64,000 nucleotides of DNA from Prostheceraeus crozeri (lineage: Eukaryota; Platyhelminthes; Polycladida; Euryleptidae), in contig CAJQUW010000932.1 of assembly GCA_907163375.1 (NCBI GenBank), positions 124,001 through 188,000 on the forward strand. The letters are read 5' to 3'. The position numbers and the translations under genes were made by a program. The notes below the pieces were generated by a model. It saw nothing but the letters and a program-made list of their open reading frames with translations, was not told where the DNA came from and did not search any database. Numbering within the stretch: position 1 is the first letter of the stretch; each line of letters opens with the position of its first letter. Below, piece by piece: positions 1 through 64,000 of the stretch.

Positions 1-1607
1 TAGAAAATTATATCATGAAAACTGGAGACGTTTTATCTGGTCCATTGCATCTTTCTATTCTTCCGCAACAAAATACAGAGTTAACAAATAAACAATATGT
101 TGATACACAAATCAATGACTTAAAAGAAAAATATATAAACGATGTTTTGGTTCCACTGATGAATGAATTAAAGTTGCTTAAACTTAATGACAAATCATTA
201 AACGAAAAATTATTAAAACTTGATAAAAAGGATAGAGAACTAGAAGCAGATATAGCAAAACTTTTTAAAAAGATTTCAGAACAATCAAAAATTTTAATAT
301 TACTTTCTATAAATTTTAAATCTGCAGTCATTAAAAATAAACATCAGATACAACTATTGAAAGAACAATTAGAAGATAAATAGAAAAACTACCTGAAAGA
401 ATTAAAAAAAATTAAAGCAGTTACAAACTACATTCCAAAAAAGTGTTGATGAATTAAGTTCTAAAATTACTCAACAAATGAAAATGATGAATAGAATAAT
501 AAATGAAGTAAACTCGCTTAATCAAAAAGTTGATAAAATGAAAACTCTTAAAAATAATTTAGAAAATGAATTAAAGAAAAATTTACAAGAAAACTCTAAA
601 GAAAATAAAGAACAGTTAGATAATGTTAAAAGACAATTACATGTTCTTAAAATTAAGTTAAATGCTCTTAAAACGGCGTTGAAGATTAATCAGGAGAAAA
701 CGCAAGTTAATAGAAAAGAAATTAAAGTACATCACACGCTACTTGACGCAATAGATAAAGTGCAAAAGAAAATTAATAAAGTTATCACGAAGTTGTTGGA
801 CATTCACAAACGTAAGTTGTCTCAAAATATCACTTGGTCTAAGAAGTTTGAAAATTTAGGCAGACGAAAATTTAAGTTGTCTCAAAATATCACGTAGTCT
901 CAATATACCAGAAGATTGTATTCAAAATATTTCTTTAAAAATGGAAGAAACAAAAGTGGATGAAACCGCAAAAATATATCCTTCGTTATCATATGAAATG
1001 AACATCGAAAAGATGAACAAAGAAAAACATAAAGATAGAGTTAGGTATATGAAAGATAAGGAATCTCAATTATTATTAAGATTAGAGCATTATAAAAAAA
1101 TTAAGAAAGAGATGGTCTAATGTTAAGAATGTAACACAAGGAATTGGCATATTCCTAACAATAAGTTTAGGTGCTTTAACAATTGTTATATCTTCAGGTG
1201 TTTTAGTAATTCCAGTAGTTGCTACAGCTTTAACATGTACGGGTGTTTTTGCAACTTCACTTGTTACAATGTTAGATAAATCTTTAATAACTAAGAAACG
1301 AAAATCATTAAAAACTAAGCATTTACATATTAAAGAAGTCTATGACAAATTACATTACTACTTTCAGAGAGTATGTGATGATAATGTTATTACGTTAGAT
1401 GAGATTGAAAAATTTGATCAAATAGCTAATGAAGTAAATCAAATATCATTTCATTTAAAGACCAAAAAAGTTGATGATAAGAATAAACAGGATGGCAAAA
1501 GTTTTAGTGATGGTAAAATTTCTAATGAAGAAAATGATAAAATTTTTTTAGAAGAGCTAAAAACTTTAAGCGAAAATTTAAGCAAAACTTTATTAAACAA
1601 AACTTAA
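1..1607 (+). pseudogene. Fiber-like coiled-coil/membrane protein, broken, 5' end outside window
   Basis: The reading starts with a short glycine/leucine segment and a KQYVD-type motif (near 90-110), a pattern I associate with fiber or tail-fiber N-termini, and then runs into several hundred bases of heptad-like coiled coil rich in Lys, Leu, Asn and Glu. From about 1130 to 1270 it codes a long hydrophobic stretch that could form two membrane helices. It ends with a charged helical domain at about 1270-1607. Frame breaks occur near 378 (one base missing relative to the second copy), near 405, near 895 and near 1105, so it is not translatable as it stands. I infer a virion fiber or spike role from family resemblance; no catalytic motif is visible. 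The first 594 bases recur at 10,878-11,471. Confidence 0.55.
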
Positions 1608-1647
1608 AACGAAAAGATGTCAGACAACAAAGCAATAAAAAAATAAT

Positions 1648-2546
1648 TTGTTCAGTAAAATGTTTTTGCTGTATTCCAATGGTACCACAAAATTCAAATA
1701 TTATGTTTTAAAAATGGATAAAATTAGAGCTGATAATTTTAAAAGAATAAAACAATTAGAAGAGTTAATAAAACAAAGAAATATTATGAAAGAAAATCAT
1801 CTTCAACATAGAATGATAAAAGCTGGTATTCAATCTGATATGTTTGAAAAAATGCAGCAAACCGAGCAAGTAAAAACTGATTTTGAGAAAACTATGAAAC
1901 CATTTAAAACTCTTGAAAAAGAACTTACAAATAATGATAAACAAATTGATATAACAGATCCAGAGCACAAAACTATATTAGATGACTATGGATTACTAGA
2001 ATCAAACATTAATAAGAAATTACCAAAATCTATGCAATTTGAACTTTCTATTTCATTTATAGATGGAAAAACAATACCTAGATTTTATCTCGGACAAAAA
2101 ATATATTTCCACAACCTTTTCGAGGTTTAATTTTTTCACCAGATAAATATCCTTTTAATTTAGATAGAAATTTTGTTGATCTTTTAAGAGGAGCAGATTT
2201 AAATAATTATGCTGTAGAAGATCTCATAAAATATAAAGCTATGTTAGATAGAGTTAAAGCAGGAAAAACTCTTAAACGTTATAGAGAATTAGAAAATTTA
2301 TTATCAGCGGGAGTTAAAGTAGGAAAAGGTTTTAAAACAGAAACAACTGTATTTTTACCAGATGATCCACAAGAATTACTAAATAGATTAAATATTTTAA
2401 TATCGGCAATAAAAGAAGGACATAATTCTAGTTTCAATGAAATTCATGCTATATTGAAAAGACTGTTAGAAAAGAAGATTCTAAATGAAGAGGATTATAA
2501 AAGTATAACGGGACATCGGAGATGTCTTTCAGGGCTTCGCCCGTAG
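1648..2546 (+). pseudogene. Conserved Maverick protein of unknown function, frameshifted
   Basis: Two open segments (to 2130, and from about 2110 to 2546) are adjacent parts of one protein separated by a single frameshift near 2105-2120. The N-terminal part is a charged helical region. The C-terminal part has a short beta-like block followed by a motif of the type N-Y-x-x-E-D-L-x-x-Y-K (about 2205-2240). That layout resembles a family common in invertebrate Mavericks with no assigned role, so I give none. It lies between the fiber-like gene and the penton-like gene, in the same direction, which suggests a virion or assembly function. The 3' end runs into a GC-rich hairpin pair at 2512-2545. 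Confidence 0.5.
2512..2545. repeat. GC-rich double hairpin a
   Basis: Two adjacent small palindromes with three-base loops: GACATC-GGA-GATGTC at 2512-2526, and GGGC-TTC-GCCC inside outer TTCAG/CTGAA arms just after. They stand out against very AT-rich surroundings and sit at the end of the preceding ORF. Similar pairs occur at 4237-4290 and 12,070-12,098. They could be transcription terminators or small mobile palindromes. Confidence 0.6.
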
Positions 2547-2610
2547 CTGAAATATGTTGTTGTTTTTAATTTTTTTATAAAAGATATTTATTCAAAATTT
2601 TAACTAAAAA

Positions 2611-3399
2611 ATGTGTTCAGCAGATTTTGACAAAATTAATAATCATTTAGAAAATTTAACAGAGACTTTGGGTTCATCAAAATTTAGTACGACGTTAAAA
2701 ATTATAACAACTACTTCATCACACACTTGTAATTTAGAACCCATTCTACATTTGGAACAAAATAAAAATTATCAAATTGCATTGACTAGTTTCTCCACAT
2801 TTAACACTATTCAAAACGTTATCAAAGATGTGAATGATCAATTTAGATATTCTACTGATAAAGGCAAAACGTGGAAAATACTAACTTTTCTTCCTGGTTC
2901 TTACGAAGTTGAATCAATATCAAATGAAATTAAGAGACATTTAGGTATACCATTTAAAGATAAGAAACAATTACATTTTGCAGTTGAATCGGCAGTTAAT
3001 AAATTTTCTCTTACTTTAGACGAAAATCATCAAGTTGATTTTAATCATGATAGATCATTGTCAAAGCTATTAGGATTTGATAAACAAACCTATAGTCAAG
3101 GTTATCATTTAGGTGAGAAGATTCCAAAAATAACTGAAACAAATTCAATTGTTGTACATTGTGACATTATTGAAGGAGGATATATAAATGGTAAATTATC
3201 AAATTTAATATTCAGTTTTCCAGCTTTTACTGTACCCATTGGTTATAGATTAAATGTATTTCCACAAACATTAATATATTTTCCTATTACAAGAAAAACT
3301 ATTAACAACATTAACATTAGAATCACTGATGAGAAAGGACAAGAAATAAATTTTGGAGGTGAAGAGATTATGATAGATCTTTTGGTTTGGGAGGTATAA
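2611..3399 (+). CDS. Penton-like / minor capsid family protein
   Basis: An intact 262-residue ORF. A short helical leader is followed by beta-rich sequence, a motif of the form S-L-S-K-L-L-G-F near residue 150-158, and an ending with P-x-x-x-I-Y-F-P-I-T, I-x-x-I-N-I-R-I-T-D and a Gly-Glu-rich terminal strand. This arrangement matches a family carried by many Mavericks and usually regarded as a minor capsid (penton-like) or capsid-associated protein; the structural role is inference. Its ATG is directly preceded by an AT-rich block ending in taactaaaaa. It is the best preserved ORF of this element and lies just upstream of the packaging ATPase, consistent with a morphogenesis cluster. Confidence 0.6.
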   Translation: MCSADFDKINNHLENLTETLGSSKFSTTLKIITTTSSHTCNLEPILHLEQNKNYQIALTSFSTFNTIQNVIKDVNDQFRYSTDKGKTWKILTFLPGSYEVESISNEIKRHLGIPFKDKKQLHFAVESAVNKFSLTLDENHQVDFNHDRSLSKLLGFDKQTYSQGYHLGEKIPKITETNSIVVHCDIIEGGYINGKLSNLIFSFPAFTVPIGYRLNVFPQTLIYFPITRKTINNINIRITDEKGQEINFGGEEIMIDLLVWEV

Positions 3400-3429
3400 A
3401 CTACCACGCGAAGCTAGAGAAGTTTAATT

Positions 3430-3471
3430 TTCTTCTTCTTTTAAAATAAAAATAAAATTTTTTATTAAAAA
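3430..3471 (+). promoter_or_regulatory. AT-rich promoter-like block before ATPase gene
   Basis: The bases before the 3472 ATG read as T-rich then A-rich blocks ending in ttttttattaaaaa directly at the start codon. Very similar blocks precede the starts at 2611, 4362, 10,814 and, on the minus strand, 10,738. Recurrence directly at start codons suggests an element-specific promoter or very short leaders. Confidence 0.4.
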
Positions 3472-4233
3472 ATGAGTGAAGTGCCCCCATTAAATTAAAA
3501 AAAACTCAAATTTAATCATCATCCAAATTTATCTAATAAAGTTTTATCAGTTATTTGTGGAAGATCAGGTTGTGGAAAAACGTATCTATTATTTAAAATA
3601 TTAACGACTCCAAATTTTTTGGATTATAACAATCTTATAATTTATACAACAACAGCAGAACAGCCCGTATATCAATTTTTAAAATATGGATTTGAAAATA
3701 ATCTTAAAAAAACAGCAATTGCTTCATTATTCAAAGAATATGAAAAATCTGAAGATGAAGAAGAAATAAGTTCGTGGTGTGAAGAAGCAGCAAAAAATAG
3801 TCAGTTAGTAGAATCCAATAAAAATAAGCATATAAAGATACAATTAATAGATGATAGTGGTAATATGCAAGATCCTAGTAAACTAGATAAAACAATGAAA
3901 CATTGTGTAATTTTTGATGATTGTGTTAATGATAGAAATCAGTCAGTTCAGAGAAATTATTTCACAAGAGGTAGACATAATAACTGTAGTGTTTTTTATT
4001 TAACACAAAGTATGTATTCATTAGACGGAAGTGTTATTAGAAAGAATGCAAATATATTTATACTATTTGAAATAAATGCAAGAAACTTAAGTGATTTGTT
4101 AAGAGATTTTTGCGTAAGAAATAAAGATGAATTTAAACAATCGTGTAACAATGCTTGGTCAAAAGATTATGGCTTCATTACAATTAATATTGATAAAAAA
4201 ATTCATGATAGTTATAGAAGATTTGTTCACTGA
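3472..4233 (+). pseudogene. Packaging ATPase (HerA/FtsK-like), premature stop
   Basis: The frame opens at an ATG at 3472 and meets a TAA at 3496-3498, then continues in the same frame to 4233. The Walker A motif GRSGCGKT lies about 90 bases downstream of the ATG. A hydrophobic strand ending in acidic residues (VIFDDCV, about 3907-3927) fits Walker B, and the following region with Arg and Gln residues fits the sensor part of Maverick and adenovirus-type genome-packaging ATPases. In the family this enzyme pumps DNA into capsids. Apart from the early nonsense codon the frame is open, so either the gene died recently or an assembly error lies in the A-rich run. A later start could bypass the stop but would sit close to Walker A. 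Confidence 0.75.
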
Positions 4234-4236
4234 CTA

Positions 4237-4290
4237 GCCTTTGGCTCGAGGGGCTTTGCCCCGACTGAAAGTCGATAGAAAATATTTTCG
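4237..4290. repeat. GC-rich double hairpin b
   Basis: Just after the ATPase stop codon there is GGGGC-TTT-GCCCC followed by GACT-GAA-AGTC. An imperfect direct repeat (ggagtgatcgaac, ggagtgaccgaat) follows up to about 4318. Same style as the other GC-rich paired hairpins in this AT-rich element. Confidence 0.55.
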
Positions 4291-4361
4291 TGGAGTGATC
4301 GAACGGAGTGACCGAATAATTTTTTCTTATAAATTTTTTATTAATAAAAATAAAAAAAAAT

Positions 4362-4883
4362 ATGTTGAATGCTTACAAGATAGAACATGTACCAGTTTTA
4401 AAACATCCTACAAATCCTGTAAATTCGAAGAAAGAAGTTAGATTTTATCATCATCATAAATACGTAGCGCTCATTACAGATTATAAAACAAAACATGGTA
4501 TTAAACCGTGTGTTAAAACAAAAGACTTTCCACTTTGTTTAAGAAGTTTCCGAGTATTTTTGTCGTATAATAATTTATGGTGGTTGGTTAAGAAAGAACA
4601 TTTAACAACACATGAATTAGAAACATTACATCAATTACATATTCCTGGAACCGAGGTTCTATGTAAAAATTCATTTTTTCTTTTAAAAAATATGAATCGT
4701 GAAATGTCTCTCGGACAAACGTCTAGGATTGATGAATTAATCAAGAAACAAATTGCAGAGTTTGATGCGCAAATTAAACATAGTAAACGTATTAAAAAAC
4801 AGAAACGTACTAGGCGTAGTATTAGACGTAATATTAAAAAACAAAAGTGGAACAAAAGAAATATTAGAAACTCCTATTACTGA
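4362..4883 (+). pseudogene. Basic protein, probably N-terminal part of the polymerase gene
   Basis: A 173-residue reading that opens with an ATG after the recurring AT-rich start block. I do not recognise a family. The first 120 residues have a mixed alpha/beta look with several His and Trp residues; the last 50 are strongly basic (Lys/Arg). Near 4845, in an A-rich run, the coding character passes to the frame of the downstream DNA polymerase, so the two segments are probably one gene separated by a one-base shift. If so, this would be the region ahead of the exonuclease domain, where protein-primed polymerases can carry accessory or terminal-protein sequence; that assignment is speculative. 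Confidence 0.45.
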
Positions 4884-6767
4884 TATCTTTTTTGATGATA
4901 GAATTAAGGATGAGCTTGGTAATGATTTATGTAATTTATTTAATCCAAATGAAATTAAATATGAAAATGTATCTTTTATTAATGTAGTAAATGATATGCG
5001 GAAACTTTTAGCAAATGGTAAAATTATTAATTTACTTGGAAAAGTTGTTAAAGATCAGGAAAATATAATTCAAAATCTTTACGTAACCTTCTATAATAAA
5101 AATTCATTTGAAACATGGTTTTCGAATCTGGATGAGAAATCCGATGCTAACGAATGGATTTTTACAGGTGATATTAAATATGAAGATTTTGGAATGAAGT
5201 TAGTACAAAGATCGTATAGAGGGGCAGGGATTAATATGAAATATAGAATCAAAGAATATTTCGGTGAATATTGTTATATTCCTTCTGAAGATTTTTGTTT
5301 TATTAAATGTTATAATGTTTTACGAGGTATTAATGAAGAACAAGGAGAAATGATGAAAGAAATGTTTAATAATTTTTTATATAAAGAGAAAGCCACATCT
5401 AGAACAAGAGTAATGTCAAACTACAAATTTTCTCAATTCAATAAATATTTTGGAGAATGTGTTCAATATTATAGTCCTGCCAATCGTCATTTAAATCCTA
5501 GAGGAATTGAAACGTTTCATAATTATGTTTATTACAATTATTTTCACGAAGGTTCAACAATTGGACACTATTGTTTAATTAATAAATTTCATAAATTAAA
5601 AGCTATTAGAGAAATTGAAAATAATTTCAAACCCATATATAAAACAGTTACTGATGAAAATCTAACAACGCGTCCATATAAAATCATAACAAAGAAAAAA
5701 ATTGACTATGGTTCAACATATATTTGGGATCTCGAAACTTTTCCTGATCCTAACTGTTCAACAGCTCATCCTATTCCTTATGCTGTAGGAGCTATTAATT
5801 TTAATAGGTTTATATGTTGCTTACCGAAAAAAAGATTGAAAGAATTAGAAACACGTTTGTTAAGTGATATGATTAAAATTAAACGATCAAAAGATGAAGA
5901 TGAAATTAAAAAACTTAAAAAACAGATTAATGAGTATAATAATTTCACTGAATTAGAATTTAATAAACTTCAAAATTGTGTGAAAATATTTACGAGAACT
6001 GAGGATGATGAATGTCCGATCGGGGGAAACCCAGAGGACGTATGTCCGATCCATCAATTTTTCAAAACTCTTGGAAAATTTAATTATTCGAAAGTAACTT
6101 TAATAGCTCACAATTCATCAGGTTTTGATTCCTATTTTCCAATAAAAGCTAATTTTAAATTATCTAAACCGCCTCTTAAAACTTCAAGAGGAATATTGAC
6201 TGCTTCATTACAAAATCCTTATACAACTCAATGTGTTAGTAGATACATTCAAAAATCTTTTAGATTTAAAAACAATATGAAAAAAATTCACCTTCAGGTA
6301 AATTAGCACTTCAAACTATTATAATGAAATGTAGTTATCAACATGTAAAAACAAGTCTTTCTAAATGGCGTGAGAATTTTAAAATTCCTACGAATGTGTG
6401 TAAATTAAATTATGAAATTGGAGACTTAACACATGAAAATTATAAAGAAAAAGAAAATGAATGGAGACCATATTTAGTTAACGATATTCTTTCTTTAGCT
6501 TTTTGTATCTACAAATATAATAATGTTATGCGAGATTTAGTTGGTGAAGATATAACTACTAATTTAACATCCTCCGCTTTAACATTTAACGGTTGGATGA
6601 AAAGCGTACAAAATGACAATATAACTATTCATTCTCATATAGATTTATGGGCTAGAAATTATATTAGAAAATCTGTTACAGGTGGAAGAGTTTCAGCAAA
6701 TATAAGAAAATACATATCGCCATTTTGTAACATCTTGTTACCAATATTAAAACAGTATTTACCTGGT

Positions 6768-6832
6768 CGCTGCGCTGGGGGTACTTTGTCCCCTGGTCGC
6801 TACGCTGGGGGGACTTTGTCCCTTGGAAGTAA
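6768..6832 (+). repeat. Tandem 31 bp GC-rich insert inside polymerase ORF
   Basis: Two near-identical 31 bp units, each with cctggtcgct at the start and ending ctttgtccc, sit between the Exo III and motif A regions. The second contains GGGAC-TTT-GTCCC. They are translated in frame as a Gly/Pro/Arg-rich peptide unlike the Lys/Asn/Ile-rich surroundings. This looks like insertion of a small GC-rich palindromic element into coding sequence. Confidence 0.6.
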
Positions 6833-7720
6833 TTTAATAGATTTAATGAAACAGTATCGAGATTTAGGATAAAACTGAAATTTGTAAGAAAATTTCAAAT
6901 CAACTACTTGAACAAAAAAAATGAATTTCTAATGGCTTTTGATGCAACATCTTTATATCCATCAGCTATGTATGATGAAAATTCAGAATACCCTAAAGCT
7001 GAATCAGCTAGAAAATTTCGTCAAGAAGAAGAACGAGAAATAATATCTAAATTTAATTCTCAAACATTTAGACCTAAAACTGGAATATTCTCTGTTGTGT
7101 TTCAATATCCGAATGATATGTTTTTCGAACCAGTTCCTATAAAAGATAAAGTTAAAAATCAAAATAATAATTCTCATGTAAAAGTAATCAGGTTTAGAAA
7201 TGGTATATGTTATGATGTATTAACTTCTGTAGACATACAAGAAATTGTTAGATGTGGTGGAAAAATCTTACATATTACTGATGGTATAATTTATGAAAAA
7301 AATTATCAAGTTTCACCATTTCGAAATTATATTGAAAAAATTTTTAATTTGAGAAAAAAATATAAAACAGAAGGAAATACTGTAGGCGATGAGTTAATTA
7401 AATTATTGATGAATTCACTATATGGAAAAACCGTACAAAAAGATATAACCACTAAATATCATTTATGGAATGAGAATACATTGAGAAAAAATTTCACTCA
7501 AGAAGTAAAAGATTATGAAAAATTAAATGATGAACAATATTTAGCGAAAGTAGAAATGGAAGATGATGAATTTCTCAAAACTAATATTGTAAAAGATGGG
7601 AAGACGTCATTCATGCCATCACACTTAGGTTCTTTCATTCTTTCTCACTCTAGAAGAATCATGAATAACTTTATTTTAGAAATTAATGGTTTCAACGAAA
7701 AATACATTCATTATACAGAT

Positions 7721-8770
7721 TCAGTAACAGCTGACACGCCTGTAATATTGAGAAAGAATAATTTATTATTTATTTCTAGAATAGATAGTATTGTAAACAA
7801 CTATAAAATTAATCCGTTTGAAATTAATGGTGATATGAAAGAAATTTCATTTGTCGATAATTTAGAAATTTATACTCATAATGGATGGAGAAAAGTAAAA
7901 AAAATTATTAGACATCTTACAAATAAAAGTATTTATCGAATAAGAACAAAAATGGGAATAGTAGATGTTACTGAAGATCATTCATTGTTAGATGAAAGAG
8001 GTAATGAAATAAAGCCACAAGAATTAAATATAGGAACAAATTTACTACATAATAAATTATTTTTAGACGACAATACAATCACATTGAAACAAATTGTAAG
8101 TGATATTTATGTTAATGATCCACCTAATTTAAGATGTAAGCAAGCATTTATAGAAGGGTTCTTTTTAGGAGATGGCTCTGCTGGAATCTATAATTATGAA
8201 TCAGGAGTCAGATATTGTTGTACTTTATATAACCAAGATCTTAACCTCTTAATTAAATTAAAAACATATTTTAATGAAGTCTATAACAATGATTGTAAAA
8301 TATATGATACAATGAGATCATCTAGGGTATACAAACTAAAATTTCAAAATCCAAAACAATATGCCACATACTTTAGTGAAAATTATTATAATCAGTTTAA
8401 AGAAAAACGTGTTCCTTGGTATGTTCTAAATGCTGAATATAATATTAGATATTGGTTCTTTGTTGGATTTTATGCAGCAGATGGGGACAAGAAATCTTTT
8501 TTTACAAGGAAATATGCAACTATTCGTTTCACACAGAAAAATAAAGAAACCTTTAGTGGTTTATACAATTTGGCATCATCTCTAGGTATTAATTTGGTAG
8601 TAAGCGAAAGACAAGATAAATCATTATGCTTTAGTGCGTGTCAAGTTAAAAATAATATTACCAAAGATGTCACCACTGTAAGATATTTAAATAATAAACC
8701 ACAATATGTTTATGATATTGAAACAGAAGATGGCACATTTAATTGTGGTTTTCCATTAATTGTAAAAAAC
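7721..8770 (+). other. Intein with LAGLIDADG-type homing endonuclease in PolB motif C
   Basis: A 350-codon in-frame segment splits motif C exactly between its two Asp-containing halves. It begins with Ser followed by VTADTPV (splicing block A), has VTEDHSLL (block B, with the Thr and His of the TxxH motif), two endonuclease motifs (FIEGFFLGDGS at about 8146-8178 and FVGFYAADGD at about 8459-8488), then VYDIETEDGTF and a C-terminal Val-Lys-Asn before a Thr +1 residue (blocks F and G). The Ser1, terminal Asn and Thr +1 nucleophiles needed for splicing are present; the usual penultimate His is Lys. Both endonuclease motifs keep the acidic residue, so cutting activity is possible. The segment is uninterrupted, unlike its host gene. 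This is the classic polymerase motif C intein site known from giant viruses and archaea. Confidence 0.88.
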
Positions 8771-9262
8771 ACTGATTCAATATACATTTCTAATGAACTC
8801 TTCAATAAATTAGATGCTGCTGGATATTTTGGGGGAGAATTGTGTCAAGGAAAAAATGATTATGGAAATGGTGGAATTATTTTTGCAATGTTTATTGCTC
8901 CTAAAATAAAATATTGTATTACTGTAGATGAACAAGGGAGACTTACTGAAAAGAAAACATTCAAAGGATATTCACAAGATAAAGTAAAAGTAGAAGATTT
9001 TCTAAAATTATATTCGGGGAAAACATTATCGACTACAGTTAATAAACCATGGAAAAGATCTTTAGAAACTGGAATTAGTATTCCTGATAAAAATAATAAT
9101 ACTTAAGAAAAAAATTCTCGGGTCAAATAAATATTCTTAAACGTCAAGCACCTGATGAAAATGAAATTATGTTACCTTATAACGGAGAAGATATTCAAGT
9201 TGAAATATTTCAAACAATCGTCTGTGAGAGTAATTTAAGTGATGATGATGACAAGTGGGAAT

Positions 9263-9384
9263 AATAATTTTTTCGTTACATCTAAAAACTTATTACATTT
9301 AAAAATTTTATAACATCTAAAAATTTTATTACATATGAAAATATATTTATCATATAACGTTTTATCACATTAAGTTTTATCATA
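9263..9384. other. Short AT-rich intergenic region
   Basis: Between the polymerase tail and the convergent minus-strand gene lie repeated motifs of the kind acatctaaaaa and cattaagttttatcat. No coding sequence is seen. It may hold transcript ends for both genes. Confidence 0.4.
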
Positions 9385-10738
9385 TTAAGTTTTATCATAT
9401 AACGTTTTATCAAAAGATAATTTAAATTTATTTTCACTAACTATTGATTCTTCTTCATCATCATCATAAATTGATTCTTCATCATCATCATAAATTGATT
9501 CTTCAACATCATAAATTACACTTTTTGGTATAGGATGCCATTCCCTGATAGGATACCATTCCCTGATAAGAATATCTAATTCCAAATTATATTTATTATT
9601 TGATAATAATATAATAGGGAAAAATATTGGTCTTTGATCTCTTTTGGAAAATTTAATAACACCACCATAATCTGAATCATTTTTAGTTTTTATTAAAGAT
9701 GATAAAATTTTAAATTGATTAGATGTAAATCCTAATTTAAATTTTGTAGACCGACACATAGTTGTCTAACAGTATCTTCAACTATTCCATCATTATTATT
9801 TTCAATTGTAAGAAAATGAAATTTAGATAAATTTTGATTATATGTAGTATTAATATCATGTTGAGATATAAATTTTTCTTCACTTAAATTTTTATAATTA
9901 CTAATATTTTTATAATCTTTTTTATCATTTACACCTTTTTCAGATGTTTCAGAATCACCATCTATATTATCATCATCTATATTATTATCATTATTATTAT
10001 TATAAGATTCTTTAAAATTATTATGATTATGGTCATTGTTAATAGTATAAGGTGTAGTCCACATATAATTTTTTTCTTGTTGTGACAACCCATTTATATA
10101 AGATTTTAACAAATTAATATTTAAATTTGAATATAATCCTATATATGTATCATCATCATATCTGTGGCATTTCTAATGTTTCTTGTTTATAAATTGTGTC
10201 TCTATAATAAACTTGGCACAATAATTCTTCGTGATGTTTTTTACTCTCTATGTGAATGTTATATCTGTTTTGTTCATCAACAAATAATTTTATTTTTTCC
10301 TTTAAAAAAAGATTTTAATTTTTTAACTAATTCTTTAATATTGATATAATTGATAATTTTAGTTTCTATCCAATCAGTATTACTAATTGGTAATACTGCT
10401 CTAATAAAACCATAAACATTATTATGACCAATAATAACCATATTTTCTTTGTTTAATTCAACATAAGCCACATCATTATATTTGCTTACAATATCCATAA
10501 ATTTTATAAATGGATCTCCCGGAAAAATACAATAGTTGGTTTCTATAGAAGGTAAACCTTTTGCTTGTTCTCTAAATATTTCGGCTTGTAATTCAAATAA
10601 AATTTTTACATCTATACATGGATTATTATTATTATTATTATTATCAAAACATTTATTTTCAAATCCCGTTGATCTCGTCGAATAAGAAGAACAGGATGAT
10701 GCGGGCGAATATAATTTTTTTAAATTTGGTTTTTCCAT
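9385..10738 (-). pseudogene. Unknown Asn/Asp-rich protein, frameshifted
   Basis: Three consecutive minus-strand open segments (10,738-10,277, 10,112-9,732 and 9,759-9,385) look like pieces of one gene. The start at 10,738 follows the same AT-rich block seen before other genes of this element. The first piece has a Ser-rich start, an Asn homopolymer (AT-rich trinucleotide repeat near 10,622-10,645) and a globular region. The second is Asn/Asp-rich and low complexity. The third contains a small tandem repeat (taggatgccattccctga, twice near 9530-9565) and a terminal acidic Asp/Glu repeat. I do not recognise it. It is transcribed away from the second fiber-like copy, sharing a 75 bp divergent promoter region. 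Confidence 0.45.
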
Positions 10739-10813
10739 TTTTTTATTTTTATTAGAAAAAACTTTATTTTTTTATTTTTATTAGAAGAAATTTTATTTTT
10801 TTATTGTTAAAAA
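10739..10813. promoter_or_regulatory. Divergent AT-rich promoter region
   Basis: Seventy-five bases separate two divergent start codons (10,738 minus and 10,814 plus). Both sides carry ttttttattg/tta-type blocks; the internal unit tttatttttattagaa is repeated. The minus-strand leader reads taataaaaataaaaaa directly before ATG, the plus-strand one ttgttaaaaa before ATG. Confidence 0.45.
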
Positions 10814-11480
10814 ATGATGTTACCAAATGTTGGTGGAGGTGCATATATCCCGAATAATCGTGAATTAGAAATAGAAATAGAAAATTATATCATGAAAACT
10901 GGAGACGTTTTATCTGGTCCATTGCATCTTTCTATTCTTCCGCAACAAAATACAGAGTTAACAAATAAACAATATGTTGATACACAAATCAATGACTTAA
11001 AAGAAAAATATATAAACGATGTTTTGGTTCCACTGATGAATGAATTAAAGTTGCTTAAACTTAATGACAAATCATTAAACGGAAAATTATTAAAACTTGA
11101 TAAAAAGGATAGAGAACTAGAAGCAGATATAGCAAAACTTTTTAAAAAGATTTCGGAACAATCAAAAATTTTAATATTACTTTCTATAAATTTTAAATCT
11201 GCAGTCATTAAAAATAAACATCAGATACAACTATTGAAAGAACAATTAGAAGATGAAATAGAAAAACTACCTGAAAGAATCAAAAAAAATTAAAGCAGTT
11301 ACAAACTACATTCCAAAAAAGTGTTGATGAATTAAGTTCTAAAATTACTCAACAAATGAAAATGATGAATAGAATAATAAATGAAGTAAACTCGCTTAAT
11401 CAAAAAGTTGATAAAATGAAAACTCTTAAAAATAATTTAGAAAATGAATTAAAGAAAAATTTACAAGAAAAATTAAATTG
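10814..11480 (+). pseudogene. Second copy of the fiber-like gene, 5' part only
   Basis: The ORF opens with an ATG at 10,814 directly after the promoter block and gives the full N-terminus missing from the first copy, including a Gly-rich start and the KQYVD-type motif. From 10,878 to 11,471 it matches window bases 1-594 with only about four differences. It stays open past the site where the first copy has a deletion (near 378), but breaks in an A-run near 11,290. The match stops at 11,471, and the coiled coil ends in an attaattaattaatt low-complexity patch. It is a truncated paralog, so it gives the gene start but not its function. Confidence 0.55.
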
Positions 11481-11600
11481 AAATTAATTATTAATTAATT
11501 AATTATTATTCTTTAATTGAAATTAAAGAAACTAAAGATGGTTCTGGAATATATCTAAGTCCTAGTATGATTCGGTAAAACTTTTATTTTATCTTTTAAA

Positions 11601-12891
11601 ATGAATTCTACAAATTCCGACAATTTAATTAAATTAAAAATTGCTAATTTAGATTTATTAAATTATCTATTAAACAAATAATAACTCAAATTGTAAAATT
11701 TGTGAAGGTAACGACATACAAAAAAACATTAGAAAACTTTCCTGGTTTTATTTGGAGTAAATATTCGAAAGAGAAACATTTACCCGGTCATTCATATACT
11801 GGCCCAGGAACTCGATTAGATATAAGACTAGATGAGAATAATAATCCGAAACCAGGTGAAGAACCAATAAATAGAGTAGATGCCGCAGCTTACAGGAATG
11901 ATTTAGCTTATCGAAATCATGATCTAAGTTCTCGAAATGAAGCAGATAAGAAGATGATTCAAGAATTAGATAGTATTCAAAATCCTTCCTTTAGAGAAAA
12001 AATTGAAAGAATGTTTGTTAAGAAAGCTTTACAAGCTAAAATATTATTCGGTCAGGGTTTAAATGAAACGACAGCAAAGCTGTCTGAGAGCAACGCTCGA
12101 ACCAACGCGTCTGAAATTCATAGGGAATATAGAAGGCCTAAATATTTATTGAAAGTAAAAGTATTTAATTAAGATGATATTTGGAGTGCTGATCTTATTC
12201 ATATGCCGAATGAAAAAGATTATAAATACGCATTGACCGTTATAGATTTATATACACGATACGCTTGGGTAAAGCCTTTAAAAAATAAAAGTGGTCTATC
12301 AGTTAAATATGCGTTTGAAGAAATCTTTAAAGAAACTAATAGAAAGCCAAAAAATTGTTTGTTGATAAAGGGTCGGAATTTTATAACGGAAATGTTCAAC
12401 CACTATTTGAAACTGTGTATTCAACTGAAAATGCAGGAAAAGTGGTAGTGATAGAAAGATTCAATAGATCATCAAAAAATAAAATTTTCAAAAAATTTAC
12501 TCAGCAAGAAAATCAGAAATGGTTGAAGATATTACCAGGAGTTGTAGAAGAGTATAACAATAAGATTCATTCAGGTATTGAAGAAACCCCAAAGAATGCT
12601 TCTGACGACCCTGATTTAATCCGAAAGAAAATATTCGAAAATAATTATTCGAATGAGAGTAATCCGAATTTACAGAAACGTAAGCCGACATTTAAAATTG
12701 GAGATAGAGTTAGAATATTTAAGTATAAAAATAAATTTGAAAAAGGCTTCGTCGGATACTGGACGAAAGAGATATTTGAAGTTTGTAAAATAAATCAAAC
12801 TTATCCGATTACTTACGAAATCAAAGATTTAGATGATGAAAATATCAGACGTCGATTTTATCAAAATGAATTACAACGAAGTGATTTTTAA
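11601..12891 (+). pseudogene. Phospholipase A2-like domain joined to retroviral-type integrase, frameshifted
   Basis: From 11,702 the reading carries a parvovirus-type phospholipase A2-like region: the calcium-loop motif YTGPG (about 11,794-11,808) and a VDAAAYRND-LAY block where the catalytic His-Asp pair would be, here Asn-Asp. This continues into an rve integrase core: Asp in SADLIH (about 12,190), Asp in VDKGSEF (about 12,357, in a shifted frame) and Glu in ERFNRS (about 12,454), then an SH3-like C-terminal domain with IGDRVRIFK. A stop at 12,172 and shifts near 12,355 and 12,430 break it. A likely start is the ATG at 11,601. The integrase would insert element DNA into the genome. The lipase-like part could help membrane escape, but the changed His makes that doubtful. 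Confidence 0.75.
12070..12098 (+). repeat. GC-rich double hairpin c inside PLA2-integrase gene
   Basis: GACAGC-AAA-GCTGTC (12,070-12,084) and GAGC-AAC-GCTC (12,088-12,098) are adjacent perfect hairpins with three-base loops. They lie in the linker between the lipase-like and integrase domains and are translated in frame. They match the style of hairpin pairs a and b. Confidence 0.55.
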
Positions 12892-12913
12892 TTATCATTA
12901 TTTATTATTGGAA

Positions 12914-13354
12914 CTAACGTTTCGGGAATGAAATTCCCTTGTTCAATTCTAACATAATATCAAGAAATGGTACTCCTTTTTGTAATTTGTACAAAACATA
13001 AAGACATAATTGACCACAATAAGTAGTTCCTGGTTTTTGAATTTGAAATGTATTATAAATTCCATTTCCAAGTAATTCTTTGACTTCGTTTGTAGGTGGA
13101 AGTCCATAAGAGTCGAAGTAGTAGTTATCTCCATTTTTATTAGACGTACCTGCAGACCAATGTACTCCTTTTTCATCTGATGTGTGAAGATTTGTTATGC
13201 AATTTATAGTTGGCTTATTTTTTAGGAATTGTAATTCGTCTCTCATCAATATGTGAAAATTCTTTATTCCCAATTGATTTGCGATTTTCTTTAGATCAAA
13301 ATTTGTAGTTGTTTGCGTTCCATATAATTTTAAAAACTCATTTATGTTGCTCAT
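12914..13354 (-). CDS. Adenain-like cysteine protease (maturation protease)
   Basis: An intact 146-residue ORF with the catalytic layout of adenovirus-type proteases: His65 in GVHWSAG, Asp81 in YYFDSYG, and Cys113 in TYCGQLCLYV. In Mavericks and adenoviruses this enzyme cleaves virion precursor proteins during maturation. Length is close to other Maverick proteases, which are shorter than the adenoviral one. It is convergent with the integrase gene, with 22 bases between the two stops. The start is the ATG at 13,354; its upstream region carries a small GC hairpin (CCCCT/AGGGG, about 13,380-13,400). The N-terminal part and promoter are duplicated just upstream. Confidence 0.85.
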   Translation of the reverse strand: MSNINEFLKLYGTQTTTNFDLKKIANQLGIKNFHILMRDELQFLKNKPTINCITNLHTSDEKGVHWSAGTSNKNGDNYYFDSYGLPPTNEVKELLGNGIYNTFQIQKPGTTYCGQLCLYVLYKLQKGVPFLDIMLELNKGISFPKR

Positions 13355-13785
13355 TTTATAATTAAAACATTTCTTAAGGGACCCCTAGAAGTCAGAAGGG
13401 GGGGTATTGATTTAAAACTGTCCCATAATGATGACTTTCCTTACTACTTATTCGATTTTGAAATGATTTAATTTAATCTAAATTAAAACGTTACATTGTA
13501 AAAAATCGGTTTATTAGCAGAGTTAGTGCTTGCTCATCTTTAATCAACTGCAATTCATTTCTCATCAATATGTGAAAATTCTTTATTCCCAATTGATTTG
13601 CGATTTTCTTTAGATCAAAATTTGTAGTTGTTTGCGTTCCATATAATTTTAAAAACTCATTTATGTTGCTCATTTTATAATAAAAAATTTCTTATAGGGA
13701 CCCCTAGAAGTCAGAAGGGGGGTATTGATTTAAAACTGTTCCATAATGATGACTTTCCTTACTACTTATTCGATTTTGAGATGAT
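13228..13785. repeat. Direct duplication of protease promoter and N-terminus (about 317 bp period)
   Basis: Bases 13,228-13,467 are repeated almost exactly at 13,545-13,785, including the protease start, the GC hairpin upstream of it, and about 80 bp of further upstream sequence. Confidence 0.75.
13491..13673 (-). pseudogene. Truncated second protease start
   Basis: A 60-residue minus-strand reading repeats the first 41 residues of the protease with one change and then runs into unrelated sequence before stopping. It lacks all three catalytic residues, so it is a partial copy created by the local duplication. Its upstream sequence is the duplicated promoter, so it may still be transcribed. 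Confidence 0.65.
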
Positions 13786-13933
13786 TATATTATAATTATT
13801 CTAATCTATATTGTTTTACATATTTCCATTTTCTTCATGAACTTCTCAAAATGAATTAGAAAAAAACTGAGTTGTAGATGGTTCTTGAATCACTGATTGC
13901 TTGCTTGCTTTTCAGATGTAGTTGTCCACAAAA

Positions 13934-14359
13934 TCATTTGTCTTGAATGGCTTGCAATTGTGATGTCTCTTCATCTTGAGTTGATGATGTTCCCGGTTGT
14001 AGATTTAAAACTATTTGACTTGTTTTCATTGTCTTATTATAATAATCGGTCTCAAGTTGTTCATCAAAAGAACGCTTCATTCTCGCCGTTTCACGTTTCA
14101 CAATATATTGATTTTGTAAAGTTCTTCGCTTACGTTCTAATGCGGCAGCGCCTTTAACTTCGTTTAAAATTCGCTGTGATATTTCACACGACGTCAAGAA
14201 ATCATCAAAATCAATATCACTAAAGTTTTCCAAACTTTTTTGTAGATCCACAGTATTTATGAAATGATTCTTCTTTAAAAATTCGTTGATCAGGCACACT
14301 TTTTTTGCGATTTGTCCTTTTGTCGTTTCAATACGATCACTCAAATGTTTACTCATCAT
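13934..14359 (-). CDS. Unknown helical protein
   Basis: A 141-residue ORF, starting at MMSKHL, predicted mostly helical and charged, with a Ser/Thr/Gln-rich acidic C-terminus. There is no motif I recognise. It lies upstream of the duplicated protease start on the same strand and ends about 150 bases from it. Amino-acid use is less Asn/Lys/Ile-biased than its neighbours. It may be an early or regulatory gene of the AT-rich element. Confidence 0.45.
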   Translation of the reverse strand: MMSKHLSDRIETTKGQIAKKVCLINEFLKKNHFINTVDLQKSLENFSDIDFDDFLTSCEISQRILNEVKGAAALERKRRTLQNQYIVKRETARMKRSFDEQLETDYYNKTMKTSQIVLNLQPGTSSTQDEETSQLQAIQDK

Positions 14360-14999
14360 GAATGATAGAAATGAATTAAAATAAACTATCTAATACTCCT
14401 TGAGAGAAGAACTTCATTCGTTAATGTGCTTCATTGTTAAAGTGATTGTTTAAAATTGCTATAACAACTATCTTGCATATCGGCTTTGCCCTTATGCGTT
14501 CTAAATTCGCAATAAAAATTGATTTTTTATTATCACCACACCCGCATGTGTTCTCAATTCACAAGAAGAATTGCTTTTTATTGCTGCCCGTATGTATTTT
14601 AACCTATTCATGTGGAAACAGGAAACGCTAAATGAATTTTGCAAATCGATTTCTAAAACTGAATTTGAAACCAAACTTTGAAAACAGATATTGAAAAATG
14701 TTTCTGAAAATAATTTACGTACGGGTAAGTTGAAATGTCAAAACTTTTACGCACGCGTAAATTGAAATGTCAAAATTTTACGGATGCGTAAATTGAAATG
14801 ACAAGAGATTCCACGATAATTTTAGGGGAAAGCTGCTCTTCAATCTCTGTCTCTCTTGAATTATCAGCCAGTGTACGGGTTCATTGAATAATTTTGAGTT
14901 TATGAGTTACAATGATCTTCTAGTTCACACAATCAGTACTTTAAATAATGTTGAGAATACAATAACTAAGAATGTCTAAGTAATAATTGCGTCTTCTTA
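14360..14999. other. Non-coding AT-rich stretch with hairpin repeats
   Basis: No convincing gene is seen. At about 14,715-14,800 three related units of about 31 bp (ending taaattgaaatgtcaaaa or close) contain hairpins such as TTTACGC-AC-GCGTAAA. Near 14,460-14,600 a weaker repeat of about 70 bp has ATG-rich and CCCGCATGTG-type parts. Confidence 0.45.
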
Positions 15000-15230
15000 A
15001 TTTATCATAATGCTCTAATCTTAATAATAATTGAGATCCATTTCACTTGTTTTTAATTGAAATAACGAAGGATATATTTTTGCGGTTTCATCCACTTTTG
15101 TTTCTTCCATTTTTAAAGAAATATTTTGAATACAATCTTCTGGTATATTGAGACTACGTGATATTTTGAGAGAACTTAAATTTTCATCTGCCTTAATTTT
15201 CAAAATTCTTAGACCACGTGATATTTTGAG
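15000..15230 (-). pseudogene. Inverted fragment of the fiber-like gene
   Basis: The minus strand from about 15,200 to 15,000 repeats plus-strand bases about 868-988 nearly exactly and, after an internal deletion, about 1058-1110. It encodes the segment just before the membrane region of the fiber-like protein. The two copies face each other across about 14 kb, so the AT-rich element is bounded by inverted pieces of one gene. They may mark a terminal inverted repeat or a rearrangement. Confidence 0.6.
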
Positions 15231-15450
15231 ACAACTTAAATTTTCGATTACGTGATATTTTGAGACAACTTAAATTTTCGATTACGTGAAATTTGGAGTC
15301 TACCTAAATTTTCGATTACGTGAAATTTGGAGTCTACCTAAATTTTTGAAATTTTGATTTTTTTTTGAAAATTTGTCACTACCTAAATTTTTGCCCTTCG
15401 GCCTTCGCCCACGTGAAATTTGAAGTCTACCTAAATTTTTGAAATTTTGA
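15140..15450. repeat. Short tandem array, about 34 bp units
   Basis: Units resembling cgtgatattttgagacaac ttaaattttcgatta repeat from about 15,152, then drift into cgtgaaatttggagtctac ctaaatttttgaaatttt variants to about 15,450. The same unit occurs inside the fiber-like gene at about 810-900, so the array seems to have grown from coding sequence. Confidence 0.6.
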
Positions 15451-15481
15451 TTTTTTGAAAATTTTGAAAAAACCCGCAAAA

Positions 15482-15535
15482 GTGTGACATTCGGCGCAAG
15501 CGAAGCGAAGCAAAGCGTTGCGCCGGATGTCACAC
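15482..15535. repeat. 54 bp GC-rich hairpin at element junction
   Basis: The 18-base arm starting gtgtgacattcggcgcaa pairs with the arm at 15,518-15,535 with one G-T mismatch; the loop is gcgaagcgaagcaaagc. It lies exactly where the AT-rich sequence stops and the minus-strand polymerase fragment of another Maverick begins. Confidence 0.7.
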
Positions 15536-16378
15536 CATATACTACTATCACTTGCATTTGAATTGACATTAATGACAGCTCTGGAGTTTTTCAATTTCTT
15601 TTTGGTAGAGGAAATGATTGTCCACCTGTCATTATTGGACTTGTTATTACATTGAACTCTATATTTTGTACATTATCTATAATCCAATTGCTACCCTTCT
15701 TTGTGAAGGCTTCAATATGATTTATTAGACTATTTAGATGATCCTGAAACCAAGAATCATAGTCATAAATATAGTTTGAGGATGATGAGGCAAAGTGTGC
15801 GAGAAAAGTTTCTTCTTCTTGAGGATTAGAACGAACATACCGAATTTGTGCAATTAGACGACCACGCAGTTGATAACTTGTTAGTAATCTCCTAACACGG
15901 AACGCATGCTTTCTAAGAATGATGTTATGTCCAAAGTAGGCGTTGTTGGCGTGATGTCATACACGCGGGCGTGGCCATTGAGTGCGCTTTCGCTAAGACT
16001 TATTGTTCCATGGTTATTATGCACATTCATCTCAGTACTTGTATCATACACATTCATATGCTGACGAAATCTACTGATAGAGTTATATGTCCTACCACAC
16101 CGAGAGCAGTATTGCATAAAGCTTCGCTTATTAGTTGAAGCGCTGGTTGTTGGCTTGGAAGCGCATATACTTTGATTATTTGAATTTGTCTCTATTATGC
16201 TATCATTCGGTTTATCTTTACATACAAGTTTATGTCTCTTAAGATTATCCATCCTATTCGTCTTATATGGACACTTGCTACATTGATAAGTTTTTACTAA
16301 CTTACAAAATTTTTCATGACGTTGCAAATTGCCCATGAGAGTAAATACTTTTCCACACTTGGTACAGACAACCACGAT
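15536..16378 (-). pseudogene. polB: N-terminal fragment of another Maverick DNA polymerase B, zinc fingers
   Basis: The minus strand begins with three C2H2-type fingers (CTKCGK...HEKFC, CSKCPY...HKLVC, CSRCGR...H; about 16,364-16,050). It then gives a region resembling the conserved N-terminal part of zinc-finger Maverick polymerases: an Arg-Leu-rich strand block, a W-F-Q-D segment, I-E-A-F-x-x-K-G-S-N-W, and an R-A-V-I-N-V-N block just before the junction. Frame breaks lie near 15,890 and 15,590. The exonuclease and polymerase motifs are absent because the gene is cut off at the 15,482-15,535 hairpin. The layout parallels the polymerase at 51,145, showing that a different Maverick lineage once lay here. 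The true start is not clear, as no ATG precedes the first finger in frame. Confidence 0.65.
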
Positions 16379-16425
16379 TATTGATGAGGATTGAAATTAG
16401 CAAGCCCTTACATACATCTATCATC

Positions 16426-17154
16426 CTATGACGTCAACATTATCACTAGCCAGTAGCTTATGTTCTCATCTGATGCAAAGAGAAAACATAAAATGTTTGA
16501 TAATTTCTTTTTCCTAAATGAAGAAGGATAAAAGTTAAAAGTTAAAGTTTGGCACACTCTACAATACCGCTGTGATTCAGCTTCAGATGACTGCATCCTT
16601 TTGTGCAGACGCTGAAATCGTTCATGTGAGTCAGTCTCACTTTTCTTATTACATTGCTCATACACAATGTGAATTAAAGTTTCTTTTTCGTGAATACGGC
16701 TATTTGAAACCTGGGAGGCCAACAGGAGATTGGATTCTGTTAGGTTCCTCACAGATTCAATTAAGCCTCTGTTCTCCTCCTTCATTTTCTTCTCCCGCTC
16801 CTCTGCCTGCTCTAGGCGCTCCTGGCAGAGACGCAACTTGCTCTGTATATCCTCTTGTGTCGAGGTTGCATCCAAGTCGACGTTATAATCCCGCACTGGG
16901 AGAGGAGCCGTCACAATAGTATCCGACGTTGGTAGAGCTGTAACTGGGGGAGGTGTTGTGGGAAGTAGTAACGGGGAGGAAGTAGCTGCACCTGGCGTCG
17001 GTAATGGGTTCGGAGGAGATACCGGCGAGGGAAGACGCACAGGGGATGATGGAGCCAAGCAGATCATTGGGGACGGCGGCAGGCGGACACTCCAGCTCGG
17101 GGATGCCCGGATGTTACTGAAGGAGACCTCCTGTGATGCATGCATCACCGAGTC
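16426..17154 (-). CDS. Pro-rich coiled-coil protein, exon of a spliced gene
   Basis: The minus-strand reading from 17,154 starts right after a good acceptor (gattacag). It codes a Pro/Ser/Thr-rich low-complexity half followed by a coiled coil rich in Glu, Lys, Leu and Gln (about 16,900-16,580). After that the coding quality drops, and the last 50 residues are probably intron read-through. There is no family match. A coiled-coil gene of similar type lies upstream of the other Maverick polymerase at 47,290, so this is plausibly an early gene of the same virus-like group. The ATG near 17,145 is only one possible start; the exon may continue from upstream exons. Confidence 0.4.
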   Translation of the reverse strand, partial: DSVMHASQEVSFSNIRASPSWSVRLPPSPMICLAPSSPVRLPSPVSPPNPLPTPGAATSSPLLLPTTPPPVTALPTSDTIVTAPLPVRDYNVDLDATSTQEDIQSKLRLCQERLEQAEEREKKMKEENRGLIESVRNLTESNLLLASQVSNSRIHEKETLIHIVYEQCNKKSETDSHERFQRLHKRMQSSEAESQRYCRVCQTLTFNFYPSSFRKKKLSNILCFLFASDENISYWLVIMLTS

Positions 17155-17473
17155 CTGTAATCGAAAAGAAACATTTGTTTATGAACTATTTGCAATTGTT
17201 AACATTTATCAAAATTAAAATTAACACTACGTAAATTCAATTACATAAATTAAAATTAACTTGTTAACATTTACTAATTCCAAATGTGAATTTCTCATAC
17301 CTTCAGCTCGATTGTCTTTTGATTGGATGCACCTTCATCCTCCGAAAGAACCATCGAATCATTCAAGAAGATAAATTGATCTATTGCAGATTAATAAATT
17401 TATACTCAAGTGGGTTTCTAAATTACAATGGAAAAGTTCTCTGCTCATGCAGTCATCTAAGCATCATACTTAC

Positions 17474-18812
17474 ATTTGCAACCGAATTATCGTCATCGGA
17501 TGAGGATGTTGGAGACGACGTGGTGTGAAATGTGTTAACATGTCCTGAAATGTGTTAACAACAAATTTATTTTAGACTAAAGGAAGTAGTACTTTTTGTC
17601 AACTGTGAGTCAGTTGTCTGTTCAAGTTAGCATTTAGAATTGACTGCACTTACCTCAAAATCACTCAAAGTCTCATCAATAAATTCTCGAGACTTGGGGA
17701 CTTTCTTAGGTACTCGGGACTTGGGGGCTTTCTTTGCCTCTGGCTCGTCCACCTGTGAGAGCACGCCTTCAGTCGGCCTTTCCTTGGCAAGTAGCCTCTC
17801 CAATTTATTTTTCTCTGCCTTGGAGGTATAGTCCGGCAGCCAGAACGAGTTTCTGCAGGGAACGTGGCCGAAAGTGAGACTTTCATAGAATGATGTACAC
17901 CCTATGACTACTACGAATCGGCACGTCTGCCGAGTTCTAGTGAGTTCCTCTTCTTGTCAGACAAGATCAAAGAAAAACACATGTAAATCCAATGGAACGC
18001 AGATTGCAGTTTTCGGCTAAAACGAAATTTTGTATGTTTTCTCTGATTAAACAAAAAGTATTAAGCCCAGAGTCATAATTTTTGTCATTGAATGTCTTCA
18101 GGTCATTTCCTATGATGTGCATGTGCTTTTGTCACGCATCTAATCGGCAATGTATGCGAGAATTTGGTTGAATGTGGATAAAGTTGCTCAAAATGTTTGT
18201 GTTTGCCGAAATTAATAGGCTCGCCAAATCTAAATGAGTTTAGCTATATAGACAGGGGTGCATGAAAGTGAAAGGAAATGACCTGAAGACATTCCATGCC
18301 AAAAATTATGACTCTGGGCTTAGTACTTTTCGTTTAATCAGAGAAAACATACAAAATTTCGTTTTAGCCAAAAACTGCAATCTGCGTTCCATTGGATTTA
18401 CATGTGCTTTTCTTTGATCCTGTCTGACAAGAAAAGGAACTCACTAGAACTCGGCAGACGTGCCGATTCGTAGTAGGCTTAGGGTGTACATCATTCTGTG
18501 AAAGTCTCACTTTCGGCCACGTTCCCTGCAGAAACTCGTTCTGGCTGCCGGACTAGTAAGGTTGATGCCTTTCCGGGAATTCTGTTGGGCAGAGGGAGTA
18601 TGTTTGGCAATGAAGGCCTTTGCTGAGTCGCTGTTTACCTTGTCGTTGCTCCTCTCATATGTCTTGCAGATTAAACAATAGAGGTACGTGAAATCTTGTT
18701 TGAATGTGCAGTCTTTGTGACCACTCTTGTTGGCATGTCGAACAGGCAGTCGGCATGTTTCATAGTAGTGAAAGATCAGCCGTTGTCGCGCAATACTTTC
18801 ATGTCGGACCAT
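17474..18812 (-). pseudogene. Spliced gene interrupted by a MITE; Cys/His-rich N-terminus
   Basis: The minus strand opens with an ATG at 18,812 and codes a region with C-x6-H...H-x2-C...C-x2-C spacing that could bind zinc. It is then cut at 18,556 by a foldback MITE. Beyond it, 17,832-17,654 codes a Lys/Pro/Glu-rich segment with a good donor (GAG then gtaagt at 17,653), and a further candidate exon lies at 17,544-17,474 between canonical acceptor and donor. Frames across the MITE do not join cleanly with a single TA, and exon phases do not all agree, so the exon model is tentative. It lies upstream of the polymerase fragment on the same strand. I do not recognise the product. Confidence 0.4.
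17833..18555. mobile_element. Foldback MITE, about 280 bp arms, TA target
   Basis: Inverted arms of about 280 bp (17,833-18,115 and 18,275-18,555) are highly similar, with a spacer of about 160 bp. The ends read GTCCGGCAGCCAGAACGAG and its complement and are flanked by TA on both sides, as for Tc1/mariner-type insertions. There is no internal coding sequence, so it is non-autonomous. Confidence 0.8.
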
Positions 18813-20747
18813 TTCTATATAGGAAAAAAAATTTGATTATAATTTAATCTCTTGTTAAACGAGAACTCATTTATATACCATCAACAAAGCTCTATTAAGT
18901 GCTACTTTCATGTTGGAGAAATCTGAGAAAGAAATAAAATTTGAAGTTGAAATTGAAACCGAAAATCGAAAATTAGATTTTTATTCGAAAAGGGTTTGCT
19001 CATAAGAAGAGTTGAAATTTGTAAACAGCTGATTTACAATTATTTAATTTCGAAATTAATATAATGGAATGAAAGTGAAATTTCGAAAATATCAACCACT
19101 GCTCAATTTGTTGAACTAAACAAGCTTGAATTTTATGGAAGCAGCTGATTTACATTTATTTAATTTGAAATAAACATAATGGAATGAAAATGAGATTTCG
19201 AAAAATTTAAACCGATACTCAATTTGTTTAATTAAAGAAATTTGAATTTGTATTTAGAAACAATGTGTGAAAATACGGATGGCATCGCACTTTTATTCAG
19301 ACCTATACAGTCATGTCTCTTCTGGATGATTTAATGTAGGAAGAAAATAAAAAAAAACATGGTTAATAATGTAACATTAAGTGTTCCTATCCTAAAACCT
19401 AAGCTTCTATATTTAGAGGTATTTGGTTATAAGAACTTAATAATGTTCCTACTCCCGAATATCCTACAAAGTAGCACAACCTGGCAATGAAACTCACTTC
19501 AGAATTGTAATATGAATCGGAGAACGGAGGAACGAAGTCTTGTATGGACACTGAATAATTCAAAAATGAGTGAAGATCTGATGTGTGCAGGTTCTTTATA
19601 TATGAAATTGACAAAGCAACTATGAACAAAGACCTTATGACATCACACCGTGGAATTGGTACAGTCAAACAAAATTGATAACTCAAACAAGAATTGGAAC
19701 AGCTGGTTTATTTTTAACCCTAGAAATGGAAGTGCCATCAAATGTGTTGAAAGATATCTACATGTAAACAGTAGAGTTAATTCAAAGTAATATGGAATGA
19801 TGGACTGATATATTGACTTGATAGACATGTTAATATCAATAGTCATATAATCATTCAAATTTGAAGACATAAAACGTCTGATTTGAATAGAATATTAAAA
19901 TTTTGAATTACGCGCTAAATTTCGAAAATTTGAATTTCGCGCCAAAATTCGAATAATCAAATTAAAAGACTAGGGTTAGGGAAGCAAGAAGAGTATCTAT
20001 GGCGCCCAGAACCCATGGGTAAATAAATTTTCGAGCGCCCGAGAAATTTTGAGGCCCCCCCGCCGTGTATGAAGGTCTAAGGTCAAGTGTAAAGGTTTGT
20101 ATATTATGGTCATTTATAGTTGTGAAACTTTAACTTTGAAAATTTGTAAACTTAGTCATTTTTGTAAAAAAACTTAGAATTTTTCGAGCTGCATACAGAT
20201 GCATACAACTAGGATTTTCTCATCAAATGGGTACATACAACATATCATTCGAATGCTCTTTTCATTCTGATTCTAATGGTGTATTGTATGACATATAACT
20301 AGGGAGCTACATACCTTTAAAGAATGGGCTAAAAACTTAGTGAATTTTAAAATCTAACATTTGTCTGCTTGCATACAGTTACATACAACTAGGATTTTCC
20401 CATCGAATAGATACATACCTTATATCATTCGAATGCTATTTTCATTCTCATTCTAATGGTGTCCTGTAGGACACATGTATGATATCATCCTGAACTGCTA
20501 CAAGCATTTTGAAAGTAACAACATAATTGCTTCTTTAGAAGTTGTATGTTCCTATTTATTTTACGTTGATGTCTTCATATTTGATTTTTATTTGAAAGTG
20601 AATCTGAATTTCTATATTGAGCATGAGCAATTATAGATATTTATTCCCCATGTCCCATTCATACCTAAATAGAGGACCAATTTGTGAAATAACAAAACAA
20701 ATATGTTGATACATGTAATTAAATATTAAAGAAGGAAGAGAATAACA
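18813..20747. other. Non-coding region with short tandem duplications
   Basis: No gene is supported. Two adjacent copies of about 122 bp lie at 19,012-19,255 (shared cagctgatttaca core). A pair of about 110-180 bp repeats with gcatacagatgcatacaac and attcgaatgct motifs lies at about 20,188-20,300 and 20,370-20,480. Short ORFs on both strands lack coding character. Confidence 0.45.
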
Positions 20748-21194
20748 CTAAATGTCATCGATATTGGGAAATGGAACTAGTTTCTTTAAGTCAATTTGCA
20801 CACAGACCCTGGTGTTCTTGGGCGCACAGGGACAGCGACGTGGTGTGTCTAGGTCAATTACGGAAAACTCAGGAGCGGTTGTGAGGTTCCGCTCGTTCGG
20901 CTCCATTCGCATGAAGACCCGTTTGCTGTGGTACTTCTTCGGCGCGTTCTTCACTTTGACAGTGACCCTTCCATATAGTGGCGTTCTCATTGACTTTCTA
21001 TTCATGTGCCGCATCGTCTCGATTGATACGTCACTATCATCACTCGAGTAGTCGAGCGATGCAGGGGCTGCACTGAACACCACCGGCTCGTTTGGTGTTG
21101 TAGATTGCTCCATCGGAGATTGGGGAGGTGTATTGGTACGTTCCATAGTACCATTCTCGATCGGAGATTCCTTTTGTGCATTGGCACGATCCAT
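20748..21194 (-). CDS. Small Maverick-style gene of unknown function
   Basis: An intact 148-residue ORF with an acidic, Thr/Pro/Ser-rich N-terminal half containing a DYSSDDSD patch, a basic middle, and a C-terminal segment with C-x-C-x5-C-x-C like spacing before an Ile/Asp end. No known family is recognised. The promoter fits a real gene: the minus strand has TATATAA-type sequence near 21,283 and a CCAAT box near 21,312. Size, orientation and divergent arrangement resemble the 50,459-50,905 gene next to the complete Maverick polymerase, so I infer an early gene of the truncated Maverick in this region. Confidence 0.5.
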   Translation of the reverse strand: MDRANAQKESPIENGTMERTNTPPQSPMEQSTTPNEPVVFSAAPASLDYSSDDSDVSIETMRHMNRKSMRTPLYGRVTVKVKNAPKKYHSKRVFMRMEPNERNLTTAPEFSVIDLDTPRRCPCAPKNTRVCVQIDLKKLVPFPNIDDI

Positions 21195-21271
21195 CGTTAA
21201 ATAAATAAATTATTAAGTTGAAACCTGTCGCAAGCTTGAGGATTAGAACCTTTGATAAGAATTGGTGCAAA

Positions 21272-21431
21272 CCTCGGACTTATATACTTTTTAAACAAAG
21301 GAAATCCTAACAGCCAATCAGAGAGGTACCGAACTTCCCTGAAGTTTATTAACATATAAAGATGTCATTGTACCAAACTTTAAAGTTTATTTCCTCTACA
21401 GATTATAATTTCCAACTTCTTATCCAAAAGC
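21272..21431. promoter_or_regulatory. Divergent promoter with CCAAT and two TATA boxes
   Basis: On the minus strand a TATA-like motif lies near 21,283, about 90 bases before the 21,194 ATG; gccaatcag lies at about 21,312. On the plus strand tataaag lies at about 21,354, about 75 bases before the 21,432 ATG. The spacing suits two short divergent transcripts. Confidence 0.5.
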
Positions 21432-21706
21432 ATGTCGAAACTCTTCTTCTTTGAAAATGGAAGTGAAACAATCATGGGTGGACGATTGGACATTCATCTC
21501 TCATGTGGCTGCAAATTGGCCCTTTGGAGTCTGTCAATCGTAACAGCACTTCAAAGGTGCAACCAAATATCAGTCAAGTGTCCGCTTCATCAAATAGAAC
21601 ACGAGTTCACAATGTAACTTTTTTGGAATGGAGCGACGATTTCTTGAAGATAATAGAGTACCCTACGGGACAAGACTTCTACACTTCACTTGTTTTTCAA
21701 TCTTAA
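21432..21706 (+). pseudogene. Small plus-strand gene, frameshifted
   Basis: The ATG at 21,432 follows a TATA box by about 75 bases and opens a reading that loses coding character near 21,500, while another frame (from 21,503) continues to 21,706 with a plausible protein. A one-base shift near 21,510 would join them at about 90 residues. I recognise no motif. It is placed divergently from the 148-residue gene. Confidence 0.3.
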
Positions 21707-21974
21707 ATAATATTTACATCGTAAATCTCTTGCCTTTTCACTTTAAACATAATTTCGGAATTGGTTTTCATATTGGGAAGTAATAAAATCATAAATGCAC
21801 ATTAAGGTTTCATATTTTCAATAATTATTACAATGGTCACAATAGTCGCAATTGAGAAAACCCATTCACAATCAAACAACGGACGTCTATCGGTACGTAC
21901 CCAAGTACTCAGAACCAAGTCGCACAAGTTCGATCATAGACGTTCCGAAACGCAATGTACTCAACCCAGTCTAC

Positions 21975-22150
21975 CAAACACATGTACCTATCCAATAAGA
22001 CAGAAGTCATACATGTTCCTATTCATAAAACAGCTATTTTTACATGTACCTGTCCCATGTTCCTATTCATAACACTACATTGTGCATGTGCCTATCCATG
22101 TACCTAACTATAACACTGAATTTTACATGTACCTACCCCTGTACCTATCC
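21975..22150. repeat. Degenerate catgtacctatcc repeat
   Basis: About eight imperfect copies of a unit like acatgtacctatccataaca. Simple expansion; no coding role is seen. Confidence 0.5.
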
Positions 22151-22283
22151 CACTCGTAGTAGGGCACAGTTTTCACTACTACTGACAGTGACGTACTGGC
22201 TTGATAGGAGCACTGCTATCTCATCCTATTGTCAGCTATGACAGCTAGAAATCGAATCTTTCTAACTTATTGATACTTCTACG

Positions 22284-23726
22284 ATGAATACCGGTGTACA
22301 AGAGCGTGAAACCAATAATTTACAAATTATTAAATCAAGTAAGAATAAACCAATGGCAGTGTTGAATGGCTACACTTTTGTTATAGACGGAACTCGCAAT
22401 GAAAAAATATATTGGAAATGCAGCCGGACTGATATTTGCAAAAGAAGGATAACAACAAATGACTCTTATGAGTTACTTAACGGGACAAATTTAAATGTAC
22501 ACGAACATGAACAATCTGACATAGAAAAAAGAATAACGATCACTAAAGTAAGAGAAATGACAGAAAGCCAAAAATTCGCCAAACCTTCACAAATTGCTCT
22601 GAAAGTTTTAGTTGAAAAAGATCCTAACCGAGCTGACGTTCTTCCATCTGCCGAAAGTGTCAAGGTAATGGCAAGAAGGTTTCGAAGGAAACACAAGATG
22701 ATCGAGCCAACAAATATAAGTGAAGTAAACTTTGATGACATGACTCTTATCAACGGAGACCACTTTTGTCTGTATGATAATCGAAACGATAGTAACAGGA
22801 TTGTGATATTCTCTACAAAGGATAATATTGCAAGACTGATGGGATGTAATGCGTGGATGTTAGATGGTACCTTTGATATTGTTCCATACATGTTCTATCA
22901 GCTGCTTACTATAATGGGATGTCGTTATGGAAGGTGGTTTCCACTGGTCTATGCATTGATGCCAGGAAAACGTGAAGAAGATTACAAAGAAGTATGGGAA
23001 CAAATTCTAAAAAATGCCCCAAATGAAGAAGGTGTCCCTCCGTGTAATATCACATTACATGTAGATCTGGAAATTGCATCTATGAATGCATTTTCATTTT
23101 ATTTTCCTAATGGAGAAATTCAATCTTGTCTCTTCCATCTTGGACAAGTAGTTTTCAGGAAAATGGAAAAGCTTGGATTTTCAAAAAAATACAATGAGAA
23201 CATTGATTTTCGAAATGCTGTTCGGATGCTATTAGCCGTCGCTTTTTTGCCTGTGGAATGCGTTATTGAAGGCTATCTGGAGGCGTCAAAGTTATTGGAA
23301 GAAGCCCCGAACTCCTCAATTACTTCGACAATACATTTGTTAGGGGTGCTCCGATCAGAGGTTCAGGAGAAAACACAGTCAGAAGGAAACCAATATTCAT
23401 GATTGAAAAATGGAATGTTTACAATGGAATAGAGGAGGAATTGGAGAGGACAAACAATAGAAGGATACCACAATGCCATGAAGATCTTGGCAGGTAGAAG
23501 CCATCTCGGCATTTATGAATTGGCATCCTTATTGATAAGTGAACAAACCTTAACCCTTCACGAAATACGACAACATCTGAGTAATGGAGCAAGGCCACCC
23601 AAGAAGACCAAATTAAATCGCGAGAGGGAGAATGCAATTAAGCATTTGAAGAAGCTATATGATGATAAAGAAATGCCAATCCTTGATTATTTGCATGGAG
23701 TTTCTATGAACATTGCATTAAAGTAA
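22284..23726 (+). pseudogene. FLYWCH zinc finger plus MULE transposase-domain gene, frameshifted
   Basis: An ORF of 372 residues starts at 22,284. Residues about 28-75 fit a FLYWCH zinc finger: a Gly-Tyr-x-Phe start, YWKC, C-K-R-R, and an H-x-H end. Residues about 190-295 fit a MULE transposase core: WMLDGTFDIVP (first Asp), an LHVDLEIA segment (second Asp), and an IQSCLFHLGQ block. The frame breaks near 23,335, and the C-terminal helical part (WNVYN...RTNN...GYHNAMK) continues in other frames to 23,726. Such FLYWCH-MULE genes are widespread in invertebrates, as transposases or domesticated proteins. No terminal inverted repeats were found by eye, so mobility is unproven. Confidence 0.75.
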
Positions 23727-24099
23727 TTTTTTACTGTTTTCCTCGATACTGAATATCTTGTCTAACTTGAATAATAACTCGTCAATATAGTTTCATGTCA
23801 TTATCAAAGAGTATTTTTAAATATATTTTAAATAGTATTGTTAATTATACTTTCCTGTCATTCACAGAATATTTTTAGTACCAACATGTCTAATAACAAA
23901 CGTTGATAGAAAAATATAGACGGGTTAAAAATCATACGGTTGAAGCAATAACTGGAACAGTACTAATAGTAATGAATCATTGTCTATATATCAAAATAAA
24001 CCAATATGTGTCGAAAAGTTTAAAAAAAAATACTATCGAAGAAGTGTCCGTGTCGAAGAAGTGTCCGTGTCGAAGAAAAGTACTGTCGAAGAAGTGTAC
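23727..24099. other. Spacer with short tandem repeat
   Basis: AT-rich sequence without a gene. At 24,035-24,095 a unit of about 17 bp (gtgtccgtgtcgaagaa) repeats about three times just before the BEL/Pao remnant. Confidence 0.4.
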
Positions 24100-24103
24100 G
24101 ACT

Positions 24104-24994
24104 ACCGCATGGGATCCTACAGTACAAGATAGCACAATTGAATTACTTCTTTCAGGTCCTTTGCATGGTCGATTAAGACACAGCGCTGTTTCTCGAACTT
24201 GTCTCCTCAATGCTTGTTCCACTGCTCATGAGGCACCTTATATATCAAATTATGATAGGAAATCTGAAAACGTAGCAGAACCTTACCCCATGTCTCAGAA
24301 CGCTTTGCATGTAGACGACGATGAGTTCTTCAACATGCAAATTGAGAGTAATGAAAAATTTCATGACGACTTTTGTAGAAGAATTGAATTCGATGAGATA
24401 AATCATCGATATGTCGCTTCACTTCCATGGCAGATAACTCACCCAACTCTACTCTCACATCTAAAGAGCAGCAGATTCAGGTTGTTGCAAGTCAAACGAC
24501 GCCTTCTAGATATTGAGTTGTTCCAGGCCTATGCCACTGTCATAGACGAGCATATCTCGAAGAGATAAGTTGAGTACATACCGCAAGACAAAATGTTTGA
24601 AGACAAGAATTGTCATTACCTACCACACTTTTTCATTCTGAAGGAAAATAATCCCACAACTCCATTGCGAATTGTGTTTGATGCTAGTGCTGGTAAAACG
24701 TCATTGAATGATTGTCTCGAGACTGGACCCTGTCTTCTTCACAATTTGTTATCTATACTCCTACGCTTCAGAATTCCACGTTATGCCTTTTGTGCTGATA
24801 TTGAACGCGCCTTTCTATCCATTCAAGTAAGAGAGGAAGATAGAGATTTTTTAAGATTCCTGTGGTTCAAGAAGGGTGATCCCGAAGAAGAAATTATCAG
24901 TCTACGATTGCATAGCCTTTGGTCCTACATGCTCGTACATTTTGAATGCATAAATGAAATTCCACCTCGCAAGTCAAGATTCAAGCACTGCTAG
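24104..24994 (+). pseudogene. BEL/Pao reverse transcriptase N-terminal part
   Basis: The segment to 24,568 resembles the region ahead of the Pao RT, with a PWQITHP-type block. After a shift near 24,590 the RT fingers follow: IVFDASAG (about 24,671-24,694), SLNDCLETGP, and the first catalytic motif ADIERAFLSIQV (about 24,793-24,828) with its Asp. Beyond 24,900 a deletion removes part of the palm. The region where the YVDD box should be (about 25,010) reads with Asn in both Asp positions, so catalysis is lost. Confidence 0.75.
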
Positions 24995-25079
24995 AGATGT
25001 CATTCAGAAAATATACGTTAACAATCGAGCGTCTGGATGCGAAACAGAAAAAGAGGCACTTTAATACTTCTATGAATCT

Positions 25080-26088
25080 AAGGCAATATTGAGAGAGGCA
25101 TGAATGAACCTACGACAATGGGTCAGCAACTGCTCACACATACGTGAAGCTGTGATAAGTGAAAAAGTTGCACACAAGTCGGAAACAATTTCTCTATTGG
25201 GCCTCAAGTGGGATTCAGATGTGGTAAGTCTTCAAAATAAGAAATTTCCAAAACAAGATATTTCCTACACTAGACGCATTGCTCTATCTGTTGCATCTTC
25301 TCTTTATGATCCCTTCGGATTGGTCTCACCAGTTACCATGACGATTAAGCATTTCATTTCAAAATTGTGGGAGCTGTCTCTCGGTTGGGATGATTTTCTA
25401 CCGAAAGAGCTCATGGATGAATTTCGCCCATTAATCGTCCAAAACGGCATCTCCGTCATGGCATGTTCCAAGTTCAAAATCGTTCCTAAGAGCAAGAAAT
25501 TGATCTGGACGATTCGAAAACTAGAATTGAACGCTATGTTGTTGGGATCACGCTTGGTATCAAATGTGATACAGTCATACAGAGAAGATATGAAAGTTCA
25601 CTCTATACATGCATGGACAGATTCAGAGATATGTCTACATTGGATTAAGGGTGACAAAATCAGTCGACAGAAAGTCTTCGTTTGAAAATAGAACTTCAAA
25701 AATTGAATCTGTTGTTCCCTCAAGTTCATGGTCACACGTGAAATCAGATGACAATGCTGCTGACGTAATAACCAGAGAATGTACGACCGAAACACTCTTG
25801 CACTCCGAAATGTGGAAGCATGGACCTGCTTGGCTTGTTACAGAAGACAAATGGCCACGCTGGAATAAAGAGCAGAGTGAACTGAAAGTGAAAGAAGTTT
25901 CAACTGCAGTATCAATGACTCAACAAGATATTGGATTCTTCTCATTGATCGACATAGACAGGTTCAGCAATTATCCCAAGCTTTTGAACACTATGTCATT
26001 AGTGTTGCGATTTGTTGATTATCTTAAGAGGAATGTAGTACCAGTATGTCAACTTCAACGGGGGAAGAAGTTCGCGTTGCAGAACTGA
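25080..26088 (+). pseudogene. BEL/Pao RT thumb and RNase H
   Basis: MNLRQWVSN opens the connection region typical of Pao elements. It is followed by SLYDPFGLVSPV (about 25,297-25,332), a characteristic thumb motif, and by AWTDSEICLHWIKG (about 25,611-25,652), the RNase H segment with its Asp. Part of RNase H before this appears deleted (about 25,470-25,510). A shift near 25,680 leads into the NAADVITRE block (about 25,756) and the WLVTEDKWPRW region that links RNase H to integrase. Confidence 0.75.
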
Positions 26089-26099
26089 CTTTAATATCA

Positions 26100-27610
26100 C
26101 TTACAACAGGAAGTGTTCTCAGAGGAATACAAATTTCTACGTGAAGGCTCTGTTCACGATAAAGGAAAACCACATCTTGTGCATTCCTTGAATTTGATTA
26201 TGAAAAATGATGTCATAAAATGGTTTCAGACAGCCAAAACTCCTGAATAGCTCAGACTACCGATTTTGATACCAAAGAGTCATCGATTGGCAAGATTGAT
26301 TATACAACATTTCCACCTCAAAGTATTCCATGCAGGTGTCGGTGCAACTGTCAATGCTCTCAGAGAAAAATTTTGGCTGCCTTCAGCACGGTCACAGTGT
26401 CGACGAGTGATCAGACATTGTATAGTTTGTCGGAGTTAGCGGTTCTTCATTTAAACTTCCTGCTTCTCCTGATCTCCCAGAATTTCGTCTGAATGACTTA
26501 CGACCATTCACGTCCGAAGGCACAGATTTTTCAGGAAGCTTGATTGTCAAAAACGGTCCTCACTCATTCTAGAAATGCTACATATGCATTTTTTCATGTT
26601 GTACGACGAGGAACGTGAACGTTGAAATACTTCCTAATATGACAACAGAATCTTTCTTGCTCGCTCTTCGTAGTCATTGCGCAGATTACGGTGCGCTTAG
26701 ACTAATCGTCACAGATAATGCGAAGACCTTCAAAAAAGCAGACGTTGAATTTCAGAACTTGTATTCTTTGGCTTGGATTTCTGACACAGAAAAATGTTTA
26801 AATCAAAAACAAATCGCAGCGAAGTCTTGGTGTGAAATTGAATTCCGCAATATTCCTGTCAAAGCTCCTTGGTGGGGCGGATTTTATGAGAGATTTGTTG
26901 GAATGGTTAAGATGTGTTTCAAGAAACTTTTAGGTCGCGCATGCATTTAATTCGAGGAGTTGCGTGTTTTATTGAAGGAAGTGATATGCGTCTTGAACAC
27001 ACGTCCACTTACTCATTTAGAAGATTCACCGAACGAGTTAGAAGTGTTGACACCTTCACATCCTTTATTTGGTTTCAATCCAGCCTCTCTTCCAAATCCA
27101 GAAGTTGATCTCGAGGATATTGAGAACAACAACATTTTCTCACGCACCTTAACATTTAATCAAATAGCGAATCACCGATGTCTTCTTCAGCAACATTACA
27201 TAAAGCGGTTTCAGAGAGAGTATTTCTCTGCTCTTTGTGAACGACACTCTTTTCAGCAAGGTCACTCTAGGAATTCACACAGCATAACGTCTACTAATGT
27301 AGGTGAACTTGTTTTGATTCATGATGACAATATGCCATGGAATAGATGGCAGGTCGGAATCATTGAAAAGGTGATTACAGGTGTCGATGGACATGTGTGT
27401 GCAGCTCATCTTCGAACCGCAAGCGGAAAAAACAATCGAGCTGTATCCAAATTGCATCCGCTGGAGTTGACGTGCAACATTGCCGATCGGGAACGAATCA
27501 ACAACGGTAATTGTGATATGAACTCTGCTTCCCTTGTCAATCGACCCCCTCGAAGAGCGGCTGCTGAACATGCAATTAGAATGCTTCAAAGAGAAGACAG
27601 AAGCATGTGA
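26100..27610 (+). pseudogene. BEL/Pao integrase and C-terminal domain
   Basis: A zinc-binding region with H-A-G-V-G and a C-x2-C (about 26,330-26,440) precedes a decayed integrase core. IVTDNAKTF (about 26,706-26,732) holds the second catalytic Asp; the third acidic residue lies near APWWGGFYERFVG (about 26,865-26,905). From 26,960 an integrase-associated C-terminal domain follows, with GELVLIHDDNMP and a Leu-rich end. Multiple stops occur between 26,090 and 26,620. Confidence 0.75.
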
Positions 27611-29335
27611 CTCAATTACGTGTACTGCTAGTGTTTACTTCGTCACCAGTATCTTCCCCCCAGGTATTTATGTGGACTGCATGTGAACTGTTGTTTGTAT
27701 GTGTCACTTAAATCATCACCTGTGAACGGTTACATATGACTTGCCTTAATAACGAACTGTTTATCCAATAAATTACGTGTCAACAGTTTGGTCTTTTTTT
27801 CTTACAATCCACACGGGTTGTATTATTTATAAAATTAAACGGACAAAATCTGATGGAAATATGAACGAATACATTGTAATAATCTTAACTGCGAAACACT
27901 TCTCAGATGAAGCAGGGTATATTTGCGAACAATAAGGCAATTCAGGCATAGGCACTTGACGGAAAGGCATTTAAATCATTTTCATCATCATCCATCCGGC
28001 TATGTTTTGAGCTGCTCAAAAGCGTTGGTGTAAATACTGCTGAAGCGCATACTGCTACTTTACGTAATCGTCTATAACGAACGCAAGATTACCCTCTCTC
28101 ATCGACTAGCTCATTTTATCAGAAATTGATTGTCTGTGATTTTCGTCCATCACGAGCAATGTCTTTTGGATGTTGTTATGTTCAGAGTATTCATTCATTC
28201 AACAAACTAATAAAATTACACCTGAACATGTAAGTGAAAATGAAAACAATGAATCTCTCGCTGATCGCCACTGCACTTGATGAAAGCATGCTTCAATCGA
28301 ACTAAAAAACAGCGAATGAACCCTCACTTCAATCACTAGACGGTTTACGTTGGATGAAATTTAGCTTCAGCTGATAATGTCATTGTCAGAGGTCAATAGC
28401 AGCTGTCGAACGATTTGTTACTCAAGTGCTCGAAGTGCCACATTTCGATCAAACATCTTACCTTTCTGCATTCTATGCGAATAGTGCTTTTCCAAAAAAT
28501 GCTTCCATCAGTTTTCGGAACAATCTGAAATCCTAAACGGTCTCCTGCTACTTGAGCACCCCTGAAAAGAAAAAAGGTGTATCATGAAATGATACTGGCT
28601 TTCTCAATGTACACGTATTATAATTATCATAAACGCTTGCCCAGCTCAACCAATATAGCTTTGAATAATATGACAGTCAGACCTCTTTCTAGCCCAGTTA
28701 GTATTTCATGAGTCCTCTGCTTGCCTCGACATTTTCTACTTCATATTCATTGACTTCCCATGTCACCATGCTTTTCTATTTCATCCATGCATCTGTGTTG
28801 TCACATGTACTTTGCTAGCATCTGATTGAAGAAATTGCATAGATTGGAACTATGTCGTCAACTACTTGTCTTGAGTAGACTTTTCTTATGTTAACTGCTT
28901 GGAGGCTAGGCGATATCTTACCTACGAGAAAAGACGAGATGAATTCTGAGATCCTCGAACTAGATCTGAGAGTTTGAGATTGTCTTCATTCACGAATATT
29001 GTACTTTTTCGAATATAAGACGCGGGTTGTATGGCTTGTATTGCTATTTAAGTGCGTATTCTATTCGAAGGCAGGTTGTTTCGAGAAAAAGCGGTATACT
29101 ATTTTCCTAGGAGTTATGCTTCAATATACCTTGCGAGGACGTGTCTGTTGTATTGATTTGTTGATCTTTCTTCAGGTGTCATTAATCACGAACTTAATCC
29201 AAGCTTGAATGAGATTTCAATTGAAGTTAACGAACTTGCGATATTTCTGGAATTCTGAATATTTCAGGACCTGGAATACCATTTTCTGATTTCTCAGGAG
29301 TTTCCAGGAAATCCTCCTGAAAACCCGCTGCCATG
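27611..29335. other. Non-coding region
   Basis: No gene, strong repeat or RNA gene could be recognised. The first 200 bases may contain the remains of a 3' LTR of the BEL/Pao element (tccaataaattacgtgtca near 27,755), but there is no 5' partner. Confidence 0.35.
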
Positions 29336-29554
29336 TTAAAAGTGTGTTCACATTAGACCGATGACGACAACGATAAAATCGTGACGATATTTCATTCATT
29401 GCTAAATTCCGCTGTTCACATTGCAAATATTCATCGTTGAGAAAATCGGGCTAATATATGAACAGCAGCTATGCTACATATGCATGGCAATTTTATTTCA
29501 CTTCATCATTATAATTATCGTAATCACAATCGGTCTTATATGAACGCGCTTTAA
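29336..29554. mobile_element. TTAA-flanked MITE (piggyBac- or Kolobok-type ends)
   Basis: TTAA lies at 29,336-29,339 and 29,551-29,554. Directly inside are inverted ends AAGTGTGTTCACATTAGACC and AGCGCGTTCATATAAGACC (right end, complement). Total length is 219 bp with no coding sequence. TTAA duplication is typical of piggyBac and Kolobok superfamilies; which one is not decidable here. Confidence 0.7.
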
Positions 29555-30904
29555 GACAAAAACGATACTGAATACTCACATTATGTTGGCAGTATCAATA
29601 CTTTGTACAAGATCATCATATGACATCGATATGATATGCGTGAACATAGCAACCCGCTGCTTCACACTGTCGGTTGTTGAATCAAATCTACCCTTTAAAT
29701 CCATGAGGTGCCCTGAAACAAAGCGAAGAAAATGTGATTGACAGAAAACATACCTATTGATATTTTCACACCAGGAAAGAAGTTGGCAATGTCATACAAG
29801 TCTTCAAGCAAATGATAGGAGTTCCCATTTTACAGAATATATGTTTTTGATACTGGTCAGGGATGAGGATACAAGAGGAAAAATCCGGACACACTCGAGA
29901 TGGAGGGGCACAAATGTGTGAAATAGCATGTACTAAAAAATTTTTATTCTCATCTTCGACTGATGCAGGAATCGAAAAAGGTAACTACAATAATGATGCT
30001 AATAGCAATGAATGAAATTGGATAAAAGTAACCGACTATGTATGCAGACAAGACAGCAATTTCGTAGAAGCTTTTCTTCGTCCAGCAGCCTAGCAGTTAA
30101 ACGCGAATAAAACTTTTAAGCAGAGAAAATATGCCATGTGTCAGTTTTCTTCTCACATGCACATACGAGAACACTGTTCAAAACAATTATCCGGATACCT
30201 TTTTGAACAGTGTACTGTACATACATGTAGATCGATAAATGAAACCCATGTCATAAATTAGCGGAAAGCTATCACACATTCTCACTAAACCGGTATGCCG
30301 GGTATTGCAGCATATTAAATAGGGAGTTGTGGTGATGTTGAGAGATGTGTACTAGGGCCACTGATGATTCCTGATATTGGACGAAATGGCGGCTTGACAG
30401 GCATGTTCCCATTTTTCAACTGAGAATGCAACTCAATGATAAATGATTTTGTATTCATTCTTACTGCAACAAAAACACAGTTGAGTTATTCTGATTAGCT
30501 TCAAAGTACACAGAATTTCCTACGTCAGTGTTTGGTATCGAAAATTCAACTAATTGATAAGAATAATTCTTATTACAGCATCCAACATTCAAGTACTCTC
30601 AACATCAGAAAAATTTAGCAAAATGATTGATTGTCAAGTATCGAATTTTGTATTCGCATCTTTCCAGTGTTGCTTTGCGTAGGACAGCGGAGCAGATCAT
30701 GTAATTATCAGAAAACAGGGCTGCACAGTACTCTTGTTCGTGGTCTTAATTTCTCGCCGACTACTTTTGCGAACTAAAATCGTTAAATTGATTGAATTCT
30801 TATGGCATGAGCCATTTATAGGTATGCATGTGTGTACACGCATCAAAAGTGATAATTTATCTTTAATATATTATGTGAGTCGATTTAGGAGGGAGTAGCC
30901 TGAA
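29555..30904. other. Non-coding region with one dispersed repeat copy
   Basis: No gene is seen. At about 30,319-30,440 there is a sequence (aatagggagtt ... gagaatgcaactcaa) that recurs at about 36,513-36,632 with moderate divergence; neither copy has a clear ORF. Confidence 0.4.
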
Positions 30905-31595
30905 GGGGCACTTACACCACAGCCGTGCTCACTGCTGGGGTTCTCAAGCCGAAACCTAACAGACAGAAAATTCTATCTCCGCAAAAGTCTGACCAGCAGC
31001 TGAGTCAACGGCCACCTCTTCTCAATGACCTCAAATCAAAACTTCGATCAGATAGGGCGGTCCTCCGATTATCGTTATCCGAGCAGCTCGTCGGCAGCCT
31101 CGGACCGGCGATGCAGATGCGATCAGGGGCCATCTCCGGCAACTCCGGGCCAGAGATGGTAATGCGACCATGGGAGCACGACCACAACCTGTCTCGACTT
31201 CAATTGTCAATATCTGCACCTACCAACACCCGAACACTTCGATAACTTTATGGGAGCAGTAGCTCCTTAAGACCCATCAAGCTCCAAAAAGCTCACGAGA
31301 TCAGAGTCTCTGAAACCAAGTTAAAAGGCACATATTCGGAAACAACACATCAATTTCTCTCCTGTGGTCCTGTAAGCGCAACCAGAGAAATAGTTTACAA
31401 ACAGCATTATCGGATTTAAAGGAACTTCAGAGCGCACAGCCCTGCTGAAAATGCGTGGAAAACAAAGCAACATGCTCATTCAGTGCCACACGCAATGATA
31501 GCGACCCAGATGACTTATACTCACATGAAGAAACTTTGAATAAAGACTAACTCTTCGTGATGGGCGAATTTAGTTAAGTTGGAGGGCCGCACAAT
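30905..31595 (+). other. GC-richer stretch upstream of Penelope-like element
   Basis: A locally GC-richer block with a 106-codon ORF (30,925-31,245) and equally long antisense ORFs. Codon use does not single out a frame, so I do not call a gene. It lies outside the target duplication of the downstream Penelope-like element and so is probably older sequence or another remnant. Confidence 0.3.
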
Positions 31596-31607
31596 GTTGT
31601 CAGAATC

Positions 31608-34360
31608 ATTTTTTTAAAGTTTGGAAGAGCCAAGTTTTATCGTTATTGATATAGTTTATTTGTTGTGTAAATATATTTCAGACATACTCCATGTCCATTC
31701 TCAATACAAAAATAACTGTAAATATCGAGGTCTTATGGAATACATTGACTGAACAACAACATTGCTATTAAGAAGGCATGTCTAATATCCAACAAAGATT
31801 TCTTTCAAGAACTGATGAAAATGCATGACCATGAAGCAGAGAAGCACAATATGTTGACATCTCAAAAACTTGAAAATAGAATGACACGCTTGAAAATCCT
31901 CTATGGTATGGAAGAAGAATGTATACTGACAGAGAGCTCAGAAAGCTACAATCATAACGACTATTCAAAAACAAGCCTCGTAACAGACTTGACAGAAAGC
32001 TTAAACTGTCAAGAACTTGATTTGTTGAAAAAAGGTCCAAAATATGGATTAGCTGGACCAGTGAACGATGAACTGATGATCAATTTTAATATCAATTTTT
32101 CTAGACTCGCACATCAAATTAGGTGGAAAAACATTCTACAAAGAGATGATGACACCATTGAAAAATACCCATGGCACACTATATTGAAAATGCCTAAAGA
32201 AGATATGAGAGATCCTCAACTCGAAGACAAGTATAATAATAAAACAAGTTATTCAGAGGTTACTAAGGCAGCTACAGCAATCTTACATCAGATGAGCGCG
32301 CAACATTAAGAAAATTGAAAAAGAAACCGCTGATATACTTGCCAAGCGACAAAGGAGGCGAATTCTGTGTCATAAACGAATCGGAATATTTAGAAGCAGG
32401 GCAAAATCATCTTACCGATGAAACCATTTACACAAGCATTCCTCATATAACAGCAAATGCAATAGAAAAACGAATCAACTCAGTATGGAAGACAGTTGCA
32501 TAAGAAATTACTATCCCATACCCTGTTCATGTTAGAAAGAGATTCATCACTACGAATTCTGATATACCAAACTTTTATCACTTGATAAAGACCCACAAAA
32601 ATGGACCAGAATTGAAAATACGACCTATTGTTGCAGTCAACAATAGTCCAACGACAAAGATCGCTTGGCTGATCACGAAGCTATTGACTCCATTATTGAA
32701 AATAGTACCAGCTCACCTAGAAAACAGCTACGAGTTGATAAGAACAATACAAGACCTACCTAGCCGTCAAGATTCTCTCATACCTTGCAGTCTAGACGTC
32801 TCCGCCATGTATACGTCAATACCAACGAATGACGCCATCACCAACGTGATCAATATACTACAATATAACAATTATAACAAAATCAAAGGACTTTCACTTG
32901 TCCATGTTCACAAACTCATGACAATTGTCATCAAAAACGCTTACATGCAATTCAATGACAAATTCTGCCGCCAATGTAGTGGCCTCCCTATGGGATCTTC
33001 CCTCTCTGGTGTTGTCGCAATCCTCTTCATGGATAGTCTCGAAAAGAATGCTCTTCGATCAGTGCCATACATACCACTTTTCAAACGCTATGTTGATGAC
33101 TGCTTTTTTCTTGCCAACAACAGTTAAGAAGCATTAACGCTACTAGATACCATGAACAATCAGCACCCCAGCATCAAGTTTGAATTAGAATTACCGGAAC
33201 AAGATAACAGCTTTTGTCTCCTTGACTTTAAAATCACTATGAAGATCAACGAGGAGCCCAAATTCAATTTCTATAAGAAAAATGCAAAAAAGAACATTTT
33301 CGTACACTATAACTCAAACATTCCTCTGACACAGAAAATATCCTTCATTAACAATGAACGAGCCAGAATCAAAGAGCGATGCACTGATAAATCCGACTTC
33401 ATCAAGCATGAAAGAGAATTCGAGGAGATGCTAGAAATTAACAGATACTCCCCACAAGTTATTAAGCAATCCTAACAAGTATCAGGAATGCAGAAGAAAA
33501 CGAAGAGACAACATACTAAAGAAGATATCATGTATTTCAAGTTCGAAAACATCTCCGACAAAATCAATACACAGATCAAACACATTTTCAAAAAAGAAGG
33601 ATTCAACATAAGACTCGCACAGAGATCCAAGACATTGAGAAATGTCCTCAAAAAGCATCGACCTGTGAGACAAGGAAACTGCAATATGAAGAACTGCAAC
33701 CTGAATGATGAAATGAAATGCCTGAAAAAGAATGTGATCTACCAAATGAAATGTACAAAATGCAACAACACATACATAGGCAGCACTATAAGACCACTCC
33801 ACCAGAGTTCGAGAGCATCTCCAAACTACAACATCCTCTGTCTATAAACATAAAATCGTGTGTAAAGGACAATTCTCAACCAACATCCTTGCAACAGCGA
33901 AAGATACAGCATACCTCCGACTAAAAGAAGCTATTTACATAAAAAAGAATAATCCATCCATCAACAACAAACAAGAATCCAAAGCATTCAAAGATTTTCT
34001 TTTCTTCTGAGAAGTAATTATTTCCAACATTTTATAGACTTCTATTCTATCCTCAGAAGTCCCATTGGCTGGGTGGTTGGGGCTGGTTCTCGGGCCAAGA
34101 TATCTGGCTTTCTCCATTCTATGATTGTCAGATATCCTATGCATCTTGCTATATCAACGTTATTGTTTGTTAAGTGAATTTCAAATTTTGATATCTGTAT
34201 TCCATAAGACCTCGATATTTACAGTTCTTTTTGTATTGAGAATGGACATGGAGTATGTCTGAAATATATTTACATAACAAATAAACTATATCAATAACGA
34301 TAAACTTGGCTCTTCCAAACTTAAAAAAAATGCATTCCGGCCAAGGCTACTACAAAAAAA
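31608..34360 (+). mobile_element. Penelope-like element, nearly full length, 12 bp TSD
   Basis: The element is flanked by gttgtcagaatc at 31,596-31,607 and again at 34,361-34,372, a probable target duplication. An inverted pair of about 125 bp lies near the two ends (about 31,612-31,745 and 34,200-34,325), as is common for the pseudo-LTR arrangement of this class. It encodes a reverse transcriptase and GIY-YIG endonuclease. Confidence 0.8.
31815..33999 (+). pseudogene. Penelope-like RT with C-terminal GIY-YIG endonuclease
   Basis: Open segments cover the whole protein: a helical N-terminal region; LPSDKGGEF and HLIKTHKNG blocks typical of Penelope RTs (about 32,340 and 32,579); catalytic motif A as SLDVSAMYTSIP (about 32,788-32,823); GLPMGSSLSG (about 32,983); and YVDDCFF (about 33,090). 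The linker follows, then a GIY-YIG nuclease beginning VIYQMKCTKC with YIGSTIRPLH (about 33,738-33,805). In-frame stops or shifts occur near 32,309, 32,503, 33,125, 33,475 and 33,810. RT copies the RNA; the nuclease nicks the target. Catalytic residues remain, so decay is moderate. Confidence 0.8.
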
Positions 34361-34372
34361 GTTGTCAGAATC

Positions 34373-37300
34373 CACAACACGCTACCTCGAGGACATAATG
34401 AGTGAAGCATTTAAATAACAAAGTCCTGCATTCAAAATGGACTCTATATTGCCATCCATTTCAAATATCGAAGACAGAACACTTGGACATCCCCTGGCGT
34501 AGTAATTCGCAACACAGTTGATTTCATCCTTGTAAGAAAACGATAGCTTGCAAATACCGACACGCGCGGTGGCACATCCAGACATCAGCGATTACTGACT
34601 TCTTCTTTGTAAGGCGAAGTTACAGTTAAAAAAGCATTAATATAGCCGCCAACATCTAGGCCCTGTCTAGCACCAACTGAACACAAAGTACCCTACACAA
34701 TATCGAAGTCATTAAAGCTAGCATTATCATCTGCTCTATGCCAAAACTGACGCCGCATGGATGATCAATTTTCTGCGACAAGCTATCCAACGTAAATGTG
34801 AATTCCGAAAAAAAAATGGACATCCCCTTTTCGAATTCAAAGTGCAAAAATCGCTAGTTAAAAAGCTCATCGGCAAAAAATTAAACATCGGCGCTATAAT
34901 GATTCACAACATGTTCCCTACACACAATAAGATGTACAGCCTACCCATAGTAGATGTGACCTGCCTACGCTTCAGATTTCTCACAATACGCAACTAAGCA
35001 TTTATGCTTCATTATCACAAGCTTTGATGTCTTATTTTTCACATGTTCGATAGAAAACACAAACTTCATTCAAATATTCTAAACAAAAGAATTATTTATG
35101 TAAATGCTCGAACTGGAATAAGCTGCTGTATTATGGACTTGTAGTGCACTTGACATAAACAAATGGCATCAGTGTTCCTGATAAAACCAAGTTTTGAAGA
35201 GATGGAAGAATAAATATTGCTGCATAAATACATGAAAATTTAGTTTTCCTTGGTAACTGTGTTATCTCGCAAAGGTAGACAAAATTTGTGACACACAAAT
35301 GCTCATGTTCTATTCCAGGTAGATCATATTGCAAGAAAGAAAATCACTTTTTCGGGGTGTCACTGTTTCTGTGAAAATATTTCTTCTTTTTTCGATTTAA
35401 TACTACAATATAAAGTGATAAAACTATCATAACTAGGCTACAGCAAAAAATCGATGTTGATTATGTTCAGCTGCCTTATCTCTGTATTAGGAATTCGTGA
35501 GTTTTCATACTTTAGATTGTTACAAGCAATGATAGCCTCGATTAAACAGTTGAGCATCCCTCCGAAATTCAGTGCATACTTAAATCATGTCGACACAAGT
35601 TGAACTATCATGACTTCAGCTACGAAGAAACCGCTTATGTTGCATCATGCCTCACTTGATAATTGCGAAGCAGCATAAAGGACATTCAGTAAAAAATACG
35701 GAAATGAGGCTGCACCTGCAAACTTGGAAAAAGCGTTTTGACCAAACTCGCAATGTGTTGCCGATGAAGCAACCCGTTGGTCCTGCAAATGGGACTTCTG
35801 AACACAAAGCAATAGTTTTCTATTAAAACCATCATGCAATACGATCTATTCCACGGATGACAGGTGATATCTAGATTAGGTTTCAATAGTATTGTACTGC
35901 ATAATTGATCGTAATCTTGGGTTTCTCTTTTGGATCAGATTTTTATGGCGCGGGAGTCTAAATCATGTGGTACTTCGACTGGAGAGTATTGCAGTGGAGC
36001 TAAAGTGCATTGCTAGTTTGGATTAAATTCAACGTAATTGCAGTCAAATTGTTTCCTAACGGCTGGTATCTATTAAATGAACTTCTACTTTTAAATTTTC
36101 TCATAAAGCAAGACTTCATTACATGACTGATCTAAACCAAGCCACTAATTTTCCAGCTTGATCTCAGAATTCTATTTTTCGCTCCCTTCAATTTAGAGAG
36201 GCTAGAATGGACAATAAATCCTAATCGATAGAAATTTCAGATGCTTGACTAGGCATCGATCTAAGTCAGTGGGAGATTTGCAATTGTCAAGCCAGTGAAA
36301 ATTCGACGGGCATTCATTGAATATCACTTTGAACACACTTTGAACTTCTGGCAAATCGCCCAAGAAAGCGTGCCTGCAATAATCAATAAATGCTGATTTT
36401 TTAAGTACAGTGCAGATAGAATAATTAAACATTGAATCTAATTAATTCGAAATTTCACTATCATGTTATAATGCAAATCTCAAGTTTACCTTAGCATGAC
36501 TGCAACTTTAAATAGGGAGTTTTCTTCGATGTTGAGAGATGTGAATTAGGCCTGCTTATGATTCCTCATATAGGATGAAACGACAGCTATTCAGGTCTGT
36601 TTCCATTTCTCTGCTGAGAATGCAACTCAACTTGTTATTATTCTATTTACTAAGTCAGTGGCATAGAGCATATAGTAGGTATATTAGGTGGAGTGGTAAC
36701 TCCGCATTTATTAAATCCCCAATGTGTATACACCAAAGATATTTAATTGTTTAAAAGGGCTAGATGAGAAATAGATGCCTAAATTTGAACCAAATTTTAG
36801 TACGGTGCTTATCGTGACAAAAAATGCATTACGGCAATGGGGCGAAATTGCTGTTTTGTCGGCTGTGCAATATGCAATGCGACAAAAAGGCTTGGAAATG
36901 GCACATGATGTAAAGCATAATTCATTGATATTATGTGATAAGTTTCAAGAATATTCGTTCAGTAGTTTGTCTGAAAAAAATTGTTGAAGATGAGAGCGGC
37001 AATACAGCAATTTAATGCAGTACGTACTTTCAATTTGGAAGAAAAAATTTTCAGATGAAGACTGATGCGGTATAAGTTGATAAACACTAAACTCCCTCCC
37101 CTCTGTAGAATTCATAACATACACAATTTCAGCGAGAATCCGAATATCACACTGAGGAATTGGCTATTAATAGGGCTCACCATGTCAACAACGCTCTTCG
37201 AGTTATTCACCAGGCTGAAACTAGAGTATGGATCTATGTATTGCAAATAATTAAGAGAGGGCAGCTTTGGTCCAAATGGAATCGATCATCGGATGTCTGT

Positions 37301-37560
37301 CAGTGTCAAAGATGTTGTCAATGTGCATTATATAGCATACGTAATACATGTTGTTTGTCTTTATTTGCTTAAGACAATTTTATATCAATTTTTCTGACAA
37401 TGCATATACATTTTTTCTGTTGTATCATGTGATTTCTTACCGCAAGATTATATTTACACGTTAGATTATTGCCAAGCTTGGCAAAAAGCATTTGGCGTGG
37501 CCGGGCAACGGTGCGGTGGGTACAGCAACAATATACATGTACAACCATTCCAGAAAATAG
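34373..37560. other. Non-coding region
   Basis: No gene is firmly supported. A 70-codon ORF at 36,775-36,987 has a fairly protein-like first 55 residues but no recognisable motif and no exon signals I trust. The dispersed repeat noted at 30,319 recurs at 36,513-36,632. Confidence 0.35.
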
Positions 37561-37572
37561 TGGGCCAGAGTG

Positions 37573-37673
37573 AATACTATCCATTGAGAGAGGCCACAAA
37601 ACCAGGTATTGGCTAAATGCGAATTTCTATTAGGCAAGGCCTTTCAACCGGCCCAGCCGGTCATCGTCAGGCA
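37573..37673 (+). repeat. Inverted copy of Penelope-like 2 sequence
   Basis: About 100 bases here are the near-exact reverse complement of 44,716-44,815 (shared core ggcaaggcctttcaaccggc). With the element on the minus strand between them, this is the inverted terminal copy often seen in Penelope-like elements. Confidence 0.65.
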
Positions 37674-40600
37674 AGTCACTCCAGACAACAGACTGGTCAC
37701 TCACCAACAGTCGCAACACAGCTCACTTGACAGGTTGCAGCATCAAAAAATTACAGCATAGAAATTGGAGACAGGCTTACGAAAATAGAGACCGTAAACA
37801 TGAAATAAATGGAAATCATGCTACTACAGAGGAGGAGCTAAGTAACAAGGCATAGTAAGCAAAAGCAAGAATTGGAAAGAAAGTCAAAGTTACCGAAACC
37901 AAAGATCACTGATGCGGTGCTTGGTGTGATTAGAGGAAGATAGCGTCTTCGTCCACCACGATTCTTTTATCACTCTCTTCCTCCAGTTACTCTCCTTGTC
38001 TATCACCTTCATCTCTTCAAAATTTACTGAATGCGAGTGGTCGTGAGCGTGTTGAGCCACTTCAAAGCGCATGCTGTCAATGTCTCGAACAGCCTTCATA
38101 TGCTCTCGCCTTCGTTCATCCAACGTTCGTGAGGATTCTCCAACATAGCTCCAGCTACATCCCTCTGAGCCACAAGGCAGTTGGTAGATGATTCCCAACT
38201 CGGTGACAGGCACGGGTCGCTTTTTAACCAGCTGCTGTCGAAGAGTAGAGGTATGCTCTTGCGAAGGACACTCCTTATCCTCTCAGAGACTCCAGGAATG
38301 TAGGGAATCGAGCCACAAAATTCATTCTTTGCCTTGTCGCTGTCATTGATTGGTTGATAGGAAGGAGTACACCACTTCTCACATTCGGCTACGGAATATC
38401 CATTGGCTCGCAAAGTCTCGAACACTTTCCTTTCTTCACCAAGAATGTTGGTATCAGAGCAGATTGCACCAATTCTACTTGATAGACATCGAGCCAGCCC
38501 CTTGAAAACACCAATTGGGTGAGCCGATTCTCGCTGAATGTAGCGGTTAGTGTGAGTTGGCTTACGATTTGCGGAAAAAGCCAGACCATCAGAACTTTGC
38601 CCGATGCTCACATCCATGAATGGCAAAATTCGGTTCTCCTCCAACTCCATTGTAAAATTGATCTTTGAATGAAGCGAATTCAAGAAATCCAGAAATTTCC
38701 CCAGATCATCCATGGATTCCTTCCAATGACCCGCCGAGCAAGCTTTGTCCGCGGACAAAACGGGTAAGAAATGGACATCCGTCGGTCTTCCATTAACTCA
38801 CACTTTTGTCCGCGAGAGTGCGGCAGTATACGGCAGAAGAACGGCAGTATACGGAAATCCGTCGGGCTTCCGTTTCTCGGACTTTAAATTCATGATTTAC
38901 GGACGCTTAACGGAATAGAAACGGTTGCGCATGTCTGGAAATTTCCGTGTAAATTCTGATATAATATACATACTTGTTCTGCTTAAACTTATCGAATGCT
39001 ACTTGATTCATTTATCTTTTAGTCCTCTTTTTGGTTTTATCAAACAACATCTAAGTCGAACGTTTGCTGAAAGCCTGGATGCAGATCAGATTCCAGAATA
39101 TTTTGTGGTCTACCGATGAATTGAAAATCGATGATCTGTAATTCGGCATCTTGTTTTAAGTATCATTAAATCGAAGCGTTTAGTTTTATGCTTGATTGCA
39201 TTCTATGTTTCTACTTTTGCCGAAGTGTGCGAGAGTACACCGTAGGCCGCCAGAATCGAACGCGTGCATAATTTCGACAGGAACATTATTTTTTTGCGTA
39301 ACATGTAATAACCAAGGCAATTTCTTGCTATTTTTATAACTATGATTTCAATGAGCATAACAAGTAAAGAACATCGCCGTGCATGAATTGCGTTCATTTC
39401 AATTTTTTTCTATCGAATCCTTGTGTGGTGCATGTCGGGCGATCTTGGAAGTTATAGTTTGTGAGTTGTGTCCAATTCATTTTGACGGGCGGTAATGTCA
39501 CTCATGAACCATATGCTTGCGTCTGCAAGGGCAATCTATAGTCACTCTGTATACTACTGCCTTTGGTTGTGATTCAGCTGAAGCAAATGGCGCGCGCGAA
39601 TTTTCTGCTTGACGCGACATAAACACTTTTTCACACACGACACGCATTTTCAAGCAGCGCAATGTTTTGCTATCTTGTGATCGATCGCCCCTTTCGCTTA
39701 CGTGATTGGCCAGGCCGTGAAGCGGAGTCAACGCCGGCAACTTGCAGAGGGAACAGGGAACAGCCGATCATCAACTTACACAATTGCAGGCGAATGTCGA
39801 CTGAGAAAATTGACTTGGTTATCTCAATGTCTCACCGTTGAAGGTGGATGTGATTTGTTCAATGCTTAATACATATCTGATTCAGTGTGGTCCAGTTTGG
39901 AGAACAATTCAACGTCGTCTAATGGCATTTCACACCTATTTATTCCTCACAATCTAAATTAACTGACTGTACATCTTATGCCATGAATAATTTTCTAGTC
40001 AGCCTGAATACAGGTCTGAATTTGCACTACATTCAATGGAAAATTGGTTTCCTGTGATGATCTTGGTGAGTCCTAGTCGTGGCTATTAGTATTCCAGACC
40101 CCAACAGGCAGACAACGAAAAACAGCTCAATGTTGTCGACTTACTTCCATCTGCCATTGTCACTAGATACATGTCTTCTGCATCAACGATATGGACACAA
40201 TGGTGAGCTCGGAAATTTCCTAATTAATTTCTATTTGCAGTCATGTTTCTTTAGAATGTTGCATTCACATTGAAAACAGCAGGGCTCTTAATTAGTATAG
40301 GCCTAGGCTATATTGTATGATAATGTTTGATCTTATGTAGCAATCGCGCGTTATGGATTCATGCGATTTGAATAGTTTTCCCAGTTCTTGGGGCGCATTT
40401 CACATTATAATGATTGACATGGTGACTGGTACATACAGTGTAATCATAATTTAACTATTTCATGATCTACACAACTGGATTTTCCACTAAACGTTTGAAT
40501 TTTCATTGTGTATACGCAATACGTATGGAATTGAAAAATTATAAGGATTGATTTTTGCTAATAGATTTCAATTTTTCATTTCATCACCGCATGGGACAAT

Positions 40601-41315
40601 CGCGGAAATCTTATACATGATCGAAGTCTTACAACATAGTTGAAATTACGAATATGGCATACAACGACAGCATAGACAAACTATAGGACACAGGGCTGTG
40701 GAGGCGGAGGCGTAAAAAATTGGCCGCCTACGGCTTTCGAAATTTTAATGAATGATGTGATTTGATATAATCCTATTATTTGATGCATATATTTGATGTT
40801 ATTTGATATACATTTGTTATAGATGCAATTTATGCCACCCAATATAAAAAATTAATGAAGTATAGATACCGTGCATGTCCTCCATTGAATAGATTACATT
40901 GGTTTACTACCGTACAAGTAATTCATCAGTCGTCTGTAGTGTATTTAGCAGTTGTAGTGTCCGCTATTCAATAACAAGTAAATCTATGAAAACATATGGT
41001 GCGAATTCGGCTATTGTGATTTTAGTTACTTCGGCGTTTGGACACCATCACCACCGTTTCCTTTGACTAATGAATGAATTTTCATTAATTAGTGGGTATT
41101 GTATAGGCAACAGCTAGCCGACCATGTCTGTGAAGTAGATCCATTAAACTTTCTGATTAATGAAATGTAGATCTAGGCTGGTTGAGAAAACATGAACTCA
41201 TAGAAATCGACCATAATCCGATCTTTATATGAACGTCATATTTGTTATGCTTCTTTACCAGACTACGTGAGGGTATAGCTATGCGCATGATGTTCATGAA
41301 AAATGGATTGCCATT

Positions 41316-41400
41316 GCACTCCGAATTATTTAACAGTACTATAGAAGGCTACTACTACAGTAGTAGCCTTCTATAGTACTGTTCAATAATTCGGAGTGCA
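41316..41400. repeat. Near-perfect 83-85 bp palindrome
   Basis: Arms of about 41 bases around a cag centre near 41,358: tgcactccgaattatttaac at the left is repeated inverted with one change at the right end. A second inverted pair (ggttgggtactg / cagtacccaacc) lies at 41,410-41,460. Confidence 0.7.
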
Positions 41401-42629
41401 TGAATCTGCGGTTGGGTACTGGGGTCAAAGATGAACATCTATGACAACAGTACCCAACCAAATTTGTAGACTACTGTATACCGTGTTAAGAATAGCAAGA
41501 TTAATCATCAGTGTGTAGAACTAGACCGACAACGAAAAATTAATTTTATCGTATAGCATCATATCACGTTTATACCATGTTATTATTATAACTACAGTAT
41601 ATGGTATATATTCTACTATATTATTGCTGAGGTCTGAGGCGGAGGCACTTTTCAAATAGACCGCCTCGAACACAGCCTTGATAGGACATGCGTAAAGACA
41701 GTGAATACATTTGAATCGATGTGTCAGTTCATGCATCGAATTCATTTTATAATTCTAAAAATTTCTGTCGATGTTACATCTACTAGCCTGACTGGTGAAA
41801 GGCTTTTTTATACTACGGCGTTTAGGTAAGTTTTAATGAAATTCGTTTCTACCAATGTTGGCCTTTGGTTTTAGTGTTTTTTTAATGGTAAACAGCGTAG
41901 TGAAAATCTCGGGTGTCAAGATTGGACCCGTAAATTTCTTTTTCAACGGTTAACTGATGTGATTAGTCAATCCGTTAACATGGGTAACCGACAAACAACA
42001 TTATCTTGCTGCGATAACATAACATTTCAAATAATGTAATTAAGTGGCATGCGTATAAAAATACGCCTACTACCAAATTGAAGATAATTGATTGTAATAA
42101 AAATTAGCAATATTATTGCTAATATTATTATGGAATATTTTATCATAATGTTTTACTGCACATTATGTATCTCTTGTTTTCGACTTAACTTATCTTAAAA
42201 TGCATGGAATAAGTTAATTTGAACAGGGTCATAATGAATGAACCGATTAGCGATTGGTTGATCGCTCACATCACTACTATAAAGTCAAATGAAAGCTAAT
42301 TTAACTTAAAAGAGCCGTAAAGTCTTAAGTCCCCAAGTCTCCTTACTCGCATGCCAAATCATACCTTGCTATGATTACAAAAATATAGATTCTATTAACC
42401 ATGTATGAATGAAACTTTCAAGAATTTTTAGGTATTGATGACACAGTGGTTGTAATATCAGCACTTTTCTTTTATTCATAGTGGCAGCGTTTTCACAAAA
42501 TTTGTGTCAAATCACCTACCATGTATCACTCGAATTCTCGTAATAATTTCCCCTCTAACACATGCAATGATGATTATCAAAAATATCCACTCTTCAGTGA
42601 TTAAGGTGATTTCAGTAGACTTCTTAATT

Positions 42630-42996
42630 TCAGTTCAATTCCTTGGAAGAAAAGTTGGTGAAGCTGGAACGTGTGAGATTGCAAATCGCCCTGGACGCCT
42701 TCGTTCTGAAAACATTAATTTCTCCACAAATCAACTAATCATCTCAGGTTCAACCGTTGTTAGTTACTCGCAAAGTGTGCCGACTCATTGCACCGGACGA
42801 GTTGATGCAATTTTTCATCCGAGACGACAAGTTTTCAAAGTGGAAATTCTCGAAGAGATGTTTTCCAACATCTTTTCCGACACTTTATCAAGTTGTGATA
42901 TCCGTAATACGAGTATGTGCAAACCTGGCCGGAAATTATGATCAAGTGTTGTCACGTGTGATCGAAAAGCGTCGAAAGAACGAGTGTAACAATTAA
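42630..42996 (+). pseudogene. Possible exon(s) of unknown gene in the 5.9 kb insertion
   Basis: After tttcag near 42,631 an open frame with strong codon character gives a helical Leu/Lys/Val-rich segment to a TAA near 42,740. After a further cag near 42,749 another frame codes about 80 residues to 42,996 with R-x-I-A-P-D-E-L and an aromatic/basic stretch. The two may be exons or frameshifted parts of one protein. No family is recognised; it could be the end of an unknown transposase. Confidence 0.3.
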
Positions 42997-44228
42997 ATCA
43001 AACGGCAATGTCTGACTCCGATGAACAGATGGAAGAAGAATCTCAGAAATTGTATTAGTTCATGAACTCTACGAAGAAGTGTAAGTCATAGACATTCGAA
43101 TTACATTCACATTGTTATAATTAGTATCTATGATCACTTAAAATCTTTCCGTCGGTATTTTATGCAAGATGTGCTTCACTTGAGGTGATGCTAGTGTTTT
43201 CTTGTACTGGGTACGTTATGATAAAGGTACATTCTATTGTTTTATATACTCACATTCGTCGTTTTACATCAACTTGTCGTCCATTGTTCATTTATCAATC
43301 TAGTAATTCTTTTTTATATGAGTTTTGATCATATGTATTTCTGTACGAAACTTCAATCATTTCCACTCACACATTACATTACAGTAATGCATGGGAAGTT
43401 TGTAATCGTTGCCAAAAGGGAAAAATTACTGTGTGGCTTATCATTTCAAACGCCATTCGACAGTTACTGTTTCAATGTTGAATAAACGTATTATTCGTAC
43501 GTACGCTATTAGGCCTATATGATATCACACAATAGTATGTTTTGGGTATGAAGGTCAATGATAAGTAAGTTTTTTCGTGTGCCATTTGTAGGATGATGCT
43601 TGTACTTCATTTGATAGATTAACATTTAAAATTGGATATGCAATTCTTTATCCTGTTTTAAATTATGAAATAAAGATTTGCATAATCCGTCTAGTATGAA
43701 AATAAAATGATTTTCTTCTCATACCTAGTAGTAAAACGGCTGCCTTAGAAAAACATGTAACTTCGCACAATAAGACTACCAATAGGCTAATAGTAACATT
43801 GCGATTGCCCATGAATGTTGACATATTCCCATTTTGGCAAGTTTACAAGCTTTCCAGACCAGTCGATAATTGTTTTACCCTTGTTATTTGTTTAACGAAT
43901 GTTAATTGTTGGTATACATATTTCTCAATTTGTCGTCTCTGGTGCTCAACAGATATCTCGTGTAAAGTTGTTGGTTTTCCTTGAAATTTTACAAACAAAT
44001 GGGATAGCTTCGTGAGACGACCACTTTGTTTAATGTATTTTAATTGAATTGCCGATTATAATATGACTTACCTGTCTATATTTCCGGAAGCGCTAGATAT
44101 TTGTAGCCAATTCGTTCAACATCAGTGAAACATTGGCAATTTATCTGTAACTGATCCGTAGTTAGCTCGTACAGGACCCGCTTATCCTAAGTAATCTGTC
44201 CGTTCGCTACCCGTCGACGATCTTAAAC

Positions 44229-44420
44229 TTGTCCGTTGGAATCCGTATTTAGTCCGTCAGAGTCCATAATTAGTCCGTTAGAATCCGTATTTAGTCCGTC
44301 AGAATCCGTATTTAGTCCGTCCGAGTCCATAATTAGTCCTTCAGAGTCCATAATTAGTCCGTCAGAATCCGTAATTAGTCCGTTGGTTATCTGTGGTCAG
44401 TCCGTTCAGAATCCGCGCAT
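44229..44420. repeat. Tandem array of about 19 bp units
   Basis: About nine units of the type agtccgtcagaatccgtatt with small variations. They form part of the subterminal region of the 5.9 kb insertion. Confidence 0.7.
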
Positions 44421-44815
44421 TCATCATATCCGTCAACTGTCCGTCAGATTATTTTAATGCGGACAAATAATGTCCGCTATTGTTCCTTTGAAGTCCGTTC
44501 TAATGCCTTAGGCTACCCGTTCTTTGTCCCTTCATTTCCGCCCTATGTCCTTGTGATGTCCTCGGCGGACAAAATTTGTCCACCGTTTACTATCCGTTAA
44601 CTGACCGCGAACGGACACCAAAAAGACATTCAGCGGACTTCCGCCGGATGACTTTTTGCTCGGCGGGGAGCCAATATATCGTCCACATATCGAAGACAAA
44701 ATGACGGGAAACTTGCCTGACGATGACCGGCTGGGCCGGTTGAAAGGCCTTGCCTAATAGAAATTCGCATTTAGCCAATACCTGGTTTTGTGGCCTCTCT
44801 CAATGGATAGTATGT

Positions 44816-45300
44816 ACAACCATACACAGGTTTCTTACTAATTACAAAGAAACAATCTGCATGATCAAAAGTAAAGACGCGGTTCATTTTTCTGTTCAGA
44901 AAAGTCAAAGTAAGTATATAAGGGAAGTATGGAATCAATGGTTGATTTGTGGCGACAGCTATGATATTACTTTTTCGCCAGCGCTTATAAGCAGCAGTTT
45001 TATTTGATATCGCAATTGACAACAGAATAGTATTGAAATATTAAATGGAAGGGACTGAATAGCTATGTCAAAACTATGAAGCACTGAAAAATTACATAGT
45101 TATCCGTAGACATCTAGAAGACAAAAACATGATGAAGATCCATTTCTATGGCTAAAATGCTAGATTTTTTTTGGTATAGAAATTAATTGATTATTAAGGT
45201 ACTTAATAGACGACTACAAACCATTCTATACGATTTAAAGGGGGACTTATGATTGCATTAATGTACAGTATATGAACGTGTTTACAAACTTTTTGCCTAC
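44816..45300. other. Non-coding spacer
   Basis: No gene or clear repeat is recognised between the Penelope-like remnant and the repeat arrays that start near 45,380. Confidence 0.35.
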
Positions 45301-45379
45301 TGAACATCTGAAAATCTTTGTATCGAATCTAGAAATACTTCAGTAGTAAGTAAAACTACACTTCTGGATAGCGCAAGAT

Positions 45380-46430
45380 GGCCGCCGTCGCTGACGTCCC
45401 CCCCTCTGGAACGGCAGAGTGTCGTGGTCGGCCGCCGTGGTGCTTTGAGTCTGACGTCCCCCCCTCTGGAACGACAGAGTGTCGTGGTGTACCGGCCAAG
45501 TGCGTCCGCCAGGTTCGCTGACGTCCCCCCCTCTGGTCGACCGTCGTATAGCGCGCGGTGATGTGCTGTCGAGGTTGGCGTGGTGTGCCGGCCAGGTTGG
45601 GAGGGTGGACTGTCGTAACTCACCTGAAAAAATCCTAAGTGTCAGAGTGGCTTTGTATGGGTAAAATTTTGAAAATTTTCCAAAGTGTGGAATTTCGACC
45701 TGGGACCTTCACCAAAACATTTTTCATCAAATTTCACGGACCCCCCACCCCCCCGACAGCAATCTTCTAACTTTGGTTCTAGTGGACGGATTTTCTCTTA
45801 CAGCTACTCGTTTGAAAGAGGAGAAAAAACTGCTCGACGCCATTTTTGCCGCGAGTCAATCGGACCAGCCGTTCAAAAGTTAGAGCTGTTACAAGATTTT
45901 AGGTCGGAGCTCGCTCACCTGAAAAAATCCTAAGTGTCAGAGTGGCTTTGTATGGGTAAAATTTTGAAAATTTTCCAAAGTGTGTCATTTCGACCTGGGA
46001 CCGTCACCAAAACATTTTTCATCAAATTTCACTGACCTCCCCCCCCTCGGGAGAGCTCGCTTCGATCTTGGCTTCTAGTGGACGGATTTTGTCGTGCAAT
46101 AGCTCGTTTGAAAGCTAAGAGTGAGACAAATTCAGTGAAAGAATCGGCTTGTTCATATCTGTCTTCGTTTAGATGTGAGACGCCATTTTAGATTTTAGGT
46201 CGGAGCTCACCTGAAAAAATCCTAAGTGTCAGAGTGGCTTTGTATGGGTAAAATTTTGAAAATTTTCCAAAGTGTGTCATTTCGACCTGGGACCGTCACC
46301 AAAACATTTTTCATCAAATTTCTCTGAACGAGGGGGGGGAGGTCTGTGAAATTTGATGAAAAATGTTTTGGTGAAGGTCCCAGGTCGAAATTCGGAAGTT
46401 TTAAATTTTTCAAAATTTTCACCACACTGG
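45380..46430. repeat. Two adjacent repeat arrays
   Basis: First, three units start ctgacgtccccccctctgg (45,389, 45,451 and 45,520). Then a unit of about 290 bp, including cacctgaaaaaatcctaag and cgacctgggacc, occurs at about 45,620, 45,911 and 46,206. An inverted partial copy follows at about 46,335-46,430. The unit may belong to the terminal region of the adjoining Maverick. Confidence 0.65.
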
Positions 46431-46619
46431 AGCTCTCACACAGGAATTTTTTCACTTGTGGCATGTTACATGGACATGTGCTGACGCACCGACTTCCCGT
46501 GGTCATATGAGAATGGTTGAGGTGTCATATGATAGAGAATGATGAGACAAATCGTTTGTAACAAACCGCATGTCGCTACGATGAATACTTTCGGAGATAG
46601 AGCCATTTTAAGTTTTCTT

Positions 46620-47254
46620 CCGAGCATATATAAACCCCCGACAACGTAAGTCTGATCACTTCATCCAAAGACGAGGTAAGCGACGGTCGTCGCTCTGAGC
46701 TCCCGATATCGGGTGTTTCAAAGGACTCTATCTTTTGAAGTAGGCAAGCTATCTTCTTACTTCAAAGTTTGTATGATAGAGTTTGATAGTGTCTTTACTA
46801 CTGATAAAATTTTTAAAAGTAGTATGAGTAGTAAAATGCGGAATTTTTTAAAATTCTTAATTTTCAGTTTTTTCAAAGTTTTAACATGTAGACTAAGGTT
46901 TTCAAGTATGCTGAGTTCAAATCTGCTATTAGATTTGAAATTTAACTAAGTCTAAGGCAGCTTTGAGGGGTTAGATCCCAGCTACTGATCACTACCTTTG
47001 ACTCGGCGTTCCTGTTACCACTTCGGGGCAGTGACAATGATGTCTTCAGCTGTAAAGAGCGGGTATCGGGGAAGATCTCTCACTTCCCTAGTGATCAGTA
47101 CAAGGCCTTCGGGCTGTCGACGGGATCGAGTGCCACTCACTACACTCAAATCTATCATTCCTGACTAAGTGTAATACTTTAGGAATATGACTGTACTACA
47201 TGATTCCAAACTTATACAAATTTCATTATCTTACAGTTAACGATACAATCAGGC
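46620..47254 (+). promoter_or_regulatory. TATA promoter and candidate 5' UTR intron
   Basis: tatataaa lies at 46,626. A transcript starting about 30 bases later would meet donors at about 46,644 (gtaagt) and 46,675 (gtaagc); a good acceptor (ttatcttacag) ends near 47,236, just before an ATG at 47,255. Inside the intron an inverted pair actgatcacta/tagtgatcagt lies at about 46,984 and 47,088. Confidence 0.45.
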
Positions 47255-47289
47255 ATGGCTAATGACAGGAACCGCGAATTCCATATTAT

Positions 47290-48420
47290 ATGTGCACATG
47301 TGGGCGAATCAATCGCAGTGCGGACGTCAAGGCGCATGTAAAGAAGGCGGGCACCGACCACATGATTTTCCTGAATAGGGTTGCGTGTGTGAAGTGTAGA
47401 GTGCTGAAGGGTGATGAGGATGAGGCGCGTTTCTATAGAGTGCATGCTGACTGTAGTGGAGGTATGGTGAGTGACGTGCGATTCACGCAGTTGATTGTTA
47501 AAGAGAGGGAGCGAATGTTGGCGATCGAGCGAGAGGGTAAGGTTGAGAATGTTGTTGAGAATGATGAGTTGGCGAGAGCGGTTGCGTCGTTGGAGGCTGA
47601 GATTGGGCGAAAGAGAGTGCTTGAGAGTGATGATGAGGATGATGTGGATTTAGATAGGGAGCGTGTGAGGAAGCGTGTGAGGAAGTTGAGCTCTTCGTCG
47701 TCGGAGGTGTCAAACATTGTCATCACCGACCCCCCGAAGAGCTCATCTTCCCCAAAAGTGAAGAGTGGTGGGATTCGTATGCAGTCGGCGAGGTGGTTGA
47801 AGGATGAAGAGAAGAAGCATGTATCGCAGCAGATGGCGCATGATTTGTTGGTGAATAAGTATGAGAGTTTGAAGAAGGTGAAGGATGAAGTTGTGAAGGA
47901 GTTGGATGAGTTGAAAAAGAAGGAACTGAAGTCGAAGGAGGTAGCGGATGAGAATATTAGAATGAGGCGTAGTGTGACTGATTTGAAGAGTAAGACGCGA
48001 GAGTTGGAAGAGAAGAATGATGAGTGTGAGAAGAGGGCGAGTGCTGCGGAGAGAAGAATGAGAGATGCAGAAGCGAAGTTTGAGGAGATGATGAAGGAGA
48101 TGAGTGTGTTGAGAGCGAGGAATGTTGAGTTGGAGAGGACTGTGGCTCGGCGGGGTGATGAGAGGCAGGCGTATGAGAAGTTGGAGCGCATGAGGGATGA
48201 GTGGAATCGTGTGAATGAGGATCGTTTGTTTGAATTTCACATCCCTATTCGGGATAATCATTTGGACGGCGAAGTACTCGTGAATCAAAATTTAGACGAG
48301 TCCATCATTTGTTATAACGGCCATCCGACGAAAAAATGCCTACACGCCAGCCTGAGAATGCGCGGTCATCTGCACAAATTTTCTATTCGGAAGCGCGCGA
48401 GACTGCCAAAGGATGGCTAA
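47290..48420 (+). CDS. Coiled-coil early-type protein of Maverick
   Basis: A 376-residue ORF with strong codon bias. The start has a Cys/His cluster (CTCG ... HVKKAG-TDH ... C-x2-C) that could bind a metal. It is followed by an acidic patch with a basic nuclear-localisation-like cluster, a Ser/Pro-rich linker, and about 180 residues of coiled coil (Glu/Lys/Arg). The ATG at 47,255 gives only a 28-codon frame, so either 47,290 is the start or a shift lies between them. A 60-base intron with canonical ends (48,425-48,484) follows just after the stop, so the real 3' end may be spliced and the last 60 residues may differ. The function is unknown; position upstream of polymerase suggests an early regulator. 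Confidence 0.55.
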   Translation: MCTCGRINRSADVKAHVKKAGTDHMIFLNRVACVKCRVLKGDEDEARFYRVHADCSGGMVSDVRFTQLIVKERERMLAIEREGKVENVVENDELARAVASLEAEIGRKRVLESDDEDDVDLDRERVRKRVRKLSSSSSEVSNIVITDPPKSSSSPKVKSGGIRMQSARWLKDEEKKHVSQQMAHDLLVNKYESLKKVKDEVVKELDELKKKELKSKEVADENIRMRRSVTDLKSKTRELEEKNDECEKRASAAERRMRDAEAKFEEMMKEMSVLRARNVELERTVARRGDERQAYEKLERMRDEWNRVNEDRLFEFHIPIRDNHLDGEVLVNQNLDESIICYNGHPTKKCLHASLRMRGHLHKFSIRKRARLPKDG

Positions 48421-48424
48421 CTTG

Positions 48425-48484
48425 GTAAGTGAAAAGTAAATAAGATAGTATATCCTAGTCTAATACATATCATTTTCATTGCAG
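48425..48484 (+). other. 60-base intron
   Basis: gtaagt at the 5' side and ttttcattgcag at the 3' side, size like the introns of the polymerase gene (67 and 59 bases). It lies between the coiled-coil ORF and the first conserved 3' element. Confidence 0.6.
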
Positions 48485-48521
48485 ATCTTTGCCCGCCTTC
48501 ACCACCCCATCACGACGCTCT

Positions 48522-48660
48522 CGAGAACGAACCATCGGCTCTCTTAAGGGCCACCTAGAGGCAAGACATGATAGAACCTCCACGCAGTTTGCCCTGGGCA
48601 GTCTTCGGACTGGCGAATACTATCATTAAGTTGAATCTGCTATCAGTCAACTTGAACGTT
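48522..48660 (+). repeat. Conserved 3' element, copy 1, with histone-like stem-loop
   Basis: The block of about 138 bases begins gagaacgaacc. The 16-mer GGCTCTCTTAAGGGCC at 48,537-48,552 folds as a six-pair stem with a four-base loop, followed by ACC and a purine-rich gaggcaagacatgatagaa. See copies at 48,993 and 49,519. Confidence 0.7.
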
Positions 48661-48716
48661 GCGTCGCGTTAGAGGGGTATATAAACCACTGCCTCTCATT
48701 TCATTTCATTTCAATC

Positions 48717-48983
48717 ATGCAGACGCCGAACAGTCAAGTCAGCTCTCCTCGCGGACCGCAGTTAAGGCCGCGAAATTTATTTGAGGAGTTTGTCAGGCTA
48801 GAGGAGCAAGACAGAGTCCACAATAATCTTGCTCGGATTGGCAATCCGATGACAGCAACTGCTGTCAATCCAACGGAATGGCGCTACATTCCACTTTTCA
48901 GCCATGTACCAGTTAGTGTGGAAGTCGACAGCTCTACCAAAGAGAGAGTCAAAGACTCTCTCAGCAGAATTGGTAGGGTGTAG
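48717..48983 (+). CDS. Small early-type gene, 88 residues
   Basis: An intact ORF; the ATG at 48,717 lies about 35 bases after a tatataaa box (48,679) and a catttcatttcatttcaatc leader. The product is Pro/Arg-rich at the start, then helical, with no known motif. The conserved 3' block begins about 10 bases after the stop, and its histone-like stem-loop lies 30 bases after the stop. This compact promoter-ORF-3' element unit repeats in the next gene, though the two proteins are not similar. Confidence 0.6.
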   Translation: MQTPNSQVSSPRGPQLRPRNLFEEFVRLEEQDRVHNNLARIGNPMTATAVNPTEWRYIPLFSHVPVSVEVDSSTKERVKDSLSRIGRV

Positions 48984-48992
48984 GATGACGTT

Positions 48993-49135
48993 ACTCCCGA
49001 GAACGAACCACCGGCTCTCTTAAGGGCCACCATGGGGCAAGACATGATAGAACCTCCACGCGGTTTGCCCTGGGCAGTCTTCGGACTGGCGAATACTATC
49101 ATTTAATTGAATCTGCTATCAGTCAACTTGAACGT
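48993..49135 (+). terminator. Conserved 3' element, copy 2, histone-like stem-loop
   Basis: Stem-loop GGCTCTCTTAAGGGCC at 49,013-49,028, followed by ACCATGGGG and caagacatgatagaa. The position after the stop codon and the spacing of the downstream purine-rich part match metazoan replication-dependent histone 3' ends. No AATAAA is seen nearby. Confidence 0.5.
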
Positions 49136-49249
49136 TATGCAGTCGATTGCTATCCCTGAAGCATTCTGATTCGCTGTTGAGAAATTCATTGTTGAAAACC
49201 CTATATAAGCCAGAAGATTGTAGCGCTTCTCATTCAATTTCAAGTCACG

Positions 49250-49501
49250 ATGGAAGCGACATCTGCCAACAGCATTCCCGTCTTCATCGATGAAGACAAC
49301 GCCATTCCCGAGTTCGTCATACTCGACGAGTGGGATGAAGAGGATGATAAGGGGAAGATCAAGAGGATCGTTTGGACGGATGAGGTGTGGACTCCTAAAA
49401 CCACTCGCATCCGAAAGGTGCCAGATGCACCAGCACGACCTCGGCGGTATAGGGTCTATGACAACCTAGCCGTCATACCTATTGACTATTCCAGCCAATA
49501 G
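49250..49501 (+). CDS. Small acidic early-type gene, 83 residues
   Basis: An intact ORF; the ATG at 49,250 is preceded by ctatataagcc (about 49,201) and a short leader. The product is very acidic in its first half (Asp/Glu runs) with a basic Arg-rich middle, and has no recognised domain. The stem-loop of the third conserved 3' element starts 35 bases after the stop. Together with the preceding gene it shows a repeated transcription-unit design within the Maverick early region. Confidence 0.6.
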   Translation: MEATSANSIPVFIDEDNAIPEFVILDEWDEEDDKGKIKRIVWTDEVWTPKTTRIRKVPDAPARPRRYRVYDNLAVIPIDYSSQ

Positions 49502-49518
49502 TCAACTTAAATTCACAC

Positions 49519-49655
49519 CCCGAGAACGAACCATCGGCTCTCTTAAGGGCCACCATGGGGCAAGACATGATAGAACCTCCACGCGGTTTGCCCTGGGCAG
49601 TCTTCGGACTGGCGAATACTATCATTAAGTTGAATCTGCTATCAGTCAACTTGAA
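49519..49655 (+). terminator. Conserved 3' element, copy 3, histone-like stem-loop
   Basis: Nearly identical to copy 2; the stem-loop lies at 49,536-49,551. The full block, including the segment beyond the expected cleavage site, is conserved, so recent duplication contributes to the similarity. Confidence 0.5.
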
Positions 49656-50458
49656 CATTGTAAATGAAGTTCGGTGTAATACTTCCTTTCGACAGGTGTT
49701 CCTGTAAAGGGCGGCGGTGAAACCCGTAGCTATGTATACCGCAAGGGACATTCGGCAATGGTCAATCTTGTTTAACCTCTCTGCGTCATGTTTGCAAGTG
49801 ATTGCCTCTGTCTCAACGTAGTATGCATTCGCGCCAGGGTGACATTTAGCCAACTGTCGAAGGTTGCCTAAAACTTTCCATTGCATACGTTATGAGAACC
49901 ATGAGTTCTACCTGTCTCTATCAATGAGACGAATTGATGAATGGAATGAAATGGGAGGACACTCACGCGCCACACGCAACATAACACACTTCTCTCTTCC
50001 GTAGTCTAACAAGCTCTTTACACATGGATCGCAGTCGATTGCTATCCCTGTATCAGAAGTGTAAGCTATCTTAATTTTATTTGACACTATTTCATCTACC
50101 ATCATCGTCCATATGAAATGTTTTAAGATTTACAAGTTAGACTAAGCGTGCTACTATTTCCAAATGAAAAAGTATACATGGTTAAATCATCCACTGAAGC
50201 TCATCCGTAGTCTAACAAGCTCTTTACACATGGATCGCAGTCGATTGCTATCCCTGTATCAGAAGTGTAAGCTATCTTAATTTTATTTGACACTATTTCA
50301 TCTATCATCATCGCCCATATGAAATGTTTTAAGATTTACAAGTTAGACTAAGCGTGCTACTATTTCCAAATGAAAAAGTATACATGGTTAAATCATCCAC
50401 TGAAGCCCCATTCAAGTAAGTCAGTATGAAAGCAAAGATAATACGAAATAAAAATTTA
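49656..50458. repeat. Intergenic region with 204 bp tandem duplication
   Basis: Bases about 50,001-50,200 and 50,206-50,405 are near-identical direct copies beginning gtagtctaacaagctcttt. The included motif gcagtcgattgctatccctg also occurs at 49,139. A minus-strand ORF in 49,886-49,660 is protein-like but uncertain. Confidence 0.6.
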
Positions 50459-50905
50459 TTATGGCATGTATTTCAAAAGGTCTTCATCGTCAATATCGTC
50501 CCAGAGTCTGGCTTCACATAGATAACAAAAACAGTTCAGTTGCTTTAATCGTTCTTCCACTGCGAGCCTCACTTTGTCGATGTACTCCCACTCCGCCATA
50601 GTTCGTGGCTGGGAGTCAGGGGTGTACCACTCCCATAATTGGTGGAGGAATTTCGTGCTGGTGATCTCCATCACATCGTCAGTATCGTACTGGAGATACT
50701 TCCACCTCACGCCTGTTAAGTCGGGACACTCCTTCTCACATACACTCTCTTCATTGTCCGCTGGTAATGACAACTTTCTGATATTGTCCAGTCGGTACAC
50801 CTTCTCTACCTTCCCCTTCGTTGGAGCGTTTAGTGCAACGAGCGCCTTTGGTGTTGAGGATGGAGAAGAGAATTTTGTGTTTGGTGTTGTCGGAGGGCTT
50901 GTCAT
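50459..50905 (-). CDS. Small Maverick gene of unknown function
   Basis: An intact 148-residue ORF. A Thr/Pro/Ser-rich start is followed by a basic segment and a C-terminal helical domain with W-x-Y-L-Q, L-W-E-W and C-x2-C-x2-C-like spacing near the end (CFCYLC). AATAAA follows the stop closely (about 50,452). The ATG is fed by a CCAAT-containing region (about 50,963) shared with the divergent polymerase gene. It has the same length and orientation relative to a polymerase as the 20,748-21,194 gene, but the sequences are not obviously alike. Function unknown. Confidence 0.6.
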   Translation of the reverse strand: MTSPPTTPNTKFSSPSSTPKALVALNAPTKGKVEKVYRLDNIRKLSLPADNEESVCEKECPDLTGVRWKYLQYDTDDVMEITSTKFLHQLWEWYTPDSQPRTMAEWEYIDKVRLAVEERLKQLNCFCYLCEARLWDDIDDEDLLKYMP

Positions 50906-51144
50906 GTTGACTGTGAATAATAACTTTGAAATGTTTTCTAATTCTTAAGTATCAACAAGCAACCAATCAGAATGAACAGCCAATGAATGATGAATATGAA
51001 AGTATATATGTAAAGTGACATTCGTGTCATTTCACTCTGTCTTTGTGACATATAAATAAGGTGTTCTCTGGCGTACAAGTGAACTGCTCTCTCGTGAAGT
51101 CTCTATCTTGTTGAAGTATCAACCTTAAACTTGATTTCGTTGAA
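50906..51144. promoter_or_regulatory. Divergent promoter of polymerase and 148-residue gene
   Basis: ccaatcag and gccaatgaatg lie at 50,961-50,990. On the plus strand tatatatg (about 51,003) and ataaataagg (about 51,053) lie upstream of the spliced polymerase start at 51,145. Confidence 0.45.
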
Positions 51145-54100
51145 ATGGTAAGTTGAAAATTTCTTCACTCATCTCCCTCAAACGTGTGGTTAATAGCATC
51201 TTCCTCAATTTCAGGCATCAACTTCATCACCAACGCCCTCTGTTCTCGAGGAAAGTTTAGAGTTGTTGAGTCAAAGTAGGTTGTAACAATACACTGAGAC
51301 TTGAACAGAGATGACAGAATGATTTCTCTTTCAGGTGATGTGAGTTCCAGCTCAGGACTCTCGCGACAAGGCAACGAGTGGGAATGTGCCGACTGCGGAC
51401 ATATGTTTACAAGGAAGCACAGTCTCCTTCGACACATCAAACAACGTGTGTGTCAACGCAAAGCGGCGTCAATCTCCGGAGGTGAAGTTGATTCTGACGA
51501 TGACATCTCCTTTCCTTGCGATTTGTGCCCTCTTTCTTTTGATAGTCACTTTCAGCGATCTTCGCACAGACTTCAACACACGCATGCAAACGATCACTAC
51601 ACCAACGGTACCTCTACCATCTCCCTCATTAATGTTTCACATAATAATTTAGTACGCGACTACTGCATGGAGTCCAATACTCAAATAGTAGATTTTCCTG
51701 AGTGGCTCCTTCAAAATTCTAACATTATCGAAGCGCTCTTCAACAATTTAGACAATTTTAGAATGAGGGCGCTCATCTACCTTAAACTAAAATATATTAA
51801 AATAGATTTTCAAACGGGTCAAGTGACGGAGAGAATACAGTTTCATGTTCCTTCCTCTTCCGCAACCGAAGTTGTAGACTGCGAGTCTTGGCTAAATTTT
51901 CACATTCAATGTTTAAAATCAAATGTAGATAAATTCAATCAGCGCGACAGCGCTCTCATTTTTGATGGTGTGGACTCAGCCATATTCAAAATTTCCCTAT
52001 TAGAAAGTCATGCAGCTCGAGGCACATTTAAACTACCAAAAACGTTGTATAATAAGAAAGCTGTCATCAATGTCGATTGTAAATCACAGTGTTTCAAATA
52101 TGCAGTCCTATCCATCCTTCACTATAATGATATCAACGCGAATCGAAATCATACCTATAGCTATAGACAGTGGGAGGATGAACTAGACTTTGAAGGTTGT
52201 GATAGTAACAACATGAAAATCAAAGATGTAGAAACGTTCGAAAAACATAATAAGATTAAAATTGTCGTTCACGTGTGGGAGAAGGGGTTGAAGGGTGCCC
52301 GCTATAATTCACGTTCAACTTGTCATGAACGTGTAGTCAACCTCTTATTAGTAAAACAAGATGATAGCGAGGAATGGCACTACTGTGGTATTCCCAAAAT
52401 CTCTCGCTTGTACACTCACTTGGGGCACTCTAAAAGAGGTGAACATTTTGTATGCGACCGCTGCATCCGCTCCTTTTGGAGTAAAGATAAATTTGAAACT
52501 CACTATGAATGGTGCAAGCGAGGTAAATTACAAATGGAACGCATGCCCAAAGATAAAATATTTTCACATAGGGATAATGGTGACGAATTAAGTCCCCTGC
52601 GTGTCATTTACGCAGACATAGAATGCTACATTGATGATATCATCCACAAGCCAGCAGCCATATCCTGCTATGAAGTATGGCATGACCACTTCAGGAATAG
52701 ACAAAACAAAATGCATACTTGGCAAGGTGAAGATTGCATTTCAAAATTTCTAGAATTTCTCGATAAAGCTGCTAAATTTCAACAATCATATGATTCCCAA
52801 TTGCAGCGTAAGTCACTACATATGTCAGATGAAGACAAACAAAAATTTGAAAGTTGCACATCGTGCCCTAAATGTCATAAAACGTTTGATGACGATAAAA
52901 TTAAGAAAGTGCGTGATCATGATCACATCACTGGTAAATTTAGAAACGCATTCTGCTCCAAATGTAGCTTTTCACTTAGGTTGATACGTCGTGTACTACC
53001 CGTCATTTTTCATAACTTTAAGGGCTACGACAGTCATATGCTCATAAAAGGAGGGTTGAGCCAGATGAAATCGTGGCAGTTTAATGTAATAGCGCAAACG
53101 AGAGAAAAATTCATGGCAATGACAGCGAAAGTACCAGTAGATAAAACTAAAGAAAATAAGACAGTCTTTATCGAAATAAAATTTTTAGATTCATTCCAAT
53201 TCATGTCAGCGTCACTAGCTTCTCTCGTTCGTAATCTCAAGTTTCTTCCCCATAGTCAAACTTTGAAGAAACACTATCCAAACTTAACGGATGAAATAAT
53301 CACTCGCAAAGGAGTCTTTCCTTATGCGTATTTTAGCTCAATGTCTAAACTAAATGAAACAACCCTTTCTTCCATTGACAAATTCCAAAACGATTTGACG
53401 GGTCAAGATTGTCCAGTAGAAGATTATGAACATGCTCAAGAGGCATGGTTAAAATTTGATTGTAAAACGTTTGGCGATTATATGATCGCTTACTTAGAAT
53501 TAGATGTCATTTTGCTGGTTGATGTCTTTCAGGAATTTCGACGAGTGGCATTAGAAGAAGACAAATTAGATCCTGTCCACTTTGTCAGTCTACCAGCCAT
53601 GTCCTTTAAATCAGCCTTTAAAATGACTGGTGAGACCATTCATCTCTTACAAGACCCGGAGATGTATAATATATTTGAGCGCGGAAGACGCGGTGGTCTC
53701 ACATTTGTAAATAAACATCATATAAAATCTGAAACAGTAGGTGATGATCATATCCACCTAAAGTACTATGACCAAAATAATTTATATGGCAGTTCACTGT
53801 CTAAACCACTACCTCATTCCGAGTTTAGTTGGTTAAATCAAGATGAGCTTGAGTATTAATCCAACCCTTCAAACATACTGAAGATTCCAGATGAAGGTGA
53901 TTGGGGATATTATTTTGAAGTGGATTTGATTTATCCAAATAGCATTAAAAATAAAACTGCTGATTTCCTACTCGCACCTGAATCTGGTGAAGTGACTGAA
54001 GATATGTTTTCACCATTCATGTCACAATTTCATAATAACTTAACAGAGTGTGGACAGCCAAGGTGCAAACCATGCCGCAAACTTTTACTCACCCAATATG

Positions 54101-56519
54101 ATAAGAAAAATTATCTCGTACACTTATGCATACTAAAATTCTATTTAGAAATGGGCATGCTTCTAAAGTCAGTTCACCGCATTGTCAAATTTAGACAGAA
54201 AGCCTTCCTCAAACCCTACATAGATAGTAACAGTCAAAAACGTGCACTCGTCCAAAATAATTTTGAAAAGGATTTTTATAAATATAAGAATAACAGTCTT
54301 TTCGGAAAGACCATGGAGGATGTTAGAAAACGTATGAACTACAAACTAGTCGTTGATGAACAAAAATATCACAAATTGACCTCATCACCTCTTTTCATTG
54401 ATGGAGACATCATCGATGAGGATCTTGTAGGTGTTAAAATGATAAAATCAGAAGTTGAGTTGTGCAAACCCATCTACAGGGTGATCATAAAGTCGCTGTA
54501 GGGTTTAATTGCCAAATATGATAGAGTTCAATAACTCCTAGAGGGTGTATATAAGAATAAAGTATTAACCAATATCATAAATTTAATGAATAAAACATAA
54601 AATTGTATTATCGACTTTTTCAATTTGCCAAATTCAAATTAAATTCAATTAAATATTTTGACCGATAAAAATACATGCATTTCATATAATTACCTCCTAT
54701 CCATGGATCATTTCAATTCTAAATGAAAACTTTCGGTAAAACTCCACTTTTCTCAAGCTTTAATGTATCTAGATCCTAAATTTTTCAAACCAAAGGAAAG
54801 AAATTTCAAAATAAAGTCATTGTTCAGCGGTCTTACCACGATTGTCAATGCACTGTTGGGGTCGTTTCCGGAAAGAACTGATGGCATTGCGGCAAATGCG
54901 GAGGTGATTTCTGAACTTGGTGATCAAATGCTGTCTTTCAGCTGTTGTAAACTTCTCGGTTGTGAGACAGACACTTTATTTTTCAAGAATCCCCAAACAA
55001 AAAAGTCAGGAAATATCAGGAGACATAGCGGCCCACAACATTCGTCCGAAAAAATAATTTTATCGAAGAAGTCTTCATCTTCGTAGGATTTTTGCAGTAA
55101 ACTCTCACCCATGCTGACTCGCAATCGTCTTCGTGTAGCCCTTGTGTTACTTGCAATTTGTTAGGAAAGAGCCCTAGATCATGTCTCACTACAGTGTGAA
55201 CATAACCGTAAGAACAGCTTGTAGCTGAAGCTTCTTGGCGAATTGATGTTGAGGGTTGTTTTACGAATAATCTCGGAGATTTGCTTTGGCTTCTTATCAT
55301 CGAATGATGGTCGACCACCTCTTTATACATCTTTAAAGCCTCCAGTATCACAAAATCTCTTGAAAAGATTTCTAATGGAATTCTCATGAGGAACATTATT
55401 CCATTTCCGATTTTGTAATTCTCTTCTAACACGGTTTACGGATTCAAATTTTGCCATCAAACAACATGCGCTGCTGAACATCCATTTTGGAACTGATTTC
55501 AGTCACCTTCTTAAAAAGTCTGTCGAATTAAAGATTCTTTAGGGCGAAATCCTGATTGGTCGCAGTGTCATACGCCTGAATTTCCTCACAAAGAAGACGT
55601 AGCTGCGTTACTTGTGTGCAAATGTGAGCGTATGAAATTCATGCATTTCGTGCTTGATTACGATGATCATATAATAGCTTTATAATGCCTTTTTCATCCT
55701 GACAACTCGAAAACCTCAAATTGAATTCAGTTGGCCTTTTCATGTCATAAAACAAAACTTTAAGTCAAAACTTTAAGTCATGCTCTTTTCATTTTCATAA
55801 GTAGTTATCGTTTAAACTCACTCACTTTTCATGTATAGTGAATTGTAATCCCACAGTGACTTTATGATCACACTGTATATTGGGCAAGCCGTTTTAGATT
55901 ATTCTAAACTTGAAATGTATCAACTCTTCTACAAAATATGAAAACCATGCCCTCTCGTAAAAGAGGTTCGCTTGCTGGGTGGTGATACAGATAGTTTCTT
56001 TTTAGGAATTACCACTCAAAAAGATTTAAATTTAATGAAGTAGGCAAGTCATTAGAAAAATATTTCGACACATCTAACTACAATCCCACTCATCCACTCT
56101 ATTCCATACAGAATAAAGCCAAACTTGGTTGTTTTAAGGATGAAACAGCAGGAAAGGAAATAGATGAAATGATTCTCCTCCGTCCTAAAATGTATTCCAT
56201 GAAATTAAAAGAATGTGCAGATAGTATTAAGCGGGCTAAAGGTATATCAAAATCCATTGTTCATAAAATGAAACATCGGTCCTATAAGAAGGCCTATAAA
56301 AATAAAAATATAACGTTTGTCAATATGACAATCTTAAAATCTCAAGTTCATACTGTGAAAACGTACACGTTCAAGAAACGAGCACTTTCAGCATGGGAGG
56401 ATAAGAGGTGTTGGATAGGACATAACACATCTCTTCCACATGGACATCCTGACACAAACATACCTCCACCCAAAAGAATAAAACTCACGCTACCACATTC
56501 AGGAGATGTATTGACATAA
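51145..56519 (+). pseudogene. polB: Zinc-finger protein-primed DNA polymerase B, spliced, mariner-interrupted
   Basis: The start is the ATG at 51,145, immediately followed by an intron (51,148-51,214); exon 2 is 51,215-51,275 and a second intron is 51,276-51,334, after which the main frame is phase-correct. Domains in order: two C2H2 fingers (about 51,385-51,590), a third Cys/His finger (about 52,456-52,520), Exo I YADIEC (about 52,612), an endonuclease VII-like RDHDHITGKFR with Cys pairs (about 52,870-52,975), Exo II FHNFKGYDSHM (about 53,008), Exo III with LELDVILLVD (about 53,493), motif A YDQNNLYG (about 53,767), motif B NNSLFGKT (about 54,291), motif C GGDTDS (about 55,986), and the C-terminal domain to 56,519. 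It is disabled by a TAA at 53,857, the 54,477-55,875 transposon, and shifts near 55,920-56,040. Confidence 0.88.
54477..55875 (-). mobile_element. Tc1/mariner transposon inside polymerase gene
   Basis: 1,399 bp with inverted ends CAGGGTGATCATAAAGTC and, at the right, CAGTGTGATCATAAAGTC in complement, both flanked by TA (54,475-54,476 and 55,876-55,877). The minus strand carries decayed transposase pieces: helix-turn-helix and linker with VHTVVRHDLGLFPNKLQVTQ (about 55,275-55,216), and the IIFSDE catalytic block (about 55,060-55,040) followed by a deletion. The host polymerase frame is continuous on both sides if the element and one TA are disregarded. Confidence 0.85.
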
Positions 56520-56639
56520 TCAACTTTAACTCAGTATTTTGATGTTGCTTTTGTAGATATACATGGTTGTTTTATGTATCGCATGAGATCGTTTCTTCCT
56601 TGTGAATATATGCCTACAGTCAGCTCATTCCCCCTATAT

Positions 56640-56697
56640 CTGTGAAAAGACTTTTTCATATACATATTTTTATTTCAATAAACATATCACAATGACT
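56640..56697. terminator. Convergent poly(A) signals
   Basis: AATAAA on the plus strand at 56,677-56,682 serves the polymerase gene, and on the minus strand at 56,674-56,669 serves the convergent structural gene that ends at 56,698. The signals overlap within 15 bases. Confidence 0.65.
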
Positions 56698-58257
56698 TCA
56701 CTTTGTTTTCCGAAACACTAAAGTTACGAGGGATTTAGTATCTTTCACATGGATGCACTCTTGTAAACCATTGGTAATTTTGATAGCAATAGAGGGTATA
56801 GTTTGTTTGACGACGGGATGATAGAAAATAGATTCAAACATCTTCTCGACTATTCCATATGAAGCGTCTTTATCATGAATGAAATCGCGTAAAATGTATT
56901 CTTTTTTCTCACCAACAGAAATAGGTAGAATCAAATCACTTTGAATGTAAAGGTGCTGTTCATGTTTATCAAGTGTCATTGGTGTTTCTATACCAATCGT
57001 ATGCGCAGCAGTAAACACAGTTTGTAGCATTGAAAAACCAAAGAGTTTTTTCAAATTTTTACTCAATTGACATTGAATGTCATCGCCCAGTTTCAGAACA
57101 ACGCGTTGATTTTCAATTGAAAACGAAATGTGGTGTGTCTTTACATCATATTTACTTTTCATCACATGCTTCAACTTCTGTTGTATATAAGGATTTACTA
57201 CATGAATGAAGCTTTCAACTGTATGATATAGACGCGGCATTATATTGATAGCAACTTTAGATTCTTCATAAGACTGGTAAATTTTCTTGATGCGATCACC
57301 ATAGATGTCCACCCACCATTCATCATTAACTGAATCAGCTTTAGTGTGATATTCATGAGAAGCATACACCACACCGCTTCCAATAATAGGTGTATAATGT
57401 CTTACAAAATGACGCAAGGTTGGAGAGAAATAAACTGTAAGTTTGTCATTATATTTCTGAATAACCAACTTATTTTTGTCCGCCATAATTTTCTCTCCAT
57501 ACTTCTTACCCACAGTCTCATTCCATCGTTTTACTAACTCAATAAGTGATAAAGGTTGAACACCACGCTTTTTCAAAATGATGCGTTCTTCACATTCTAC
57601 AACATCTTCATCAAATATTTTAAATCTATAATGAAATTTGTTGATTCGATTTGAATAAACTTTTTTAACATTTGCAGTAGCAATTGACGTTAGATGTAGT
57701 CCATGACCAAAACCAAGATGTGGATAGAATTCATTATCCAACCTCAGTGTAAGACCTTTAGTAAAAGAATGAAAGCGAGGGAACTGTCTCCCACTCCAAT
57801 GATAGATAGTAAGCTCATAAGCTCTCTGATTTTTATTCTTCATGATGGAAGTATTACCACTGTTGAATGCCTTAATAATTTTCTCATTCCCAAATGGACC
57901 ATAATAATCTGATTTTATCTGAATCCATTCATAGTTCCACTTTCCATCTGATGTTAAATTGTATGGGAACTGGAATGCATTATTCTTCGTTATTCCATCA
58001 TGGGTGCGAGGAGTCAATATCATTTCTTCCAAATCATTCGCATTCTGAATATTGCTATCATAGCAAATACTAGAAACGCCAACCTCCCATTCACCTTCTA
58101 AATGTAGTGGACGATTTAATTCTACTCGATAGTCTGATGGTTTATTTTTGGGAAATTTATTCATAGAAGCATTACTGGTCAAGTAGATTAGAAACGAGTC
58201 CTTATTTTCACTTTCCATATTATTCACATTGGAAAATATATTAGCATACTTTTGCAT
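56698..58257 (-). CDS. Maverick structural protein, penton/tail-like family
   Basis: An intact ORF of 519 codons; the likely start is the ATG at about 58,218 (MESENKD), although an ATG at 58,257 overlaps the upstream stop as TAATG. The N-terminus has the conserved form F-L-I-Y-L-T-S-N-A-S...F-P-x-N-K, followed by a P-L-x-L-x-G-x-W-E-V-G-V block, a signature of a protein family widespread in invertebrate Mavericks. A second module near residues 350-420 has L-S-K-N-L-K-K-L-F-G-F, like the penton-like protein at 2611. I infer a virion surface or vertex role; no enzymatic motif is seen. It is paired with a paralog just upstream. Confidence 0.65.
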   Translation of the reverse strand: MQKYANIFSNVNNMESENKDSFLIYLTSNASMNKFPKNKPSDYRVELNRPLHLEGEWEVGVSSICYDSNIQNANDLEEMILTPRTHDGITKNNAFQFPYNLTSDGKWNYEWIQIKSDYYGPFGNEKIIKAFNSGNTSIMKNKNQRAYELTIYHWSGRQFPRFHSFTKGLTLRLDNEFYPHLGFGHGLHLTSIATANVKKVYSNRINKFHYRFKIFDEDVVECEERIILKKRGVQPLSLIELVKRWNETVGKKYGEKIMADKNKLVIQKYNDKLTVYFSPTLRHFVRHYTPIIGSGVVYASHEYHTKADSVNDEWWVDIYGDRIKKIYQSYEESKVAINIMPRLYHTVESFIHVVNPYIQQKLKHVMKSKYDVKTHHISFSIENQRVVLKLGDDIQCQLSKNLKKLFGFSMLQTVFTAAHTIGIETPMTLDKHEQHLYIQSDLILPISVGEKKEYILRDFIHDKDASYGIVEKMFESIFYHPVVKQTIPSIAIKITNGLQECIHVKDTKSLVTLVFRKTK

Positions 58258-59675
58258 TAACTCTTTATTCGGAAATGGAGTGTGATACTTGTCACAGCAT
58301 CTTTATGAAAAGGAATCAACGCGCCAGCATCGTCATAAATGGCAATATCAATTTGTGGGATGTAGTTTGATTTCAGCTTTGTATAATGCACTTTCTTGAA
58401 AGTATGCTCAGATAAAATACTGCAGCTTTTTGGCTGGTATGGTATCATTGCTAGCAATGGAGCTTCAACATCTCCCACACGTACATCTTCACCAATATTG
58501 GAATATATCTGAAAATAGTTAATACGACGCGATAGTGACATGTCTGCACTAGCTTTGGTTACAGTACCACTTTTAAAGATATTTTGATCAAAACCCAAAA
58601 TGTCCATTAGAGTTTTATCCATAATTAGTTCAATACCTTTTCCACTTATAGTGAGAGACAAAACACCTTCTTTTTCAGAAAATGAAATATGTTGCTCATT
58701 AATCACTTCATTTAAATAATCTACAACCAATTTAACTGAAGTAATAATGCGAGGCATCAACACTCTTGTTTCATGTAAGATACCACCTAAAGGATCTACA
58801 CACTTTCTGTATAAAGATACGGTCCATTCTGTATCAAATTGATTTGGCCTTTCACATGGTAAATGTTGCATATCAGATTTTCCATGAACAGCTGCAGAAC
58901 GATGTCGTAATAACTGATGAAAATCTTTTGAACAAACTAATATTAGATCATCATCATTTAATTTACTTATTGCAATATGATTAGATGATTTGATATAAGT
59001 CAATGTTGCCACTTGTTTACCATCAACTCGAAGGAGATAATTAAATTTCTTCAATAATGTTTCAGGAGTCATGTTTGTCTTTCTTGGCTTAATCACAATC
59101 TTCTTCACCAACGTCTTCTCATTTTTTGGAATAAGATCTACATAATAAGCTTCCTCTCGATATATTAACTGTTTATGACCACTTGGGTGGTAATTAACGT
59201 TAAAATTATCATAGCTTGTTAAGGCGCTAGCGAGGTAACCTAAATCATTTCTTAAACTTGGACTTAAACCAACAATCCAATCTTTCTCAACTACATGATG
59301 TACACAAGTATGATCATCATTGTGCGGAGTAAATTGGACAATATGTTTACACGCTTTATTCAAGAAATCATATATAAACTTTTTACATGATAAGAGAACT
59401 TTCTTTGGCCACTGTGGAATGTATACTCGGCAGCCCTTTTCACATTGGTAAGCAGCTGTGCGTCTCATATTAATAGTCATCACCTCATGATCAAAAGTAT
59501 AGACACAGTTGCTATAAACAAGTTGAGTGACACCCACTTCCCAATTTCCATTTAGCTGTTGTGTATGATCAATGGGAGTAGAAAAGAGTGCGGCTCGATT
59601 ACTAGCAAATCTCTTTGTAGCCGCATTGCTAAGCAAAATATGATAAAACGACATTTTTATATTGGTGATCTGCAA
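58257..59675 (-). CDS. Maverick structural protein, paralog of the 56,698 gene
   Basis: An intact ORF; the likely start is MSFYHIL at about 59,654. It shows the same opening plan as its neighbour: F-Y-H-I-L-L-S-N-A-A, an L-N-G-N-W-E-V-G-V block, and a late module with L-M-D-I-L-G-F followed by penton-like strands ending at the C-terminus. The two proteins are clearly related but diverged, so an old tandem duplication. The stop overlaps the next ATG as TAATG at 58,257, suggesting one transcript for both. Capsid-associated role inferred. Confidence 0.65.
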   Translation of the reverse strand: MQITNIKMSFYHILLSNAATKRFASNRAALFSTPIDHTQQLNGNWEVGVTQLVYSNCVYTFDHEVMTINMRRTAAYQCEKGCRVYIPQWPKKVLLSCKKFIYDFLNKACKHIVQFTPHNDDHTCVHHVVEKDWIVGLSPSLRNDLGYLASALTSYDNFNVNYHPSGHKQLIYREEAYYVDLIPKNEKTLVKKIVIKPRKTNMTPETLLKKFNYLLRVDGKQVATLTYIKSSNHIAISKLNDDDLILVCSKDFHQLLRHRSAAVHGKSDMQHLPCERPNQFDTEWTVSLYRKCVDPLGGILHETRVLMPRIITSVKLVVDYLNEVINEQHISFSEKEGVLSLTISGKGIELIMDKTLMDILGFDQNIFKSGTVTKASADMSLSRRINYFQIYSNIGEDVRVGDVEAPLLAMIPYQPKSCSILSEHTFKKVHYTKLKSNYIPQIDIAIYDDAGALIPFHKDAVTSITLHFRIKS

Positions 59676-59689
59676 CTTTGCATAACATC

Positions 59690-60046
59690 ATGAAGACTTG
59701 GATTTTGGACTCTCTACAATATATCAGAGTTGATCGTAATGGAAACGTACATTTCAAAAATTCTCATGGTCATTCATCAAGAGGTATTACATTAACATGG
59801 CGACAATTTGTCAACCTCAATGATATCATGAGGGATTTGGAATATTTTGAAACATTAAGATTCATCTCCTTGGGTGATCAAGTTTGGCTTCAACGTCGCA
59901 ACAATGAAATTCAAATCTACCATTCTCATTCCGTAAACTGTTTCTTATTTCGCAAATACAATTGGGAGAAGTATAGAAGATACATACATCGCTCCATCAT
60001 GACAATTATTCGTCGTGAGTTCATCGCTCTACTATGCAAATCTTAA
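59690..60046 (+). CDS. Small basic protein, first of a paralog pair
   Basis: The likely start is the ATG at 59,690 (MKTWILDSLQ), about 35 bases from the divergent structural gene start. The product is about 118 residues, rich in Arg, Tyr and His, with an L-Q-Y-I-R-V-D-R-N-G-N-V-H-F-K beta-like opening and a Y-N-W-E-K-Y-R-R-Y-I-H-R-S-I block near the end. No family is recognised. The next plus-strand gene repeats this plan. Confidence 0.5.
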   Translation: MKTWILDSLQYIRVDRNGNVHFKNSHGHSSRGITLTWRQFVNLNDIMRDLEYFETLRFISLGDQVWLQRRNNEIQIYHSHSVNCFLFRKYNWEKYRRYIHRSIMTIIRREFIALLCKS

Positions 60047-60063
60047 TCAGACTACCACGCACC

Positions 60064-60712
60064 ATGAGTTGGAAATTAGATTCCCTACAACGTATTGAAA
60101 CGGATCATGATCGAAACGTCTATTTCAAAGATTCAACTGGAAATGTGAGAAGAGTTTGCTTTATCTTATCGTCATTTTCAATCTCTACATCATATCATGA
60201 AGGATTTGAAATACTTCTATATGAAAAGACATTCACGTATTGGAAATCGCAACTGGCTGCGCGTCAACAATCGGCGAATTCAACTCTATCATTCCCAACT
60301 TCATACTAACTTCACATTTCATCAAGGTAGTTGGGAGAAGTATAAAAGGAAGGTACATCGCTCAATTTACTCATTTTTTCATCATGAAGCGCCATCGCTA
60401 CACCATCGTCAACATTCTCCGTCGCTTCAGACTCTACACCAAAATCGATCTCACAACATTACACCAACACCTTCCAAACAGCAAGTATTACCCGGGCCGA
60501 CCTCAAATGTTAGTGGTGAAGATGAACAATTCACGGAATCTTCAACTCTTCCCAAATGGGACTGTACAGATTCTCGGCGCCCTTTCTCATTCATCGGCGC
60601 AGTCAATGCGCTTAGAGCTACAAAGACTACTACGTCGGATATGGAAGAGGGAGAGGTGTGTGATGTCGAATCTGACTGTGGACAATATGGTGATCTCTAC
60701 TCAATTGAGTGA
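60064..60712 (+). pseudogene. Second paralog, frameshifted
   Basis: The ATG at 60,064 (MSWKLDSLQRIE) opens a reading parallel to the 59,690 gene. A one-base shift near 60,180 moves the similarity into the frame that contains I-Q-L-Y-H-S-Q and S-W-E-K-Y-K-R-K-V-H-R-S-I (to about 60,370). Beyond this the frame stays open to 60,712 with a Ser/Thr/Pro-rich, acidic tail, but that part overlaps the TBP-like ORF in another frame and may not be real. Confidence 0.45.
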
Positions 60713-60929
60713 AAGTGTATCATTTTTGAAGATTCGTACCAGCAGTTACAATTTGTGTTATGAACCCGAACTTTTTCCTGCAGCTCTCATTAGTTGTTGG
60801 TTACCTGTGCATGTGGCAATCTTTCATAATAGTAAAGTGATCATTACTGGATTAAAATCTCATGTACAAGCAAATGTGATCCTAGACTATCTCATCGAGT
60901 ATGTACGTACCCAGCGGATTGTAAAATAA
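60384..60929 (+). CDS. TATA-binding-protein-like protein
   Basis: 181 residues from the ATG at 60,384. The C-terminal half has YEPELFPAAL, a stretch of strand, then F-H-N-S-K-V-I-I-T-G-L-K-S and a helix: the order of the second TBP repeat (YEPELFP, then G-K-x-V-x-T-G-A-K). The first half has a weaker matching pattern, P-N-G-T-V-Q-I-L-G-A followed by a helix. A basic leader precedes it. TBP-fold proteins bind promoter DNA; I infer a transcription role for the element. An AATAAA overlaps the stop (60,925-60,930). Similarity is judged by eye only. Confidence 0.55.
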   Translation: MKRHRYTIVNILRRFRLYTKIDLTTLHQHLPNSKYYPGRPQMLVVKMNNSRNLQLFPNGTVQILGALSHSSAQSMRLELQRLLRRIWKRERCVMSNLTVDNMVISTQLSESVSFLKIRTSSYNLCYEPELFPAALISCWLPVHVAIFHNSKVIITGLKSHVQANVILDYLIEYVRTQRIVK

Positions 60930-60960
60930 AAAACAATTTTTCCAACATGATGTTTTTATT
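60921..60960. terminator. Convergent poly(A) signals
   Basis: AATAAA on the plus strand at 60,925-60,930 overlaps the TBP-like stop codon; AATAAA on the minus strand at 60,960-60,955 overlaps the protease stop region. Very compact gene ends. Confidence 0.6.
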
Positions 60961-61417
60961 TCAAATCATGATAGAGCTTACAAATCATTTTTTCATTAGA
61001 GGATGGATTACATGAAAAGTTTTGAATAACAGATACAAATCGAGATACATGTAAACGTTTTAAGATGAAGTACAGTACAATAGCACCACACGTTGATGAA
61101 AGTGGATGTTGTAGTATGCGTTCATTTCGATGATATTGACGCGTATGTTTTCTCAACCACTGCTGTGTTGGTATATTTGGAGGTTGAGCAAGAGAGTCAA
61201 ATAGTTCACCACGTCGGTCTTCTCCAATAAAGATCGCTTTCCAATGCTCACCGCCTAAATTCTGCGAATGAGTGTTTAGCACAATAAAGATGGGATAGTG
61301 ATTTACTGCAGGTGGTAAGGTATCGAGTGAATAGACATTATCGAAAGATTTCAACGTCGCTTCGTCTGCATTACGCTGCACTTTAGTCTTAATATCGTCA
61401 GCAGTCAACCAACTCAT
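60956..61417 (-). CDS. Adenain-like cysteine protease
   Basis: An intact 153-residue ORF. The catalytic triad is visible as His58 (GEHWKAIF), Asp74 (ELFDSLA) and Cys110 (STCGAIVLY), in adenain order. In the family it cuts capsid and core precursors. The ATG overlaps the stop of the major capsid gene as TAATG at 61,417-61,421, suggesting that both come from one transcript. It is similar in length to the protease of the AT-rich element but clearly different in sequence. Confidence 0.88.
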   Translation of the reverse strand: MSWLTADDIKTKVQRNADEATLKSFDNVYSLDTLPPAVNHYPIFIVLNTHSQNLGGEHWKAIFIGEDRRGELFDSLAQPPNIPTQQWLRKHTRQYHRNERILQHPLSSTCGAIVLYFILKRLHVSRFVSVIQNFSCNPSSNEKMICKLYHDLK

Positions 61418-62693
61418 TAACGATTATACTGAAGAATCACGTCACGATACTTTGTAATTTCAATATTTGAATCGAAGACTGCATAAATTAATACATTGAT
61501 CGTCTCAGGTAGTGTTCTTTTGAACGTCAAATCCAAACGAATATTATGAGGTACGTTCGCTTGACGATAGGGTGCACTAATATCGCTGTCAGCAGTCAAA
61601 TCAAATGCATAAATAGTATATCCACTCTTAAACTCTTTCATAGTGAGTCCGTTGGTGTCATCCGTATTGTAAAAGCCAAAGACATCCATAAAATCAACAT
61701 AACTGCGCATAAATTGATCCGCAGCAAAATCTGGTTTGTAGGGTGGACCAGGATGACTCACACCATTTACACGTAAAGCAATTTCACTTAACTGATTGTG
61801 TTTAAAATTGAAAGGATTCTTCTTTATATTACCATTAAATGCATCATTTTCAACCATTGCCACCATGAGGAGCTTTGGTGCTTCCGATGGAAAGAGGCCA
61901 TCTTTCATGAAACTCTTTTGATCTTTCGGAATTGTAAAGGTGAGAAGCTTTGTATGTGAATGGGGTAAATGGCGTTTTGGCGGTTAAGACCTTCAGCATG
62001 CCCTCTAATGACACTTGGATTCGGTACTACTCGACGAATGTAAAGTGCAATATCTTCCACATGAATTCTAAAATTGTCAACTTTAGCAAATGCATTCAGC
62101 GCAAATTCAGGCTTATTCAATGTCAGCTTGAGTCGCATGCTGGTATTACAGAGTAAAAACTTTGACTGTCTAAAGAAGTCTAAATTCAGCGGACCATATA
62201 GCTGACATACTTTACTATCTTTAATCATAGCAGATCGCTTTACAAAGCCACTGTTTGTTTCAACATCAAATTTTCCTGCTTCATCTCTGTACCATCCCAT
62301 GGCTTCCATATGACTTTTTTGTGCTGCTGGATGAAACTGTGATACATGATTGAAATATGATTTATAGGGATAATCGCTTTGACCACCTTCCACCTGCTGC
62401 TCTCCAATCGTTAGAGAAACATCACGAAGTAATGTAGTCAATGGTAAATTGTTCAGTCCAACTTTATGTGTATCGTCAATAGCAGTTCCATCTGCTTGCT
62501 GAATTCTAAACCTCAAATCAACCATCGCATAACTCAAATCTATGTAGTCATCACTACCACCAGGAATAACAAATTCAATGGGGCCAGCATTCTCAGCTGT
62601 TCGAGGATGATAATCTACAATACTTGAACTAAGAATATCTGTCTGTATGGCTTGTTGATCAAACAAACAGAAACCGGAAGTTTTACACTCCAT
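61417..62693 (-). pseudogene. Major capsid protein (double jelly-roll), one frameshift
   Basis: Two segments, 62,693-61,905 and the following frame to 61,417, together make a protein of about 425 residues typical of Maverick major capsid proteins. Recognisable features are the opening V-D-Y-H-P-R...G-P-I-E-F-V-I-P-G-G-S-D-D-Y-I-D-L-S, a Y-P-Y-K-S-Y block, an I-R-R-V core near the end of the first segment, and N-D-A-F-N-G...N-P-F-N-F-K-H and Y-A-F-D-L-T in the second. A single base change near 61,930-61,945 shifts the frame. This may be an assembly error, because the rest is well preserved. It would build the icosahedral shell. Confidence 0.85.
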
Positions 62694-62695
62694 GA

Positions 62696-63151
62696 TTAGA
62701 AGTTATGGCAGCGTCGTCGTTTAGCGCCTGATGAATGATTAGAGCCTCTGCGACGTTTGCGTGAATGCCTTTTGACTGAAGATCGCACCTTACCAGCTCC
62801 GCGATGTTTCCTCCTTCCTATATTCATTCGTTTAGGTGATTTCTTTCCTTGAGTAACACCAGCAAAGGTCTGCTTCAATGTTTTTAAACCGCGTTCCTTC
62901 CCACGACTCAACAAACTGCTCTTAAAACTTCTACCTCTGGAAAGATCACTAGCAACATCACCAGCAAAGCCAACGGCATTACTTAAAACATTTCGTTTTA
63001 AAGATCTACCGACATTGGATATGAGAGGTGCTACAACAGATTTCAGTGCACCAAGTATGCTACCTCCACGTTGGCGGCGAGCGCCGATGTAAATTTGTCC
63101 TCCACCACTTACATAGGAGGGTCGTGAATAAAATGAGGCAGTTGGATTCAT
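62696..63151 (-). CDS. Basic core protein (pX-like) of Maverick
   Basis: 151 residues: a Gly-rich N-terminus (SGGGQIYIGARRQRGGSILG), a hydrophobic helix with A-P-L-I-S-N-V-G, then a strongly Arg/Lys-rich tail. This plan recurs in Maverick and adintovirus-type elements directly upstream of the major capsid gene and resembles adenovirus core or membrane-active minor proteins. I infer DNA condensation or a minor capsid role. Its stop lies two bases before the capsid ATG. Confidence 0.6.
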   Translation of the reverse strand: MNPTASFYSRPSYVSGGGQIYIGARRQRGGSILGALKSVVAPLISNVGRSLKRNVLSNAVGFAGDVASDLSRGRSFKSSLLSRGKERGLKTLKQTFAGVTQGKKSPKRMNIGRRKHRGAGKVRSSVKRHSRKRRRGSNHSSGAKRRRCHNF

Positions 63152-63192
63152 AGCTCAAACCCTAAACATTGTTAGTTACAACTTTGCATGAA

Positions 63193-64000
63193 TCACTGTC
63201 GATCACTTAGATGAAATATGTCGGCACGACGCATCCAAGAGTTCATACTTGAAGGATAACCAGTCCATTTAACAAGACACCATTCTTCACCTTGCCGTTT
63301 TTTACATCGAATGATTTTCTCTACCAAATATGTTTCACTTTCAGTGACTACCTCAATCTCATCGCGGTAAAAGCTACCCTCAATTTCTTCATTATCGTAA
63401 TCTTTCAACTTGTAGGTGGTGGGAGAGTCTTTTTGATCAATCCTTGATACTGTAAATACCTCCTCTGTCCAACTCGGAAGGTACCCTTTAGCAAAAACAC
63501 TTTTCACTTTTGAGATACGAACTTTATCACCAATTTTCACATCACTTTTCACATGAGTGCGTTTACGTTGGAATGATTCGCGCACTTTATCTACATTGTC
63601 AGCATTTACATCTACTGGTCTGAGTCCAATAGAACGATGGATAGAGTGATTGTAGGCATGGAGTGTATCTTGTAGAACCTTTGTCCAATTTTGTGTCAAG
63701 TTGGCAGTAAAATGTCGCCACAAGCGATTTTTTAATGTGCGATTAAAACGTTCAACGAGTGCAGCTTTATAAGCACTCTTTACACTAAACAACTCAATGT
63801 CATGCCTCTCAAATAATCTTCTCACATGCTGATTTTCAAACTCTTTTCCTTGATCACTCTGAATTCTTTTTGGAATGCGACCTTCTCGAAAACTTGTTTG
63901 GAATGCTTTTGCTACTCCTTTCCCTTCTTTAGTTTTTAAAGGTTGAGCCCACGCATAACGCGAGAAAATATCAATGACGGTTAAAATAAAATTATTGCCC
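63193..64000 (-). CDS. Maverick integrase (rve) with C-terminal chromodomain, partial
   Basis: The open frame enters from beyond the window edge. Visible parts are VIDIFSRYAW (about 63,985-63,955), IQSDQGKEF with the second catalytic Asp (about 63,870-63,844), ERFNRTLKNRLW with the Glu (about 63,756-63,720), then a DNA-binding region with IGDKVRISK, and a chromodomain (YLVEKIIRCK...WCLVKWTGYPSSMNSW, about 63,330-63,230). The ATG at 63,825 is internal. The enzyme would insert the element; the chromodomain could steer it to modified chromatin. It is the first gene of the minus-strand virion module seen here. Confidence 0.88.
   Translation of the reverse strand, partial: GNNFILTVIDIFSRYAWAQPLKTKEGKGVAKAFQTSFREGRIPKRIQSDQGKEFENQHVRRLFERHDIELFSVKSAYKAALVERFNRTLKNRLWRHFTANLTQNWTKVLQDTLHAYNHSIHRSIGLRPVDVNADNVDKVRESFQRKRTHVKSDVKIGDKVRISKVKSVFAKGYLPSWTEEVFTVSRIDQKDSPTTYKLKDYDNEEIEGSFYRDEIEVVTESETYLVEKIIRCKKRQGEEWCLVKWTGYPSSMNSWMRRADIFHLSDRQ

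Follow-up and report, generated by a model that had tools for sequence, protein, structure and literature searches.

A putative homing intein in the DNA polymerase of a multicopy animal Maverick element

A stretch of 64,000 nucleotides of animal DNA, hereafter the window, holds at 7721-8770 of its forward strand what is almost certainly a complete class-1 intein of 350 amino acids with a two-motif LAGLIDADG endonuclease. It interrupts the DNA polymerase (PolB) of a Maverick element. From sequence comparisons we give a probability of about 0.75 to its being a homing intein of a multicopy invertebrate element, spreading by non-allelic homing together with transposition of the element itself. Its host is a transposon of an animal nuclear genome, in which copies with the site occupied and copies with it empty are both numerous.

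The residues of class-1 splicing are all present in the sequence (Ser1, Asn350 and Thr+1), and so is a block B of the TxxH type (TEDH); the predicted fold is of the HINT type. The two LAGLIDADG motifs carry the acidic residues D151 and D254 and are accompanied by a predicted endonuclease fold; the Pfam profile LAGLIDADG_3 matches the endonuclease part. The structure was predicted with a pLDDT of 93.1, and the top matches of a structure search with this model are intein/HEN structures, I-DmoI among them. The original prediction, a full-length 350-codon intein with a LAGLIDADG endonuclease, is thereby upheld. Its details are likewise found in the sequence: Ser in first place, the TxxH block B, two GDG/ADG motifs and Val-Lys-Asn before Thr. 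The profile search that it proposed for 7721-8770 gave supporting matches, LAGLIDADG_3 among them. Judging by its residues, the intein is likely to be competent for splicing.

Table 1 Features of the window, with their positions and the evidence for each.
Feature	Position	Strand	Evidence
Packaging-ATPase-like ORF	3619..4233	+	PHROG terminase large subunit, 3e-4 (weak)
Upstream piece of the polymerase, parted by a break	4753..6306	+	95.9% identity to P0094 over 483 aa
Middle piece of the polymerase, parted by breaks	6324..6872	+	DNA_pol_B_2, 7.1e-11; 89.6% to P0094
N-extein piece of the protein-primed DNA polymerase, intein in frame	6908..7720	+	DNA_pol_B_2, 2.4e-21; 96.7% to P0094
Insertion point in polymerase motif C, YTD / TDS	7720..7721	+	Unbroken YTDTDS in empty relatives
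Intein, 350 codons, intact	7721..8770	+	Profile matches, model, structure matches, sequence
Block B, T84-E-D-H87 (splicing)	7970..7981	+	Sequence and copy alignment
First LAGLIDADG motif, FIEGFFLGDG, with D151	8147..8176	+	Sequence and copy alignment
Second LAGLIDADG motif, FFVGFYAADG, with D254	8456..8485	+	Sequence, copy alignment, Pfam LAGLIDADG_3
C-terminal splicing blocks, YVYDIE...FPLIVKN, Asn350 last	8705..8770	+	Sequence and copy alignment
C-extein piece, begins Thr+1-Asp-Ser, stops early in this copy	8771..9106	+	97.3% to P0094
Maverick-type integrase piece	12355..12891	+	Match to the second Maverick's rve+chromo integrase (37% identity, E 7e-35)
Protease-like ORF (assumed)	12914..13354	-	Match to the corresponding ORF of the second Maverick, E 3.5e-7
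Uninterrupted motif C (GDTDSF) of the second Maverick, other polymerase lineage	55984..55995	+	

We propose the following course of events. The polymerase would first be produced as a precursor that contains the intein. Ser1, the TxxH histidine, Asn350 and Thr+1 would then bring about self-excision, joining YTD to TDS and restoring motif C. The endonuclease would cut polymerase genes with an uninterrupted motif C, and repair from an occupied copy would copy in the intein with some of its flanking DNA. The targets would be dispersed copies of a transposon rather than one allele, so that the intein would spread by non-allelic homing and be a parasite of a genomic parasite; in addition, it would be carried along by the element's own transposition.

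The polymerase gene of the window is fragmented (4753-6306, 6324-6872 and 6908-9106) and ends prematurely 3′ of the intein. The ORF 6908-9106 is the intein's own frame, and its residues 5-228 match DNA_pol_B_2 at 2.4e-21; with 7.1e-11 for the middle piece, these matches agree with the predicted Maverick polymerase and mark it as a protein-primed PolB. An uninterrupted polymerase of 1168 residues with an empty site, P0094, is encoded on a 4744-base JGI metagenome contig, and its reading continues past the point where the window's C-extein ends. The identities to P0094 in Table 1 were computed piece by piece, each polymerase piece being searched apart. Among the best 120 of 355 relatives found with the N-extein, motif C is uninterrupted in 115 (104 by a strict pattern, 11 by eye), five end before it, and none holds an intein. 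That empty relatives read YTDTDS without a break is in line with the predicted split between YTD and TDS. Lottia gigantea (a limpet) and Macrostomum lignano (a flatworm) are the named polymerase relatives among the matches listed. An occupied relative, P0035, lies on a 2021-base ENA contig; its identity is 94% across the 67 C-terminal residues of the intein and 90% across 111 C-extein residues. A 30-bp tandem repeat within the polymerase (window 6762-6826) encodes PGR(C/Y)AGGTLS repeats, and the piece in question is 10 residues longer than that of P0094.

The assembly searched comprises 2,048,925,868 bases in 14,165 contigs. An N-junction pattern of 30 bases, with at most three mismatches, occurs 588 times in it, and the reversed control not once. 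A protein search gave 116 scored intein copies (the best 116 of 1176 first-look candidates), which are 90-100% identical; 84 of them have no internal stop, and some copies hold an open frame spanning the lengths of polymerase and intein. The site is empty in at least 150 places (150 scored of 3253 candidates, with a 103-residue P0094 probe across the site), each of them uninterrupted and identical to the probe over all 103 residues. P0094, 96.7-97.3% identical to the window's exteins, thus equals 150 places of the host over this length, yet it derives from a metagenome; either animal DNA in that sample or particles of the element may account for its presence there.

The copies read comprise 68 that are occupied (L001-L068) and 13 distinct ones that are empty (L072-L084); L069-L071 are the places of L073-L075. 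Both junctions are present in 67 of the 68, and the one copy lacking this was set aside before the counts that follow. Of these 67, 54 have an intein that keeps the frame and contains no stop, and 13 a broken one; the 810 nt of N-extein are stop-free in 31 and the 330 nt of C-extein in 53. Intein and both flanks are all open in 21, so the predicted picture of an intact insert in a broken gene applies to the window's copy and fails as a general rule. The occupied copies were picked by intein score, which favours intact inteins, and for this reason we draw no inference that the intein is better kept across copies than its host gene. In the 52 intact copies of exactly 1050 nt, S1, H87, D151 and N350 are invariant; T84, D254 and K349 each vary once (51 of 52).

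Over 62 rows, among them broken copies, the pooled pairwise dN/dS amounts to 0.27 and 0.28 for the exteins, 0.64 for the intein and 0.54 for its endonuclease part. Six of 68 aligned rows (L025, L057, L031, L045, L038 and L047) were dropped for poor flank alignment. The intein appears to be under weaker constraint than the exteins, and the constraint on the endonuclease to be only moderate. For the first 110 intein codons dN/dS is 1.3, with dS very low at 0.019. This dS (window 7721-8050) compares with 0.06-0.08 elsewhere and is some four times lower than in the exteins and the endonuclease; it could reflect either conversion near the N-junction or another constraint.

The block linked to occupancy is one-sided, reaching 25 bp upstream of the site and about 208 bp downstream. 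Net divergence between occupied and empty copies stays at 0.000-0.011 per 90-bp step across 810 bp upstream; downstream it is 0.063 in the first 90 bp, 0.03 to +270 and 0.001 at +271..+330. When 62 occupied copies are set against 13 empty ones, frequencies differ by more than 0.9 (near-fixed differences) at 9 of 1140 positions (-25, +15, +33, +45, +63, +136, +144, +198 and +208); the stretches -810 to -26 and +211 to +330 have no such position. Eight of the nine fall in the 330 bp downstream (hypergeometric p 3e-4, for windows chosen after the data were seen). Six are silent and three change an amino acid, two of the latter (-25 and +136) lying within the empty-site protein probe. The 13 empties are the top matches of a protein probe across the site, a narrow sample that is protein-identical from -117 to +192; their silent differences are not due to the choice of probe, and their low diversity may be.

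Trees of the two flanks indicate that the two sides of the site have differing histories: monophyly of the 13 empties is rejected in the N-flank (AU p 0.0023), and in the C-flank they form a single clade (SH-aLRT 100). The empties nonetheless cluster in the N-flank tree, which needs only 2-3 state changes. Upstream of the site, variation is common to occupied and empty copies, and the empties sit inside a wider diversity of occupied ones. Longer flanks (8 occupied and 4 empty copies) again show low upstream divergence; a single fixed difference lies at -1050..-901. Past +450, net divergence goes up again in places (0.011-0.058), with four fixed differences, in poorly aligned and very variable sequence.

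A block from -25 to +208 amid shared variation is as expected of homing with co-conversion, as seen with 13 narrow empties. The linked block could also come from ordinary recombination or from the amplification of two subfamilies, and we give homing among dispersed copies in this genome about an even chance. The silent changes in empties might alternatively confer resistance to cutting; only +15 is near a likely recognition site, and co-conversion fits better. The coexistence of occupied and empty copies and the block at the site are signs of spread, in keeping with the selfish insert originally predicted.

The endonuclease may instead be past its active life and the intein a passenger, the block then recording an old conversion or the loss of inteins by conversion from empties. 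Its only moderate constraint (dN/dS 0.54) would agree with this, as would the broken inteins of 13 of 67 copies and the place of the empties, upstream, within the wider diversity of occupied copies. A passenger would hardly be expected to keep both catalytic aspartates in 51-52 of 52 intact copies, and most aligned relatives that cover both LAGLIDADG motifs also keep both. We regard a spent endonuclease as unlikely, while giving it some weight.

Had the intein entered the element once and then only been copied along, subfamilies with and without it amplifying separately and no homing taking place here, the two types should differ over the whole gene. Near-fixed differences are absent from -810 to -26 and from +211 to +330, net divergence upstream does not exceed 0.011, and in the N-flank monophyly of the empties is rejected (p 0.0023). 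Both types are numerous, as separate amplification would have it; the empties cluster in the N-flank tree with 2-3 changes and form one clade in the C-flank, and a few differences occur far from the site as well. Altogether, we regard separate subfamilies as unlikely.

Turning to descent, at least one junction lies at the same motif-C residue in 90 of 92 intein matches, the pattern sought being of that form only. The intein tree was built from 48 inteins; 45 of 93 proteins were left out, being shorter than 225 or longer than 480 residues after cutting. The window intein forms a clade (100/99, the bootstrap not fully settled) with 13 inteins of a second Polinton PolB lineage, here lineage B. 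By its insertion residue and by common descent in this tree, it belongs to the family of PolB motif-C inteins known from giant viruses. The lineage B inteins, in 24 proteins among P0002-P0038, occupy the same residue, are 39-49% identical to the window intein and mostly have 'FNCGFPLIVHN' endings; the N-exteins of P0004 and P0018 have no BLAST match better than E 0.7 to the N-extein of the window. Sister to the Polinton inteins are four others (99/92): P0014 and P0015, which carry PF00136 like the polymerases of giant viruses and on which the label 'giant-virus-like' rests, and P0019 and P0039, pieces without PF00136. The giant-virus-like PolB inteins of the sister rows are 37-43% identical to the window's.

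Two readings offer themselves: the intein moved between polymerase lineages, or it is an ancient insert that has changed far less than the polymerase. We favour movement, because viral inteins are the next relatives. That the intein both drives through a genome-wide animal transposon family by non-allelic homing and has crossed between polymerase lineages that BLAST cannot align seems to us an open bet, with equal odds either way. In P0036 (242 residues, from an NCBI source), the end of an intein shows 45-48% identity to that of the window and runs on into TDAFILKL; between the sequence after this end and the window's C-extein there is no significant match.

A recent and direct transfer from a giant virus of the host is very improbable. 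Giant-virus-like PolB inteins at the same site are indeed the next relatives outside Polintons, yet the window intein groups with the 13 lineage B inteins (100/99), on long branches and with 47% identity at best. A recent giant-virus donor was rejected on the grounds that P0035 (94%, the same element) is the only intein above 80% identity among the 92 matches. A tblastn search of IMG/VR viral contigs, in which records near the window's genome may be absent, gave no relative. The original prediction had seen a recent invader, possibly from a large DNA virus. Spread among the element copies here does look recent; a recent viral source is not supported, since the nearest inteins besides P0035 are in another Polinton PolB lineage (100/99). 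The phylogeny with viral PolB inteins that it called for places the giant-virus-like ones next (37-43%), with Polinton lineage B closer.

The inteins at motif C of NCLDV PolBs (phycodnavirus, Pandoravirus and others) resemble the window's in their YxD/TDS site, Ser1, a VTEDHS block B and a (K/H)N ending followed by T. In BFVD, too, the named proteins whose structures match best are NCLDV PolBs (a phycodnavirus, Pandoravirus hades and Marseillevirus LCMAC103). The hosts differ: a PF00136-type polymerase in NCLDVs, and here the protein-primed PolB of a transposon with hundreds of nuclear animal copies. The VMA1 intein PI-SceI and the archaeal PI-PfuI and PI-PkoII have the architecture predicted for the window intein, a HINT splicing domain with an inserted LAGLIDADG endonuclease. 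They home at one allele, whereas the targets here would be dispersed copies of an element.

A passage of PMC11071308 reports homing-endonuclease domains at differing positions in polinton pPolBs and suggests that inteins invaded there; for the insertions it cites Jeong 2023, on nematode polintons. As endonuclease domains in polinton polymerases they are like the window's, and polinton inteins are, on the strength of that passage, known in principle; unlike the present data, it gives no site, copy number or homing test. In the sections of PMC5784728 on the subject, the eukaryotic inteins catalogued are from fungal nuclear, algal chloroplast and viral genomes, and the metazoan mention concerns Hedgehog-type Hint domains. 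Within excerpts of the open-licence full-text literature, nothing that we found describes occupied and empty copies dispersed through a single animal genome, or homing among such copies. The earlier remark that metazoan claims are very few is in part superseded by the polinton pPolB insertions of PMC11071308. If the intein does drive through the transposon family in this way, a selfish element lives on a selfish element, with very many replicate targets in a single genome. The coexistence of occupied and empty copies makes homing, co-conversion tract length, endonuclease decay and cost to the host element measurable within one genome. Virus-like Polintons suggest themselves as a route for giant-virus-type inteins into animal genomes.

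An inverted pair (813-989 / 15062-15238) may mark the termini of the intein-bearing Maverick, and the window probably begins inside an array. A direct repeat (window 1-608 and 10878-11487, 98.5% identical, spacing 10,877 bp) and a second occupied intein junction on this contig, 10,824 bp before the window's own (C751:120882 and 131706), at like spacing, suggest a head-to-tail array of the element. Neither the integrase piece nor the ORF at 12914..13354, which we take to be protease-like, has a Pfam match of its own at E 0.01, and no capsid gene was identified in the part of this Maverick within the window. A second Maverick (51301-63999) has a broken polymerase, an rve+chromo integrase and an uninterrupted motif C; its polymerase belongs with the second lineage (36% to P0018, 1.6e-31).

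The GC content is 26.9% over the intein-bearing element (window 1-15400) and 38.6% elsewhere (15501-64000), changing at about 15.4-15.5 kb. Misassembly, or microbial or viral contaminant DNA in an animal assembly, might produce such a contrast, but this explanation has a negligible probability and is rejected on copy number and dispersion: the copies number in the hundreds and lie on many contigs, the longest of those read measuring 1.58 Mb. A Pao peptidase (Pfam, 3e-23) in the window likewise speaks against it. The 588 junctions on these many contigs sustain the predicted location in metazoan nuclear DNA. The Pao peptidase marks a retrotransposon type of metazoans. The single COX1 match in the assembly (8 candidates scored) contains in-frame TGA, and 17 of its codons are AGA where Ser stands, several of these presumably at conserved positions; AGR read as Ser is a mark of invertebrate mitochondria. 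Together, the COX1 code and the Pao peptidase support an invertebrate genome. Rfam and tRNA scans of the 64-kb window gave no match. A 295-bp inverted repeat lies at 17829-18555, its arms 95% complementary and 137 bp apart.
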